Of a DNA stretch of 64,000 nt, positions 1-64,000 are shown in pieces. The notes beneath the pieces are model-generated. The model was given only the letters and a program-made list of their open reading frames with translations, was not told the DNA's origin and made no database searches. The stretch is taken from NCBI GenBank assembly GCA_903813345.2, contig CAIIXF020000007.1, positions 26,835,564 to 26,899,563 of the forward strand, in the 5' to 3' direction. Numbering within the stretch: position 1 is the stretch's first letter; each line of letters starts with the position of its first letter. The DNA is from Owenia fusiformis (Eukaryota; Annelida; Polychaeta; Sabellida; Oweniidae). The translations under genes were made by a program, and so were the position numbers.

Positions 1-3000
1 TGGGTTCTATGTACCCTGTCTCCAGTCCAGATGTGTTTGAACTCCCCTCGTATGAGTGCTATGATGTATGTAGGTATGAGGCCACAGGGTACCAGGTACA
101 ACAAGGCTGGCTGACCAATCTCCATAAATGCCAGGGCAACAAAACATATCACTAAGCCGACGCCATAAGCTGAAACATGAGAAATAGTTCTTAGTTACCA
201 GATATAAATACATGTAGCAAGACATGTTTGTAACAGATACAGGGTGACGCAAAAAATTACCCTATATTTTGCTAAAATACAATACTCTATAATTTTGGAT
301 TTTTTTCAAATTTTCGAGAGGGTAACATTTTTGTTTTACCCTGTACAAGGGTGATCTATTTGTATTCTTATCAACATGACATAACTCTCTGGAATCACCT
401 TGAAATCACAAAAAGCACTATTTACTGAAAAGTCCATTGTTTACCAAGTGCAAATGAATGATTGACATAGCCAGAATAATAAAACAAGTCAACATGATTG
501 TGAATACTCCAATAGTAGTACAACATGAACATGTGAAGATGTTTTGCAATTTTACAAATTTAAAAATACAAGTGATACAGGGTAACACCTACCAATGCAG
601 TTAGTTATGTAGTAGATTTTCTTGCTTTGTACTTTGAGATCAAAGCCGTGGCAGTAGGACACTAGCAATCCTGAAATAGAATAGACATTAGTTTTATTTT
701 ATCATTAAATATAATTTTCATCTGAAAAACATCAGGGGGTATGTTTTTAAATAATCATAGAAGGGAGAAAAATTTCATAGAAGGGAGAAAAATTTCAGAT
801 GTTTTTTCATATAAAACGTCCATGTCTCTAATTTCAAATATAGGCTTATACATATGATACAATCATTGGAGAATCATTTGCTCAAATTTAATAGAAAATT
901 TCACACAAATATTCATTCATATTCTAAATCTTCTGTTAGTTTTTTTATTTTTACCTGGTACTAATATATCCCCAAAGCCAAGCAGTGAGTATGGGAGACT
1001 ACAGACATTCAATGCAGCATCACTAAACTTTGGCACTTTCAACACCATAGGTAGCTGAAATATATCCAAATATGGTATTGACAGGTATATTCATTTCAGT
1101 TACAATTATCTCACATGAGACACAACAAGGCAGACATGTGTGGTAACTTATTGTAACTTGATGTCTGAAGGTAGAAACAGTTCCCCATATTAATCTTTAT
1201 CCTGGCTACTACTATAGACAGTTGTTGCCAGCGCTAGCCTTTTATCAAGTTAGCAGCACTCTAGTAATCACCTCCCTGGTATAGCAGATAATTAGTTAGA
1301 AATATATGCCAAGGCCTGGATTTGAACCCAGGATCTTGATCCACTCTGAATATAAGAGAAAGTAAACTATTATGTCACATACCTGTTCTCCGCTAGTTCC
1401 ACCTGCCCCAGTTGCAACATCTACCATTATACTCTCACCATGCTGAAACAAGTGAAATGCAAATTCACAGAAAAAGAGTTTAAATACTAATAATATTTCA
1501 GGACTTTTTGGACAACCCTCGTATTATGTCTCACCATGAAATATAAAAAAAATCATGCAAGGAGAACATACTGTAAAGTGGAACACCTCTAGAAATGGAA
1601 CACCTTTGTTTGTGGAACTTTTTTTAAGAGCAACTGACAAAATGCTAAATACACCTTTATAAGTGGAACTCCTCCAAAGTGGAACACTTTATTGAGGTAC
1701 CAAAGGTGTTCCACTTCAAACAAGTTCTACTCTACATAAGTATGAACTGGTGGTAATTCATTTAAAATATTGTTTTAATATCACCATTCATACATTTCAG
1801 TTGTGTTTCAAGTTACCATTGTACTCAGGCAATATGGTGAAAGGAAGTTCAAGAATTATACACTGTGTCTTACCTTTGTGAAGAGGGGGGTGATAAAGAC
1901 AAAGAATATATCATAGAAGAATAGGAGGCCGAGCAGAATGGTACAGCCCTGAAAAAAGACATGAAAATCAATTAAATCACAAAATTGCTATGGAAACTAA
2001 TGCATATACCACGATGCAAAATGACTTTTATTTATGCCAGGATATCATTAAACATTCAGAACCAGAATGTGCATAAGATGATTTTCTGATAATTGGATTT
2101 GCAATTTTGTGCAATTCCATGAGACTAAACTTGTAGATATGTGATTCCAAAGTATACTTTGAATTGCATCCTCATATGAGATACAGTTAAAATGGATATT
2201 ACATGTATTAATGAGTCTGACAATGGCATCGTGATCTTTTACTATTATGCGACATTCTATTGGTGTTGAAACACAGTAACCTCCATTCTTTTAGACAAGT
2301 GAAACATTAACTTCTTTAAGCAGTCATCTACAGTAACTACACAGCCAATATAATTCGGCGCCGTTTCGGCATCGAAAAAATTTGGCGCTGTTCCGGCACC
2401 GTTTCGACACCGTTCCGGCACTGAAACCTTTCGACACCAAAATTTGCCACCAGACTAGTCAGTCCATTTGGTGCCATTTCGAAATTTGGCACCAAAACGG
2501 CGTCGAAAATCAGATTGCATTTTGGGGGTGTATGAAATACAAAATGTGCATCTCACCATAAGATTAGGCATCCGTATAGTCTTCATCATATTTGTACAGA
2601 ATGCTACTCCTAAGAAATTCTGCAGAATCCAGGCATAACTGAAAGACGATATTGAATTTTAAATGAAGATGTAAAGACTTTCTCAATTGGGTAGTGTCTT
2701 ATCATTTGGCATAAAAAAATTCATAATGGTATTCAACAATTTGGTATTATAATGTTCTCTATTTACCTTGCCTTGCGCTCTATCCCCCACCATACTGAGA
2801 GTCCAATACAACACAGTCCCAGAAACAGATTGCTAACTTTTGGTCGTTCTTTGAGTAAGGGTATATTGTTCTCTGGTATCCTGCAAAAATGAGAAATTCT
2901 ATGTTTTTTTGCTAATCAGACCATTTAACCTGTTTTGAACAGTCTTAAGGATTCCAAATGCACAATGGTGTCATTTGGACAAAGTAACCCTACTATCACA

Positions 3001-6000
3001 CCAAACTAGTTCTCACTACGTTCTCGAAAACAGGCTTCAACTGTGTACGAATGGACTGAATGTACTTAGAACTGTTTGGGATCTATTTACAAACTTCATC
3101 GAACGTACATGAACGGGTAGGTCCTCTAGAACTTAGAACATGCTCAAAATGCTCTCGTAGTCGTCACGTTCTACAATTAGAACGAATGACAACGTACTAA
3201 CGACGTGCTGGACGTACTACGAACAGAACCGTCGTACTTCAATCCTACGAGGGACGTTTTTACAACGAGTTGAACTGCCTGAAGACGTATTGAGAACGAT
3301 GTAGAACTAATTGCAAATGAGTTTCAACTGATTAAGAACGTATTAAAGACTGCTTATGAACAAGTTAGCAAAAATATAGCTATCACACCAAACAAGTTGC
3401 CACTGCGTTCTTCAAAACTGGTTTTAAACTGGGTGCGAACGGAATGAACGTAGCTGCAGGACTATTTATGAACTTCATGAACATTCTCAGACGGAAAAGT
3501 GAATTTAGAATTTTGAAATGATTCAAAATTCGATGGCGACCATACCGTTCTGTAATCAGGTCATGATGACCTTCTAGACTAAGGGACGCATTATACGACG
3601 TTCCACACCGACGTGGTGCGACCTGAACGAACTGCGAATGGGATGGACGTATTGAAGACTGTTTATGAACGAAGTAGCTAATTATTTTAGACATATTTCC
3701 CGACCACAGCCAGATTGAGCCTGTTTTATGACATTTTCATAGGACTGGCAAGAACGGGTAAGAACTAGTTTGGCGTGATAGGGGGGTAAAAGTATGCATA
3801 TTGTAATTATTCAGGTTTAACAAATATTATTAAACTGAAGAGTTGGTTAAATCATAAATCAATGGCCACATTAAATTGGTATCAGTATCTTTAAAGAAGT
3901 CACACATGGAAAATCACTGTCCACTTCAAGAGTATATACAGTACAGTGTCAGCACCATGGTTTAAATAAATACTGCATTCTGATTGGTCAGATGTCAACA
4001 ACTTACCTGCATTGTATACATGGTATCCTAGCAACAATAGGTTGGAAACAGCTATAAGTGGATATGGAAGTTGCCAAGCAGAACACTCCAATGATCAAAT
4101 ACACTGCAAAAAAAACAATACAAAAACAATGATATTAACATGCAAAATGTCACCACCTGCCCCTGCCATTTGTTACAGATGCTGACCAATGAATGCTGAA
4201 CACCAACCACCAAATGCTAAACACCAATCACCGAACCACCACTGTCCACGAAAAAGTTGGAAACTATAATAATATGTCGCTCACTTTGAGATTGTTTTCG
4301 ACATCAGATATATAAAATCAATATTAAAATCAAAATGCTAAGGACTAATTCAAAATCATATATTAGTAAACATTGATATCATTAGTAAAATTGCCACCAT
4401 ACCAAAGTTGACAGTTTGGAACAATATACAACTTACGAATTCATAAAATCCATTCTTATGACAAAATTTGTGACTCAGTATTTTTGTGTAAAAATGATTT
4501 CAGAAAGTAGCATTTTGAGCCGGTGTGCATAACTTACCAAGATAATCATAGAAGAAGTATAGAAGTACCAGCATGGCACACATCATAAAAACAAAGAAAA
4601 TAATCAATTTTGCCGACACATTAAGAGTCTCTTGTTCATCAGGGTCTTCATCTTCACTAGCGCCATCTGGCAAACTGGATTTGCGACCTTTCCTGAGATA
4701 ACTGAAAAAAACAAAGGGTCAACAAGAATTTACTTAAACACAGAGATCTATTGGACGACACAAGAAATACAATCTTCTAATTTTTGAATGACTTTCTGAT
4801 GGAATGTTCTTAAAAATTCTTATGGGTGGCGTTCAATGTATCAAATAAATAGTATCATGGGTACTGGGCTCACATGGTGTAGCTCAAAAAGTGAATTCTC
4901 TGTGACATTTTGAAAATAGGCAAGCTTTAGGACCAGGAGTCAAAGTTTTTTCCCTATTGAGTTAACAATGGTATATATTATATGTAGTGTCAACTTAGAT
5001 AAATACTGTTTGTGTCACCATGTATAATGATAAAAAGTAAACAAATATTAAACTATTACCCAAATTGAGAGACTTAAACAAGCTTATGTAAAGCTATTCA
5101 TCACTAAATCGGTCTTCCAGATGACTTTGACAATATATTCTCAAATGAGTCCCAAAAGATCAGATTGGGTAAAAATTTCCAGACACATGATTTTTGACTG
5201 AAATGTGGTATTCCTTGGAGAGGAAGGGGGGGGGGGGGGTGTTTAAATCAAACAGCACCACATTTACTTACTGTTTATGTTTGGTCTTCCCTGACCAGTA
5301 GGCGCCTATTATTACAGTACCAGTTGCAAGCACCCAGATGAGAAGCAAGTTGAAGTCTACTCTAGATTCCTCTGGGGCATAGAGCTGCACTGCAATACCA
5401 GATCCTAGGCTCTAAAATGCAAACTCAAGATTAAAGGCAGAACCAGATCTAGCAATATACTGATGAGTACTATTGACAAAAATTGTTTCAATCTGAGAAT
5501 ATTTTGGGCTCTTATCACCAATTTAAAATATAGTGTGGATCTTTAGGATATATTATATTTGAGATTGTATGAAATCTATTGGGAGGTCAACTGTACATAT
5601 TGATTCCAATTTTGTCACCCCCTATAGATCTGATTCTGCCTTTAATACTGGACTTTAAGGCAGAATCAGATCTATAGGGGGTGACAAAATTACAAGCAAC
5701 GTGCATAATTGACCTACCAATCTATTCCTTACAATATCAAATACAATATCTCCCAAAAGATTCACAATATGTTATAAATTGGTGAAGTTATTAAAGATTC
5801 AACGTACAAAAATGGGTGAAAAATGTTTAAATTCTCCCAAATAATAAGAATGGTAACCATTCTTATAGAAAAATAATACATTATTGTAAAAATCTATTGT
5901 TTTCCTTGAATAAATCACTTTTGTGATTTTTAGAAGATAGACGTGACAAGGAATGACATGAGCCAAAAATATTCTAAAATTGAAACAATTTTTGTTTAGC

Positions 6001-7622
6001 CTGCTCGCTATCTCTGATTCTCTCTTTAATATCTAAAAAAGAAGTTTTTCCTCTTTGGAAGTGACAGTCATTTTCGGTTTTTGGAGTACCATAGTAGTAA
6101 ATTCACCCCTCTAAAAAACATTACCACTAACTATCCCATAGTTGAGCTCATATCTGTATTGCAACATGTAAAAAATATAATGATGATGTTTTGCAAGTGC
6201 ATGGAAAAAGAGATATCTGTGGAATATTCCACATACATGTATATCATATTTTTTCCACGGATTTGAAAACTACCACCAATGTGACCTGTATTGTTACATG
6301 GTGATTTCATGACGTCAAGTGATGAATAAATGAATGAATGTTACTTTGAAATATTTGGTATTATAGTTTTATTGGTGAACTATGGGATAAATAGAACATC
6401 CTTGACTTAACCTACCTGTATTTCAGTGAAGTCCTGATAATCTAAGAGGCCAACTGAGATGTTGATCGTATCATAGTCTGATGATGTGTTCCCAGCAGGT
6501 GTGGTCTGAAACAATTAGAAAGTGAGTTTCGAAACATACTTTGTGACTGTTATAAGGGTTAGAGTACTTCAAGCAAATGGAAATCATTAATGAAACTCAA
6601 TATTTGTGGTTAGCGAAATCAAAAGGGTACAGTGTAGTTTCAACAACTTTAGCTGTTAATTGTTAAAAATTCAAATGTTAATTGTACATATATCACTGTA
6701 CCGGAAATGTCAATTGTGAAGAAGTAAAATTATCAGATGTCCTGAGGTCACTCTGAGGTCAAATCCTTGGCATTTTTTAGCTTGATTTGGGAAAAAACAA
6801 CTAAAATATTTACTTACTAATATCTGTTTGCTGATAATTATTGCACTTTTCCCCTGGTTATTTTGTATTATGTTGGCCTTCTCTGAGAATGTACAGTTTC
6901 CCCTCATAACCATAACTGCCTTGTCTTTAAGCAGCCCTTGGTCTGTAGGCTCACTACATCCTGGACTGGGGGTAAGGTCCAGAAGCGGAAGTTTCTCCTA
7001 CAATACATAACAAGTATTACGTTGAGGGCTTTCATCAAAATACCAAACAAAATTCCCGGGTCAAAATTACCCTAAATTGAGTCAGTGCAGCTTCACCTTC
7101 CCGTTTCACCATCTAAACAAGATAATTTGTAAATGTAGAGGTATTCGATCACAACCTTTTTGCATCACAAACAAAGATATCATTTACATAGCACAGACCA
7201 TAGGCCCCGGGAACATGTATAAAATAGCGAGTCGACATCTGTATTACTGCTTCTTCTAGTAATACAGATGTCGACTCGCTATTTTATACATGTTACCGGG
7301 GCCTATGGCACAGACTGTACAAAAATTGTTCAAATTAGTGTTACTTATCTAACAAATTTAAACAACTTATTTCAACTTCCAGTTTACTTAGCCAATAGTC
7401 AGGTCAAAAAGTGATTGGGTTGATCTGGGTGAAATTTGGTATAACATTAATGATTGTTTCAGAAGCACCATACGCATCATAGGATATGTTGCAAGATTTA
7501 ATTATACTTACCGCATCTTTTGCTGATGTAGCTAATTTTTTGAATTGGGGATTATAAACAATACAAAACTGCTTAGATCCATTGCTGCCTACTGCATTCA
7601 GGACACCATAGTCCCCAGATAC
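1..7622 (-). CDS. SPPL2: SPPL2-type signal peptide peptidase-like intramembrane aspartyl protease (partial)
   Basis: Multi-pass protease of the GxGD presenilin/SPP family, which in relatives cleaves type II membrane-protein stubs in endosomes, lysosomes or plasma membrane. Thirteen minus-strand exons join with consistent phases: 7512-7622, 6818-6997, 6416-6505, 5272-5411, 4538-4701, 4007-4103, 2767-2880, 2557-2638, 1874-1948, 1383-1442, 955-1054, 593-670 and 1-169. They give about 486 residues. In order: a lumenal PA-like domain (VMRGNCTFSEKA), a first membrane segment (NLLLIWVLATGTVIIGAYW), an acidic cytosolic loop, then the protease core. Both catalytic aspartates are present: YDIFF (about residue 339) and GFGD (about residue 400). 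The PALLYLVP motif is near residue 451. The C-terminus runs off the left edge, and the signal-peptide exon upstream of 7622 was not identified. SPPL2 is preferred over SPPL3 or SPP because of the PA domain. 2A, 2B and 2C cannot be separated. Confidence 0.93.
955..1948 (-). CDS. SPPL2: SPPL2 exons carrying the two catalytic aspartates
   Basis: Exon 1874-1948 encodes GCTILLGLLFFYDIFFVF, the membrane helix with the first active-site Asp. Exon 1383-1442 encodes the short hydrophilic loop HGESIMVDVATGAG. Exon 955-1054 encodes LPMVLKVPKF and then SLLGFGDILVPG with the second active-site Asp. All three have clean CAG acceptors. The donors are GTAAGA, GTATGT and GTAAAA. The introns between them hold part of a SINE-like repeat (1150-1345) and a foldback repeat (1570-1735). 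Confidence 0.92.
1150..1345 (-). mobile_element. SINE-like dispersed repeat, copy 1
   Basis: On the minus strand, a B-box-like CTGGGTTCAAATCCAGG is followed by AGAGTGCTGCTAACTTGATA, AAAGGCTAGCGCTGG and AGCCAGGATAAAGAT. The same order occurs at 32,885-33,095 on the plus strand. The pol III B box suggests a tRNA-related SINE. It lies in an SPPL2 intron. Confidence 0.65.
1570..1735. mobile_element. Foldback MITE with GTGGAACACCTC words, copy 1
   Basis: TGTAAAGTGGAACACCTCT at the left and its mirror AGGTGTTCCACTTCAAACAA at the right enclose several further GTGGAAC words. It is homologous to 52,655-52,810 and more distantly to 54,070-54,232. Confidence 0.65.
2350..2515. repeat. Degenerate TTTCGGCACCG repeat
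   Basis: Reiterated GGCGCCGTTTCGGCATCG, TTCCGGCACCGTTTCGACACC and, near the end, GGCACCAAAACGGCGTCG, so the block also has partial inverted symmetry. It is much GC-richer than the surrounding SPPL2 intron and has no coding sense. Confidence 0.55.
2993..3781. mobile_element. ~790-bp TIR element with CTATCACACCAAACTAGTTC ends
   Basis: CTATCACACCAAACTAGTTC at the left is mirrored by AGAACTAGTTTGGCGTGATAG at the right. An internal start (CTATCACACCAAACAAGTTG at about 3,378) suggests two copies in tandem or one nested in the other. A 103-codon minus-strand frame inside has no recognisable domain. A relative starts at 41,811. Confidence 0.7.
4139..4290 (+). mobile_element. TGTCACCACC-family MITE in an SPPL2 intron
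   Basis: ACATGCAAAATGTCACCACC is followed by a CACCAAMCACC-rich middle, then AAAAAGTTGGAAACTATAA and ATATGTCGCTCACTT. The right inverted end is lost. It starts about 30 bases upstream (minus-strand sense) of the acceptor of exon 4007-4103. Confidence 0.7.
5430..6035. mobile_element. ~600-bp foldback element in an SPPL2 intron
   Basis: The inner arms are almost perfect: TCACCCCCTATAGATCTGAT (about 5,617) and ATCAGATCTATAGGGGGTGA (about 5,667). The outer arms also pair (ACAAAAATTGTTTCAATCTG at the left, ATTGAAACAATTTTTGTTTA at the right) but are more diverged. It starts about 20 bases upstream (minus-strand sense) of the acceptor of exon 5272-5411. Confidence 0.7.
6416..7622 (-). CDS. SPPL2: SPPL2 exons for the N-terminal PA domain
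   Basis: Three phase-0 exons (7512-7622, 6818-6997, 6416-6505) encode the lumenal region. The first has YGVLNAVGSNGSKQFCIVYN, matching the KDYCILYNP region at the mature N-terminus of SPPL2 proteins. The second has the PA-domain core VMRGNCTFSEKANIIQ followed by KSAIIISK. The third has SVGLLDYQDF, just before the first membrane segment. NGS, NCT and NIS are potential N-glycosylation sites in the expected lumenal part. Confidence 0.88.
7198..7308. repeat. Near-perfect hairpin, 51-bp arms and 9-bp loop
   Basis: The left arm 7198-7248 (starting CCATAGGCCCCGGGAACATG) and right arm 7258-7308 (ending CATGTTACCGGGGCCTATGG) differ at one position. The loop is about GCTTCTTCT. It lies in the SPPL2 intron between exons 7512-7622 and 6818-6997. 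Confidence 0.85.
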
Positions 7623-7703
7623 CTAAAATAAAATTAAAAAATGGTCAGATGATGGGTATAAGCCAATACGCGATAAATTTTTAGTTTAGTTCAGTTTAGT
7701 TAC

Positions 7704-7800
7704 CTCATGTTGAAGAGCTCTCATGAGAGGTACAACTTCGTCTACATCCGGGTTCTTTCTCATTGGATTACACAGGAGTGCGATTTTCAATGCCGCACTG
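7704..7800 (-). other. Possible upstream SPPL2 exon (unproven)
   Basis: Directly upstream of the first recognised SPPL2 exon, the minus strand has an open stretch reading AALKIALLCNPMRKNPDVDE and then VVPLMRALQHE. It ends at a GTAACT donor (7702-7703) in phase 0, which would join the 7622 exon in frame across an 81-base intron. I do not recognise the peptide, and it does not look like a strong signal sequence. It may be a chance open frame, and a true signal-peptide exon may lie elsewhere before about 8.4 kb. Confidence 0.2.
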
Positions 7801-8089
7801 CGGCTTTATTGAACATTTATGTAGTGTTGCATTTGCACAAATGAATTAAGATATACAACAAGGCTTTTTGAACTATAATCCCCAAATCCGAAGAAATCTT
7901 TAGTTGGAAATGCCGTCCAATTCCAGTGATGTCACTGATTTCCCACAAATTGCTCAGACGCCATTGAAGATCGAAAAAATATAAATAATGTAACTTTGAA
8001 TCTCCAGTTATCTTTCTGATTATTGAATAGATTGGATCATGTAACTATGCTCAAGCGCTGGTGGAATATCTGAGGCTGAGAAACTGTAA

Positions 8090-8460
8090 TTTTTGTCAAG
8101 ATTCACGCTAGTTTTATCAGAATTTGTTGAAATTTTGTTCTAGCAATCTTCCGCCAATATAATGCTATACATACGCTATGATGTAATCCTCGACCAATGA
8201 AATTAGCGGAGCGTGACCTTTGACTTTGCAATTTCCGGACGTTTCGTTCAGAGTCATCGACTTGTTCGTCGGGCCAATGAAAATTTGTCCCTTCCAAAGC
8301 GATGCATCATGGGAGATATTTATCTAAATTACCATCTGAACTCTTATTGCGAATATGTCTATTCATTGAGAAGAGCGTTATTTCTGTGTTTAGTGAATAC
8401 TTGAACAGATTGAAGTTTTATAAGTTTTCTCTTCAAAATTTAATTTTCTAGAAAACGATG
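8090..8460. promoter_or_regulatory. Candidate bidirectional promoter between SPPL2 and LSM7
   Basis: The stretch lies between the divergent SPPL2 and LSM7 genes and is richer in CpG than its surroundings. It has two CCAAT boxes on the plus strand (about 8193 and 8275, both CCAATGAAA) and, on the minus strand near 8305, TCCCATGATGC, which resembles the ZNF143/SBS promoter element. No convincing TATA box was seen, as expected for housekeeping genes. The promoter role is inferred from position and motifs. Confidence 0.35.
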
Positions 8461-9099
8461 GATAAAGTTGACACAACCGTATCAGCTTTGTTTTATCGAC
8501 CATGAAGTAAAAGCACATTATCTAATAGAAAGAAGTGTAACTAGTTTTTTTGACTTTCCATTTTCTCAACTACATGTTGACTTCTGTGAAGACGTCAGTA
8601 ACTATCACGAAATGTAGTTTGTTGACGGTCAATTGTTAAAAGGCGTTTCATTTGGAAACAAATATCCAAATTCTAAGAATCGACAAATGCTAACACCTTC
8701 TACAAGGCTCTGAGGTCTGGCCTAGAGTATATCCTAGTCTAAAATTTTTTTGAAATTTGGAATGAAAATATTCAGACTATAGCCCACATATGTTAAAACA
8801 TGGGATTAAAAATGATTTGTTTACATAGGAAGTGCCATTCAAAATGGCCGATTGGGTAAATTAATTTGCATATTTGTTACTTCTCCTAGCTTTATTTCCA
8901 TTTGACAATATGCTGTGTTACTTTTTATAGCATTTAATTGTACCTTACTACTTAATTGAATTGTTATAATGCTTATTTTTTGGAAGTGAAGTTTCCTAAA
9001 ATTGATAATTGTGTGCTTGAAATTTCCTGTTTTTTCCCACAGGAGAGACATAATGATCAATATACTGAATTCTCAGGAAGTTCAGTCTATTGGATATAG

Positions 9100-9948
9100 A
9101 CTAAGGTCTGGCCCTAGATCGAGACCCTATCTGTTGCAAGACTAACGCCTGGCGTAACCGTCACCATGTTATTTAGTGTTTTTAAGTAGCGCAAGGATCC
9201 TGCCATGACCGTGGTAATGTTATCGTGAAAGCCTGGTATAACCGTGACAATGCTGTATTATATTGCAATGCCTGCCATGACCGTGGAAATGTAATATAGT
9301 TCTGCAAGGCTTGGCATGACCGTGACAATATAATATAGTACTGCAAGGCCTGGCATGACCGTGACAATGTTATATAGTTCTGCAAGGCCTGGCATGACCC
9401 TGACAATGTATTATGGGATAGCAAAGCCTGGTATGACCATGACAATGTAATATAGTATTGCAAGGCCAGGTATGAGGGTGGTTATGTAGAAATTTAGGCT
9501 TAGTCCTACTATGACCGTTATAATGTATTGCAATGACTGGTAAATATGTATGACATTAATGCCAGGAATATCCTTAACAATTTTAAGTGATCGTCATTAC
9601 AATTAAACAGTTTAATACTATGATCATGGTTTTTAACTACCTTAATCATGTCAAAATCAAAATTACTACTATACATTAATATTCACATTTCCTTATAAAC
9701 CACAATAAAGGCTACGGTCGCGCCAGGCTTCCACGATAACATATCCAGGGTCATGACAGGCCTAAAATGTGAATATAATACAGCATTGTCACGGTTATAT
9801 CAGCCTGTCACGGTTATACCAGGCTTACACGATAACACTACCACGGTCATGGCAGGATCCTTGCGCTACTTAAAAACACTGATTAACATGGCGACGGCTG
9901 TGGCAGCCGTAAGTCTTGCAATAGATAGCATGTGCCTAGATCTGTGAC
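9100..9948. mobile_element. Foldback element with ~39-bp tandem repeats in its ends
   Basis: The left part (about 9182-9478) is an array of roughly seven 38-40-bp units built around CAAGGCCTGGCATGACCGTG. The right part (about 9725-9870) carries fewer units in inverted orientation. Outside the arrays, the flanks also pair: a left TATCTGTTGCAAGACTAACG and a right CTATCTATTGCAAGACTTAC read on the opposite strand. The middle (9480-9720) is plain AT-rich sequence. No transposase was found. The open frames across the array come from the repeat. Confidence 0.7.
9888..9908 (+). CDS. LSM7: Candidate LSM7 first coding exon
   Basis: ATGGCGACGGCTGTGGCAGCC (start codon plus six codons, MATAVAA) is followed directly by a good GTAAGT donor. 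Its phase 0 fits the phase-0 acceptor at 12,432, giving MATAVAA-QMHKGGG. The catch is that it lies in the right arm of a foldback element, whose left arm (about 9130-9165) carries a diverged mirror copy. Either the element carried or captured an exon, or the fit is chance and translation starts at the ATG at 12,435. Confidence 0.35.
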
Positions 9949-10678
9949 ATTTCACATTCAGGAAGTAGATAACTGGGCCAGGCAGGTTTGGTTATGGATC
10001 TAGTCTAGTTGGTTATGGAACTATTCTTGACCAGACTAAGCTACATCAAGGCCTTGATGATGATGGTAAAAAAAAAGAAAAGTAAAATCATCGAACTTTA
10101 TCTTTCATTTCATCCAAAACCACTGGGTATGTAAATAGCTCTCTTCGTCCAAAACACATGTAACAAGAGTGCATTCTACGTTTGTATTGCAAATATGGAG
10201 AAAACTGTACTGTACCTGAGTATGATAAAGAAAAGTGGAGAGAAAACTCAAGGAAGTAGCAAAATATTTCATTCTCGTTTGTCTTTACGAGACTGAGATT
10301 TGGAACGAGATTTAAAAATGTCACAGGTTTGTTTTGAACATTTTCGTTTATAGACACTTTGTTTGGTATATAACGGTGCAATGGAATCGTTAAGGTCCAT
10401 ACGTGATGTATCAACATCTAGAGTAAACAAATGATATAGAATCTTGTGGATCTTTGTTTTGTTTATCGCTTTTCAGTTCGTTCAAATGTCGGCATTTTAG
10501 CCTAATTTTCACATATTATCGCCCAGTCAGATTCAAATTTGATACAAAGATTGACAACAACAACAATTTCTTATCAACAACACAGCAAAAGAAATTTTCT
10601 ATTCAATGGATTACTGTATTCATCCTTAATTTGGTGCTACTTGATTTGTTGATTTTGAGATATCGGATTGATTGATAC

Positions 10679-11965
10679 TTTTCCAAAGCGTTTGACACGG
10701 TGGCTCACGAACGCCTCTTGCTCAAACTCGACTATTATGGAATTTGCAATAATAACTTGAACTGGTTCAGATCCTGGCTTGTGGGAAGATCACAACAGGT
10801 AGTGCTCGATGGCGAATCAAGTTCAAAAACTCCAGTAAAATCAGGAGTTCCTCAAGGAACAGTTCTTGGACCACTCTGTTTCCTTGTTTATATCAATGAT
10901 ATGGGCAATAACCTATCATCCTCAGCCAGTCTTAAGCTATTTGCTGACGACAGCCTTTTATTCATGACAGTCGAAACCAAGCAAGATGCATTAACACTAC
11001 AGGAGAATCTTGATAAACTGGTCTCCTGGGCATCAACATGGCAAATGAAATTCCATCCATCAAAATGCTATGTGCTAAATATTCACAAAGGTAAATTAAG
11101 AAATATAGACCAAAGAGCAGGGTTTCTAGTTTCGAATAACACCCAGCTGGTCTCGGCACAAACGTTTTCTGTACCCCGAACGACCGAAGGGAGTGAGGGG
11201 TTCGAAAGCTTTAACTGGGTGATTGATCTCGAATATAACCCAGCTGAAGCATTGACTTTGTTTACAGTTTATAGAAGGCGTGAATACAGTCATGTTCGAA
11301 TCCCCTATCATTCACAATTACACCATGCTAGGGGAAAACCTTAAGTCGGTAACACACATCCCATACCTAGGTATTGACATCACAAATAACTTACGCTGGA
11401 CTACACATATTCAAACTATTGTATCCAAAGCCAATAAGGTGCTTGGATTCCTCAGGCGCAACCTCCATCAATGCCCTGAAAAAGTGAAGGCTCAGGCGTA
11501 CAAGTCACTAGTCCGGCCTAATATAGAGTATGCCAGCTCGGCATGGGATCCATACCGACAAAAAGATATTGATATGTTGGAACAGGTACAGAGAAGAGCA
11601 GCTAGGTTTGTAACCAAATGTCACTCGAGGGAACCAGGCTGCGTCACCAAAGCTCTTCAAGACCTACAGTGGGAGCCACTGAAGGAGCGTCGAGAGGCTG
11701 CTAGAGTTTTCCTCTTCTACAAAGGAAAGCAGAACCTAGCAGCCATCCACGTGCCTCCATACTTCCGCCAACAGATCAATACCAACACTAGCTTGTATCA
11801 TCCTTCTAAGTTATACAACCATCAACTAGAACAGATGCATACAAATTTAGCTATTTCCCTAGGACAATAGCTAAATGGAACACTCTACCTGGTGACATCT
11901 TAGACTGTGACAGTCTAAGTAGTTTTAAATCATCATACTATGCCTATGTCAATAACTGCAATTAA
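10679..11965 (+). pseudogene. Non-LTR retrotransposon reverse transcriptase relic (Jockey/CR1-like)
   Basis: This is a 5'-truncated, broken reverse transcriptase. It begins inside the palm at FSKAFDTVAHERLLLKLDYY and continues through SGVPQGTVLGPL and the catalytic LFADDSLLF box. It goes on through WQMKFHPSKC, YLGIDITNNLRW, NKVLGFLRRNL, LVRPNIEYASSAWDP and VQRRAARFVTKC. Two lesions are visible: a ~200-bp foreign insertion at about 11,100-11,300, and a frameshift near 11,840, after which another frame gives FSYFPRTIAKWNTLP and ends at a TAA at 11,963-11,965. No endonuclease domain is present. It lies between the candidate LSM7 exon 1 and exon 2, so it would be intronic. Confidence 0.9.
11100..11300. 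mobile_element. Short insertion splitting the reverse transcriptase, member of a local repeat family
   Basis: The insertion interrupts the RT frame after NIHKGKLRN. Its left part (ATATAGACCAAAGAGCAGGG) matches the arms of the palindrome at 20,689-20,817. Its right part (ATTGACTTTGTTTACAGTTT) matches 20,225-20,310 on the opposite strand. It contains no usable coding sequence. It is probably a non-autonomous element that entered after the retrotransposon. Confidence 0.65.
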
Positions 11966-12236
11966 ATAGGTGTGTTTTTAATATAGATCTATGTTTTAAT
12001 GTAAAAGGTCCCCAGTGCACAGCAACAAGCCTGCACTACTGGTAAAGAGGGGTGATGTCAACGCGGTAGCCTGACAGTCGCCCCAGGGTATTTCAACATA
12101 GTTGTAAACCATAGATCTATTTTTAAATGTTAAGGTTTTAAATCATATTCTATTCAAATTCTATCACTGTTAAATTATATATCTGCTTTATATGGGCTTA
12201 TTAGCCTTTTGCAGATTATTGACATAGACATAGATT
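11966..12236 (+). repeat. 3' tail of the retrotransposon relic
   Basis: Non-coding sequence follows the RT stop and ends near TTGCAGATTATTGACATAGA. A similar end (TTTTGTAGATTACTGACATG) recurs at about 39,405-39,450, so this is probably the element's 3' UTR. No poly(A) tract is evident. Confidence 0.5.
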
Positions 12237-12431
12237 TTTGTCTATTCGATTTGGCGGTTTTTCGATTCTGCAATCAAACCTCGGGAGATTTTTACAGAAA
12301 TCATGCTAGAAACAGAAGTTCTCATTTGTTCTCAATGTCAAAATAACTCTATTTTTTAAGTCGAAGTAATCCCTCTCGTTGACATTAGCACATTACGCCT
12401 TTCACGTCACACATTTTATATATTGTTACAG

Positions 12432-13494
12432 CAAATGCACAAGGGCGGTGGTGACCATCGTGATGGAGATAAGGAGAAAAAGAAGAAGGAAACAATTTTA
12501 GATCTGACAAGACTTCTAGATAAACAAATCAGAGTGAAGTTTAGCGGAGGAAGAGAAGGTAAGATACAGTGTATTTTATACTCTCAATTGTTTCATTGGA
12601 TATTTTACAGCTGTTAAATTTCATATATTAGGGAGAGTACTTATAGGTTTTCAATTCAAATGGGAACAATGTTATTTCCAAAATCTCAAGCGGATCTCTT
12701 GAAAGCCCATGTTCCATCCTAGTAACAAGGTCAATTATTACTACTTGGCCAGGTCTATTCAGAACGTAATAAATATACCATTTGCTATTTGGTTAATTTA
12801 ATTGAGAAAATTGAATTTAACTTACACAACAAATATTGGAATATCTGTTTTCTTCTTCAGCTAGTGGTATGCTAAAGGGCTTTGACCCATTGCTGAATCT
12901 TGTGTTAGATGGATGCACAGAATATCTCAGAGGTAAATTATTGTTCCTATATTTGTTATCACTTTGATCAAGTTGCAAACAAAAATATTGTTGAAAATGG
13001 TACCAAACGATGGGTTCACATAGACTAGTGAAAAAATGGTCTTAATAGTATTAATTAACAGTAACATGAATATGAGCATTAATTCAGAAAAATTGAAGTT
13101 TTCATTTGTCTGAAAATTGTTGATGGATGGAAATTTTGAAGGACGGATAGATGAATGGGTGATTCCATGTGAGCCAAAAATCAAACCAAAATTTCGCCCA
13201 TCATAATGTGAATGTTTTCTATTTTTATGTCACCACCACAAGTGGTTAGTCTCCAACTTGAGTTCGGTGGCAGGTGGTGACATTTTACATGTTAATGCCC
13301 TATAATTATAACATGAATATGAGTTTAACATTTAAATCCATTTTGTTATTTCAGATCCTGATGATCCATACAAACTGACAGAAGATCGTCGTCAGCTTGG
13401 TCTAGTTGTATGTAGGGGAACCTCTGTTGTGCTGATATGTCCAGCAGACGGTATGGAGGCCATAGCAAATCCTTTTGTACCCCAGGATGGATAG
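12432..13494 (+). CDS. LSM7: LSM7, U6 snRNA-associated Sm-like protein
   Basis: Subunit of the heteroheptameric Lsm rings: nuclear Lsm2-8 binds the U6 snRNA 3' oligo-U tail, and cytoplasmic Lsm1-7 promotes mRNA decapping. Exons 12432-12558, 12861-12932 and 13355-13494 join in frame with canonical splice sites. The first ATG in this part is at 12,435. The protein reads MHKGGGDHRDGDKEKKKKE, then ILDLTRLLDKQIRVKFSGGR, SGMLKGFDPLLNLVLDG, LRDPDDPYKLTEDRRQLGL and VVCRGTSVVLICPADGMEA, and ends PFVPQDG. Both Sm motifs are complete: Sm1 includes the GFDPLLNLVLDG core, and Sm2 includes VCRGTSVVLI. It is nearly collinear with human LSM7, apart from a short extra N-terminal GGGDHRDG stretch. The gene is divergent from SPPL2. 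No frameshift is seen. Confidence 0.95.
13228..13284 (-). mobile_element. Short copy of the TGTCACCACC MITE family
   Basis: ATGTCACCACCACAAGTGG is separated by only a few bases from GGTGGCAGGTGGTGACATT, followed by the mirrored flank TACATGTTAATGCC. It sits in LSM7 intron 12,933-13,354. It is in opposite orientation to most other copies. Confidence 0.7.
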
Positions 13495-15820
13495 CACTGA
13501 CTTAATCCCACAGTTCATTTACACAATCAGGATCTATAGGAGCCTCTTATATTATAATGTACATCAGACATTCCTTGAGAACAGTTGGGAAATCAACACT
13601 ATTATTAGGAACACCTAACATTTGAGATTCCCATTCCCACTACTATTAGGAACTACGATATACATTTATTTGGACTTTATTATCAGGAACTCATACTATG
13701 TGGAATTACTAAAATAAGTCTAATGTCAGGAATCACATTACATGTACTTTAATCTTTGAGTATGTCAGGAAAATGCCTAAAAATGAGGTGTATCTATTAC
13801 AGCTCATATCAGTATTTCATTATACAAGGAATCAGATTAGGATATTGATATACATATCGTACAGTGTTCATATAGACGTTATGATAAGGGGCAGGAAAAA
13901 TAACAATGTGTTGATTTTTTGCTAAATTGAATGTTCTGGGGTAAGGGGGGGGGGGGTAACTAACAGAGGCTTGTAGCTAGACTAATGATTTTCTAAATTT
14001 ACTTTTAAAGGGGAAGATACTACATAGTAATGGTTGCCATATCTTTTTGATCTGAAGTTCCGTAGTGACTATTGTAAGCAACAGATCTAAGTCTACAAGT
14101 GTATGTATATACTCATATCATGGTCATCATTTTTCATAATAAAATATGGAAACCAAAACAAGTCTTATTTTATTGTTATTTTCAGAATATTTGCCATTAT
14201 CTTGGGACCTTTCACTTTCAACTCATAAATCAAAAGTCCATGTTTTTAAAAAGTGGTAATAAATGTTTTCAAAAAGGCCTAGTTTTGCCTTCAAAAATGA
14301 CCTCAATTTTTAAAATGGCTTTTCTTGAAAAATTTGTGTTGGACTGTTGATGTTTGAAAAAGGGCCCAAAGTCTAACCCAAAAAGTCAAGATTTTTTGGC
14401 CCCTTTACCAATGTCAAGTTTACCCCTGGACCTGTGAACAATTTATCTTATATACATAAACAAAATTCATTCTGGCTGTCCCAGACAACTTTGTACCTGA
14501 TGATTGCAGTGGTAGTAAATTATTTTGGCAGTGTACATGTGGGTTATATTTATGCCATGTGGCAATAGCTTACTCGAGTCTCTACCCAATTCTCAGTGGC
14601 CATAGACTATGGTAAGCAATAGCATAATTGTGTTTTGACTGGAGAATGTGCTTTTCATTTGGTTTATTACAATGGCCATCTGAGGTGTTAAAGGGTGGAA
14701 TGAAGAGCATTCCTTTTGTCCATATTTCATTAGGCAGGACCATGGCAGGACTATACCGACTCTAATACAATTTAACTTCTTAGAGATCTTGATTGTTTTT
14801 AACCAAACATGATAAATCCCCAAAATTGTATTGGGCTACTGATTGACTGGTCCACAAAAAGGAAGTAGAGACCAGGAAGTAGGGTACGTTTTGTTTCACC
14901 TATTACTAGCTGTTTACTACAATAATATCTGAATGTGGGAAATCTAAACAATAAAATCAACAAATAGGACTAGGTTTCAAGTCTATAAGTTGCAAATTAC
15001 GGTGGAAGAAATACTGTATAAGTCACTAAAAAGGCAAGTAAAGTTAGCTGAAGATTTATAACGAGTTACAACTTCCTTCCGTTCCAGTGGTTACAAAACT
15101 AAACAAAACTGGCTCTTTCGGCATCAAACACTCTGTAAGTTTTGATCACTTGTTCTGCACTAATTTTCACAAATTTATATATAAATCTGTTAAATATATA
15201 CCAATATATTAAAATCATCAATAATTAATAAGATCTGTGTTTTTGACATAGTTGAAAGTCAATGGGAACTTGCATCATCTTTTTGAAATTTTATTACAGT
15301 CAAAACCACAGTCAGAGAGAATGTTTCTGGCGAAATTCGGGGACTTCAAATACTTTTAAGTTGGGAAACCGGAAGTGCTTACCTTTTTTAATTCCCGAAT
15401 CTCTCCGAAATTAGCTCATCTTGGTGACTGTAAATTGCACAGCTGTATTCAATGGAGTCTTGTCATATTCGATCAGCCTCAATTTTAAAGTGTATATTTT
15501 ATTTTCAACGTGATTTCATCGTTTTTTGTCGACTGGTAACAATCCGCGGGGCTAATGGCAAGATGGATGACTTTTGACCTGACCTTGACCGATGGTGATC
15601 ACGTCATCAATATTACCAAGATGGCGGTTTCAAAATTTTCTAAAATCGCTTCAAATAATATTATGTTAATTCCTAGCGAGTAAAGATATCTCTTAGTTTG
15701 CTATTTCACAATAAGATAACGAAATGTGTAAGGAATTCGTATTTATCAATTAAAACATCACATCGACATTTGGTATTCGTAAACTAGACGATGAAGATAA
15801 CGACCTCGAAAAAAAACAAA
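13495..15820. other. LSM7 3' flank and intergenic AT-rich DNA, no gene recognised
   Basis: The first few hundred bases are probably LSM7 3' UTR. They include a G homopolymer near 13,950 and an AATAAA-type hexamer near 14,140. Short open frames at 14,099-14,350 and 14,593-14,823 show no family motif or repeat-free conservation that I can recognise. Confidence 0.5.
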
Positions 15821-16200
15821 AGAGCGAGTACGGGATTCGAACCCGGGCCTCCAGCGGGCTAAGCGAGGATTCTCCCCCTAGACCACCGATATATTACATA
15901 TGGTATTGGGATTTAAACGCTACTTATTTTGAATGCTATGATTCGGCAGTGACGTCACGTTCTTCACGTTTTGTTTGAGAGCGAGAACGAGACGTGCCAG
16001 AAGCCCGGCTTTTTTGTCAGTCGACCTGTTCAAAGTACATTTAGTTATAATTATCGCTTTCCAGAACAATTTAGGAATCAATATTTTCTATCTACATCGA
16101 TTACAAAGCATCTAAGGTACGTAAATTTATATGAACAACTGAGTCAATAGGGATAAATAGCCCAACGAGAGTCGGCGGTCTTAAAAAATACTTGGATCTG
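15540..16200 (+). promoter_or_regulatory. CpG-richer stretch with a CRE, possible upstream MSRA promoter
   Basis: This is locally GC-richer than its neighbours. It contains CAAGATGGCGG (YY1-like) near 15,618 and a perfect CRE palindrome TGACGTCA at 15,950-15,957, with further CACGTT-type repeats. MSRA is the next plus-strand gene and its first exon has not been found. A promoter role is only a positional guess, and the tRNA-like relic lies inside the same stretch. Confidence 0.25.
15822..15889 (-). pseudogene. tRNA-Pro-like pseudogene or SINE head
   Basis: Read on the minus strand, TGGTCTAGGGGGAGAAT and CTCGCTTAGC resemble the D arm and anticodon arm of tRNA-Pro. A perfect B box (GGGTTCGAATCCC) and a T-rich stretch follow. 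The T stem is nearly intact. The anticodon stem is mispaired, the anticodon position would read AGC, and the 5' acceptor strand does not pair with the 3' ACTCGCT. It is therefore a decayed tRNA gene or tRNA-derived SINE head and is unlikely to be functional. Confidence 0.6.
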
Positions 16201-18239
16201 GATGCCAGTCCTGGTATATATAGCAGGCCTGTCAACTGTCCCGTAATTTGCGTATTTGTCACGCATTTGCTGAAGAATTTGAAGTCACGCCAGTTTTTTT
16301 TGCGTGACAGAAAATGTCACGCAAAATACGCATTTTACCTGGTAATTGTCAAGCAAAAATGTTTCTGTAGAAATTTTTTCGAAATATGTTTACGATACGG
16401 TAAAAATACGAACGCCGGGAAAAACCGAACGCAATTTGTTCGGATTTGTCACGCGAATCCCGTATGTGTCACGCATGTTCATTGGAAATTCTTCGTACTT
16501 CAACTTTTGTATATTTTAGTTTGTTTTCTAGTTTAGCTTCATATCTGTGTCCTCTTATATTTGTATTTTGATACTTCTCTGCCATGTTATTTTCGGAAAG
16601 ATTAACATGGCTGAAACTCCCTAAATTACAAAAGGCCACAACTTTGCTGCACATTATACATTACTATCTGAAATATACAAAAGTTAGGATAAATATAAAT
16701 GTTTCTAATTTTACATGAACGGTTTCAATTTGGTCTTTTGATTGCTTATTTTTTAAATTCAAAGTACTCCCAAACATTACTGTTTTGACTGTAGTCTAGA
16801 GTATAGGTGCACACCCACCATAGTGGGAAGTTCTCCATATATATACTGAATATTCGCAACCTATAGACTGAGACTAACATAGATAACATGGGGGCTTCTT
16901 TTCACTATGTGCACACTGCACAACAGATACACATACATGTACTATCATCTCAGTCTCCAGTAGTACCAATTACCTTACCTTCTTCTAGGGCCTTCATGTA
17001 TATCTTGGCCTTTGTCCAAAGATAAATCCATGCATATTTCTACTGCTGTATACGGGTCATGTCGTAATCATTAAATTTGAAATCAAATGTTCGCCATTTT
17101 TTCACATCACAATTCGAATTGCGAGTTTTGGTCTTATTACCTCACCAAAAATTTCAAAACACACATAAGTGATCAATGTATTAGTTCACACCTTCTGGAT
17201 CGCTAACTTAGAATTTACAGCCAGTTACTAATGTTGGAGCCATTTATTTTAATTTTAAGCTAAATCCTGATGAAATCATGCAATATCTCATCAAGGAGCC
17301 CAGCCAGTTCCATTTTAATTCATGATTTATTTATCTGGCGATTTTTAAAATGTTTAATAAATTTATAACACGACAGTCAGCTTTTTTCAAATGGTTCACG
17401 GTGTTCCAGATGAAATTACTTCTTGCCAAGAATTGGCTAGAGACTCGAGTAACAATTACCCAGATGTCCCATTATATCTCATTCTATGGTACCATGGATA
17501 AACTAGGTAAAATGCCTATGGATAGTACACATTTTCTGTCTTGGCGTGGTATCTGAAAATATTGTTGGTTTATTTCATCAGAGCAAGCCACTTTAAGTTT
17601 AATTCTTTTCTTTATTTTGAATAAACTTTCTCGTATCTGTTACAGTGTACATGTATGTGTCATGGTTACTATTTAAAATTAGAAACTGTCAAGAGTATAT
17701 AAGTGAACTGAATGTTCTTTAAATATTTTATCAATGTCAAAACTGTTGTAAAGTTAACACTTACATTTTACCCTTACAAATAGTCCCATGAATTATTTGT
17801 ATTTGTTGACCATTTTCTATCGAGCATCGAAATATTAACCACAATTGGTATGGTAACATTACCATATTTGGAAAGAATTGCATTGAAACATTTTTAAGAC
17901 TTTTGAGAATTTTGAATGGTCTTATTTTTTGGTTAAAAAATTGAGCCTTGAGAAATTACAGTATATTTATTATATCGTATGTTATGACTAGTCTATGGTT
18001 ACAATGGGCAGATGTGTGACTCACACGACATGTGTTAACTTGATAACATATTGACTGTTAAAAGCAGTACAAATAATGAAACTTTATTCTAATGATAGAA
18101 GGTACGGATTATATACATCATATGAATTTAGGAGCCTAGTGGAAATATCATATTGACAAAAATAAGATAAATGCTTTAGGATTTGAAAAAATTGAGAATT
18201 TTTTTGTTTCATAACCCTTTTTTCATGCTGCTGTTGTAG
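16200..18239. other. Spacer upstream of MSRA, no gene recognised
   Basis: About 16,220-16,480 is a degenerate stretch with repeated TTGTCACGC words. It keeps a 114-codon frame open, but the product is cysteine-rich and shows no domain. The rest is AT-rich. A short peptide-like frame at 17,350-17,556 has no recognisable features. An upstream MSRA exon may be hidden here. Confidence 0.4.
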
Positions 18240-21200
18240 GCTATTGAGAGCGAGGCTGCTACAAGTTGCAGTTATAACTCAGTTCATCAGGCCACTGTTC
18301 GGTATGGGAGACATGCAAGCTAAAATGACAATGGTGGCAGAAGAAGATGCTTTGCCAGGTCAGGAGATAATTCACTTTATGTTAACATATGGCAGAAACA
18401 TTAAGCTTCCAGTGAAGGTTATCTTTGTACTGGAGTTTTTTAGATTTCTTTTTAAAGCTTAAAACCTCCCTCGAGTTTCAGGGATCCATTTTAGTTATAA
18501 CCTGTATCAGATAGTTCTTAAGGTAGTTTTGAGGAATTGAATAATTTTGAAATAGCAAACACAAATATGGTTTATGAGATATCATGTTTATGAAAGGTTA
18601 AACGTGAATGAGTGCTATACACCTTGCAGGCTTGCATTGATACAAAAAAAATCGGGATTCAATGTAAACAAAATATCAAAAACTCTCTAGCTCAAGTAAT
18701 TTGTACTTTCCACCATGTGAGTCCATTTTAGAGAAATAATGAATAAATTTTTTTTCTAGGTCGAGCAGAGCGGATCATTGTATCAGACAAAAGCACTGTT
18801 AATGGTAACAGAGTGGTACCTCCATTCCCTCCAAATATGCAGTTTGCTCAATTTGGTAAGTCAATATTATATATTTTGGAAGTGAACTTAAGTGATTAAA
18901 GGCCCCATGTAAAGTTGAAAAAAATAATTTGCATGTATAAGCCTAAGTGTTTTAAACTTTATATGGGGCCTTGAAGTGATGAAAATCCTGTCGTTAATAT
19001 TAAGATTGCTCTACTGTAATGCAAACAATCGGTTTTAGAACTGATACCAGAGTAATAAGTACATATTAATCCAATGTTTAGGGCATTCTCCCATTTTTTC
19101 CTTATTAATCCAAGCATAGCACTGTTGACATAGGAAGAATACCCTATGCAGACAGAGCCTGTAGGAAATATTGGGTGTGGCGCAAATGAGCGGAGGGTGC
19201 GGAGCTAACGGTCATTTTTGAATTTAAAATTGGGATATTTCTGAAACTAAGCCGTTTTGGGACTTCAAATATACCAAGATATGTGTATTTGACACCAAAT
19301 ATCAATAAAATTGTGAAAATAGTAGTGCAATTCATTTAATAGCGACGCAGTATGCCTTAAACATTTCCCAGACCTATATATTTTGAGACTATCCTTTTAA
19401 TACTGCGTCCCCAGCATTCATAAAAAATGGTGTTCAAGATACACTACCCATGCAAATTATTTTTGCATCTTGGAAGTCAGGCAGTATCTGTGTGATTTTA
19501 TAAAAATTCGGAAATGTTCTTCAGATATGAGCCCCCTCTAAATATTGGGTGCGGAGGTATGTTTATGGAGCTCCTCCGCACCCAATATTTAGAGGGGGCT
19601 CATATCTGAAAAACATTTCCGAATTTTTATAAAATCACACAGATACTGCCTGGCTTCCAAGATGCAAAAATAATTTGTATAGATAGTGTACCTTGAACAC
19701 CATTTTTTATGAATGCTGGGGACTCAGTATTAAAAGGATAATTTCAAAATATATAGGTCTGGGAAAGGTTTAAGGCACACTGCGTCGCTATAGAATGAAT
19801 TGGGCTACTATTTTCACAATTGTATTGATATTTGGTGTCAAATACACATATCTTGGTATATTTGAAGTCCCAAAACGGCTAGCTTAGTTTCAGAAATATC
19901 CCAAATTTAAATACAAAAATGACCGTTAGCTCCGCACCCTCCGCTCATTTGCTCTGCACCCAATATTTCCCACAGGCTCTGTCTGCATAGGGTGATAAAG
20001 GTACATCTTCATGAACAAATTTTGTAACATTATCATAGCACATACTATAGATATCAGCAGATCAGCTGTACTTGAACTACATATTTTACTTAGGTACACA
20101 TAATTTTAAGGTAATATTTTCCATTGTTGATTATCACACATATTCTTGGATCTTCTAAAAGCTTTTTTGCCCATTCACATAAGAGGCTGTTGATGAACTC
20201 GTAGCTGAGACTCGTAGCTGAGACATATATTCGAACATGACTGTATTCACTCCTTCTATAAACTGTAAACAAAGTCAATGCTTCAGCTGGGTTATATTCG
20301 AGATCAAATCCCCGGCTCTGTACTAAGTGTTTCGTTCAGTGCACTCATTGGTCAGTTTAGGCTGTTCCATTCTTTTCGCATCCCCCTCTCGCCTGCAAAA
20401 TTCAAAATGGCAGGGAGAAATTGTCCGGAGCCAAAATTTTTTTTCGGAGCATTTGTAAATGTAATCTAAATAATTTCAATAATTATCAATGTAGTAGATA
20501 TGCGTGAAACCAATAAAATAGACCGAAATGTCAATGAAAAACTTAAGTCGGGGTCAGGAGGTAAGTAAACAAATTGGAACAGCCAAAAGCTCAACCGGAA
20601 GAAGAAATGAAAAAAATGGAAATGAACTTCGAAATTGATGATTTTACAATATTCTGGTGAGTTTTCATGTTCGAATTGTAATATAGACCTCAGAGCAGGG
20701 CTACTAGTTTCGAATACACCCCTAAGGTCTAGGCACAAAAGCTTTCGAACAGAAAACGTTTGTGCCTAGACCCTGTGGGGTGTATTCGAAACTAGTAGCC
20801 CTGCTCTTCGGTCTATATTTCTTAACTAATTCTTCAAAGTATTGAATTTTATTTTTCACAAAAATCCAATGTATTTCATGCTTGTCTACTAGCACTCATC
20901 CTTAAATGAATAACACACATCTGTTTTGTTTCCAGCTAAAAAATGATTTTGGGAATAAGTTGAATATTTTGCTTTCAGCTATGGGCTGTTTTTGGGGAGC
21001 GGAGAAGAGATTCTGGAGTCTACCAGGTGTATATTCTACTCAGGTATGATTTTGATTTATATCATTCAACAGGCCCATAGCCAGGATTTGCCAAGGGGGG
21101 GGGGTTCAGTTTTGAAGAATTTCCAGGGGGGTTCACATTTGACAATTTTGGCCCAAATATGCTCAAAATGGTGAAAAACTGCATGATTTGGGGTTGATTC

Positions 21201-24200
21201 CCCATAGAGCCCATGTTACAAAATCACAAAAAGTGAAATATCTTATCTTGTTTTAGGCAGATAATAATTTCTTTCTCTTGACAGCATATTTTCATTTATC
21301 TGAAATCCAATTGTAGCAGTCCCAAGTATTGTTTTCATATTTTTAAAAGATGTCAGTCCAAAAAACCAATTGAATGCTACATGTATATGAGGTGAGACCA
21401 GGTATGAATTAATCTCATGCTCATGTATAGAGGGTGCATTAAAGTTACAATTTAATTTTGTTTTATTTTTGCACTATTATTTCTTTTCATCAACTTCATA
21501 ACTTTTTCAAATGAGATATTACTGTGTGTAGAAATGAAACCAATCATTTATCCAGTGGTAACAAAACTCATATCAAAGAATATAAAACAGTAATTTAAAA
21601 TTGTGTAATAAAACAAAATGAGTTTAATATGTTCTTGATATGATATTATAATCATTGAAGTGATAAATTATGAAATGAAGAGAATAGTATAAAACGTGAT
21701 GTATCAATTTAATGTATCAATTATAAATTAATATGGAATCAATAAAGTTCCTGCATATTATTCACAACTACTAGGTATAAACATAGAATTGCGTTGTCAA
21801 GATCTGGGAGCATGAGACATGATCAAGATGCCTTCATATATCGATCAATTTGTTCAATATTTTTGAGGTATTTTTGGGATATGTGACTTTTCTGGCTCAT
21901 TATTATTCAGGTTTCATTCAGTATTAAACCTAATATCTCCCAGCCATGTTTAGCGCAGGTATAGTAATCAGAGGTTAGCTTGACATTCAATAAATAGAAC
22001 ACGGGGATAATTACATAAGCATACTGACTCAATTTTTATCGCACCGTTTATCGCAAACCGTTTGAGGGATTCATTTGAAATTCTCAGGGATGTTTCTACC
22101 TATGAAAGGTTAGAACTGATTAGTTTTTCGGCATTCTGGGTAAATGTTAAGGCGGCCATTTGGGATTTTCCATCCTAAAATCTGGTCTGTCAAGGCTTGT
22201 CTACAGGTTTCCAGCCAAACTGTTTGAGGGATTCATTTGAAATACTCAGGGATGTTTCTACCTATGAAAGTTTAGAACTGATTAGTTTTTCGGCATTCTG
22301 GGTAAATGTTAAGGCGGCCATTTTGGATTTTCCGTCCTAAAATCTTGTCTTTCAAGGCTTGTCTACAGGTTTCCAGCCAAATCGTTTGAGGGATTCATTT
22401 GAAATTCTCAGAGATGTTTCTACCTATGAAAGTTTAGAACTGATTAGTTTTTCGGCATTCTGAGTAAATGTTAAGGTGGCCATTTTGGATTTTCCGTCCT
22501 AAAATCTTGTCTGCTTGTCCAGCTTGTCTACAGGTTTCCAGCCAAACCGTTCGAGGGATTCATTTGAAATTCTCAGGGATGTTTCTACCTTTGAAAGTTT
22601 AGAACCGATTAGTTTTTAGGCATTCTGGGTAAATGTTCCTAAAATCTTGTCTGTCAAGGCTTGTCTACAGGTTTCCAGCCAAACTGTTTGAGGGATTCAT
22701 TTGAAATTCTCAGGGATGTTTCTACCTATGAAAGTTAAGAACTGATTAGTTTTTCGGCATTCTGGGTAAATGTTAAGGCGTCCATTTTGGATTTTCCGTC
22801 CTAAAATCTTGTCTGTCAAGGCTTGTCTACAGGTTTCCAGCCAATCCATTTGAGGGATTCATTTGAAATTCTCACGGATGTTTCTACCTGTAAAAGTTTT
22901 AGAAAACTGATTAGTTTTTCGGCATTCTTGGTAAATGTTAAGGCAGCTCAGGGATGTTTCTACCTATGAAAGTTTAGAACTTATTAGTTTTTCAATATTC
23001 TGGATAAATGTTAAGACTTTTTCCGTCCTAAAATCTTGTCTGTCAAGGCTTGTCTTCAGGTTTCCAGCCAAACCGTTTGAGGGATTCATTTGAAATTCTC
23101 AGGGATGTTTCTACCTGTAAAAGTTTTAGAAAACTGATTAGCTTTTCGGCATTCTTGGTAAATGTTAAGGCAGCCATTTTGGATTTTTCGTCCTAAAATC
23201 GTGTCTGTGGAGGCTTATTGTTTTAAAAAATAAAAAAGAATTTCCCATTGAGAGCAATGTTAAATTAAAACATTTTTTTAGAAATAACTAAACGGTCAAT
23301 CTTTCCAATTTTCACATATTTTTAATACATCAGTATATCTTTTACCAGGATTTTTTTCGGGAAAATCTGAATTGTAGAAAAAAAAGCTGAAACACTGTGA
23401 AGTAATACCTTAAAACGTGTATTTTGAGGGTTGTTTACAGGTTTCATGGATTCATCCTAAAATTTTAGAGATGTTTCTATGGAAAGTTTAGAACTGATTA
23501 GTTTTTAGGCAGTCTGGGTAAATGTTAAGGTGGCCATTTTGAAATTTCCATCCCGAAAAGTGTATTCTGTTCAAAGGTGCGGTTCTGTTCACCCTGTGGC
23601 TTGTTGGGAGTTTCATTCAGTATTAAACCTAATATCTCCCAGCCATGTTTAGCGTAGGTATAGTAATCAGAGCTGTTAGCTTGACATTCAATAAATAGAA
23701 CATGGGGATAATTACATATGCATACAATTTTTGATATTTAGTTCACACCCATGGTATATGGAGCTTGTGATTATGGACTGGTGTGGTGCAAAGAGCTTGA
23801 CTGCCAGTCTTCTCTAGGAGACGATCAAACTTTACGATACAAGTGAATTTTTTAAACTAAACAAGTAATAATTATAGGATGAAAATGAATTTCTTCCTTG
23901 AAACTGGACATAATACTCCTGCATTCTTTCAAGTTTACATCTTGACCATACCAGTCATATATCACAAGCTCTGTATAGCAAGTGTGGGAAATGTCACTGA
24001 GTACTTATTGATAAATTTGATACTATTCCTGTTTGTAATTCAAAGTGCCAATATATCATCCCCGAGCATATGTTTAGCTCTCTATGTCAAGCCGACTAAA
24101 ATCATTGATGTATTTATTGATTTCATATTAGGTGCTCATCGTCTGCCAGGTACATTTTCAGAAAAATATTATTACTATGGTTACTTGTATTTTTTCTAAA

Positions 24201-25950
24201 AGATGAGGTAGCACCTTAGTTCTGCACGTGCAATCATGCTTTTTCTTCTGATAAATAGAAATACGTATATATATTTTTTGCCAAACGTCCATATTTGGGA
24301 ATATGTTATGTAGTTGCATTTTGTTCAGACTGTTATATGTAATCACATTCTGTTGATAAAAGTACATGTAGTAGGTATCTATATTGATGAAATTGATATC
24401 TACTCACGTATATGGAGATCATCCTATATGAGGTTCAGGATATTGGGATTATCCTATGGCCATTGATTGGGTACACCCCAGTTGTCCGAAACCCAGTTCT
24501 CCGAAACCCAGTTCTCCGAAATCCAGTTGTCCTAAACCCATTACTCCGAAAAATATAGTCATAATTTACCAGAGAAAGGGGGGACGTACTTAGGCTTAGG
24601 CCAGTTCCATGCCATGTATTTGACCAAATTAATGGCATGGACGCATTCTGATGTTCATAGATCTCACACTTTGAATTGCATCCATTGTATGGCGTTACCA
24701 GAATGGCAGGAACGGTGGATTTATTTTACATCGAGATTCTAAAAAGGTTATCAAAACACAATATATATTACGGAACAGTTCATCTATCTTCTTCAATCTC
24801 TTTTGTATAGGCAAAATAAAATGAAACATTTTGAAACAGATAAAATAAGTTAAAGCATAGAACTTTAAGAATAAAACAGCATACATTTTCGTATCAAAAT
24901 GGATATTCTCCCATTCGCAAGAAGTTTCATTTTTGGCATGTACTCACTTCATCCTTTTGAATTTAATCTCTATTTCTCGAATAGAGTACGTAAGTTTCAA
25001 AAGATGTACATGTCAACTTTACTAAATAAATGCCCACTGGCTTGGGAAAGCTATTTTCCCTTTTATGAACGCCCATCAACCATTGGAAAAAATGTTGTTC
25101 CTTCTCAAAAAAGGCCCATGGCCATAAAGGAAATTGGTGTAAAAATTGTAAACCCCTATGTATGTTATGTAAACGCCAATTTGCAATGGGAATAACATAA
25201 TTTAACTTTGTTTGGACATCGATATCGATATATGCCCTTGTACTTTCATCTTTTGACAGTTTTTATTAAATACCAGCCCATAAAGGAATCGTTCAGTTGA
25301 TGAAATTTACTCTCAAATACACCCTTTACCAATGAAAAAGTGTTGTTCATAAAGCTGTAAGCTGTAATTTTCGGAGAACTGGGTTTCGGACAACTTTCTC
25401 GAGTACTATTCGTAGACTTGACTTTATATTGTATCATGCAACCAACTTTAATTGCAATATGTCTATGTATTTTCAGGTAGGCTATTCTGGGGGTTATACC
25501 CCCAACCCTACATATGAAGAAGTTTGTGGTGGAAAAACTGGCCATACAGAGATTGTACGTGTTGTATATGATCCCGAAAACCTTCAGTACGGAACTCTTT
25601 TAAAATTATTTTGGGAGAGCCATGACCCTACCCAAGGTATGCGACAAGGTAACGATATGGGGTCTCAGTACCGATCAGCAGCCTACTGGTACACCGAAGA
25701 CCAGAAAGCAGAACTTCTGGAATCTAGAGACAATTTCCAAAAGGAATTGAATAAACTAGGATATGGAGAGATAACTACGGAAATTAGAAAAGCCCCAGAA
25801 TTTTATTATGCAGAGGACTATCACCAGCAATATCTGCAAAAAGTACCCAATGGTTACTGTGGTTTATCTGGAACTGGTGCCTCATGCCCCATAGGGATTA
25901 AAAAATCAAGTCCCGCAAATGGTTATAAGCCAGATAATAGTGAATTATAA
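18240..25950 (+). CDS. MSRA: Peptide methionine (S)-S-oxide reductase MsrA
   Basis: Reduces the S epimer of methionine sulfoxide, free or in proteins, using thioredoxin. Exons 18240-18358, 18760-18855, 20979-21043 and 25477-25950 join in frame. From the ATG at 18,304 they encode 229 residues starting [19 protein letters not shown], like the cytosolic form of animal MSRA. The catalytic motif [13 protein letters not shown] has the nucleophilic Cys at about residue 54. [33 protein letters not shown] and [12 protein letters not shown] follow. [13 protein letters not shown] supplies the two recycling cysteines (about 200 and 209). Upstream of the ATG the frame stays open to the acceptor at 18,240 and reads [19 protein letters not shown], basic and hydrophobic like a mitochondrial presequence. 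An upstream exon could therefore supply a second start. The gene is intact and convergent with E75. Confidence 0.95.
18899..18976. repeat. Small foldback in MSRA intron 2
   Basis: AAGGCCCCATGTAAAGTT and AACTTTATATGGGGCCTT form an inverted pair about 40 bases apart. It is a short hairpin-forming insertion starting about 45 bases after the splice donor. Confidence 0.6.
19141..19995. mobile_element. ~850-bp near-perfect foldback element in MSRA intron 2
   Basis: Left arm about 19,141-19,555 and right arm about 19,570-19,995 are reverse complements with only scattered differences. Termini are ACCCTATGCAGACAGAGCCT and its mirror, with the symmetry centre near 19,560. Nothing coding is present. 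A diverged single arm recurs at 37,412-37,615, so this is a dispersed family and not a one-off inversion. Confidence 0.85.
20200..20310 (-). repeat. Partial copy of the element inserted in the reverse transcriptase
   Basis: Read on the minus strand, it contains ATTGACTTTGTTTACAGTTT and TACAGTCATGTTCGAAT, matching 11,220-11,300. It is a fragment only, in MSRA intron 2. Confidence 0.6.
20689..20817. mobile_element. Foldback copy of the same short element
   Basis: Nearly perfect palindrome of about 125 bp. ATATAGACCTCAGAGCAGGG is mirrored by CCCTGCTCTTCGGTCTATAT, with GTCTAGGCACAAAAGC paired to its own inverse in the centre. It sits about 160 bases before MSRA exon 3. The outer arm matches the start of the insertion at 11,100. 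Confidence 0.75.
21060..21900. other. First part of MSRA intron 3, no gene
   Basis: It begins with a G-run repeat fragment (CATAGCCAGGATTTGCC near 21,075) of a type often seen as transposon debris in marine invertebrates. AT-rich sequence with no coding signal follows. Confidence 0.5.
21905..23730. repeat. ~160-bp satellite array flanked by ~110-bp direct repeats
   Basis: From about 22,060 to 23,220 there are seven to eight imperfect units of roughly 140-166 bp. Each contains TTTGAGGGATTCATTTGAAA, AGGGATGTTTCTACC, ATTAGTTTTTCGGCATTCTG and CCTAAAATCTTGTCTG. A degenerate extra unit lies at 23,440-23,560. The block is bracketed by two nearly identical direct repeats, 21,905-22,012 and 23,609-23,722 (GTTTCATTCAGTATTAAACC through GGGGATAATTACATA). 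No coding potential. All of it is inside MSRA intron 3. Confidence 0.85.
24470..25400. mobile_element. Element with inverted 15-bp tandem-repeat ends, copy 1
   Basis: The left end (24,478-24,552) is about five units of AGTTGTCCGAAACCC (one variant AGTTCTCCGAAACCC). The right end (25,370-25,395) has one to two units in inverse orientation (GAACTGGGTTTCGGACAACT). The interior matches copy 2 over at least 24,553-24,790 (for example ATTGCATCCATTGTATGGCG) and again at 24,895-25,040 (CGCAAGAAGTTTCATTTTTG). No transposase. It ends about 80 bases before MSRA exon 4. Confidence 0.75.
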
Positions 25951-25994
25951 CAGCTGTGATATATAAGGGTTATGTACTGGGAGGTTTTGGATAT

Positions 25995-26085
25995 GGGGTT
26001 TATCCAGAGGGAGATATGCATATCTACCTGAGGGACCGTAGGGAACGAAGGTAGATGTGCATATCTCACGAGGGATGAACCCAAA
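25995..26085. repeat. Inverted repeat in the MSRA 3' region
   Basis: GAGATATGCATATCTACCTG is mirrored by AGGTAGATGTGCATATCTC, with flanking GGGTTTATCC/GGATGAACCC. Related GATATGCACCGAAGCGGGA words repeat at 26,245-26,290. It would fall in the 3' UTR if MSRA transcripts extend to the AATAAA at 26,180-26,185. Confidence 0.5.
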
Positions 26086-26389
26086 TATCCAAACCGGTAG
26101 CTCCAAACCGACCGTACATAACTGCTTTATCCTATACCAAGTAGAGTTTTCAGGGACATATGGCCATTTCAATAGTAAAAATAAACAAATCATTCATGTG
26201 CAAAGTCATTGTATTGTATTTCCACTACTTACCGGAAGCAGGAAGATATGCACCGAAGCGGGAGGATATGCACCGAAGCGGGAGATATGGAGGTTCTGGA
26301 TATGGAAACCTCAAAATCAGGATACGGGATATATCTTACCAATTTATCTCCCTAAAATTCTACTTGGCATAGGATAAGATCCTTTATGT

Positions 26390-28160
26390 TTGTGTCTGAC
26401 TCTTGTAATTGCAATCGTATCAGGTTATTAAATGGAATACTGTATTTAGAGTGTCTTCATAAAAGTCATTTTGCAAGGTTTTTCAAACCCAGGAATGCCT
26501 GGATTTTGAGAGAGTAAATGGCGACAGGGAAATGTCAAGGTTTTATGCACAAGACCCTAAAAAGTTGGTAAAAATTGGTAGATATAATCATAGAAGCCTG
26601 TTCATAAAGTCAATGATAAGATACAGAGAGACATTATAAAGAGGAAAACCTGAAAATTGCTTGCCTTGATCCATTGTTAAAATGTTATAGGAGAACTGAT
26701 ATATGTGAGATGCACACCAATGATTTTGTTTTGAATTTGTACAAATTAATCGTCATTGTTTATACTTAATGAGATTAATCATCATTATTTATACATAATG
26801 AGTATATACTGTATGGACCATGATACTCAGGTTTATAACAATCCACAGTTACCTCAAAATATTTTTGATTCATTATGTTTTGCTGATGCACATTCAACAG
26901 ACATTTATATAAAACATCTTTTCTGAATAAGTAAAGGACCCACGGTCCTGTGCTCACACAGTGTTTTGTGCAGCCAATGATGATTGACTTTATACATGAG
27001 AATGTTCCCTGAAAATGACAAAGTCTTTCTTTTTGTCAAATTCTATAGAGTAAACACCAAAAACTGTAATTTCAAGAGCTTTGAAATCTTCAGAGAACAT
27101 AAGTTGTATATACAGCAACTACTACAAGTTATTTGAAAGTTCTACTTGTACTTCAACAAAGTATCTAGTATTTACAGAAAATTTGACTTTTTGACGTCAA
27201 AATCAGCAATTTCTCGGAAACTGGGCGAACTTGGGAAATGGCGATGATAGGTCAAATAGGCATTATGGATATGCATAAAATGAATGCGGATATGACTCAA
27301 TCGGAATAGCAGTTTTAATTTGTGCGGCCAATGTTTACGGTTGGATCAACGGACGGATCAACGGACAGACAGATGCCTGGTCGATCCCATAGGCTCACTG
27401 TGTGAGCCAAAAAGCATTTGCATTTTAAAACTTTAGAGTCCTAAAATTCAAATTGGAGCAATTTTCCAAGCTTAACATTTTCAGAAAATAAGCTATGGAC
27501 CAGAATCTATTGATATTGCAAGTTTACGGATCAACAGGATTACTATTTTTGGGCTATTTAGGATCAGGATGACAAACATTGCCATTTTAGGTATAGTCAT
27601 TTCAAAACATGTATTATTTTGGCTCGAGTAGTTTGGTATACCACAGACTTGAAGAAATGAAATCTGTGGGTATAATTGATGAAATTTTTTTACAAATGAT
27701 TTTATCATAATGGTTACATCATTTACATGTGATCAGCCCTGGGATGGTTATATATTGACCCATTCTTTTTAGAATTTACATGGCTTCAAATTTGTATACA
27801 ATCTATGTTTATAAATGACGTTTACACCCTCTCCAAATATATAGAAAGGCTGTATTTTCATTAGATATCATGTTAAATGTTCCAGCCTGCTTATGGTTTG
27901 ATTAATAAAAATTGGTTCAAAAAATGACAAAGATGAATTATATCAAATCACCAAATGCACATAAAAAAGTAAATGGATATAATCTTTAACATATGGTTCA
28001 TTTTGGGAAATAATGTTGCCAATCTTTTGGAGGGGAGTGTATATTAAACATATGTAAATAGAGGTTTAAACATACATCATTGAAAAGTTCAGGGAGTAAT
28101 TATTTTTGCAGAGATATCACAATATACTGTAAGTACATGTACAATGATGTCAGGTTTATA
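26390..28160. other. Intergenic spacer, no gene recognised
   Basis: AT-rich spacer between the MSRA and E75 3' ends. About 27,230-27,420 carries a repeat tail with GGATCAACGGACGGATCAAC and CATAGGCTCACTGTGTGAGC, and related tails occur near 13,140 and 35,640. No conserved reading frame. Confidence 0.5.
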
Positions 28161-28164
28161 GGAC

Positions 28165-28455
28165 ATAAAATATAGATTATTTATAAAAACAAAAGCAAGC
28201 ACTGTCTTTGTAATATTCTCCTTTAGGATATTTATTTTCCAAGAAATATCAAGTGCAACAATGGAAGAAGGTCTAATGAATGGAATAAATTTTTCCCCAA
28301 ATTACACCACACTAAAATATTGGTATTTTCTTCCAAACATTCAAGAGCTTAAATATAGATTATTTATAATAAAAACAAAAGCAAATACTGTCTTTGTAAT
28401 ATTCTCCTTTAGGATAGTTATATTCCAAGAAATAATTATGAAGTGCAACAATGGA
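28165..28455. repeat. Local ~95-bp direct duplication
   Basis: The sequence at about 28,170-28,265 (ATATAGATTATTTATAAAAA through AGTGCAACAATGGAA) recurs at about 28,353-28,455 with few changes. The duplication helps keep a 161-codon frame open (28,261-28,746). That frame is low-complexity, unlike any family I know, and probably not a gene. Confidence 0.65.
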
Positions 28456-29875
28456 ACAACTTTGGCCCAAGGAATGAAATATGCTTTTTCGAAGGACATC
28501 ACACTTAAATACCAGAATACTGAAGGTCTTCTCTTTCAAACCTTTGAATTGCATGTAGCAAAGAGTACTCATTACAAATGCACAAATTCTCATATTAGAG
28601 CATTTTCAATACCTGAGGAGGTAACTTTAAGGATGGGTAAAGGTGTGCGCATGTGGAGTAAAACCTGCATTAGTGGGAGTGCTTGGTACCTCGAAAAGGG
28701 TTCCAACTGGGAAGTGTTCAACTTACAGAAGTTTAATTTTACATGAAGTTAATGAGGTGAGGTGTTCTACTCTACATATGTTACTGTAATCAAATGGAGC
28801 ACAAATCTCTCATTCGGGCCATGAATTAGTAGGATCCAGAATCCAATCCGGATAAATTTTGTCATGGTAATTATGCATTGTGAGATTGATCCTAGAATTA
28901 ATCCTAAAATCGGTGAATTTGTACATTCCTGCTTGGGATTAATCTCAGATAAATTTTATAATTAAATTGGATAAATCTTGAGGATTCCCCCTTATTGTCC
29001 TCAGATAGTACCAATTCACTTAATATTTTTCGGATAAGTAATCCAAGATTTTTCCCATAAGATAAAATACATCCGGATCGGATTGCTGATGGTACCAATT
29101 CCCGGCCCCTGAAAATAGTTCTGTTGCCAGGGTAACAAAGAAAACGGACATAATTTCCATAGTTACATAATGTGCAATTGTGTTACAATAAATCTCATAA
29201 AAACCTGACTAAAGCTTGTGTGCAAACACAAATAAAAATGTCCATGATTAAACTTGAAAATATATTTGTCCTAGTTGCAAACAATGAAAAAACACGACAC
29301 ATACAGGGATAAAAACGCACTTACTATTGAAAATTCAAAATGGCCCATTAGCACAATAGAATGACAATAGAGCACTAAAAATTTGTAATATTAATCATCA
29401 TTAACAAAACACTTATTTAAAACAAGCCCCAGTTGACCTTTATGCTTAAAACATACCTGTAATAATTTAGGAAAATATTTTTTATCAACTTTCAAATGAG
29501 ATTATTTTCTAAGATGACCGGAGAAAAATTGTCATGTCACGACTCACTACCACAAGTGGTAAAAAAATCTTGTATTGTTGGTAATTGAGATTACATCCAA
29601 AAATTTTCTTGCACGCCGGTGACTAGTTTTTGGAACCATAAGTCATTGATATGAATCTCATCCATTTCTTATCTCTAATGTGGCGCTTGAAAATAATAAA
29701 TAATAGGCCTATATTTCTTGAATGAAAAAACATCAAACATACTTTCAAAAGAGTGTTGAATTGAAAGCCATGGAGTAAATCTGAGTCAAAATGATAATGA
29801 AATGATCCAGAAGAAACTAAACAAACATGATTGTTTGATTTTATAGAAAGATGAAAAAATGTCTGAAATCACTAA

Positions 29876-30050
29876 AGCCTCAGTCACATTTGCTCTATGG
29901 CACGCAAAATGGTAGTCGTAGCTTAACAAAATCACTATAGAAAATCTATGTTGTACTATTTATCCCTATATTTTATGCTGTATATTTATCTCGATTTTTT
30001 GGAAGCTGCGGTTAATGTATTGTTGCCGTAGATCAAATGTGACTAAGGCA
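29876..30050. mobile_element. MITE with GCCTCAGTCACATTTG ends
   Basis: A ~175-bp element with AGCCTCAGTCACATTTGC at the left and the mirrored ATCAAATGTGACTAAGGC at the right. Related ends occur at 63,435-63,660 (GCAAATGTGACCTAAGC) and 63,735. Confidence 0.6.
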
Positions 30051-30180
30051 TTACTTACAAAACAATTTACTGAAGCTTGAGTATACATCCAAATATAAAT
30101 ATCTATATTACATTGTTAAAAACATGTTCAATAATAAAACATGTGTAACCAAAATAGATACGAGGCATTAACATGCAAAA

Positions 30181-30282
30181 TATCACCACCTGCCATTTGT
30201 TACAGCTGCTGACTGCCAAATACCATCCACAAAAAGTTGGAGACCGTAACAATATGTCACCACTTGTGGTGGTGACATAAAA
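30181..30282 (+). mobile_element. TGTCACCACC-family MITE, intact copy
   Basis: It runs from ATATCACCACCTGCCATTTG to CTTGTGGTGGTGACATA, with AAAAAGTTGGAGACCGTAAC inside. The inverted ends are GTCACCACC/GGTGGTGAC. This is one of the least degraded members of a family with at least nine copies in the window. Confidence 0.75.
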
Positions 30283-31509
30283 ACAAGCAACTACAATACA
30301 AATAACAATAACAATTCAAATAATTTTAATATATACAGATTCATTATTTTATACATAATTTAGCAAAACGACATCAATATTTTAATAAATGACATTTTTA
30401 CATACATTTTGTATGTCCACTATACATGTACATTTATTTCCCCCAAAATACACCAGAGATCAATGAAGAATTACAATATGGTTAAACCATGTAAAAATAT
30501 ATTAGTTTTTATAACATTTTATAATATATGGCTTTTAGTCATTTAAAGACTCGGGGCTCTTTCAAAGAGGGGTTCCTCGGTCTGCCTTCCAAGATTACAG
30601 ATGTTAACAACGACTGTATAAAAACATGATATATCCAAGAGATATTACTCATCTTCATTGGTGGTGAACAAAAATAAATAAAATACTGTCCTAGGATCAA
30701 GAATTTGAACAAACCAATACTTGCCTAAGTCTGTATTTTTAAAATGTCAATTTAAAGATGTATTCCAGGGAACCTTTATTAGTCTGAAGAATAAACTCTT
30801 TAACCTTAATAGTTTTCAAATATTTCTGAAATGTGTTTTATTTCTTTTGTTCGACTGGTCTATGAAAAAAATATTTGTAAAATCCCAGGCCCCATACATT
30901 TAAATTTTAGAGGAGATTGAAAATGAGAAAATATTCCATATTTATGAACACCAGTGTATCACATGTGGGAGTAAGGTGACTAAATGGTGACTATGCTCAT
31001 CTTCGCATGCTCGGTCTTCACTGCGTTCATTTGACCGACAGGAGCTGAGTTAATGAAGATGCTGCACATGGCTGGTGAAAATGGCCTAATCTTTACAGTC
31101 ATGTGACTTAATTTTAACTGTGGGTTTTCTCTTGACTTTGACCAATCATATAATAACAATCTTGACAGTGATCTCATCAAATGACTAGTTCTGTATAATG
31201 GAATGGGTGTACCAGCCTAATTTTATTCAATTTAGAAGCTACAATGATTGATGTCAAAAGTAACACATACAGTAATCATCACAAATAATCAAACTACTCA
31301 AACTGTAATACTGTAATCAAACAATGGCAAGCTTATTTATTGACTTGTGTATTGCAGAGTTTAAAATTTGAAAAGCCAACTTGTCCCTTTTTTAACAAAA
31401 TAAAATTTGGACCTAATTCGACAACTGGTATTTGAGTTATTTGAGAAATTATATTCATCCTAAAAAAGACAGCCATTAATAATTTAGCAGGCATTAAAAA
31501 AATTACTTC

Positions 31510-31809
31510 TTAACCTCTTGAATACCCAGAGTGACGGATATATCCGTCACAAATGAAATAAGACTGGTGCCCAGAGGGACGAGAAAATCCGTCACAAAAT
31601 TTTTCACAAAAATTGCTCTCATTTGAACAATTTTCATCCAATTTACACAAAAATTGTTTTAAAACGTGTAGAAATGATCTCTGCCGTCCAATTTTACTAA
31701 GCTGAGCATCTAAAGTTGTATAGGTATGTAATAAAATGTCAAAAGGTGGCAAAAATGAAAAATTATTTGGTTTCATGCCAATTTTAGAGCCTGGGATTCA
31801 AGAGGTTAA
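31510..31809. mobile_element. 300-bp MITE with TTAA target sites (piggyBac-like)
   Basis: The ends are TTAACCTCTTGAATACCCAG and its mirror CTGGGATTCAAGAGGTTAA, with TTAA at both edges as piggyBac-superfamily elements leave. An internal palindrome reads TGACGGATATATCCGTCA. A shorter relative in the opposite orientation lies at 56,126-56,315. No transposase. Confidence 0.7.
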
Positions 31810-32567
31810 AACAGTCCAGGCATCTGCACATAATAGCTGAATCAAATCTAACAACAGGTATCCCAGTTTTCAAAGGTAATATTTTTACAAAAAATGCTGG
31901 CCATTTTGAAATAAGCACTCATACTTGAAATTCCTTCATTTGGCGGAATGCAATACTATACTGAAGTATATCATTCCAGATGCCACACAAATAAAGCTAA
32001 AAGCAAAATATTATTCTTATGTTTTGTGCATTTGATGCATTCACGATTTATCACATACTCTTACGACACTTAATGATATGTACATGTAGTGAAATAAATA
32101 ATTGATGAATACATGTATAACGAATAACTCTAATGGTCAGTGGCATAATCTGTAAAATTGTTCTAGAAATGCAGTACTTCAATCTTAGCTATCTGTCCTA
32201 AAAGACACACCTTTCTAACCATTCTGAATAATGTATATTCAATATCATTATCATTTATATTCAACATTTTGAGATTATCACCAGACATATCATGCCCATG
32301 GACATATCTATGATCAAATTGGCAATTATCATATTACCAAAACCTAAATGATTTCAGAAAAATGAAAGCCTTTATTGTGCAAGCCATTGCCAATAACCTT
32401 AGTCCAAACTTGTACAAATATGTACTTGAGCAAGCCTATAATTATTTCAGTTTATAGCAGATATTTAACTTTTAGGGTGGAGAGGAAGTCAAGTCCATCT
32501 TGCTAGTGCAATCCAATTTCTCCTTTCTAGTTCAAGCCAATTTCACAATTTCCTCAGTAAGTTCATA
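31810..32567. other. E75 3' flank and probable 3' UTR
   Basis: AT-rich, no gene. On the minus strand a canonical AATAAA (plus-strand TTTATT at 32,371-32,376) lies about 195 bases past the E75 stop and is a candidate polyadenylation signal. Confidence 0.35.
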
Positions 32568-35500
32568 CTAGGTAACAGTAACTGGTTCAATTTTGATATA
32601 AACAGGTGACCGAGGATCGTCAGATTTTTGAGCTCCAACCGTTAGATTTAGAGGCTGGTTATGCGGATTGTGGGTGGGTGTTACACTTGTCATTCTGTGG
32701 TTAACGTCTCTTTGAGCACCCATATCCTTATATGGCGCCAACGTCTCAGTTTGTTTCTGCCTGGAAATATCATTTTTAAACATTAATTTTTATAGATTAT
32801 TTTATATTTTCAGTAGTACAGGGTGATTCATAAGTAAAGTCAAAGATGTTGCCATTTCAATTGGTCTGAAAAGCAGGAAGTCTGGGTTCAGGCTGAAAAG
32901 TAGAGGTCTTGGGTTCAAACCCAGGTCACAGCACTTCTTGTGATTTGTCTTTGACCTATGACTGCTGACCTATACCGGCGAATACTAGAGTGCTGCTTAC
33001 TCGATAAAAGGCTGGCGCTGGCTAGAATTGTCTATGGTTCTAGCCAGGATAAAGATACCAGTTCTTCAACTCGACAATGGGAAGAACTGCTCTACCTTAG
33101 TGACTAATATGTCATGATATGACATCTAAAGAGTCAATAAAAGATATATATAAAAGATATATATAATACTACTGGATCAATCTTCTTGAACCTTGGAACA
33201 GATATTATCAGTATTTGATTCATTATTTGAGTATATTTATTTTGTTGAGTCAAGCTTCAACTATTTCACTGGTCGGTTTTATGGTTACTATGGAAACCCA
33301 ATGTGACATATGTGACAATGCAGCTTGTGTTATGTGTTCATGGATTCTTATTTGCATGTAATGGAAAGGTAGAGCTTAGATCATCAGTGCATTCATTTAG
33401 ACAGTACATGTATTAGACACAGTCTAACCCAAGCCCTATAAACCATGACAATGCATGACTTTTAATTAACCAACCAAAAAGAAAAATTGAAACAATTTAA
33501 TTATTCCCATGATGATTAATGCATGATGACAAAATATATGCTTGTTTCACTTCATTTCTATCAAATTCCTTTTTTTATTTATTTATTTCTTATTTCCTTC
33601 ATATAACAATAAATCAAAATACAAATTATTTACAGTGGACACCTAATATAGATGTATATATGGCTTGATTAGACATGGATTGAATATAATAATAGCATAA
33701 AAAAATAAAAGTATAAATAAGAACACATTAATAGTTGTTGGGGAGGAGCAGGAGGGGTGACAGTAAAATGAAGTAAACTTTCACTTGTACTCACTTTCCA
33801 GTTTTATATGATACCGGATTTTCTCGCATATAAGCCCTGGGCGTATAACTGAACTGTACTACTTTCGATTTTTGGCCCAGTGGGCGTAAAGGTGAGAAAA
33901 ACAAAGTAACAACAGAACGATCCACCACTGCCACTTACGGCACAGCGTTGAAGTTAATGTTGAAACAAAGTAACAACAGAACGATCTGCCAGTGACAAAA
34001 TACTCTTGAATTTATTGAAAAGACCAATAAATAGTCATTTTTATAGGCCCATGGGCGTATAAGCGTACTACATTCAATTTTTGGCCCATGGGCCTAAATT
34101 TAGGGGGGCTTATATGCGAGAAAATCCGGTAACCTGTGAAGAAAATTTCAGTCCTTACCATTCGATATGTTGTCTGTGTCTGTTGAGCTGTTGATTCATA
34201 TAAGGGGCATTTTGCCTGTTACTGGACAAGGAATGTGCCATCTGATAACCAGCAAAGCTGCTGCCCATCATCTGCTGCGATTGGTGGATACTGCCTTTGT
34301 TATAAACCATCATGCGGTTATACTGCATGTTAATGAGATCCGGTAAGCCGTGTAAGCCCTTTGCGGGAGAAGTTGGGTATAACATTCCCGGTGGGAAATG
34401 TTGAGACATTTGTACACCTCTTGGTGATAAATTACACGCCACCTGTGAGTTATACTGAGTCCCCGATGCAAGCCATGGCCTTTGATCTTGAGGAAACGCA
34501 GAATTGGAACTGTGGCTGTCCGTGTACTGCTGCATTTTATTTTGCACTGACATGTCCATAGAATTTGGTACAATTGGAGATTCATGCATTTTATTAGTTG
34601 GTGATCCTGATTGTGATAATTTCGCAAAATGTTTTCTCATTTCGTCAGAACGGGTTCCTGTAATATATTGCCAGGCATTGCCATTGATATGTTTCAATCT
34701 TTCTCCCAGCATACTATTACATTGATAATTCTGGCGTATCACTTCCTGTTCAGATTTGTTTCCCGTTTCAATCTGTTTAAAATTCTGCTCTGAATTTTGA
34801 GAATTTAATGGATACTCACGAGGTATCGCGAGTATTTCCAACATAGAATCGTCTGGACTATTTTCTCTTGGACTATTTTCTCTTGAGTTTAAATATGAAT
34901 CAAGTTGTGAGTTGTTACTAGACATTGATGAACTTGAGCGTTTACAAACGTCAAACTTCTTATGTGGTTTATATGAGCAACTTGCAGAACTTTCACTGGG
35001 ACTTGTCCGAGACAACCCTAAACCTGCGCCATCTGTGTCCAAAAATGGATATAAAGGGTTATGGAATATGGGGCTACCATCATCTCCTCTCATTGCCTAA
35101 AACCAGAGGAAAGAACAATCTAAGAATTAAAAGTGCTAGAAATCACCCTACTCACAAATGCCTCTTAGTCAAATTCCATTTTGAATTTTAAATATATCAA
35201 TTGGTCAATGTTGAATCCTACATTTAACTTTTTGGGTTTGTGAAATATCAATATAAGAGCTAAAAATACAGTCATTAGAAATGGTGACATTGGAAAATTT
35301 TCATATTTCAGATTCAAAATAAGAGAACATAATTAATGCCATCTCTGCATTTATGGGAATGTTATGGGTGAGTAGGTGGGTTAATTGTGTTATGGGACAT
35401 TTACTTCTATGCATCACTACACAAAGTGGTTGTTATTGGTTTCATGTGCTAAAAATACTTTAAGTTAATGTCTAATATATCATAACTAATTGACCCGAAA

Positions 35501-38464
35501 AAGCTGAAGAATCATAAGATTATACTAATAAAAAATAACTTTTTGAAGCCTATAAAATGGATAAGCCCACAAAATGGATATCAGCATAATTATTCAGACA
35601 ATGCTCAGTAAACAAAATAATACTCTCTTTTGTCTGAGAATTGTTGACAGATGGAGGGATAAACTGACGAACGGATGTAGGTATGAATGGATAAGTGACA
35701 CATAGACAGTGATCTCTCCAGCATTAAAGCAAGTGGGCGCAGCACCCACCTGAGATTTTTAAAACAGGCTTGCACCCACCTGAGAATCCATTTGCACCCA
35801 CTTGAAAATGAGAAAAATCATGAAAATTTGGCATATTTTGGCCAATTATGGTCTGAACTGTGAAAATGAGAATTTTGCACCGACTTGAGAAAGATTATTC
35901 TGTGGAGAACACTGCATAGAATTGGTATAAACATGTGAAAATATATTACCTTACTACTAATGATGTTTGGTTCAGGATGTGGTCGTTTACGAGTATTGTT
36001 GTCACCAGATTGTGTCATCTTGATTAAGGACTCCAGCGGAATAGGACCCTCATCTAATTGTGAGGTACATGTAATTGAGCTATTCACTCCTGGACTGGTA
36101 TTCACTCCGAGACTGGAACTGGATATGTTTGAATTTTCAGATATCGTCTGATGATTCTTTGGTGAAGAAGAAGATGAGCTGGTGCTATTTACAACATTAG
36201 AGCCATTAATACTGAAAAAGAAAATATCAATGATTTCATACAGTGTATATACGCTTCCTAGTCAACTCGTACCCAAGACAACTCGTACCCAAGACAACTC
36301 GTACCCAAGACAACTCGTACCCAAGACAACTCGTACCCAAGACAACTTGTACCCAAGACAACTCATACCCAAGACAACTCGTACCCAAGACAACTCGTAC
36401 CCAAGTTTATTTTCAGTATTATGGGTGCATATTAGGAAAACAAATTGAGTCTGTATAATAATGTTTTATTGTTATTATGTGAATCAATATTTTTTCTGAA
36501 TTTAGAAGACATTTTTTCTCAATGGATTAAGCAAAGCATTTTGTTTTAACTTGGATCACCTTTTTTAAATAAAAGAAGTGCTTTGAAGGGCTTGTTCTCG
36601 ACTTTTTTGTCATACGTATATATAAATGAATTTAATTACAACAGTAACTTTTCTACAAATGAATCAAACAATTAATTTAGCTAAGTGCAATTAGATAAAG
36701 TTGTAAGGGAAGTTTAATCTGTTAATTTCTTTTCCATTTTGAACTTAATTGGATTATATTTGAGCACATGCATACAAAGTGTATTATATCATGTACTGTA
36801 TGAATAATATAATATCATTTAGAATATTTTATTGCTAAATTTTATGAATGTGACTTCTTAAAATTAACATTCTTCAATCTGATAATATGAAATCCTAAAT
36901 AGATTATCTGTTAAATGAGAAATTAGGCCCAAGTTTTGATAAATATTAATATTTTTAATAATACCATCTTGAAGATCTGACACTTGTTCCAAACATTCAT
37001 AAACATACAAAAATACCTCAAATATTTTGAACAATGATTATGAATATGTGGAAAAAGCATAGGTCTCTTCCCTCAAACATTCTGAATCTGTGACCAATAT
37101 AAAATAATAGTCAAAATAGATTGACACTTAATTTTTCAAAGCTCAAAATGTCACAAAATTAAATAGATTTCTTCCAAAAACTCTTCTACACACTTCAAAC
37201 TAATCTGAACTGTATGTAACAATTATAATATGTATATCTATACCCATTCCATTCCAACACTTGATTGAAAACAAAACATAAACTTGGGTACGAGTTGTCT
37301 TTGGTACGAGTTGTCTTGGGTACGAGTTGTCTTGGGGACGACTTGACTTGGGTACGACTTGACTTGGGTACGAGTTGTCTTGGGTACGACTTGACCAGTT
37401 ACCGTATATACACCCTATGCAGACAGTGCTTGTAGAAAACTCTTGGTTGGGATATGCATACGCACAGTGCGGAACCAACGGTCATTTTTTAATTTGATTT
37501 TGTGATATTTTTTAAACTAAGTCATGTTTGCTTTTCAAATATATCCATATATGTGAAGAAGGTACCTAATAAAAAGGAAATTGTGTAAATAGTTGTTAAC
37601 TTCATTCCATATACAGTATATTAATATAATAATATATTTTGCATAAAAAAATAAATAAATAAAAATACCTTGATGAGCTTGGGCACTCTTTGATCCTATG
37701 CGGAGTATGGAGTATGATACGCTCATTGTCTGATGATGGGCCTCCTTTATGACCAGTAGCAGACGGGTATTCAGGGTACAGGGGTAAGTCCAGATACAAT
37801 GGATCTAGATCACTACTGCCCGCCTTCATAGGGCCATTACACACAGTCATATTTGGCAAAGGACTAAAAATCAGAAAAAATGAATCGATTAGTAGTCTAT
37901 AGCTGAAGAACTTGATGTAACTCTGGAATTTCATACTTGTATATAAACCTTGTGTAACCCCCCTTCCTCCAACAAACACACTAACAAGGCATTAATATGC
38001 AAAATGTCACCACCGACCACCAAATGCCAACTGTCAAACACAAACTGCCGAACAGTGTTAAAAAAAGTTGGAGACTATAACGATATGTTACCACTTCAGG
38101 GGATATGAAAATGATAATATCCAATAATTCTATTGTTTCAATTTATTTATTTTGCCTATTGACAGGTTATAATAAAATCTTAACTCAAACATCTACAGTA
38201 GAGAATTATAACTTTAATAAAAAGAGCCAAAACAATGGCTGTGATAAAGGCATTGGAATTATATCACACTTGTCCATTTAAAGTACATAATTATAGTCTA
38301 TTCATTTTCTGGTACTGATTTGACCATTTGTTAACTTTTAATATTTTATGACAAATGTAATATATTGTATATTCCATTTTAGTAAAAATAATCTTACTTC
38401 GAAGGTGCTGCTGCCTTTGTCTTCCGCTGTGCTGTTGTTTGTGACTTTGAATGGCTGGCCATCC
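32568..38464 (-). CDS. E75: E75 F-region exons with repression and SUMO-like motifs
   Basis: Exons 38398-38464, 37669-37863, 35950-36211, 34159-35096 and 32568-32760 encode a long, probably disordered C-terminal region. Visible features are a basic patch ([13 protein letters not shown]), an acidic-aromatic stretch ([17 protein letters not shown]), a possible nuclear-localisation patch RKRPHPEP, and serine runs. Near the end, NQPLNLTVG resembles the CtBP-binding PxDLS/PLNLS motif. The last exon ends [11 protein letters not shown], whose IKIE fits the SUMO consensus (hydrophobic-K-x-E). These motif roles are inferred, while the frame and splice sites are well supported. Confidence 0.88.
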
Positions 38465-41400
38465 CTACAGAGACAACAGATTCACATTTACCTGACTTCT
38501 CAAACATAATCTTTAATTTCATAGTTGGTTATTTTTCCGAGTACACTTGGGTTAACTTAATTTGACATAATTTCCTACAATGTTATTGCAATTGGTTTGA
38601 TTTGGATATATGATGCAAAAAGCTCCACTCCTTAGGTGTCTACCTGGGAATTTTGGTTAAATTATTCCTGAGACTGTTATTAATATGGGACATAATAATA
38701 CCACACCTGTGATCATTTTACATTAATTTATCATTATGTAATATCAATGCTGATTCAGGCTACCTATATTCCAAATGTCAGACATATTGTCAGACATATA
38801 TTTTATTTGAAATAAGTGGAAGGAGAGTTTGACATTTGAAATATCTTTTAATGATGTGTTTCATGTACAGTCGCCTATATCATTATCACAAATATCAAAT
38901 TCCTCATTTCAATGTTGTAGCTAACATCTGATATAGCATTTTGCTAATAGGTCTTTCAATTTTGTTTTCTAATATGTTATAGCCTACAGCATAATAATTA
39001 CTTTTGCCAGTTACGAGTTAACGATAGGATGCACTGAGTTTTCTGTCTCAGTCTTATTCTAGTTTTTACCCATACCATCTTAGACCCCTGAAGTCTAAAA
39101 TTAGCGTTTTACTAAATCTCCTCTGAAGGTTTCAAATTCTATCTCTTTATCATAATCGTTTACTTTTAAGTTACAAGAAGTCTATCTCAGGTTTGACCTC
39201 AAATGACCTCTTAAATTGACATCATCAAAATTAGCCCTATCTAATTTTAAATGTCGAGTTATATTCTTAAACATTCTCAATCTAACGGCAAATAGTGCTC
39301 AAATCATGCAATGTCAAAAAACAGTGCGACTCCAAGTCATGCGTCATATAACACTCTCCAAAATGAATTCTTGTAATTCTTGTTTTCTGAGATCTCATCA
39401 TATCTGCTTTAATGGGCACATTAACCTTTTGTAGATTACTGACATGGACATCAGCCTCAAATCAAATAAATATACGCTTATAGGCACACCAAAAACTTTT
39501 TCAAAATCACAACTCCCAGACCTTTTTGGAATACTGAAATTCCCTGAGATTTTTAGCCATTTGTAAGGAAATTCTGACCTTGAAATATCTGGTCAATTCA
39601 GGTTGGTTTTGCCACCCTGAAGATGGCAACAAGGCAACAATGGGGTGCCAATAGTGTCACACAGGGGTGCACCCCAGTTGTCCGAAACCCAGTTGTCCGA
39701 AACCCAGTTGTCCGAAACCCAGTTGTCCGAAACCCAGTTCTCCGAAACCCAGTTGTCCGAAAAATTTAGTCATACTTTACCAGATAAAGGGGGACGCACC
39801 TCAAGCCAGTTTCATGTCATGTATTTGGCAAAATTAATGGCATGGATGCATTCTGATGTATAGATCTCTCTCTCACTTTGAATTGCATCCATTACACGGC
39901 GTTACCAGAATGACAGGAACGGGGGATTTATTTTACATTGTGATTCTAAAAAAGGTCATCAAAACACAATATATATTACGGAACAGTTGATCTTATCTTA
40001 TTCAATATATTTTATATAGGCAAAATAAAATGAAACATTTTGAAACCGATAAAATAAGTTAACGCATAAAACTTTAAGAATAAACAGTAGATCTACACAT
40101 ATTACGTTGTCAAAATGTTTCGTCGCATTTAATTTCTTGGTCTCTGTCTCTTATCAAATCGTAAAATGAACAAAACATTCTAAACGTAATCACTTGGGAT
40201 TAACTGGAAACGAAGACAGGCTGTCCTCATATCAAATTGGATGTTCTCCAATTCGCAAGAAGTTTTTTGAATTTAATCTCTATTTCTCGAACAGAGTACC
40301 TAAATGAAGAATAATTTTTGGTTTCAAAAGATGTACACGACGTCAACTTTACTAAATAAACGCCCAGTAGGCTCATTTGCGTGAAAAGCCGGTAGTTGTA
40401 TTTATACACTCCCCTCCATAAGTTTGGCAACCTTAGCTCCCCCATTGAACTACGTGTTAAAGCCTCTTTACGTTTGAATTTTTATTTACGATGAAATAGC
40501 GTATAATATTGATGGAAACGTAACTTTACTTTATTTCCAATACCTCCTAATTTTCTAGATTTTTTTCCTCCATAACAAGAGATCGAAAATTGAGGATAAA
40601 TTTGATGAATTTTTTAAAATCGTCATTCCCGTATAATCCAAGGGGAAATAGAGAGTTCGGGGCAAATCAGAATCTTTTCAGTAAAAGATTCAGCAAAATT
40701 TTTTTGGTATAAAAATTTGAATTGTCTGACTTTTTTGTTCACTAAGTTTTAATTTATTTGATGAATACTAAATTTATACAGCTTCAAAGTCATTTTTGAA
40801 AATAATTTTTCGACTCCTGTGTTATTTCAATGGGAGAGTTTTCTTGAAAACCAATTTTGACTTTAAAGCCCTGTAACTTTGTTGAACCTGAAGAAACATA
40901 TCAATTCTTTGTTAAATAAAGTTAGCAAATTCAATTGCCTGCCTTACTCATATTTTGCAAGGACTTGAATGGATGAATATTCTGTCATATGACGTGCGGT
41001 AAATCTACCATTTCCCATTGGATGACATGGGAATGACGATTTTCAAAAAGTCATCAAATTTATCATCAATTTTCGACCTATTGTAATTTAGGAAAAAAAT
41101 TGATAAAATTTGAAGGTATTGGAAATAAAGTCAAGTTACGTTTCCATCAATATTATAAGTTATTTCATCGCCGGTTAAGTAAATAAAAATTCAACTTATG
41201 GAGGTGAGTGTATCTTCCATTGACGGAGGATAATGTTTAAAGGGGCTGTGCGTAGGAAAACTACGCTTGCCTTGGGGACTCCGTACGGCGTATCCAGTTT
41301 TTCACACGCCGCAGGGTCACCGTATAGAAATTATAACTCGGAGTTATAATATTTGTTCATTTCTGAGGTCCCGTAGAAATCAACTGGCTCAACAAGATTG

Positions 41401-44400
41401 AATCATTATTTGTCAATGTTTCACGATCACTTTTCATTTGATATTACATCCTAGCACTATGAATAACATTTATAGATTGCCCTGATGTAAATAAACTGAA
41501 AAAAGTATTATTTATCAACAGAAATTTAAAATTCACCGTGCGGCTGCCGTGGGAAGTCCTATTGATCCTCATAAATTATCCCCTACTCATACTAAGTTAA
41601 AATGTGCCCATCGTGCGCCTAATGCTAATGGCGCTGTCACACTGGTCGTGTCCCGTCTCTCAACGTACAAAGCATTCAGGCCAAAATTTAAGGAATAAGC
41701 TATAGTGAGCTGTTTCAGAACGCCGTCTGAAACGCCTTCTGATTCTGAACCCACTGTATTCATTGGACGGTGGGAGGTCGTCCATGCTTACACTTTCAGT
41801 ATCTGACACTATTATCACACCAAACTAGTTCTCACTACGCTCTCGAGAACGGGCTTAAACTGTGTGGACGGATTGGAAGTACTTAGAACCGTCTGGGGTG
41901 TACTTGCCTACTCGAAAGGGTAGTTCCAAAATTTCCACGTGGTCATCACTTTCTGCAATCACGCGGTCTTCGACCGTTAATTGGAATTTTTGACCTACCA
42001 GATGCTTGAAAATCAAGGATTGCGAGTCTGATACTGCACCGTTTTTCTTCCATTATACCATTAAAAGCAAAACAAAATTGCACTTCTGTCAGTGCATTAC
42101 TTTATTGTAAAGAGTCTCTCGTTCTAGCAGCATTTTGGTCCCCACTCCCCAGCTGTTAGAAGGCCTTCTTACAGCTGGGGACCAAAATTACGCTGGAAGT
42201 AGGAACTCTGTTTAAGATAATAACGTACCATCAGAAAGAGATTTTTGTCATGCTTTGAATGGAACAAGTTTGAAGAAAAACGGTGCAGTATGAGACTCGT
42301 AATTGATTTTCAAATATCCGGTAGGTCAAAAATTCAAATTAACGGTCGAAGTTAGGACCGCGTGGCGACGTGGGGCAAAGGTTGAACTGTCTCAGAATGT
42401 ATTGGGAACGAGGTAGAAATAAAGAATTCATATGAACGAGTCATGCAAGATACTAAAGAGATACAAATTCATTTTGATACTCAGTTTTTGGGCAATTAAA
42501 ACTCCCTGTCTGCATTGAGTATAATAGTTATTTATTGTCCGGTGTATAATTTTGAAACATTATTCTAATTTTTCACAAAACTTTTTCAATGATTCTGCAA
42601 TAGTTAATGGTTGACATCTATGGCACACTAAAAACGAATTTTTTTATGCAGGATACGTATATGATACAGATCAAATCTTGGCTCTACTACAAACTATTAC
42701 ACACTTACTTCAACAGTTCAATAGACTATATCGCAAAAACACAGTTTTGATTTTGAACAATATCACCAATGGGAGAAATTTTTAAATCTAAATGTTTGGA
42801 AAGGAATACGTTTCTACTAAAACATACAAACCTCTTATATTATGATGAAAAAGGATAGACATCTGATATGTATATATGCCACATATATAAGTTATACGAA
42901 ATGAGCATATTTTATTGATTTATCGAAAATTTGGACGAAATCTTAACAATGGGTGGTACTGAACAACCAAAATCTTCCTTTTAGATATTTTTCAGGGTAG
43001 AAATATTATCAATGGATATTGGAAAACATAATTAACCATATCTTATTGAGAAAAGGGAATGAAAAAATTATCAAATGAATATATATAATTGTCACGGACG
43101 TCCATAACGTTATTCTAATGAGATAGATATTCCTTTCGCCAGAATATTCTCTTCGACTGTGATAATTGTCTAAAATGTTGGCGGCAGTCTTGAATTTTCA
43201 CCAAGAAGGAGTGCGATTCGTGCTGGACAATGCGGTTCAAAATTTGTAGAATGTCCATGGTATATGAGCCGAGAATCTAGTAAGAATATATATATGATCG
43301 TGAACTTTCGGACCGATGTCAACGTGATACCAATGTTATGCTGTCCTGATTTGCGAAGTTGCGACAAGATTCGTTACTATATAAGACATTTAATTTTTTA
43401 ATTTTCGGAGAACTGGGTTTCGGAGAACTGGGTTTCGGACAACTGGGTTTCGGAGAACTGGGTTTCGGACAACTGGGTTTCGGACAACTGGGTTTCGGAC
43501 AACTGGGTTTCGGACAACTGGGTTGACCCCGTCACACAGACACTTTCAAAAGATCAAGAAGAAGACCAGATCACAGTGGCAAGATATGGAATAAAAAATG
43601 TTTACTTACCTAACAATTTTTCTGAGTGAAGAGCATTTAATGTACGGATATCCGGAACTTTCATAAGAAGTTTCGCAAACAACGCTGGAACATAAAACCA
43701 CAAGATCATGTAACAAAAAAGTTACATAACGCGACTAGAAAGGATAGAGATGAGTCGAGACTATGTTTTGAAAAAATTGTCACAATTTTAAAATATTTCT
43801 TGCTCTCTTCATTAGATGTCACTCATATTTCCTAAAAGTCCAAATGTTCTGACTTTATTTCAGTATAATCCTTAAAAATGAGAATAAATGGATGAATTTG
43901 GACATTTCTGTATTTTAAATTTTTAATAAGTTCTATATCTAAGGATTTAGGCCCTGGACTCAGAGCAATGTGGAGTGACCGTTCCTCGAAGGTGTTCCTT
44001 TCCAAAATTTGCATGAGATGTGGAGCATCGAGTGTTAATTCTAGGAAACAATGCCTGAAAGGAATGGTCATTTCACAATGCATTGAGTCTTGGGCTTAAA
44101 TTCTTTTCACACATTGAAAATTTTTTTCTACAATATCATCTAAAAGATAAGAAATCCCTAAAAGAACATATTTGAAATAAATTTTTTTGCAAGGGTAAAG
44201 TTATCAATTTCAATCTGAAGAGTCCAAATATTTTGCTACTATAGTATGAATTAAGAAACAAATCACTTCACTTGATATTCTGCCAATATTAGCCATCACT
44301 CGTTTCACTAAAACTCTCAGTGAAAGGCCACATTTGAGCTCATTAAGACAGTTTAAGAATCAAAATGGTTGAATCATTTGTAGCACTCAGTGGGCAAAGT

Positions 44401-47400
44401 GGCTAGCTAATGGGGATTAAGAGCAAATTGGATCAGATTCGATAAATGTGCATGCTTACATGGATCTTCAGGATGATTCTTTGCCATCATTTTCTGGAGA
44501 CATTCCATTATTTTGCTCTGAATACTGTCAATCTGCTCAGAATTTCTAAGACCAGGCCTATCTGCAAAAAAATTATTAGACTTTCTTCTATCAAACTCTT
44601 TTTAGACCAGGCCTATATATCTGCAAAAACTCATGCATCTGTAAAAATTTCATGATGAATGGATGAGTAGTTTTCCTAAAATTTTGATGACAAGATTTAT
44701 GGAAAAAATGGCCCCAAATTATTTACCAAGCATGCCCAAAATCTAATCAGATCTTGGCACTAAGTCTGCTATTGCATCTGTAAAAGTTTTAAAAATACTA
44801 TATTCTGATTGGCTGAAATTTATAAGATATGTGTGAAAAGTTAAAATGAAGATATCATGTCTTCGTTTCCAGTTGCTCCACAATAATTTCACAGTTCATC
44901 AATTTGATTTATTGGATGAAACTCACTGTTATGAATACAATGTTCATTAATCTTTTGAAAATGTTTTTGTTTGATAGTATTAAAATTGAAAATGTATCTC
45001 ATTAATCTTTATGGTTATTTATACACAGATCTAGTTCATTTACCCATAGACAAGGCATTAACATGCAAAATGTCACTACCTGTCATCTGTTGCCAAACGC
45101 TGAACGACATCCACAAAAAAGTTGGAGACTATGAGAACATGTCACCACTTCTGGTGGTGACATACTAAAATTGGTGACATAACAAAACTGGATTTATACG
45201 ACAGGACTCAAAAGGCTTTATAGAAAAATGGATATGAAAACAATTTTTCATTTTGCTAATAAGCCAAATGTTGAAACCATATGTAGGACACAAAATGTTG
45301 AACAACTTATTCTATAAAATACAAATAAATTCTGAGTTAATAAAGGCATGCAAAATGTCACCAGATACCATTTGTTACAGACATTGACCACCAAACGCCA
45401 TCCACAAAAAGTTGGAAACTATAACAATATGTCACCATAAGTGGTGAGATGATAAGTCTTCCCAAATTTGGTAATATGTGTGTTAAAAGACAGTTACATC
45501 ACTTTACTCATTTGACATCATTTACCGATTTAAACTTAAGAAAATGTCTGATTTGATAATCCTTACCTGCTGTGACGATGATAATGGCGGAAAACAAAGC
45601 CATTTCTTCATCTGTAAGATTAAAGCTATTAATTCTGTTCGAGAAATCAAACATGGAGTCCAGAAGAAACCCGGCGCTGTTCGTAACCTGAAATGAAATA
45701 AAATATCAGTCGTTTCCAGTCAGCCAAAGAGCATCTGGGTGATGCACTCTTTGGAAAATATGTTTTTACAATCTGAAGAGTGAAATATAGATATTCTGAT
45801 TGAAACCTAGTTGCCCTCACTTAAAAAACATAAAAATTGCATATTATGACTGTACTTTAGAAAGAAATGTGAAAATGAGAATTATATAATTTATATGTTT
45901 ATCCCATACTTAGTACTGTTATAGGTAAATAACATGCGAGAATATAATCGATATCTGAGGTGAGCGGGTGATACATATCTCCAGCTGAGGTGAGAATTTA
46001 AAATTGTTGAGGACTTTAAATTGAGATAAAATATTCATGTTTTGATTGTAATCATCATTTGTAATTACAACATTATGGTTCCCTAACATTCAATGCATAT
46101 TTAATTCTCATAATCTACTAAGTATAGGATAAATTAGTTATTGAATGCTCGATTTTTGATACAGGGTATATCCCTCAGTAAATACAATAAATACTGTAAC
46201 GTTTTTCCCGTGGGTCAGGAATGCGGGGAAAATGCGGGGAAGGTGGACCCTCCCGCGTGTTACTTAATTGCGGGATTATACGGAGCGGCGTTGACTCCGC
46301 TCGCTACAGTCGCCTGAGATGTTACTCCAAGGGAATGCAAGGGGAAAGAAAGTATTACGCAATCTGGGTTTGCACTACACAAGTTCCCTCTGGAACTCAC
46401 TACAATACAACAATGAACATTCAAGTACAGAATAAAAATAAAGTTATATATTTGCTCTTTATGAGCCAAACAATGGTTTAGAAACAATAGACAATTATGT
46501 ACAGAGTTGAACTCAAACTACACTAAGCTATATAATCACTAATGCCTTAAGGCAGAAAAAATACCTGTGATGTTACTTGAAGGTCTCTAAAGTTACTATA
46601 AGAAAGTAAGATCAAATCGTGTTTCACTTTAATCAGTTCCACAAAAGATAAAGGTTGATATCACTTGAATGTCTCTAAAGTCGCCACATAAAATAATCAT
46701 GAACTCATATTAAACAATCACTATAACATTAGATGTCTTTGTTTGTGTCTTCTTCAGCAATTGTGGGATGCACCTCTTGTCTTTGTATTCCGTTGTCTGT
46801 CCTGAAATAAAATGGCGCTCCTGGCCACGGGACCCCACTGTCTACTTATCTAGTTTATTAATGTACAACCTGGTGCAAATATTCTTAAAATCCGGAATCC
46901 AAGTTGCAATCTGGTGCAACGATCCTACTCAATGGGTGCAAAAGCCCTTATATCTCTTGATCATAGGTGCAATGTTTCTGTGTGCCCCTGTTCCTTAACC
47001 AGGGTGCAATTCCTCTATATGCCCTTGTTCCTTAACCAAGGTGCATCTTGCCCCTGTTCCTTAACCAGGGTGCAAGTCCTTTTATGTGCCCTTGTTCCTT
47101 AACCAAGGTGCACCTTGCCCCTGTCCCTTAACCAGGGTGCAAGTCCTTTATATGCCCTTATTAAACTTTGCACCTATGTCCAGTTTGCAATTCCCTTATA
47201 TGCCCTTGTTCCTAACCAAGGTGCATCTTGCCCCTGTTCCTTAACCAGGGTGCAAGTCTTCTATATTCCATTATCCAAGTTGCAATCAGGTGCAAACGTC
47301 CTTAAATCCTTTATCCAAGTTATAATCACGTGCAAATGTCCTTAAATCCTTAATCCGAGGTGCAACAGGGTGCAAATGTCCTTAAATCCTTAATCCGAGG

Positions 47401-50400
47401 TGCAACCGGGTGCAAATGTCCTTATTGGGTGCAACCTGGTGCAAATGTCCTTAAATCCTTAATCCGAGGTGCAACCTGGTGCAAATGTCCTTAAATCCTT
47501 AATCCGAGGTGCAACCGGGTGCAAATGTCCTATATGGGTGCAACCTGGTGCAAGTATTCTTAAATCCTTAATCCGAGGTGCAACCGGGTGCAAGTTTCCT
47601 TAAATCCTCAATCCGAGGTGCAACCTGGTGCAAGTTTCCCGAAATTCCTTTATCCAAGTTGCAACCAGGTGCAAATGTGATTTAGGGGTGCAACCTGGTG
47701 CAAGTATCCTTAAATCCTGAATCCGAGGTGCAACCGGGTGCAAATGTCCTTATGGGATGCAACCTGGTGCAAATTTCCTTAAATCCTTAATCCGAGGTGC
47801 AACCGGGTGCAAATGTCCTTATGGGGTGCAACCTGGTGCAAGTATCCTTAAATCCTTAATCCGAGGTGCAACCGGGTGCAAATATCCACTATGGGTGCAA
47901 TCGGATGCAAATATACGCTATGGGTGCAACCGGGTGCAAATATCCTTAATCATAGGTGCAATGTCTCTGTGTGCCCCTGTTCCTAACCAGGGTGCAATTC
48001 CTCTATATGCCCTTGTTCCTTAACCAAGGTGCATCTTGCCCCTGTTCCTTAACCAGGGTGCAAGTCCTTTTATGTGCCCTTGTTCCTTAACCAAGGTGCA
48101 CCTTGCCCCTGTCCCTTAACCAGGGTGCAAGTCCTTTATATCTCTTATTATACTTTGCACCTATGTCCAGGTTGCAATCATGGGTACAAATGCCCCTTGC
48201 ACCAATATGGGGTTGCAAAGTTGGTTGCAACTCTCCAAAATATCCTTCCGTTGATTATCTTGGGTGCAAATATCCCTTGCACCAATCTGGGGTTGCAAAG
48301 TCGGGTGCAACTCTCCCAAATCTCCTGGGGTTGCAAGATTGAGTGCAACTCTCCCAAAAATTCCTTCACACCTATTCCAAGTGGTTGATATGGGTGCAAA
48401 TATCCCTTGCACCAATATGGGGTTGCAAGTTGGGTGCAACTCTCCCAAATGACCTTCACACCTGGTGCAAATATTCCTTGCACCAATATGGGGTTGCAAA
48501 GTTGGTTGCAACTCTCCAAAATATCCTTCCGTTGATTATCTTGGGTGCAAATATCCCTTGCACCAATCTGGGGTTGCAAAGTCGGGTGCAACTCTCCCAA
48601 ATCTCCTGGGGTTGCAAGATTGAGTGCAACTCTCCCAAAAAATTCCTTCACACCTATTCCAGGTGGTTGATATGGGTGCAAATATTCCTTGCACCGATAT
48701 GGGGTTGCAAATTGGGTGCAACTCTCCCAAATGACCTTCACACCTGGTGCAAATATTCCTTGCACCAATATGGGGTTGCAAAGTTGGTTGCAACTCTCCA
48801 AAATATCCTTCCGTTGATTATCTTGGGTGCAAATATCCCTTGCACCAATCTGGGGTTGCAAAGTCGGGTGCAACTCTCCCAAATCTCCTGGGGTTGCAAG
48901 ATTGAGTGCAACTCTCCCAAAAAATTCCTTCACACCTATTCCAGGTGGTTGATATGGGTGCAAATATTCCTTGCACCGATATGGGGTTGCAAATTGGGTG
49001 CAACTCTCCCAAATGACCTTCACACCTGGTGCAAATATTCCTTGCACCAATATGGGGTTGCAAAGTTGGTTGCAACTCTCCAAAATATCCTTCCGTTGAT
49101 TATCTTGGGTGCAAATATCCCTTGCACCAATCTGGGGTTGCAAAGTCGGGTGCAACTCTCCCAAATCTCCTGGGGTTGCAAGATTGAGTGCAACTCTCCA
49201 AAAAAATTCCTTCACACCTATTCCAGGTGGTTGATATGGGTGCAAATATTCCTTGCACCGATATGGGGTTGCAAATTGGGTGCAACTCTCCCAAATATCC
49301 TTCACACCTATTCAAGGTGGTTGATATGGGTGCAAATATCCCTTGCACCAATATGGGGTTGCAAAGTCGGGTGCAACTCTCCCAAATCTCCTGGGGTTGC
49401 AAGATTGAGTGCAACTCTCCCAAAAGTCCTTCACACCTATTCCAGGTGGTTATAATGGGTGCAAATATTCCTTGCACCAATCGGGGGTTGCAAGTTGGTT
49501 GCAACTCTCCCGGAAATAACAATATAATGTTGAGTAAAAAAATGAATAAAAATACACACACAATTTCTATACAATCCGATATGACTCTCTAAATTAATGT
49601 TCAAAATGTCCAGGCTAAAAAATGGACAAACCGTGATGATATTTTATCAACAATCTTTCGTCAATTACTCAACAAAATATTCTTACTTACGACCCCGTGG
49701 TTGTTCCAGTCTGTAAATCCGTTTATTCCTTGTCGCACAACAACTTGACAAACTGGTCAAATTCCTTTTATATGCCCCGCGCGGACGTTTTGGACTGCAT
49801 AAATCTGATTGGTTAATACCGCCAAAAAACTAGGTTAGTATGCCGATGAGGTACCTCAATGGGCGATAATATGAAATTTCCGTGGATGATCATGTCACTA
49901 AAATGCTAAAAACGTGATCAATTAACTCGAAAATGATTAAAAATCAAAGTTCCTATGAAAGATTACATTCCAATAATTGATCCGCCACTCGCCTAAACTC
50001 ACCAGTTCCACTGAAATTCCTGTAAAATGGCTTCGTTTTCCGATTTCGAAAGAATAATTATATTGTCTTCCTTATTTCCGGAATTTCTTATCAAAACCGG
50101 TATTGGTGAAACGAAAACACTAAAATCAATAATCAATTTTCATCACAATACAATATATCAACCCTCGGTCCCTGCGGTCCCTCGGGTAGATATATTGTAT
50201 TTCCCTCAGATATACCCTGTATCAAAAACTTCCATTAAATAACCTCTATATATCTTATAAGACTGAAAAAATTTCAAATTTATATATTTTAACAATAATT
50301 TTGCTTATAGCTCACTTGCAAAATATTACCAGAACAAAACATTTAAAAACAATAACTAAAACACTAGAGAACTCAGACAACTTTATAAATAAATTTAAAA

Positions 50401-53400
50401 TTAATTCAATAATCGTCTTACTGTCTGTGATGGTATCCTCTTAAAAAGACGGCCATCATGGAACATCATGGTATTTGTTTTCGAGTCAAAAAGACAAGTC
50501 AAGTGAAACAGCAAAACTTCAAATGTCCCAGCCTGGAATAATGAACATTTTTTAATTTGTGAAAACAGGTACTTATGAAATACAATGTACTGGTATTTGT
50601 TTCATTTTAACCGTTATATTCTTTATTCAGTCTGATTGGTTTTCCCTAACCTCTTTTATATTTACTTTTTAAAATCATATAGACATATTTATATAAAAGT
50701 GATAAAGACATCCGATGGGGTGTATGGCTTATCGCAAGCTAAACTATTTAGATAGTATATTGTTGTGAATCTTATGGGAAATTGTTTCCATTCCAAAGGT
50801 AAATCTATACAGATATGTAATAGTATACAGAATTGAAATAACTAAAAGAACAACTCATTAGCAGGTATTTTAATATAAGGCGTCTATAAAAAGATTCTTA
50901 ATTTGATCCCAAACTAGTTTATTCACAATGTTTATAATGAATTACACAGGACGCCCAAGGGGTGGTGGGTTCGATCCATGATAAATTTCCCAGCATGCCC
51001 AAACTTTATCAGATGAAAAGATTTCTTGAGTGGTAAAATTGCAAAATTTGCCAATTAAATCCCTGGGATTTGTTGAATGTGTTATTACCTGAGACTCCTA
51101 TGCATTTGCGTTTTGTGCAAAATGTTCATCCATTTGTAATGTCTTATATGTTATTAGGCAATAAATAGGATACTAGCAATAATGTCTCTTACACTGTCTT
51201 ATTATATAGTACTACAGATAAAAAATAAAAAATGATCGTGTAAAAGAGGTTGAGGAGCAACGTGCTGTTACTTGTAAATTTTATCCAACTATGACATTGG
51301 GTAGGTGTAATTACTGAACACAGGGAAACTTAGTTTATAGAGTTTGAGGATTTAGAGAGTAATGAAATTTAAACTTGTGAACCCTGCGAAATTTAATGCC
51401 AAGAATTGTGATTTCTCAAAATTTGCGAAAATTAAAACTTGCAAAATTAAGCAAGAGTACGGTATTACACTTTTCAAGTGTTTGTTTTAAAGCATGATAA
51501 AAATAAATAGACACATAATATATGGTTTGCACTTTATATTCATTACTGGGTCAATGACAGAGTAATTTGACCTGCTGCATACGTGATATACAGAATGCTA
51601 GTACAAATTTTTTAAAATTTTTTTTATATTTCCTTTATTTCATAATACATCATACAAACAGATACAGGGCCTACGCCGAAGCATTATTGGCCCTGTTGAA
51701 GTAGTTACAATATAAGTTAAAATAGGTCACAATGTAAAAATGATAGATATAGAACATATTTATGAACATGAAAATAATCTTGAAAACGTGAAGACAGGTC
51801 AGGTCTTGCTAGTACAAATCATTCTACCTCTGCAGATCCACCCCTTAAATCCTCACCTTTAATAGGGTGACTTGGTCCTCCTGGCATAGAATGGGGAATC
51901 CAGGAATCTGCTTAGCAAAGTCCACTACATTCTTAATTGAGGGAATAAAGTTGGATGACATATCTTCGGCAACTCCATTGTCCCCTGTTGGTGAATTTAG
52001 AGGACATGCCTAGAAATGTCAAGTTGTTTGTTTATTGTCTTGTTCTTGTTTATTGTACATTACATTACAATACAATATAATACATTTGAAATGCTAGAGT
52101 TAAGTGTTTGAAATTAAGTGTGATATAATATTGTATACAAAGCTGTAGTTCTATTCAAATCTATTTAATTTACCTTGATATTTACAAGGTCAGATTATTC
52201 AAAAATATTTTTAATTATCCAATAATTTTTTATTGTCTTGTTTGACATAAATGTAAGTTCAATATACACAATGATTAAGTCTTTTAATATACATGTTTTA
52301 CACAAATGGCACCATTTGGTAGTTTAGCATGATGAAACAAAGCATTAAAATGCAAAATGTCACCACTTGCCATTTGTTACAGATGCCCAATGCAGACGAA
52401 CACCATCCACAAAAATTTGGAGACTAAACCATTATGTACTATCAAGTGGTGACATAAAAACTGTTTTTTTTCCAAAATGAGCCCCAAAATAGGAGCAAGG
52501 ATCAACAGTCTAAAGTACGTAACAGTATGGACTCACATAAAACTAATATGAGAATTGGCTCATATATTTCTACAAAAAGAAAAAAAAGAAAAAAATTCTA
52601 CAGTATATATAAGCCAAAAAAAAAATGCTGAAGAGGGAATTTCTTTAGAGTGAAACCTGTAAAGTGGAACACCTCTAGATGTGGAACATCTCTGTTAGTG
52701 GAACACTTTAGAGTCTCAAGACGAATGTTAAATGAACCTCTATAAGTGGAACACCTCCCAGGTGGAACACCTTTTAGAGGTATCAAAGGTGTTTCACTTA
52801 GACAGGTCTTACTGTATTTAAGATTTAGATGCTATCATGTGATAAGATTTCATCTTTTGAGAAACTTCTCCCTAAAATTACTGAAATAATTGTTATTGTT
52901 AGTACCTCAGTTGAAATACTTGATTTTGATTGGTCAACGAGCGGTGAATAATTTTAACTGTACACCGCGCAATGCATTGCCGGTGAATAATATTCCCAGC
53001 ATTCCACTAAAATGACGTCATTATCAGACGATAAAATGGCCGCCGCTAGCACTAGCCGTTTCAAAAATGTTGAAGATGAGGATATTATTAGTCTCTTAGA
53101 GAGTAAAGACAGTCAAAATACGAAGAAAAATCTAAAACTTTGTACAAAGCTTTTAATGGACTTCGCCCAGGAGAGTAATTTGACTCCATTGAGTGAACTT
53201 ACTGCCATGACTACGGTCTCGGTTTACAGTCTCGGGATATAATTTTGACAGTAAACCTCTGGAGAGGTAAATAATTGTATATTGTATATTATTACATGTT
53301 TTTTTCCTAGGTTGCCCATCTTGAGAGTTAATATATAGTTATTTCCTACCAGATACTGTGGCACCGTGATAAATTCAGGATTCTCCCATGCTTTCTTCGT

Positions 53401-56400
53401 GAGTAACTCTATCTTTTCCTTCGTAAAATCAGTAGTCTTCATGTGCGACATCACGATTTGGGAAACCATGTCTGTTTCATTCTTAAGAATCGAACTCAGC
53501 AGAGATATCTGCGACTGGGAGTTCACTTTCTGCATTTGTTCCATAATTTTAGCTTTTTCTTTTTTTGGTACCCTCCCAAAGCGCACGGCTGAAATATAGT
53601 ATGGATGTACTAATCTAAAGAAAGTCGAGACATCCCACACCTTATCAAGAGCAAACAAGAAAAGAATAAGTCAATGAACTTTAACTCAATGTGTAAATAG
53701 ATCATGTCAAGTGATATATTGATTGTGAGTCAATAATTTGTTAATTTAACTTATTTATTACTTCTTGTTACTAATAATTAACCACATAACTTTTCTACTT
53801 GACATATTTTATTGACCTAGATTTGGTCTTCCCCAGCGAAAAAAATGGAACTGTTAAACAGATGTATCATATAGCAAAGATTGACTTATTATATACTAAC
53901 CGTCGCGTGACATTCCTACGGCTATACATTTCTTCAATCTGAAAAACATAATAACAGTGCAATAGTAAATAACATTGCAATTGTACATTAGAGCATCTAC
54001 CTATTTTTTCTTGTTAAGGTTTATAATTATAGCAAGTCTCTTAAAAACTCTGGCAAGTAGATATATATACAGTAAAACCTGTATATAGTGAACAGTCACT
54101 TATAGAACCATAAAAAGTGTTCTCGGACTCTCGGAACGTGTTTTAGGGGATTCAATGTATAATGTGTCTTGATGCTCAGTAAACACAGGTGTTCACTAGA
54201 GAGAGAGGAGTTCACTGAAGGAGGTTTTACTGAATATATATACTCCTATATACGAGCAAAAAGCCCCATTTTTTGTTCAATCGTTCCAAAATTGGGATAA
54301 ATAAATCTTCGAGAGTGTCTGAATTAAAATAAGTTAACAGACATGATCAAAGATTTTAAATGACATTTACACATAGCCAGCCAATCAGAACACAGTATTT
54401 CAAATCATCTACATTCTTGAAATTACAACCAACCATAGTTGATTCAGTGATATTGGTTACTCTCATTAATTTCACAATTTCAAGTTGGCAGTGAAAACCT
54501 ATAAATATAGTAACATAATAGGAACATGACAGTCAAATCGTTACTATTAAAAATAGACCAATGTAACTTGGTAGAATGAAAGAAAATTGAAAAGGTTCAA
54601 TTGTGCCAAATGTGATCTCAAATCCCTATTGGAAGGTTGGAAGATGGAGTTATGAACATTTGTCTGGGTTACCTTTTTTTGGCAATTCAATTGAGTCAAG
54701 GTTCTTTCATGGCGTGATTTCTATTTTTAGACTTTTATATCCCGCTTCCCTCAACATAACCTTGACATGACAATCAGGGACTCAAGTTCAATGGCCTTAT
54801 GGTTAATGGTACACTTTGGCTCATATTAATGTCACTTTCAATTTGTCAAGTGCACTGACACAAAAACATATTTAACATGCAGATTAGCAGGTAAATAATC
54901 TATTTAATTTCACCATGCCACGGATATCAATGTTAAAAAGGCCTATTGAAAAATGTCAAAGTGATATATCTCAGGAAGTTACATTTATAAGTGCAAGCTT
55001 TAAAATGCTTTGAAGCTTCTAGCTCAATTTTGAAGGAAGTTGCATCAATCTTTGTAAATTTCAAGATAAATCTTAATTTTTGGCTTGTTTATGCCACAAT
55101 CGCATCCCCCAACTGAAAACCGAAATTTATTTGGCGATCACACCCCCTCTGACTGAAAGCTGGCTACGCCCCTGGCATGGTTTTTTTGTAATTTTTCCTG
55201 AAACGGTCATTATCCCTGTAGAACTAACCTATGATATATAACTTCAAAAAGTGATATGAGATATGTGATATGAGAACCTGCAGACTAGCATGACAATGGT
55301 TACTACAACCTTATTTATACAACATTACTTGTCTGGTTATTTTGATAAAGTATGTAAACATGTTCTGAAGAATGATACATAATATTAAATACAAGTGTTA
55401 CAGTCTATGTACTTTTATAAACATGTGCAAACACATGTAAAAATCTGCATAGAGCGCTATATATGTCAGACATTGTGATGAATCGAGTCATTAAAAAAGA
55501 TATTTATACTGTATGCATGAACAATATGTATGTGAGACGAGAATTTCCTAAAGCCCATTAGAATATCATTTACAGAAGTGAGTGCTGGTGATGGAAAACA
55601 CAGAACATGGCTTGCGCATGACATGATTAAAATGTTTCAATGATTTACTTTGTGGTTTTTCGGGTGATCTGAGCTGATCTTGGGGGTCATTTCTTTTTAT
55701 CTATTTGATTCGTTTCAGTAACAAAATGTTGGAACGTCGAAGGTACAATTTCTCTCTTTTTCTTATTTCACGTATTGTAGGCAAAATCCCAACAACATTT
55801 TTCTCACAAATGTGCAGTATCATATTTCGAAATTCCATTTATGTAACTTAAGCGAGGTGAATAAGTTAAGTAATGTGAATAAGGTGAAACTGACATTGTA
55901 TCAGTCCTCCATTCACTGAATGTCTCTAGGCATTTAAAAAAACAGTTGTATAAAGTAGAGCGAGCAACCCTAGAAATAGGTAGCAATACCTAGAATGTCT
56001 ATTTTCTTTTAGGACTAATTTTTTACCCTGACAAGAGACTTTCAACACTTTTGGGGTCATCTGTATTCTGTAAGACTGCTTGCAATCTTCAATCTTTATT
56101 TTGAAATATATGTTTTCTTTCTCCCTTAACCTCTTGAATCCCAGGCTCTAAAATTGAGTGAAACCAGAGATTTTTCCATTTTTGCCACCTTTTGACATTA
56201 TACTACATACCTATACAACTTCAGATTTATACACATTTTAAAACAATTTTTGTGTAAATTGGATGAAAATTGTTCAAATAAGAGCAATTTTAGTGAAGGT
56301 AAGTCAAGAGGTTAAACAGAGCTTCGGCTAATGTTCTAATCTCTGACCCCCTTGGTGAAACAGATGATGAAGGATAGGTTAGAGAGGCTTCAAACAATAT

Positions 56401-59400
56401 TTTTAGCCAGGAGGCTGTTTCTCGAAAGTTTCGTTATTAACGAATCCTTAATTCAATTGTAAATAATAATTTTTCCGTTTCTCAAAAGTTAACGATTCGC
56501 GATGACGTAATAATATTCATCGATCTATTCGTTATTCATGACAGAATTTATGAGTACGAATGGGGGTGTCGTTTTTCCATTAATGATGCGGAATCCATAG
56601 AAACGAATCCATGATTTGCTACTAACGATTCGCTAATAACAATAAGTTTCGAGACAGCCTTCAGAATATTCAAACACTTATAAGTCAATGAAAGAATTAC
56701 CCTAACCTCATTCATTAGCTAATTAGGTATAACACTCTCTGCAAATGACAGATCACTTTACAGTTACATCCCTTCCCAGCTCGGACTGTTATGGCAATAG
56801 GTACTCATAATAGAGTACGTTCTATAAAAGGGTAAAAATGAGAAAAAACAATCTGACCTGAAACATCAGAAAAGGATCTATGCTTAATTAATCATCTAAT
56901 TAAAATGAATCCACATGAAAATGATAAACCATATGACAATATGCAAGCCAGTGAAGCTGAAGATATACATGTACTGTATGACATGTATTCGTGACAGTCA
57001 TATGGATTTGAACATTTAGAACATGTTTAATTCACTAATACCCTATTGGAACTCCCAAGTAGCATGGCATTAACATGCAAAATGTCACCACCTGCATTTT
57101 GTACTGACACCGGACGCATAACACCAACCACTGAATGCCAAACACCAACCACCAATCCAAACATCTTCCACAAGTTGGAGAACATAACAATATGTCACCA
57201 CTTATTTCAGAATATAACATGTTATCCAGCATATGCAGGTATGAAGCCATTGCTATGCGTAACATTGTACCTATTATTCCTTACATCCGTTATCTGTTAT
57301 TGTACACCCTGATATACGTTATATCTTATGTTTTAAGGTCTTATACAGTATGCCTTGTGTTTTGTAGATTCTTAAATCTTATGCCAGATGTTTCAGGTAT
57401 CTTATAACTTATGTTTTTTGGAGACTTATACCTAATATCTTACAAAAATGTGAGGAATCAAAAATGAAATGTCCTGGTTTGCCAATGGTCTTACATACCT
57501 TGTCTCTCAACCCCCCCCCCCATCCAAAGTATTGGTGGGCCCAGAAATTCAGACCCCACCTTTAACCGATTCAGGATTTTAGCTTTGATTTTAAATTTAA
57601 CACCAGGTAAGGGTATTTTCATGCTTAAGAGGCTCTCATGGCTCAATTGTGTTTTTCAAAATGTCTAATCTCGATGCCTGTATTCTCAATTAAAAAGAAT
57701 AACTTCAATGCTTTTAAAATTGCACCTGATAAAACCTGAATATATGAATGTCATTATCTTAGTGGTGAATCCTATTCCAACAAAGTAACAGCTGTTTTAG
57801 AAAGCAATTTAAAATTATCTATAAAAAGGCAAATAATATAAAGTCAGTAACGTCGTTTTGATGTAAATAGAAAAATGACCTTGAAAAGGTTCTCATATGA
57901 TAAGTACTGAGAAAAAGGCTTCTATGTTTTGTTTGTTCGGATTCCTGTTTCATCTTTCAGCTGTGTATTATCCGATGTACTTTTAAAGTAAATTAATGGC
58001 AATTGATTATTACCTAAAATAACAGTGGAAATAAGTGTTTATTTATTTAGATAAATGAAACCCATATGTTTATTTTTCAAAGGTACTTATTCCATTTCAG
58101 GCATTATTAGATGCATGGCATTGAATAAGTGCTGATAAAATAATGGTTTCCAATCATTTTCAATTCTGAGCCTCCCCCGTGAATTACCAGATCAACCCTG
58201 AATGGAACTCCCAAATATCCCAATATTCAATACCTATAACTAGTGAAGAAACATATAGTGATGCAGTTGAATCAGGTTGAGTGGACACAAAGGGGCCAAA
58301 TGTACTACTGGCAATTTTCAACTCATTATTGTAATAATAACATCATAAACCTTTAAAACCACCTATAATGCCTAGTATAAGTGATTGGTAGTAATTGCTT
58401 TCTGTATTGTTGCTTAAAATGAAACAAACACATCACTGGTGGATCCCATGGGGCCACTTCCCCCTTGGGTGGGCCCAGAAATAATTTTGGGCCCAAAAAA
58501 TTTAGACCCAAAAATTTGTAGGGCCACAATAAGTGGGCTTTTTGGACATAACTTGGCCTTTTTTGGCCAAATTATCAGAAAATAAGCCTTAAAATTTCAA
58601 AATGTGGGCCCAATTTTCTAATTTAGGGGCCTACATTTTTTAATGATTTTTACGATTTGAAATCTGCCACCTCCCCTCTTGTTAGCTTCTGGATACGCCA
58701 GTGCACATTGCTAAAGAAATGACTTCACCTGATACCATTTGATAATTGTGAAATTATGTTTAATAAAGTCGCGAACACCAGTAAATACCTCTCTTGTGAA
58801 CAATATAAAACCGTAAAAACTTACTGTTGTATACAATTCCAGTCTAGAAAAGTCAGCATTGTGAGCTACACCACTGTGACCTTCAAAGAGATCCTCGTTT
58901 TTATGAATATTTACTCAATGAGTAAATATTCATGACATTCTTCTCAGTCTAAAACTCTGACTTTATCTGTATATCCATTTTTTAAAAACATCATTCAGAT
59001 CAATACTGCAAATTGATGGATTAACATAGTCAATATTATGCCTCGTTATAACATTAAGAGCAATATATCTTTGAGTTAAACAGCTATAAATGTGTGTTGT
59101 GTTCCACATACTCACTGATTACTGGAGTATCTTAATGAAGAAGTAGAAGGATACTTCTGATATAAATAACCTGATTTCCGTTTACTCATGATAATGTACA
59201 TTTTGTGATTTACTGAAGTGATATTTTATATAAGATTCTATCAAGGTGTACACTTCTCTGTGACAGTTTAACACCTTCCTAATGAACACCTGAATGTACT
59301 GAACACTTCCCTTGTGAAAACCTCCCAGTGAACACCTCCCTTGTGAATACTCTCAAGTACACAGCTGCTTCTAATGAACATTTTGTAAGCAAAATATCTC

Positions 59401-60346
59401 TCAAGTGAACATGGTGAACACCTCTCTCTAGTGAACACCTCAATGATAAAAACATCCCAGTTGACAGTTGCTTTTAGTCAAACACCAGTCCCTAGTGACC
59501 ATGTGTCTCTAATAAACACAAGTCCTTTGTGAACACATCTCTAATGAATATCTGCAAATGGTAAATACCTCTCTAATGAACACATGTCTCTACTAAACAC
59601 CTGCCTCTAACAAACACCCAGCGATACATTTCATCAAATATAATATCACGTGAGCTGAGGTATCTTTTGTAGCATATCACTCATGTGACACTAACACAAT
59701 ATGGACATTTGACGTGACTGGTACATTATTGATCACCATGCCTACAGCTACTGGCACATATGAACGAGCCATTGTCATCTAGACAGCTAACAGATGGTCT
59801 TGATATAATTCTGCTTCTCTTTGCACAGGTTGGTATGCAGTCATTATTACATGACTGATAATATGTGAAAAATCAAGAAAGATTGGTTAAAAACTGTAGA
59901 AATGGGAGACCTAGTGTCATTACTAAGTGAACACCCTGTATATCACGCAATTTTAGATGCCAAGTACTCATTTTGAATAGCTGTCTTAAACACACTGAAA
60001 ATGTCCTATTTTTCTCATCTCATGGTTTCCCCCGCCAGTGTAAACAGTCAATATAAATAAGCTTTGTGACGTGATCCAAAAAAAAGAATTTTGCAATAGA
60101 TTTTTATTTAGAAGATATGATTGATGATGATGTGATTGATGATGATCATGTCACAAACTAGGACGTGAGTCATCATAGACAAAAATGGCCTCACTTTAAA
60201 CATAAGATATTTAAACGATAGTGTATTAAATGATCTCACCTACAATACTGACATCTATTCCTGTTCACTCGAACAATATTGCACTGTTGGTTCTTCAGGC
60301 AGGATCGATACTGAATTTTCTGTTGTATGCTCCGTCGAAAAAAGCC
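32568..60346 (-). CDS. E75: E75-type nuclear receptor (NR1D family), 3' part of gene
   Basis: Ligand-responsive transcription factor of the E75/Rev-erb group. Relatives bind heme and usually repress RORE-type sites. Thirteen exons: 60240-60346, 53901-53938, 53350-53588, 51857-52009, 50422-50532, 45567-45687, 44460-44561, 43610-43684, 38398-38464, 37669-37863, 35950-36211, 34159-35096 and 32568-32760. They form one frame of 866 codons plus a TAG stop. Residues 1-48 are the second half of the DNA-binding domain ([34 protein letters not shown]), which matches E75 more closely than vertebrate Rev-erb. The ligand-binding domain spans about 135-316. It is followed by a ~550-residue F region rich in Ser, Asn and Gln. 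The first zinc finger must lie right of base 64,000. Introns are loaded with repeats, but no lesion was seen in the frame. Confidence 0.94.
32885..33095 (+). mobile_element. SINE-like dispersed repeat, copy 2
   Basis: B-box-like GGGTTCAAACCC (about 32,911-32,922) is followed by AGAGTGCTGCTTACTCGATA, AAAGGCTGGCGCTGGC and AGCCAGGATAAAGATACC, the same order as copy 1. It is in the last E75 intron, about 125 bases upstream (minus sense) of the last exon's acceptor. Confidence 0.65.
33812..34131. mobile_element. ~320-bp MITE ending next to an E75 splice donor
   Basis: TACCGGATTTTCTCGCATAT is mirrored by ATATGCGAGAAAATCCGGTA, a TIR of about 25 bp with TA at both edges (Tc1/mariner-like target site). 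Internal direct repeats of AACAAAGTAACAACAGAACG. Its edge is only 27 bases from the donor of E75 exon 34159-35096. Confidence 0.75.
35100..35945. other. E75 intron, mostly plain sequence
   Basis: No gene. Around 35,700-35,910 there is a repeat with GCACCCACCTGAGAATC words and loosely mirrored ends (TCTCCAGCA/TGTGGAGAACACTG). Near 35,640 there is a GACAGATGGAGGGATAAACTG tail similar to those at 13,120 and 27,340. Confidence 0.45.
36244..37411. mobile_element. Element with inverted 16-bp tandem-repeat ends
   Basis: The left end (36,262-36,405) is about nine units of CGTACCCAAGACAACT. The right end (37,281-37,395) is about seven units of the reverse complement AGTTGTCTTGGGTACG. Outside the arrays, short unique inverted ends also pair: GTGTATATACG at 36,244 and CGTATATACAC at 37,401-37,412. 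The ~875-bp middle is AT-rich and has no frame. It fills most of the E75 intron between exons 35950-36211 and 37669-37863. Confidence 0.8.
37412..37615. repeat. Single diverged arm of the 19.1-kb foldback family
   Basis: ACCCTATGCAGACAGTGCTT and CGGAACCAACGGTCATTTTT parallel the left arm at 19,141-19,330. It directly abuts the right end of the 16-mer element. No mirrored partner is present here. Confidence 0.55.
38004..38110 (+). mobile_element. TGTCACCACC-family MITE
   Basis: ATGCAAAATGTCACCACCGA, AAAAAAGTTGGAGACTATAA and GATATGTTACCACTTC are in the family order. The right inverted end is degraded. E75 intron. Confidence 0.6.
38465..39640. other. Proximal part of a 5.1-kb E75 intron
   Basis: AT-rich with no gene. 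A fragment at about 39,190-39,450 shares its end with the 3' tail of the reverse transcriptase relic (TTGTAGATTACTGACATGGA), so it may be a dead-on-arrival retrotransposon tail. Confidence 0.45.
40399..41216. mobile_element. ~815-bp foldback nested in the 15-mer element
   Basis: TACACTCCCCTCCATAAG at the left and CTTATGGAGGTGAGTGTATC at the right form the termini. Inside them ATTGATGGAAACGTAACTTT is mirrored by AAGTTACGTTTCCATCAAT, and AAAATCGTCATTCCC by GGGAATGACGATTTT. Arms are about 240 bp with a 320-bp centre. No coding sequence. Confidence 0.75.
41811..42450. mobile_element. Relative of the CTATCACACC element carrying a nested foldback
   Basis: It opens with TTATCACACCAAACTAGTTC and continues like the copy at 2,993. 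The right terminus is not recognisable. A foldback fills its middle (41,963-42,361): ACGCGGTCTTCGACCGTTAA pairs with TTAACGGTCGAAGTTAGGACC, and CCCCAGCTGTTAGAAGG pairs with CCTTCTTACAGCTGGGG at the centre. Confidence 0.65.
43610..53588 (-). CDS. E75: E75 hinge and ligand-binding-domain exons
   Basis: 53350-53588 is the hinge ([20 protein letters not shown] onward). 51857-52009 opens the LBD with [11 protein letters not shown] and [21 protein letters not shown], the receptor signature helices. 50422-50532 gives [16 protein letters not shown]. 45567-45687 gives [15 protein letters not shown] and [15 protein letters not shown]. 44460-44561 gives [17 protein letters not shown]. 43610-43684 gives [20 protein letters not shown]. 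The His in [10 protein letters not shown] aligns with the distal heme ligand of Rev-erb/E75, and the Cys in ACPLN is a candidate proximal ligand. No acidic AF-2 helix 12 follows HSEKLL, as in repressor members of the family. Confidence 0.92.
45070..45164 (+). mobile_element. TGTCACCACC-family MITE
   Basis: AATGTCACTACCTGTCATCT, AAAAAAGTTGGAGACTATG and CACTTCTGGTGGTGACATAC; both inverted ends are present. E75 intron 44,562-45,566. Confidence 0.7.
45350..45450 (+). mobile_element. TGTCACCACC-family MITE
   Basis: GCAAAATGTCACCAGATACC, CACAAAAAGTTGGAAACTAT and ATATGTCACCATAAGTGGTG. It lies about 190 bases from the previous copy in the same orientation and about 120 bases from E75 exon 45567-45687. 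Confidence 0.65.
46860..48170. repeat. GTGCAA-rich short tandem array
   Basis: Irregular units of about 40 bp, such as TCCGAGGTGCAACCGGGTGC and AAATGTCCTTAAATCCTTAA, in the middle part. The outer parts have CCTTAACCAGGGTGCAAGTC and CCTTGTTCCTTAACCAAGG. The segment at 46,960-47,160 recurs almost exactly at 47,945-48,150, a larger-scale duplication bracketing the array. Confidence 0.8.
48180..49510. repeat. 282-bp higher-order satellite
   Basis: At least three nearly identical 282-bp units plus partial ones. Each is built from shorter modules with GGGTGCAAATATCCCTTGCA, GGGGTTGCAAAGTCGGGTGC and CAACTCTCCCAAA. Because 282 is 94 codons, long frames stay open on both strands (375 codons minus, 370 codons plus). 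These are by-products of periodicity and not genes. Confidence 0.9.
52351..52455 (+). mobile_element. TGTCACCACC-family MITE
   Basis: AATGCAAAATGTCACCACTT, CACAAAAATTTGGAGACTAA and TATCAAGTGGTGACATA; a degraded member in E75 intron 52,010-53,349. Confidence 0.65.
52655..52810. mobile_element. Foldback MITE with GTGGAACACCTC words, copy 2
   Basis: ACCTGTAAAGTGGAACACCT is mirrored by AGGTGTTTCACTTAGACAGGT. Length and internal layout are the same as the copy at 1570. E75 intron. Confidence 0.65.
53012..53242 (+). pseudogene. Fragment resembling the N-terminus of a Crypton-type tyrosine recombinase protein
   Basis: Antisense to E75, in the intron about 110 bases from exon 53350-53588. A 76-codon frame starts [20 protein letters not shown] and continues [20 protein letters not shown]. 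The RF...(D/E)-x-LLESKDSxNTKK pattern recalls the N-terminal segment of Crypton-like or KIAA1958-like tyrosine recombinase proteins that are abundant in marine invertebrates. The frame stops soon after, with no catalytic domain. It is probably a 5' fragment of a transposon. The family assignment is from memory of the pattern. Confidence 0.4.
53901..60346 (-). CDS. E75: E75 exons completing the DNA-binding domain
   Basis: Exon 60240-60346 begins at the canonical KG/FF junction of nuclear receptors. It encodes [20 protein letters not shown] and then NRNRCQYCR, with four cysteine ligands of the second zinc finger. The tiny 38-base exon 53901-53938 encodes [12 protein letters not shown]. The next exon supplies [12 protein letters not shown]. 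The 6.3-kb intron between the two exons has no coding signal that I recognise. It contains foldback and MITE repeats (54,070, 56,126, 56,412, 57,076), CT/GA-type AACACCT repeats around 59,280-59,620, and fragments near 55,150 and 58,430. Confidence 0.93.
54070..54232. mobile_element. MITE with CAGTAAAACCT ends
   Basis: CAGTAAAACCTGTATATAGT is mirrored at the right by GGAGGTTTTACTG. The interior has GTTCACTA/GTGTTC words like the GTGGAACACC family. A TA dinucleotide abuts the left end, as with Tc1/mariner-type insertions, but the right duplication is not preserved. Confidence 0.55.
56126..56315. mobile_element. Second TTAA MITE (piggyBac-like), shorter
   Basis: TTAACCTCTTGAATCCCAGG at the left and AGTCAAGAGGTTAA at the right. 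The interior (TTTTGCCACCTTTTGACATT, ATACCTATACAACTT) is the reverse complement of parts of the copy at 31,510. Confidence 0.7.
56412..56660. mobile_element. MITE with GGCTGTTTCTCGAAA ends
   Basis: AGGCTGTTTCTCGAAAGTTT and TTATTAACGAATCC at the left are mirrored by GATTCGCTAATAAC and GTTTCGAGACAGCCTT at the right. About 250 bp, non-coding. E75 intron. Confidence 0.65.
57076..57205 (+). mobile_element. TGTCACCACC-family MITE
   Basis: ACATGCAAAATGTCACCACC, a CACCAACCACC-rich middle, AAGTTGGAGAACATAACAA and TATGTCACCACTT. E75 intron. Confidence 0.65.
58430..58705. repeat. Transposon debris with weakly mirrored ends
   Basis: CACTGGTGGATCCCATGGGG at the left and CTTCTGGATACGCCAGTG at the right, with runs of GGGCCCAAAAA between. 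The terminal GGATACGCCAGTG word is common at the edges of DNA-transposon remnants in marine invertebrates. A related GGCTACGCCCCTGGC occurs at 55,160. Confidence 0.4.
58903..58933. repeat. Short perfect palindrome
   Basis: ATGAATATTTACT-CAATG-AGTAAATATTCAT: 13-bp arms and a 5-bp loop in the E75 intron. Confidence 0.6.
59270..59620. repeat. Imperfect GTGAACACCTC repeat
   Basis: About twenty loosely spaced variants of TGAACACCTCTCTAATGAAC, CCTTGTGAACACC and similar, with no fixed period. Probably a decayed simple satellite. It resembles words in the GTGGAACACCTC foldbacks. Confidence 0.5.
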
Positions 60347-60870
60347 CTGAAATCATAGAAATAAGACCTGGAATTATATTATAGAAATAAGACCTAAAAT
60401 CACATTTGAGAAATAAGACCTGGAATTGCATTATAGAAATAAGACATTAGAGAAATAAGACATGAAATTATGTTAGAGAAATAAGACCTGAAATCGCATT
60501 TGAGAAATAAGACCTGGAATTGCATTATAGAAATAAGACCTGAAATTACATTATTGAAATAAGACCTGAAATCGCATTTGAGAAATAAGACCTGAAATCG
60601 CATTTGAGAAATAAGACCTGGAATTGCATTATAGAAATAAGACATTAGAGAAATAAGACATGAAATTATATTAGAGAAATAAGACCTGAAATCGCATTTG
60701 AGAAATAAGACCTGAAATCGCATTTGAGAAATAAGACCTGGAATTGCATTATAGAAATAAGACATTAGAGAAATAAGACATGAAATTATATTAGAGAAAT
60801 AAGACCTGGAATTACATTAGAGAAATAAGACCTGAAATCGCATTTGAGAAATAAGACCTGAAATTACAAT
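60347..60870. repeat. 26-bp tandem array adjoining the E75 zinc-finger exon
   Basis: About twenty units of GAAATAAGACCTGAAATCGCATTTGA type (26 bp, written here as GAAATAAGACCTGAAATC + GCATTTGA) and a ~16-bp short form, GAAATAAGACATTAGA. Higher-order groups recur. The array starts directly at the splice acceptor of exon 60240-60346. On the minus strand every unit repeats the acceptor-like ATTTCAGG. The 121-codon minus frame across it is an artefact. Confidence 0.85.
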
Positions 60871-60992
60871 CTTTTGTCAAAAAGTTGAATATTTTGGGTT
60901 TGTTAAGTCCCGCTGGGTTATTTGAAACTGGTACACATGAACAATGACATCATAAGGTAGTCATGGTAATAAATATATAAAATATTAAGCAA

Positions 60993-61135
60993 AATGTCAC
61001 CATCTGCCATTTGTTACGGATGCTGAACACCAAACACTAACTGCCAGATACCAACCACTGAACACCACCCACCAAACACTGTTGACAAAAAAGTTGGAGA
61101 CTATAACAATATGTTACCACTTGTGATGGTGACAT
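60993..61135 (+). mobile_element. TGTCACCACC-family MITE
   Basis: AGCAAAATGTCACCATCTGC, a CCAACCACTGAACACC-rich middle, AAAAAAGTTGGAGACTATAA and ACTTGTGATGGTGACATAA. Both ends are recognisable. Confidence 0.7.
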
Positions 61136-61139
61136 AAAA

Positions 61140-62080
61140 ACTGGGCTACTGTATAAGCCTGAATTTACTCCAATCCAATGATATGCCAGATTTATAGTGC
61201 ATTAACACAGTGTCTTTCCTGTAACATTTTCAACTGGTTTTTAATGAATTTTCTTACATTGCCCTTTTAGCAGACTCATTTATAAGAATATTTTATCTTG
61301 TAGAACTAGATCATACTCGATCAACATTTAAACGGCTAGCATGGATCATTTAGCAAATTTGTATTTTTATAAAATCATACTTAGTTTCGGATCATAAAAC
61401 ACTATTTCATCACAACCAAAAATCATTATGGGTTTTATTAAATAAGTTTGACAAATGATTGGACATGGCGTGATGATCACATATAATTAGTATTCATGCC
61501 TTTGTAAGATCTCTGTTTTTATGTGTTTTATAAGCCACATAAATGACATGAAACCTTAGATGGACTAGAAAACTATCATGCTTCACAGAGTTTATGATAA
61601 TAATCATAAGAATAAGATTTAAGCCCTCAATTGAGCGTGACCAATGATTCACTGTTGTCTTAGAAATACCATTTATGACACAATAAATTGAACACTCGAT
61701 GGAAAGTTCTATTCAATTTATGCCAGGTTTAACGATTTGAATAAAGGATTACTCAATATGCAAATTGCAATTCATATAATTCATTTTATTGATCAAATTT
61801 TCTATTTTACTATATTAATTAACGTATAACTCAGTAAGTTTCATCTTGGAGTTGCTTTTGTTTTAGTTTGAATGTCTGTGTCTTGCTCTCTTAATAATGA
61901 GAAAATGACGTCATTTATATTGCTGGTTGACAGACATTATAATAAAAGATGGGTATCGATATGGCGAACTTTTTGAACACCTGTTTCTCTTAAACATCTT
62001 TTGAATGGTAACAATATATGTATACTTTCATCTATATTGTTTTAGAAAACACATCAAACACTTGTTTCGTTCTTGGTTTC
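61140..62080. other. E75 5' intron, no feature seen
   Basis: AT-rich intronic DNA upstream (minus sense) of the zinc-finger exon. I looked for the missing first zinc finger (CEGCKG-type coding) here and to the right edge and did not see it. Confidence 0.5.
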
Positions 62081-62086
62081 ATGTTT

Positions 62087-62370
62087 CCAGAGTGAAATGA
62101 GAAACGTCTTTCCGAACCTCATTGGAACAAAACAACATAAACACAACATGTTTAGGTCTCTCATTATTGTAATTGTACAAAGGACATTTTGGTTGATTTT
62201 AAAAAAGTATCTTGTTAATGAAATAAAAGGTTTATCTTGGGTTTTATCTATTTTGGGGGGATTTGGTTAAAAAAAAAAAATTCCTTAATATTGAGAGGTC
62301 TAAAAACATGTTGTATATGCAATTTTGTTCCAACAAGGTTCGGAAAGACATTTTATTTCATTCTCAAGAT
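62087..62370. mobile_element. ~280-bp foldback element
   Basis: AGAAACGTCTTTCCGAACCT and ATGTTTAGGTCTCTCA at the left are mirrored by TGAGAGGTCTAAAAACAT and AGGTTCGGAAAGACATTTT at the right. Arms are about 85 bp. The 65-codon frame through it has no support as a gene. Confidence 0.65.
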
Positions 62371-63434
62371 TAGGTAGAAAGGAGCAAAAACAATTGCACT
62401 AAAAAAACATTTATATAAAATATTTCTAAATAATTTTCGCATTAAATTGTTGTCAATCAGTCAATATTACATAAAATACCATGTTTTTTTTACAGAATGT
62501 TTTCAATGATTGGTTTCAGAGAAAAACATTGTTGAATTCAGTTCTCCATATCGATACCACTCCTTTGAACTTATGATATATCAAATTAAAGATAATTAAA
62601 TTCCCCATCTACTGGTATGTAATATGATATGTCTTCATCAATAAAATCAATATTTATTTTTGAAATATGAGTGTCCAATTTTTTGGACCACCCTGTACAT
62701 GTCAACTATGATGGGCTATCTGATTTGAACATCTTCTTTATATGATAATTTTTTAACCATTTTATTCAATTTCAATTTATTTTGCTCAAAATTCCATCTT
62801 ACTATATTTGATACATTACATGAAATAGATTTGATACTAAATAACACATTCATATATTGATCATGCATGTTGTATTTTACAATCAGTTCATATATTGATT
62901 ACTCCAGTTTCATTTACCTTTGTGTCAAATAATTAAAATTTTACCTCAATATCTGATATACATGTATGAAAATACAGTAAAAACCTATACACCTGAACAC
63001 CTCTCAATGGCGTAATGTCATATACGCATAAAACACCATGGTGTACTCTCAAATTTAGAGAAAAGTTGATTTTTTTATATTGAATTGCCACACACTTTAA
63101 ATGAATAAAAATGTCACATAATCTACATTTTCCTAGTCCATATTAGTCAGAATTTTGTATTTTAAAACACCCCAGAACGCTTCAAATGCATCTCATTATC
63201 AAATTTTCTTGGGGGAGAACCTACTAAACACCCTCAAAACTTCGCTCACTTGTGGCGTATACTCACGAAATACCCCCGCTACGCCACTGCCTGTCTTGTC
63301 TGAACCCTTTTTCAATTTTATTGTTTCTACCATTATTCATGTTAAAAGACCTTATATGTGAACACCTGCTAATCCAAAATCTATTAGAAAGTTAAAGTGA
63401 CATTTGATTGAATTCAATGCCTAGTATGCCAAGG

Positions 63435-63660
63435 TCAGATAATTTGCTCTAATTCATCGGCCGGCGCACGGCTGATTCTAGTATTTTGTTCAAAACTGAT
63501 TTCAACTTGCTTCAACTTGACCAAACTTCTTTTTAAATCATGTACAAGTTCCCAGAAGTTCACAACTGACCTCAAATATGAGATTTGACCTTCAATTTTG
63601 AACAAAATATTCAATAAGCTGGGCACCGGCTGATGAATCGGGGCAAATGTGACCTAAGCA
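63435..63660. mobile_element. Foldback element of the TCACATTTG family
   Basis: CATCGGCCGGCGCACGGCTG and AGTATTTTGTTCAAA at the left are mirrored by TTTGAACAAAATATTCAA and GCACCGGCTGATGAATCGG at the right, closing with GCAAATGTGACCTAAGC. It shares termini with 29,876-30,050. Another start, AAGCCTCAGTCATATTTAC, is at about 63,735 and runs toward the right edge. Confidence 0.6.
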
Positions 63661-64000
63661 TTACCTAAAAAAGAAAGGACTTTTCAATTGTTTCCAATGG
63701 TATTATATTAAAGCTCCTATCACATGTTTTGTTTAAGCCTCAGTCATATTTACTGTCTTTGGCTCGATTACAAAAAAGACCGACCACCGACCAGTCACTC
63801 TCCAGATTTGGGCCCATGAGGTGGGAGGTTGGTACTTGGTCAGCGGTCAGTTTTTACACAATCACTATGAATATATGAACCAATCTGAATATAAAAATGG
63901 TTTGTGATTACACGTATATTGGAAAACTATTTTGATATATATGGTCCATGAAAACACGGAATCAAAGCATACAATTTGATCCTGGGCAACAATACTACTA

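Follow-up and report, generated by a model that had tools for sequence, protein, structure and literature searches.

A dispersed family of foldback transposons with 15-bp tandem-array ends in Owenia fusiformis, very probably belonging to the Mutator superfamily

Introduction

Sea-urchin TU elements are flanked by 8-bp duplications, and their outer domains are composed of short tandem units. An array-ended design has already been described for Mutator-type transposons (MULEs) of mosquitoes and nematodes; foldback MULEs of this kind have target duplications of 8–10 bp and tandem units of 9–15 bp. Muta1 of Aedes aegypti, classed by its authors as a type 2 foldback element, is described with a 10-bp imperfect palindromic end motif, in which bases 5 and 6 are unpaired, followed in each inverted end by nine copies of a 12-bp unit, and with target-site duplications of 8 or 9 bp (PMC5225508). 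In Muta5 the unit is of 15 bp and is also present in nine copies; the two elements (3.2 and 3.5 kb) encode a transposase, their end motifs span 8–10 bp and many derivatives are described, with a variable unit number in Muta1 (PMC5225508). The Meloidogyne element Tm1 has two different 7-bp end motifs, variable numbers of 13–15-bp units and mostly 9-bp duplications; some copies encode a transposase, others are MITE-like, and the element was judged inactive (PMC3169594).

Two further systems have longer units. Tetris of Drosophila virilis, assigned to Mutator by its authors, is described as a non-autonomous foldback element with 8–10-bp duplications and a variable number of tandem units in its inverted ends (PMC4079207). 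Rehavkus, treated as an outgroup of or sister to the MULEs, is described as having minisatellite ends, duplications of 9 bp and a transposase with a PHD finger (PMC6446971), and the inverted ends of the 9.5-kb Rehavkus-1_TC of Tribolium hold mostly five and eight tandem monomers (PMC10218199). Here we present a new family of array-ended elements from Owenia fusiformis, identified in a 64-kb window (the whole stretch of DNA analysed) and followed through the 498-Mb genome.

Results

Copies of the 15-bp family in the window

Allowing up to three mismatches, the window contains 18 matches to the 15-bp unit AGTTGTCCGAAACCC, against 0.82 expected from shuffles. All 18 matches are confined to two elements, copies A and B, with forward units on the left side and inverted units on the right. 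Copy B (39,665–43,530) is a complete transposon with end motifs, facing arrays and an exact 9-bp target duplication. The left duplication GTCACACAG (39,656–39,664, unstranded) is followed on the plus strand by the 11-bp end motif GGGTGCACCCC (39,665–39,675), whose first 10 bp form a perfect palindrome, and by the left array (39,676–39,765), which consists of five units, one of them a AGTTCTCC variant, and the boundary unit AGTTGTCCGAAAAAT. The interior (39,766–43,399, plus strand) has no recognisable coding sequence and is a deletion derivative of a longer element found in L012+L013; it includes an imperfect palindrome (74%; 41,960–42,364, unstranded) that is also present in L009–L013. The right array (43,400–43,519, minus strand) has seven inverted units and a boundary unit, giving facing arrays of six units on the left and eight on the right with boundary units counted in. 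The right end motif, which reads GGGGTCAACCC inward (43,520–43,530, minus strand), contains the 10-mer GGGTCAACCC, in which only bases 5 and 6 are unpaired, and is followed by the second, identical GTCACACAG of 9 bp (43,531–43,539, unstranded).

Copy A (24,469–25,395) is a shorter, older relative of copy B, truncated at one end. On the plus strand it comprises the end motif GGGTACACCCC (24,469–24,479), a left array of four units and a degenerate inner fifth unit ATTACTCCGAAAAAT (24,480–24,554), and an interior of the short deletion-derivative class (24,555–25,365); one full inverted unit and a boundary unit remain of its right array (25,366–25,395, minus strand). The preliminary description, made from the window sequence, presented both copies as bounded by inverted units. 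Such units are present on both sides of each copy; the right side of copy A has neither the 11-bp end motif nor a target duplication. The interior blocks that it reported as shared are present: 405 bp at 88% identity are common to both copies, plus blocks of 39 and 102 bp.

Genome-wide pairing and target duplications

In the 498-Mb genome, perfect dimers of AGTTGTCCGAAACCC were found 391 times in forward and 317 times in reverse orientation, and the backwards-read pattern 0 times. Family ends are composite and inverted: a short end motif of 11 bp, palindromic either perfectly or nearly so, precedes a variable number of 15-bp tandem units. Perfect ends number 89 on the left and 106 on the right, and the pairing count took in perfect ends only, namely the 89 left ends and 100 listed right ends. 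Among these, at least 48 left and right ends are oriented toward each other at a distance of no more than 20 kb, as pairs, against about 0.18 pairs expected. The same count left 41 of the 89 exact left ends with no exact right partner within 20 kb among the matches listed, and the other neighbours among those matches were 4 left-right, 4 left-left and 5 right-right, a pattern that by itself would fit unrelated minisatellites facing each other by chance. Partners can escape this count, since the search was confined to perfect ends and six of the 106 right ends are not among the matches listed.

Target duplications are exact in 25 of 26 complete copies, over 9 bp in 20 and over 8 bp in 5; the remaining copy has 8 bp with one mismatch. 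The flanks of L014 and L017 are closely similar and these copies are probably a single insertion duplicated along with its surroundings, so that the 26 copies represent at most 25 independent insertions. The duplications and the inward pairing refute chance facing of minisatellites, to which the interiors shared among copies are also opposed and which we consider practically excluded. The 15-bp family thus consists of dispersed foldback transposons whose unit number varies among ends and copies, as the preliminary description had proposed; further paired inverted arrays exist, and interior sequence is common to all 14 contig-C1 copies read (L001–L011, L012+L013, L028 and L029), which were picked mostly for perfect arrays opposite each other.

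Interiors, long copies and recent movement

The copies read range from 1.1 to 11.0 kb. The longest (L012+L013, 11.0 kb; L046, 9.4 kb; L047, 7.4 kb; L026, 6.8 kb; L048, 6.3 kb; L027, 5.9 kb) share one common backbone modified by insertions and deletions, and deletion derivatives with an identical type of ends are seen across the family. Longer copies, which the preliminary description had suggested as a place to look for a transposase, exist, and in those searched no transposase was detected between arrays of the 15-bp unit. When all six frames of both pieces of the 11.0-kb copy were read through and compared with Pfam, no transposase was detected and matches occurred only at the array. These matches (pentapeptide, extensin, lamprin, PMG and keratin head) were rejected as coding on account of their position, since the 15-bp unit translates into 5-residue repeats. 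When 13 of the 15 long copies were searched by tblastn with five MULE queries, the best E values were 0.45 and 1.9.

Three 3.3-kb copies on separate contigs are 99.9% identical and yet unequal in unit number, which indicates recent movement of the family and fast change of the arrays. L026 is inserted in an open frame that by eye resembles a retroelement. Apart from the insertion itself, its left flank is matched only by L050, from which about 155 bp surrounding the insertion point are missing; the search for a clean empty site, also proposed at the outset, was therefore unsuccessful at this locus.

MULE-coding loci with array ends

The window contains a third foldback element (36,253–37,403, plus strand), which has the same design and a 16-bp unit, CAACTCGTACCCAAGA. 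Its arrays occupy 36,263–36,405 and 37,283–37,393, and an 8-bp duplication, GTATATAC, flanks it at 36,245–36,252 and 37,404–37,411. It has its arrays and its subterminal sequence in common with the MULE-coding locus L040 (86% and 81%), from which it derives, and these shared ends tie array-ended foldback elements to MULEs in the Owenia fusiformis genome.

We read 17 MULE neighbourhoods, a subset of all MULE matches. Inverted 15–16-bp arrays flank both sides at nine of them (L021, L022, L024, L025, L034, L035, L036, L037 and L040), and paired short-unit arrays are absent at the other eight. The units at the nine loci differ from those of the 15-bp family and the design is the same; a direct repeat of 8–10 bp lies outside the arrays at six of the nine, and the target duplication of L024 is 8 bp. 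Open frames with MULE and FLYWCH domains span 599 codons in L022 and 617 codons in both L024 and L025, that is, in these 16-bp families a same-ended member does encode a MULE transposase.

The end GGGGGATAACCCC...ACCGAAAA of L038, a degraded MULE locus with a 15-bp array, resembles the ends of the 15-bp family; of 2000 letter shuffles, 2 and 1 attained its alignment score, without correction for the ten comparisons. The score of the main family unit against the L038 units was equalled by 7% and 38% of shuffles and is not significant; a second end of L038 was looked for and not found, and the L038-type MULE relatives L042–L045 have no paired arrays. Similarity to the family ends is weak for L024 (59–352 of 2000 shuffles) and no better than shuffles for L022 (819–1506 of 2000).

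Discussion

Since nine of the 17 MULE loci have the same end design and the third window element derives from one of them, we consider it very probable that the 15-bp family consists of non-autonomous cut-and-paste DNA transposons of the Mutator superfamily, of the foldback type. Merlin and hAT elements are compatible with 8–9-bp duplications when length is taken alone, and four weak genome matches to the Merlin domain PF12762 (E 4.8e-6 to 9.8e-4) were found. Nevertheless, mobilisation of these ends by another superfamily, be it Merlin, hAT or P/Galileo, is highly improbable, given the array ends at MULE loci of the same genome and an end motif, unit size and mixture of 9- and 8-bp duplications that agree with Muta1, Muta5 and Tm1. 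Galileo in addition has a transposase of the THAP type and 7-bp duplications, against 8–9 bp here. The preliminary description named Drosophila FB/Galileo and sea-urchin TU elements as known cases of such ends; judged on the length of the duplications, the end motif and the size of the unit, the closest kin are the Mutator/foldback elements Muta1, Muta5 and Tm1 and not Drosophila Galileo.

The comparison with Muta1 and Muta5 is by description. It extends from the short end motif followed by tandem units to the duplications and the many derivatives, and the 10-mer of the Owenia right end motif has the same two unpaired positions as the motif described for Muta1; the difference is that no recognisable transposase was detected in the Owenia copies searched, whereas Muta1 and Muta5 encode one (PMC5225508). 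With Tm1 as described, the family shares differing short motifs at the two ends, variable-number units, mostly 9-bp duplications and MITE-like copies; it differs in its unit, that of Tm1 being CGATTCAGTATCCGC, in the transposase of some Tm1 copies, and in its three nearly identical copies (PMC3169594). Tetris, similar in its general organisation, has units of about 220 bp, which lie within a flanking domain measuring up to 866 bp (PMC4079207).

An assignment to a Rehavkus-type element, also unlikely in our opinion, would account for 9-bp duplications together with tandem arrays within inverted ends, and the L024 and L025 transposases start with a PHD match that is weak and falls below its cut-off (E 0.0012). 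These PHD-like proteins, however, additionally have FLYWCH and PF10551 MULE domains, the unit described for Rehavkus-1_TC is 164 bp long (PMC10218199), and the long copies of the 15-bp family that were searched yielded no transposase of its own with which the PHD-finger type could be matched.

Under the Mutator assignment, a MULE transposase encoded elsewhere in the genome would bind the repeated units as well as the end motif, with the arrays acting as multiple binding sites. It would cut both ends and insert the element at a target cut with a stagger of 9 bp or, in some cases, 8 bp, and units may be gained and lost near the outer tip through slippage, unequal exchange or gap repair. A more specific and rather doubtful proposal is that renewal of the arrays starts at the outer tips: perfect units would be added at or beside the end motif in the course of transposition or repair, and older ones would be displaced inward and decay. 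If so, the ends would be self-renewing binding platforms and array length would record recent transposition history.

For annotation, array-ended elements of this kind are otherwise at risk of being masked as unrelated minisatellites. Near-identical copies with unequal arrays make the growth of foldback ends, and the effect of unit number on transposition rate, measurable. These data indicate that several MULE lineages with 15–16-bp array ends coexist in one genome.

Copies of the family in the window

With up to three mismatches allowed, the window contains 18 occurrences of the 15-bp unit AGTTGTCCGAAACCC, against 0.82 expected, and all 18 are confined to two places, copy A (24,469-25,395) and copy B (39,665-43,530), in opposite orientation at opposite ends. 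The paired facing arrays of the preliminary description are confirmed. Copy B is complete: its left end has the motif GGGTGCACCCC, 5 units and a boundary unit (the innermost array unit, next to the interior), its right end has a boundary unit, 7 inverted units and the motif GGGTTGACCCC, and the duplication GTCACACAG flanks the element on both sides. In copy A, which begins at 24,469, the motif GGGTACACCCC is followed by 4 units and a degenerate fifth; on its right side the end motif and the duplication are gone, leaving a single full unit together with the boundary unit.

The two copies have 405 bp in common at 88% identity, and two shorter blocks of the interior as well. Relative to an 11-kb genomic copy (L012+L013), copy B is missing the equivalent of 742-5675, and it contains the internal palindrome of the family backbone at 41,960-42,364. 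Measured over 430 bp of subterminal sequence, copy B differs by 0.7% from L046, its nearest relative among those examined, and copy A by 5.6% from L016, its own nearest, so copy B is part of a younger wave. One end of the young copies has GGGTGCACCC, a perfect palindrome, and the other has GGGTCAACCC, in which bases 5 and 6 do not pair; copy A has GGGTACACCC in place of GGGTGCACCC.

Other tandem repeats were also observed in the window. An array of about 162 bp lies at 22,054-23,015, and its unit resembles by eye the arrays near two transposase-coding loci, L021 (2,884-3,327) and L039 (5,369-5,654), a resemblance that makes a widespread satellite probable. At 46,965-49,511 there is a large complex of GGTGCAA-type motifs, in which a 282-bp unit is repeated four times at 99%, and a 26-bp array, CATTAGAGAAATAAGACCTGAAATTG, with higher-order periods is found at 60,355-60,868.

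Genome-wide distribution and pairing of ends

A search of the 498-Mb genome (G000, window included) with a dimer of the unit gave 391 forward and 317 reverse matches, and the reversed control gave 0. Interior and subterminal queries returned 412, 432 and 534 first-look candidates; 40 per query were scored, and all of them matched. The exact right end motif followed by two perfect units is present at 106 places, 100 of them listed, and the left equivalent at 89, all listed. Among these 89 left and 100 listed right ends, 48 inward-facing left-right pairs lie within 20 kb, where chance would give 0.71 left-right pairs and 0.18 inward ones; other neighbours at this distance were 4 left-right pairs otherwise placed, 4 left-left and 5 right-right. 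The pairs span 1,139-9,396 bp (median 3,373); 41 of the 89 left ends are without an inward partner among the listed right ends. The 11,009-bp copy L012+L013 is outside the 48 because the second unit of its left end is a variant. The foldback reading proposed earlier holds.

A 5.1-kb stretch at C5:21,893,597-21,898,703 is bounded by a pair of facing ends that are both of the right type; it may be a recombinant element with like ends, a form that has been reported for one Tm1 element (from Meloidogyne).

Target duplications and structure of the copies

Duplications were sought in 31 copies (29 from the genome and 2 from the window), and both ends were recognised in 26, the remaining five being L015, L018, L019, L020 and copy A. 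An exact 9-bp duplication flanks 20 of the 26 and an exact 8-bp duplication five (L002, L006, L014, L030, L047); L017 has 8 bp with one mismatch. The duplicated sequences vary from copy to copy. The flanks of L014 and L017 are closely similar, so the two probably stem from the copying of a single insertion. The flanks of L026, a 6.8-kb copy with the duplication AGGCAACAC, form by eye a retroelement-like open reading frame (1-331 and 7,103-7,401) with zinc-knuckle-like and protease-like stretches.

For the most part, the copies derive from a single backbone by deletion, some with added insertions. L010 and L011 (3.4 kb) correspond to the 11-kb copy less several segments. In the numbering of the L010 element, the first ~990 bp are joined to the last 240 in L001, L002, L007 and L008, and L003 and L006 have another junction in common, 858 to 2767; L004 and L005 show yet another build.

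Recent movement and array turnover

Three copies, L030 (C10), L031 (C9) and L032 (C3), share 99.88-99.97% identity over 3.3 kb, with 1-4 mismatches and no gaps in the aligned stretch; their flanks differ, as do their duplications (8, 9 and 9 bp). Their left/right unit numbers, boundary units included, are 4/7, 5/7 and 6/8, differences that may partly be assembly error in short arrays. In the right arrays all three have the same inner variant units, outside which L032 carries one extra perfect unit; in the left arrays, a variant third unit is present in L030 and absent from L031 and L032.

Across 27 copies, a perfect outermost unit is present at 25 of the 27 left ends and 25 of the 26 right ends. 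Of the units second from the outside, 42 of 52 are perfect, compared with 22 of 52 of those second from the inside (Fisher p = 1e-4, in a test that ignores the kinship of copies and in which short arrays count one unit in both classes). This pattern fits renewal at the tips or selection for good units beside the cut, and does not distinguish the two.

MULE loci with array ends

The PF10551 profile of MULE (Mutator superfamily) transposases had 8 genome matches, and protein searches with L024, L021 and L038 gave 43, 14 and 19, many at shared loci. We read 17 of the matching neighbourhoods (L021-L025, L033-L040, L042-L045), and in nine of them inverted arrays of short units lie on either side. 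The units are GACAACTCGGACCCAA in L022 and L036, of CTAGTCAACTCGGACC type in L024 and L025, of GACAACTCATCCCCT type in L034 and L035, GGGTCGAGTTGACTAA in L037 (the left side just a 36-bp piece), CAACTCGTACCCAAGA in L040 (the right array about two units) and CTTCCCATTTCGCCC in L021. L038 has a single 15-bp array, and paired short-unit arrays were absent from the neighbourhoods of L023 (partly N), L033, L039 and L042-L045. Outside the arrays, a direct repeat of 8-10 bp flanks six of the nine loci (L022, L024, L025, L034, L036, L037), and none was found at L035 and L021; the comparison covered these eight, as the L040 locus begins 15 bp from its array. The open frames of L022 (C12:4,478,200-4,486,200), L024 (C80:8,700-16,700) and L025 (C12:5,756,400-5,764,400) are uninterrupted over 599-617 codons and match MULE and FLYWCH domains, those of L024 and L025 also matching PHD weakly, below its cut-off. 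Over a 3.2-kb stretch, L024 and L025 share 97% identity.

A third foldback element in the window (36,253-37,403) has 16-bp array ends and an 8-bp duplication, GTATATAC. It shares its ends with L040, matching it at 86% and 81% in blocks running from the arrays into the interior, and is therefore most simply a derivative of a MULE of the L040 family.

Relationship of the 15-bp family to known elements

A tblastn search of 13 of the 15 long copies (L031 and L032 were left out as near-identical to L030) found no transposase, and neither did a read-through Pfam scan that covered six frames of the 11-kb copy and two forward frames of copy B. In comparisons uncorrected for multiple testing, the similarity of the L038 end to the ends of the family was reached by 2 and 1 of 2000 shuffles, L038 having been noticed before the test; the inner degenerate unit (C)ATTACTCCGAAAAA agrees with L038 units at 11/15 and 10/15 positions (0.6% and 1.4% of shuffles), and the ends of L024 are weakly similar (59-352 of 2000). 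The main unit does not match L038 units significantly (7% and 38% of shuffles), and the ends of L022 are dissimilar (819-1506 of 2000).

PMC5225508 describes subterminal tandem units of 9-15 bp in 10 of the 12 Aedes aegypti MULE families with long TIRs. In Muta5 a 15-bp unit is present in 9 copies; Muta1 ends in an imperfect palindrome of 10 bp, whose bases 5 and 6 do not pair, and in 9 units of 12 bp, makes duplications of 8 or 9 bp and has derivatives that vary in unit number. PMC3169594 gives Tm1 13-15-bp units, motifs that differ between its two ends and duplications mostly of 9 bp. The 15-bp family resembles Muta1 in the unpaired bases of GGGTCAACCC at one end, and Tm1 in its unlike motifs, GGGTGCACCC and GGGTCAACCC. 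The link between the family and MULEs is one of design. A literature search by words, not by sequence, found no published description of the AGTTGTCCGAAACCC unit or its family. The family is best filed under the known Mutator/foldback kind, as a new member that is non-autonomous and recently active.
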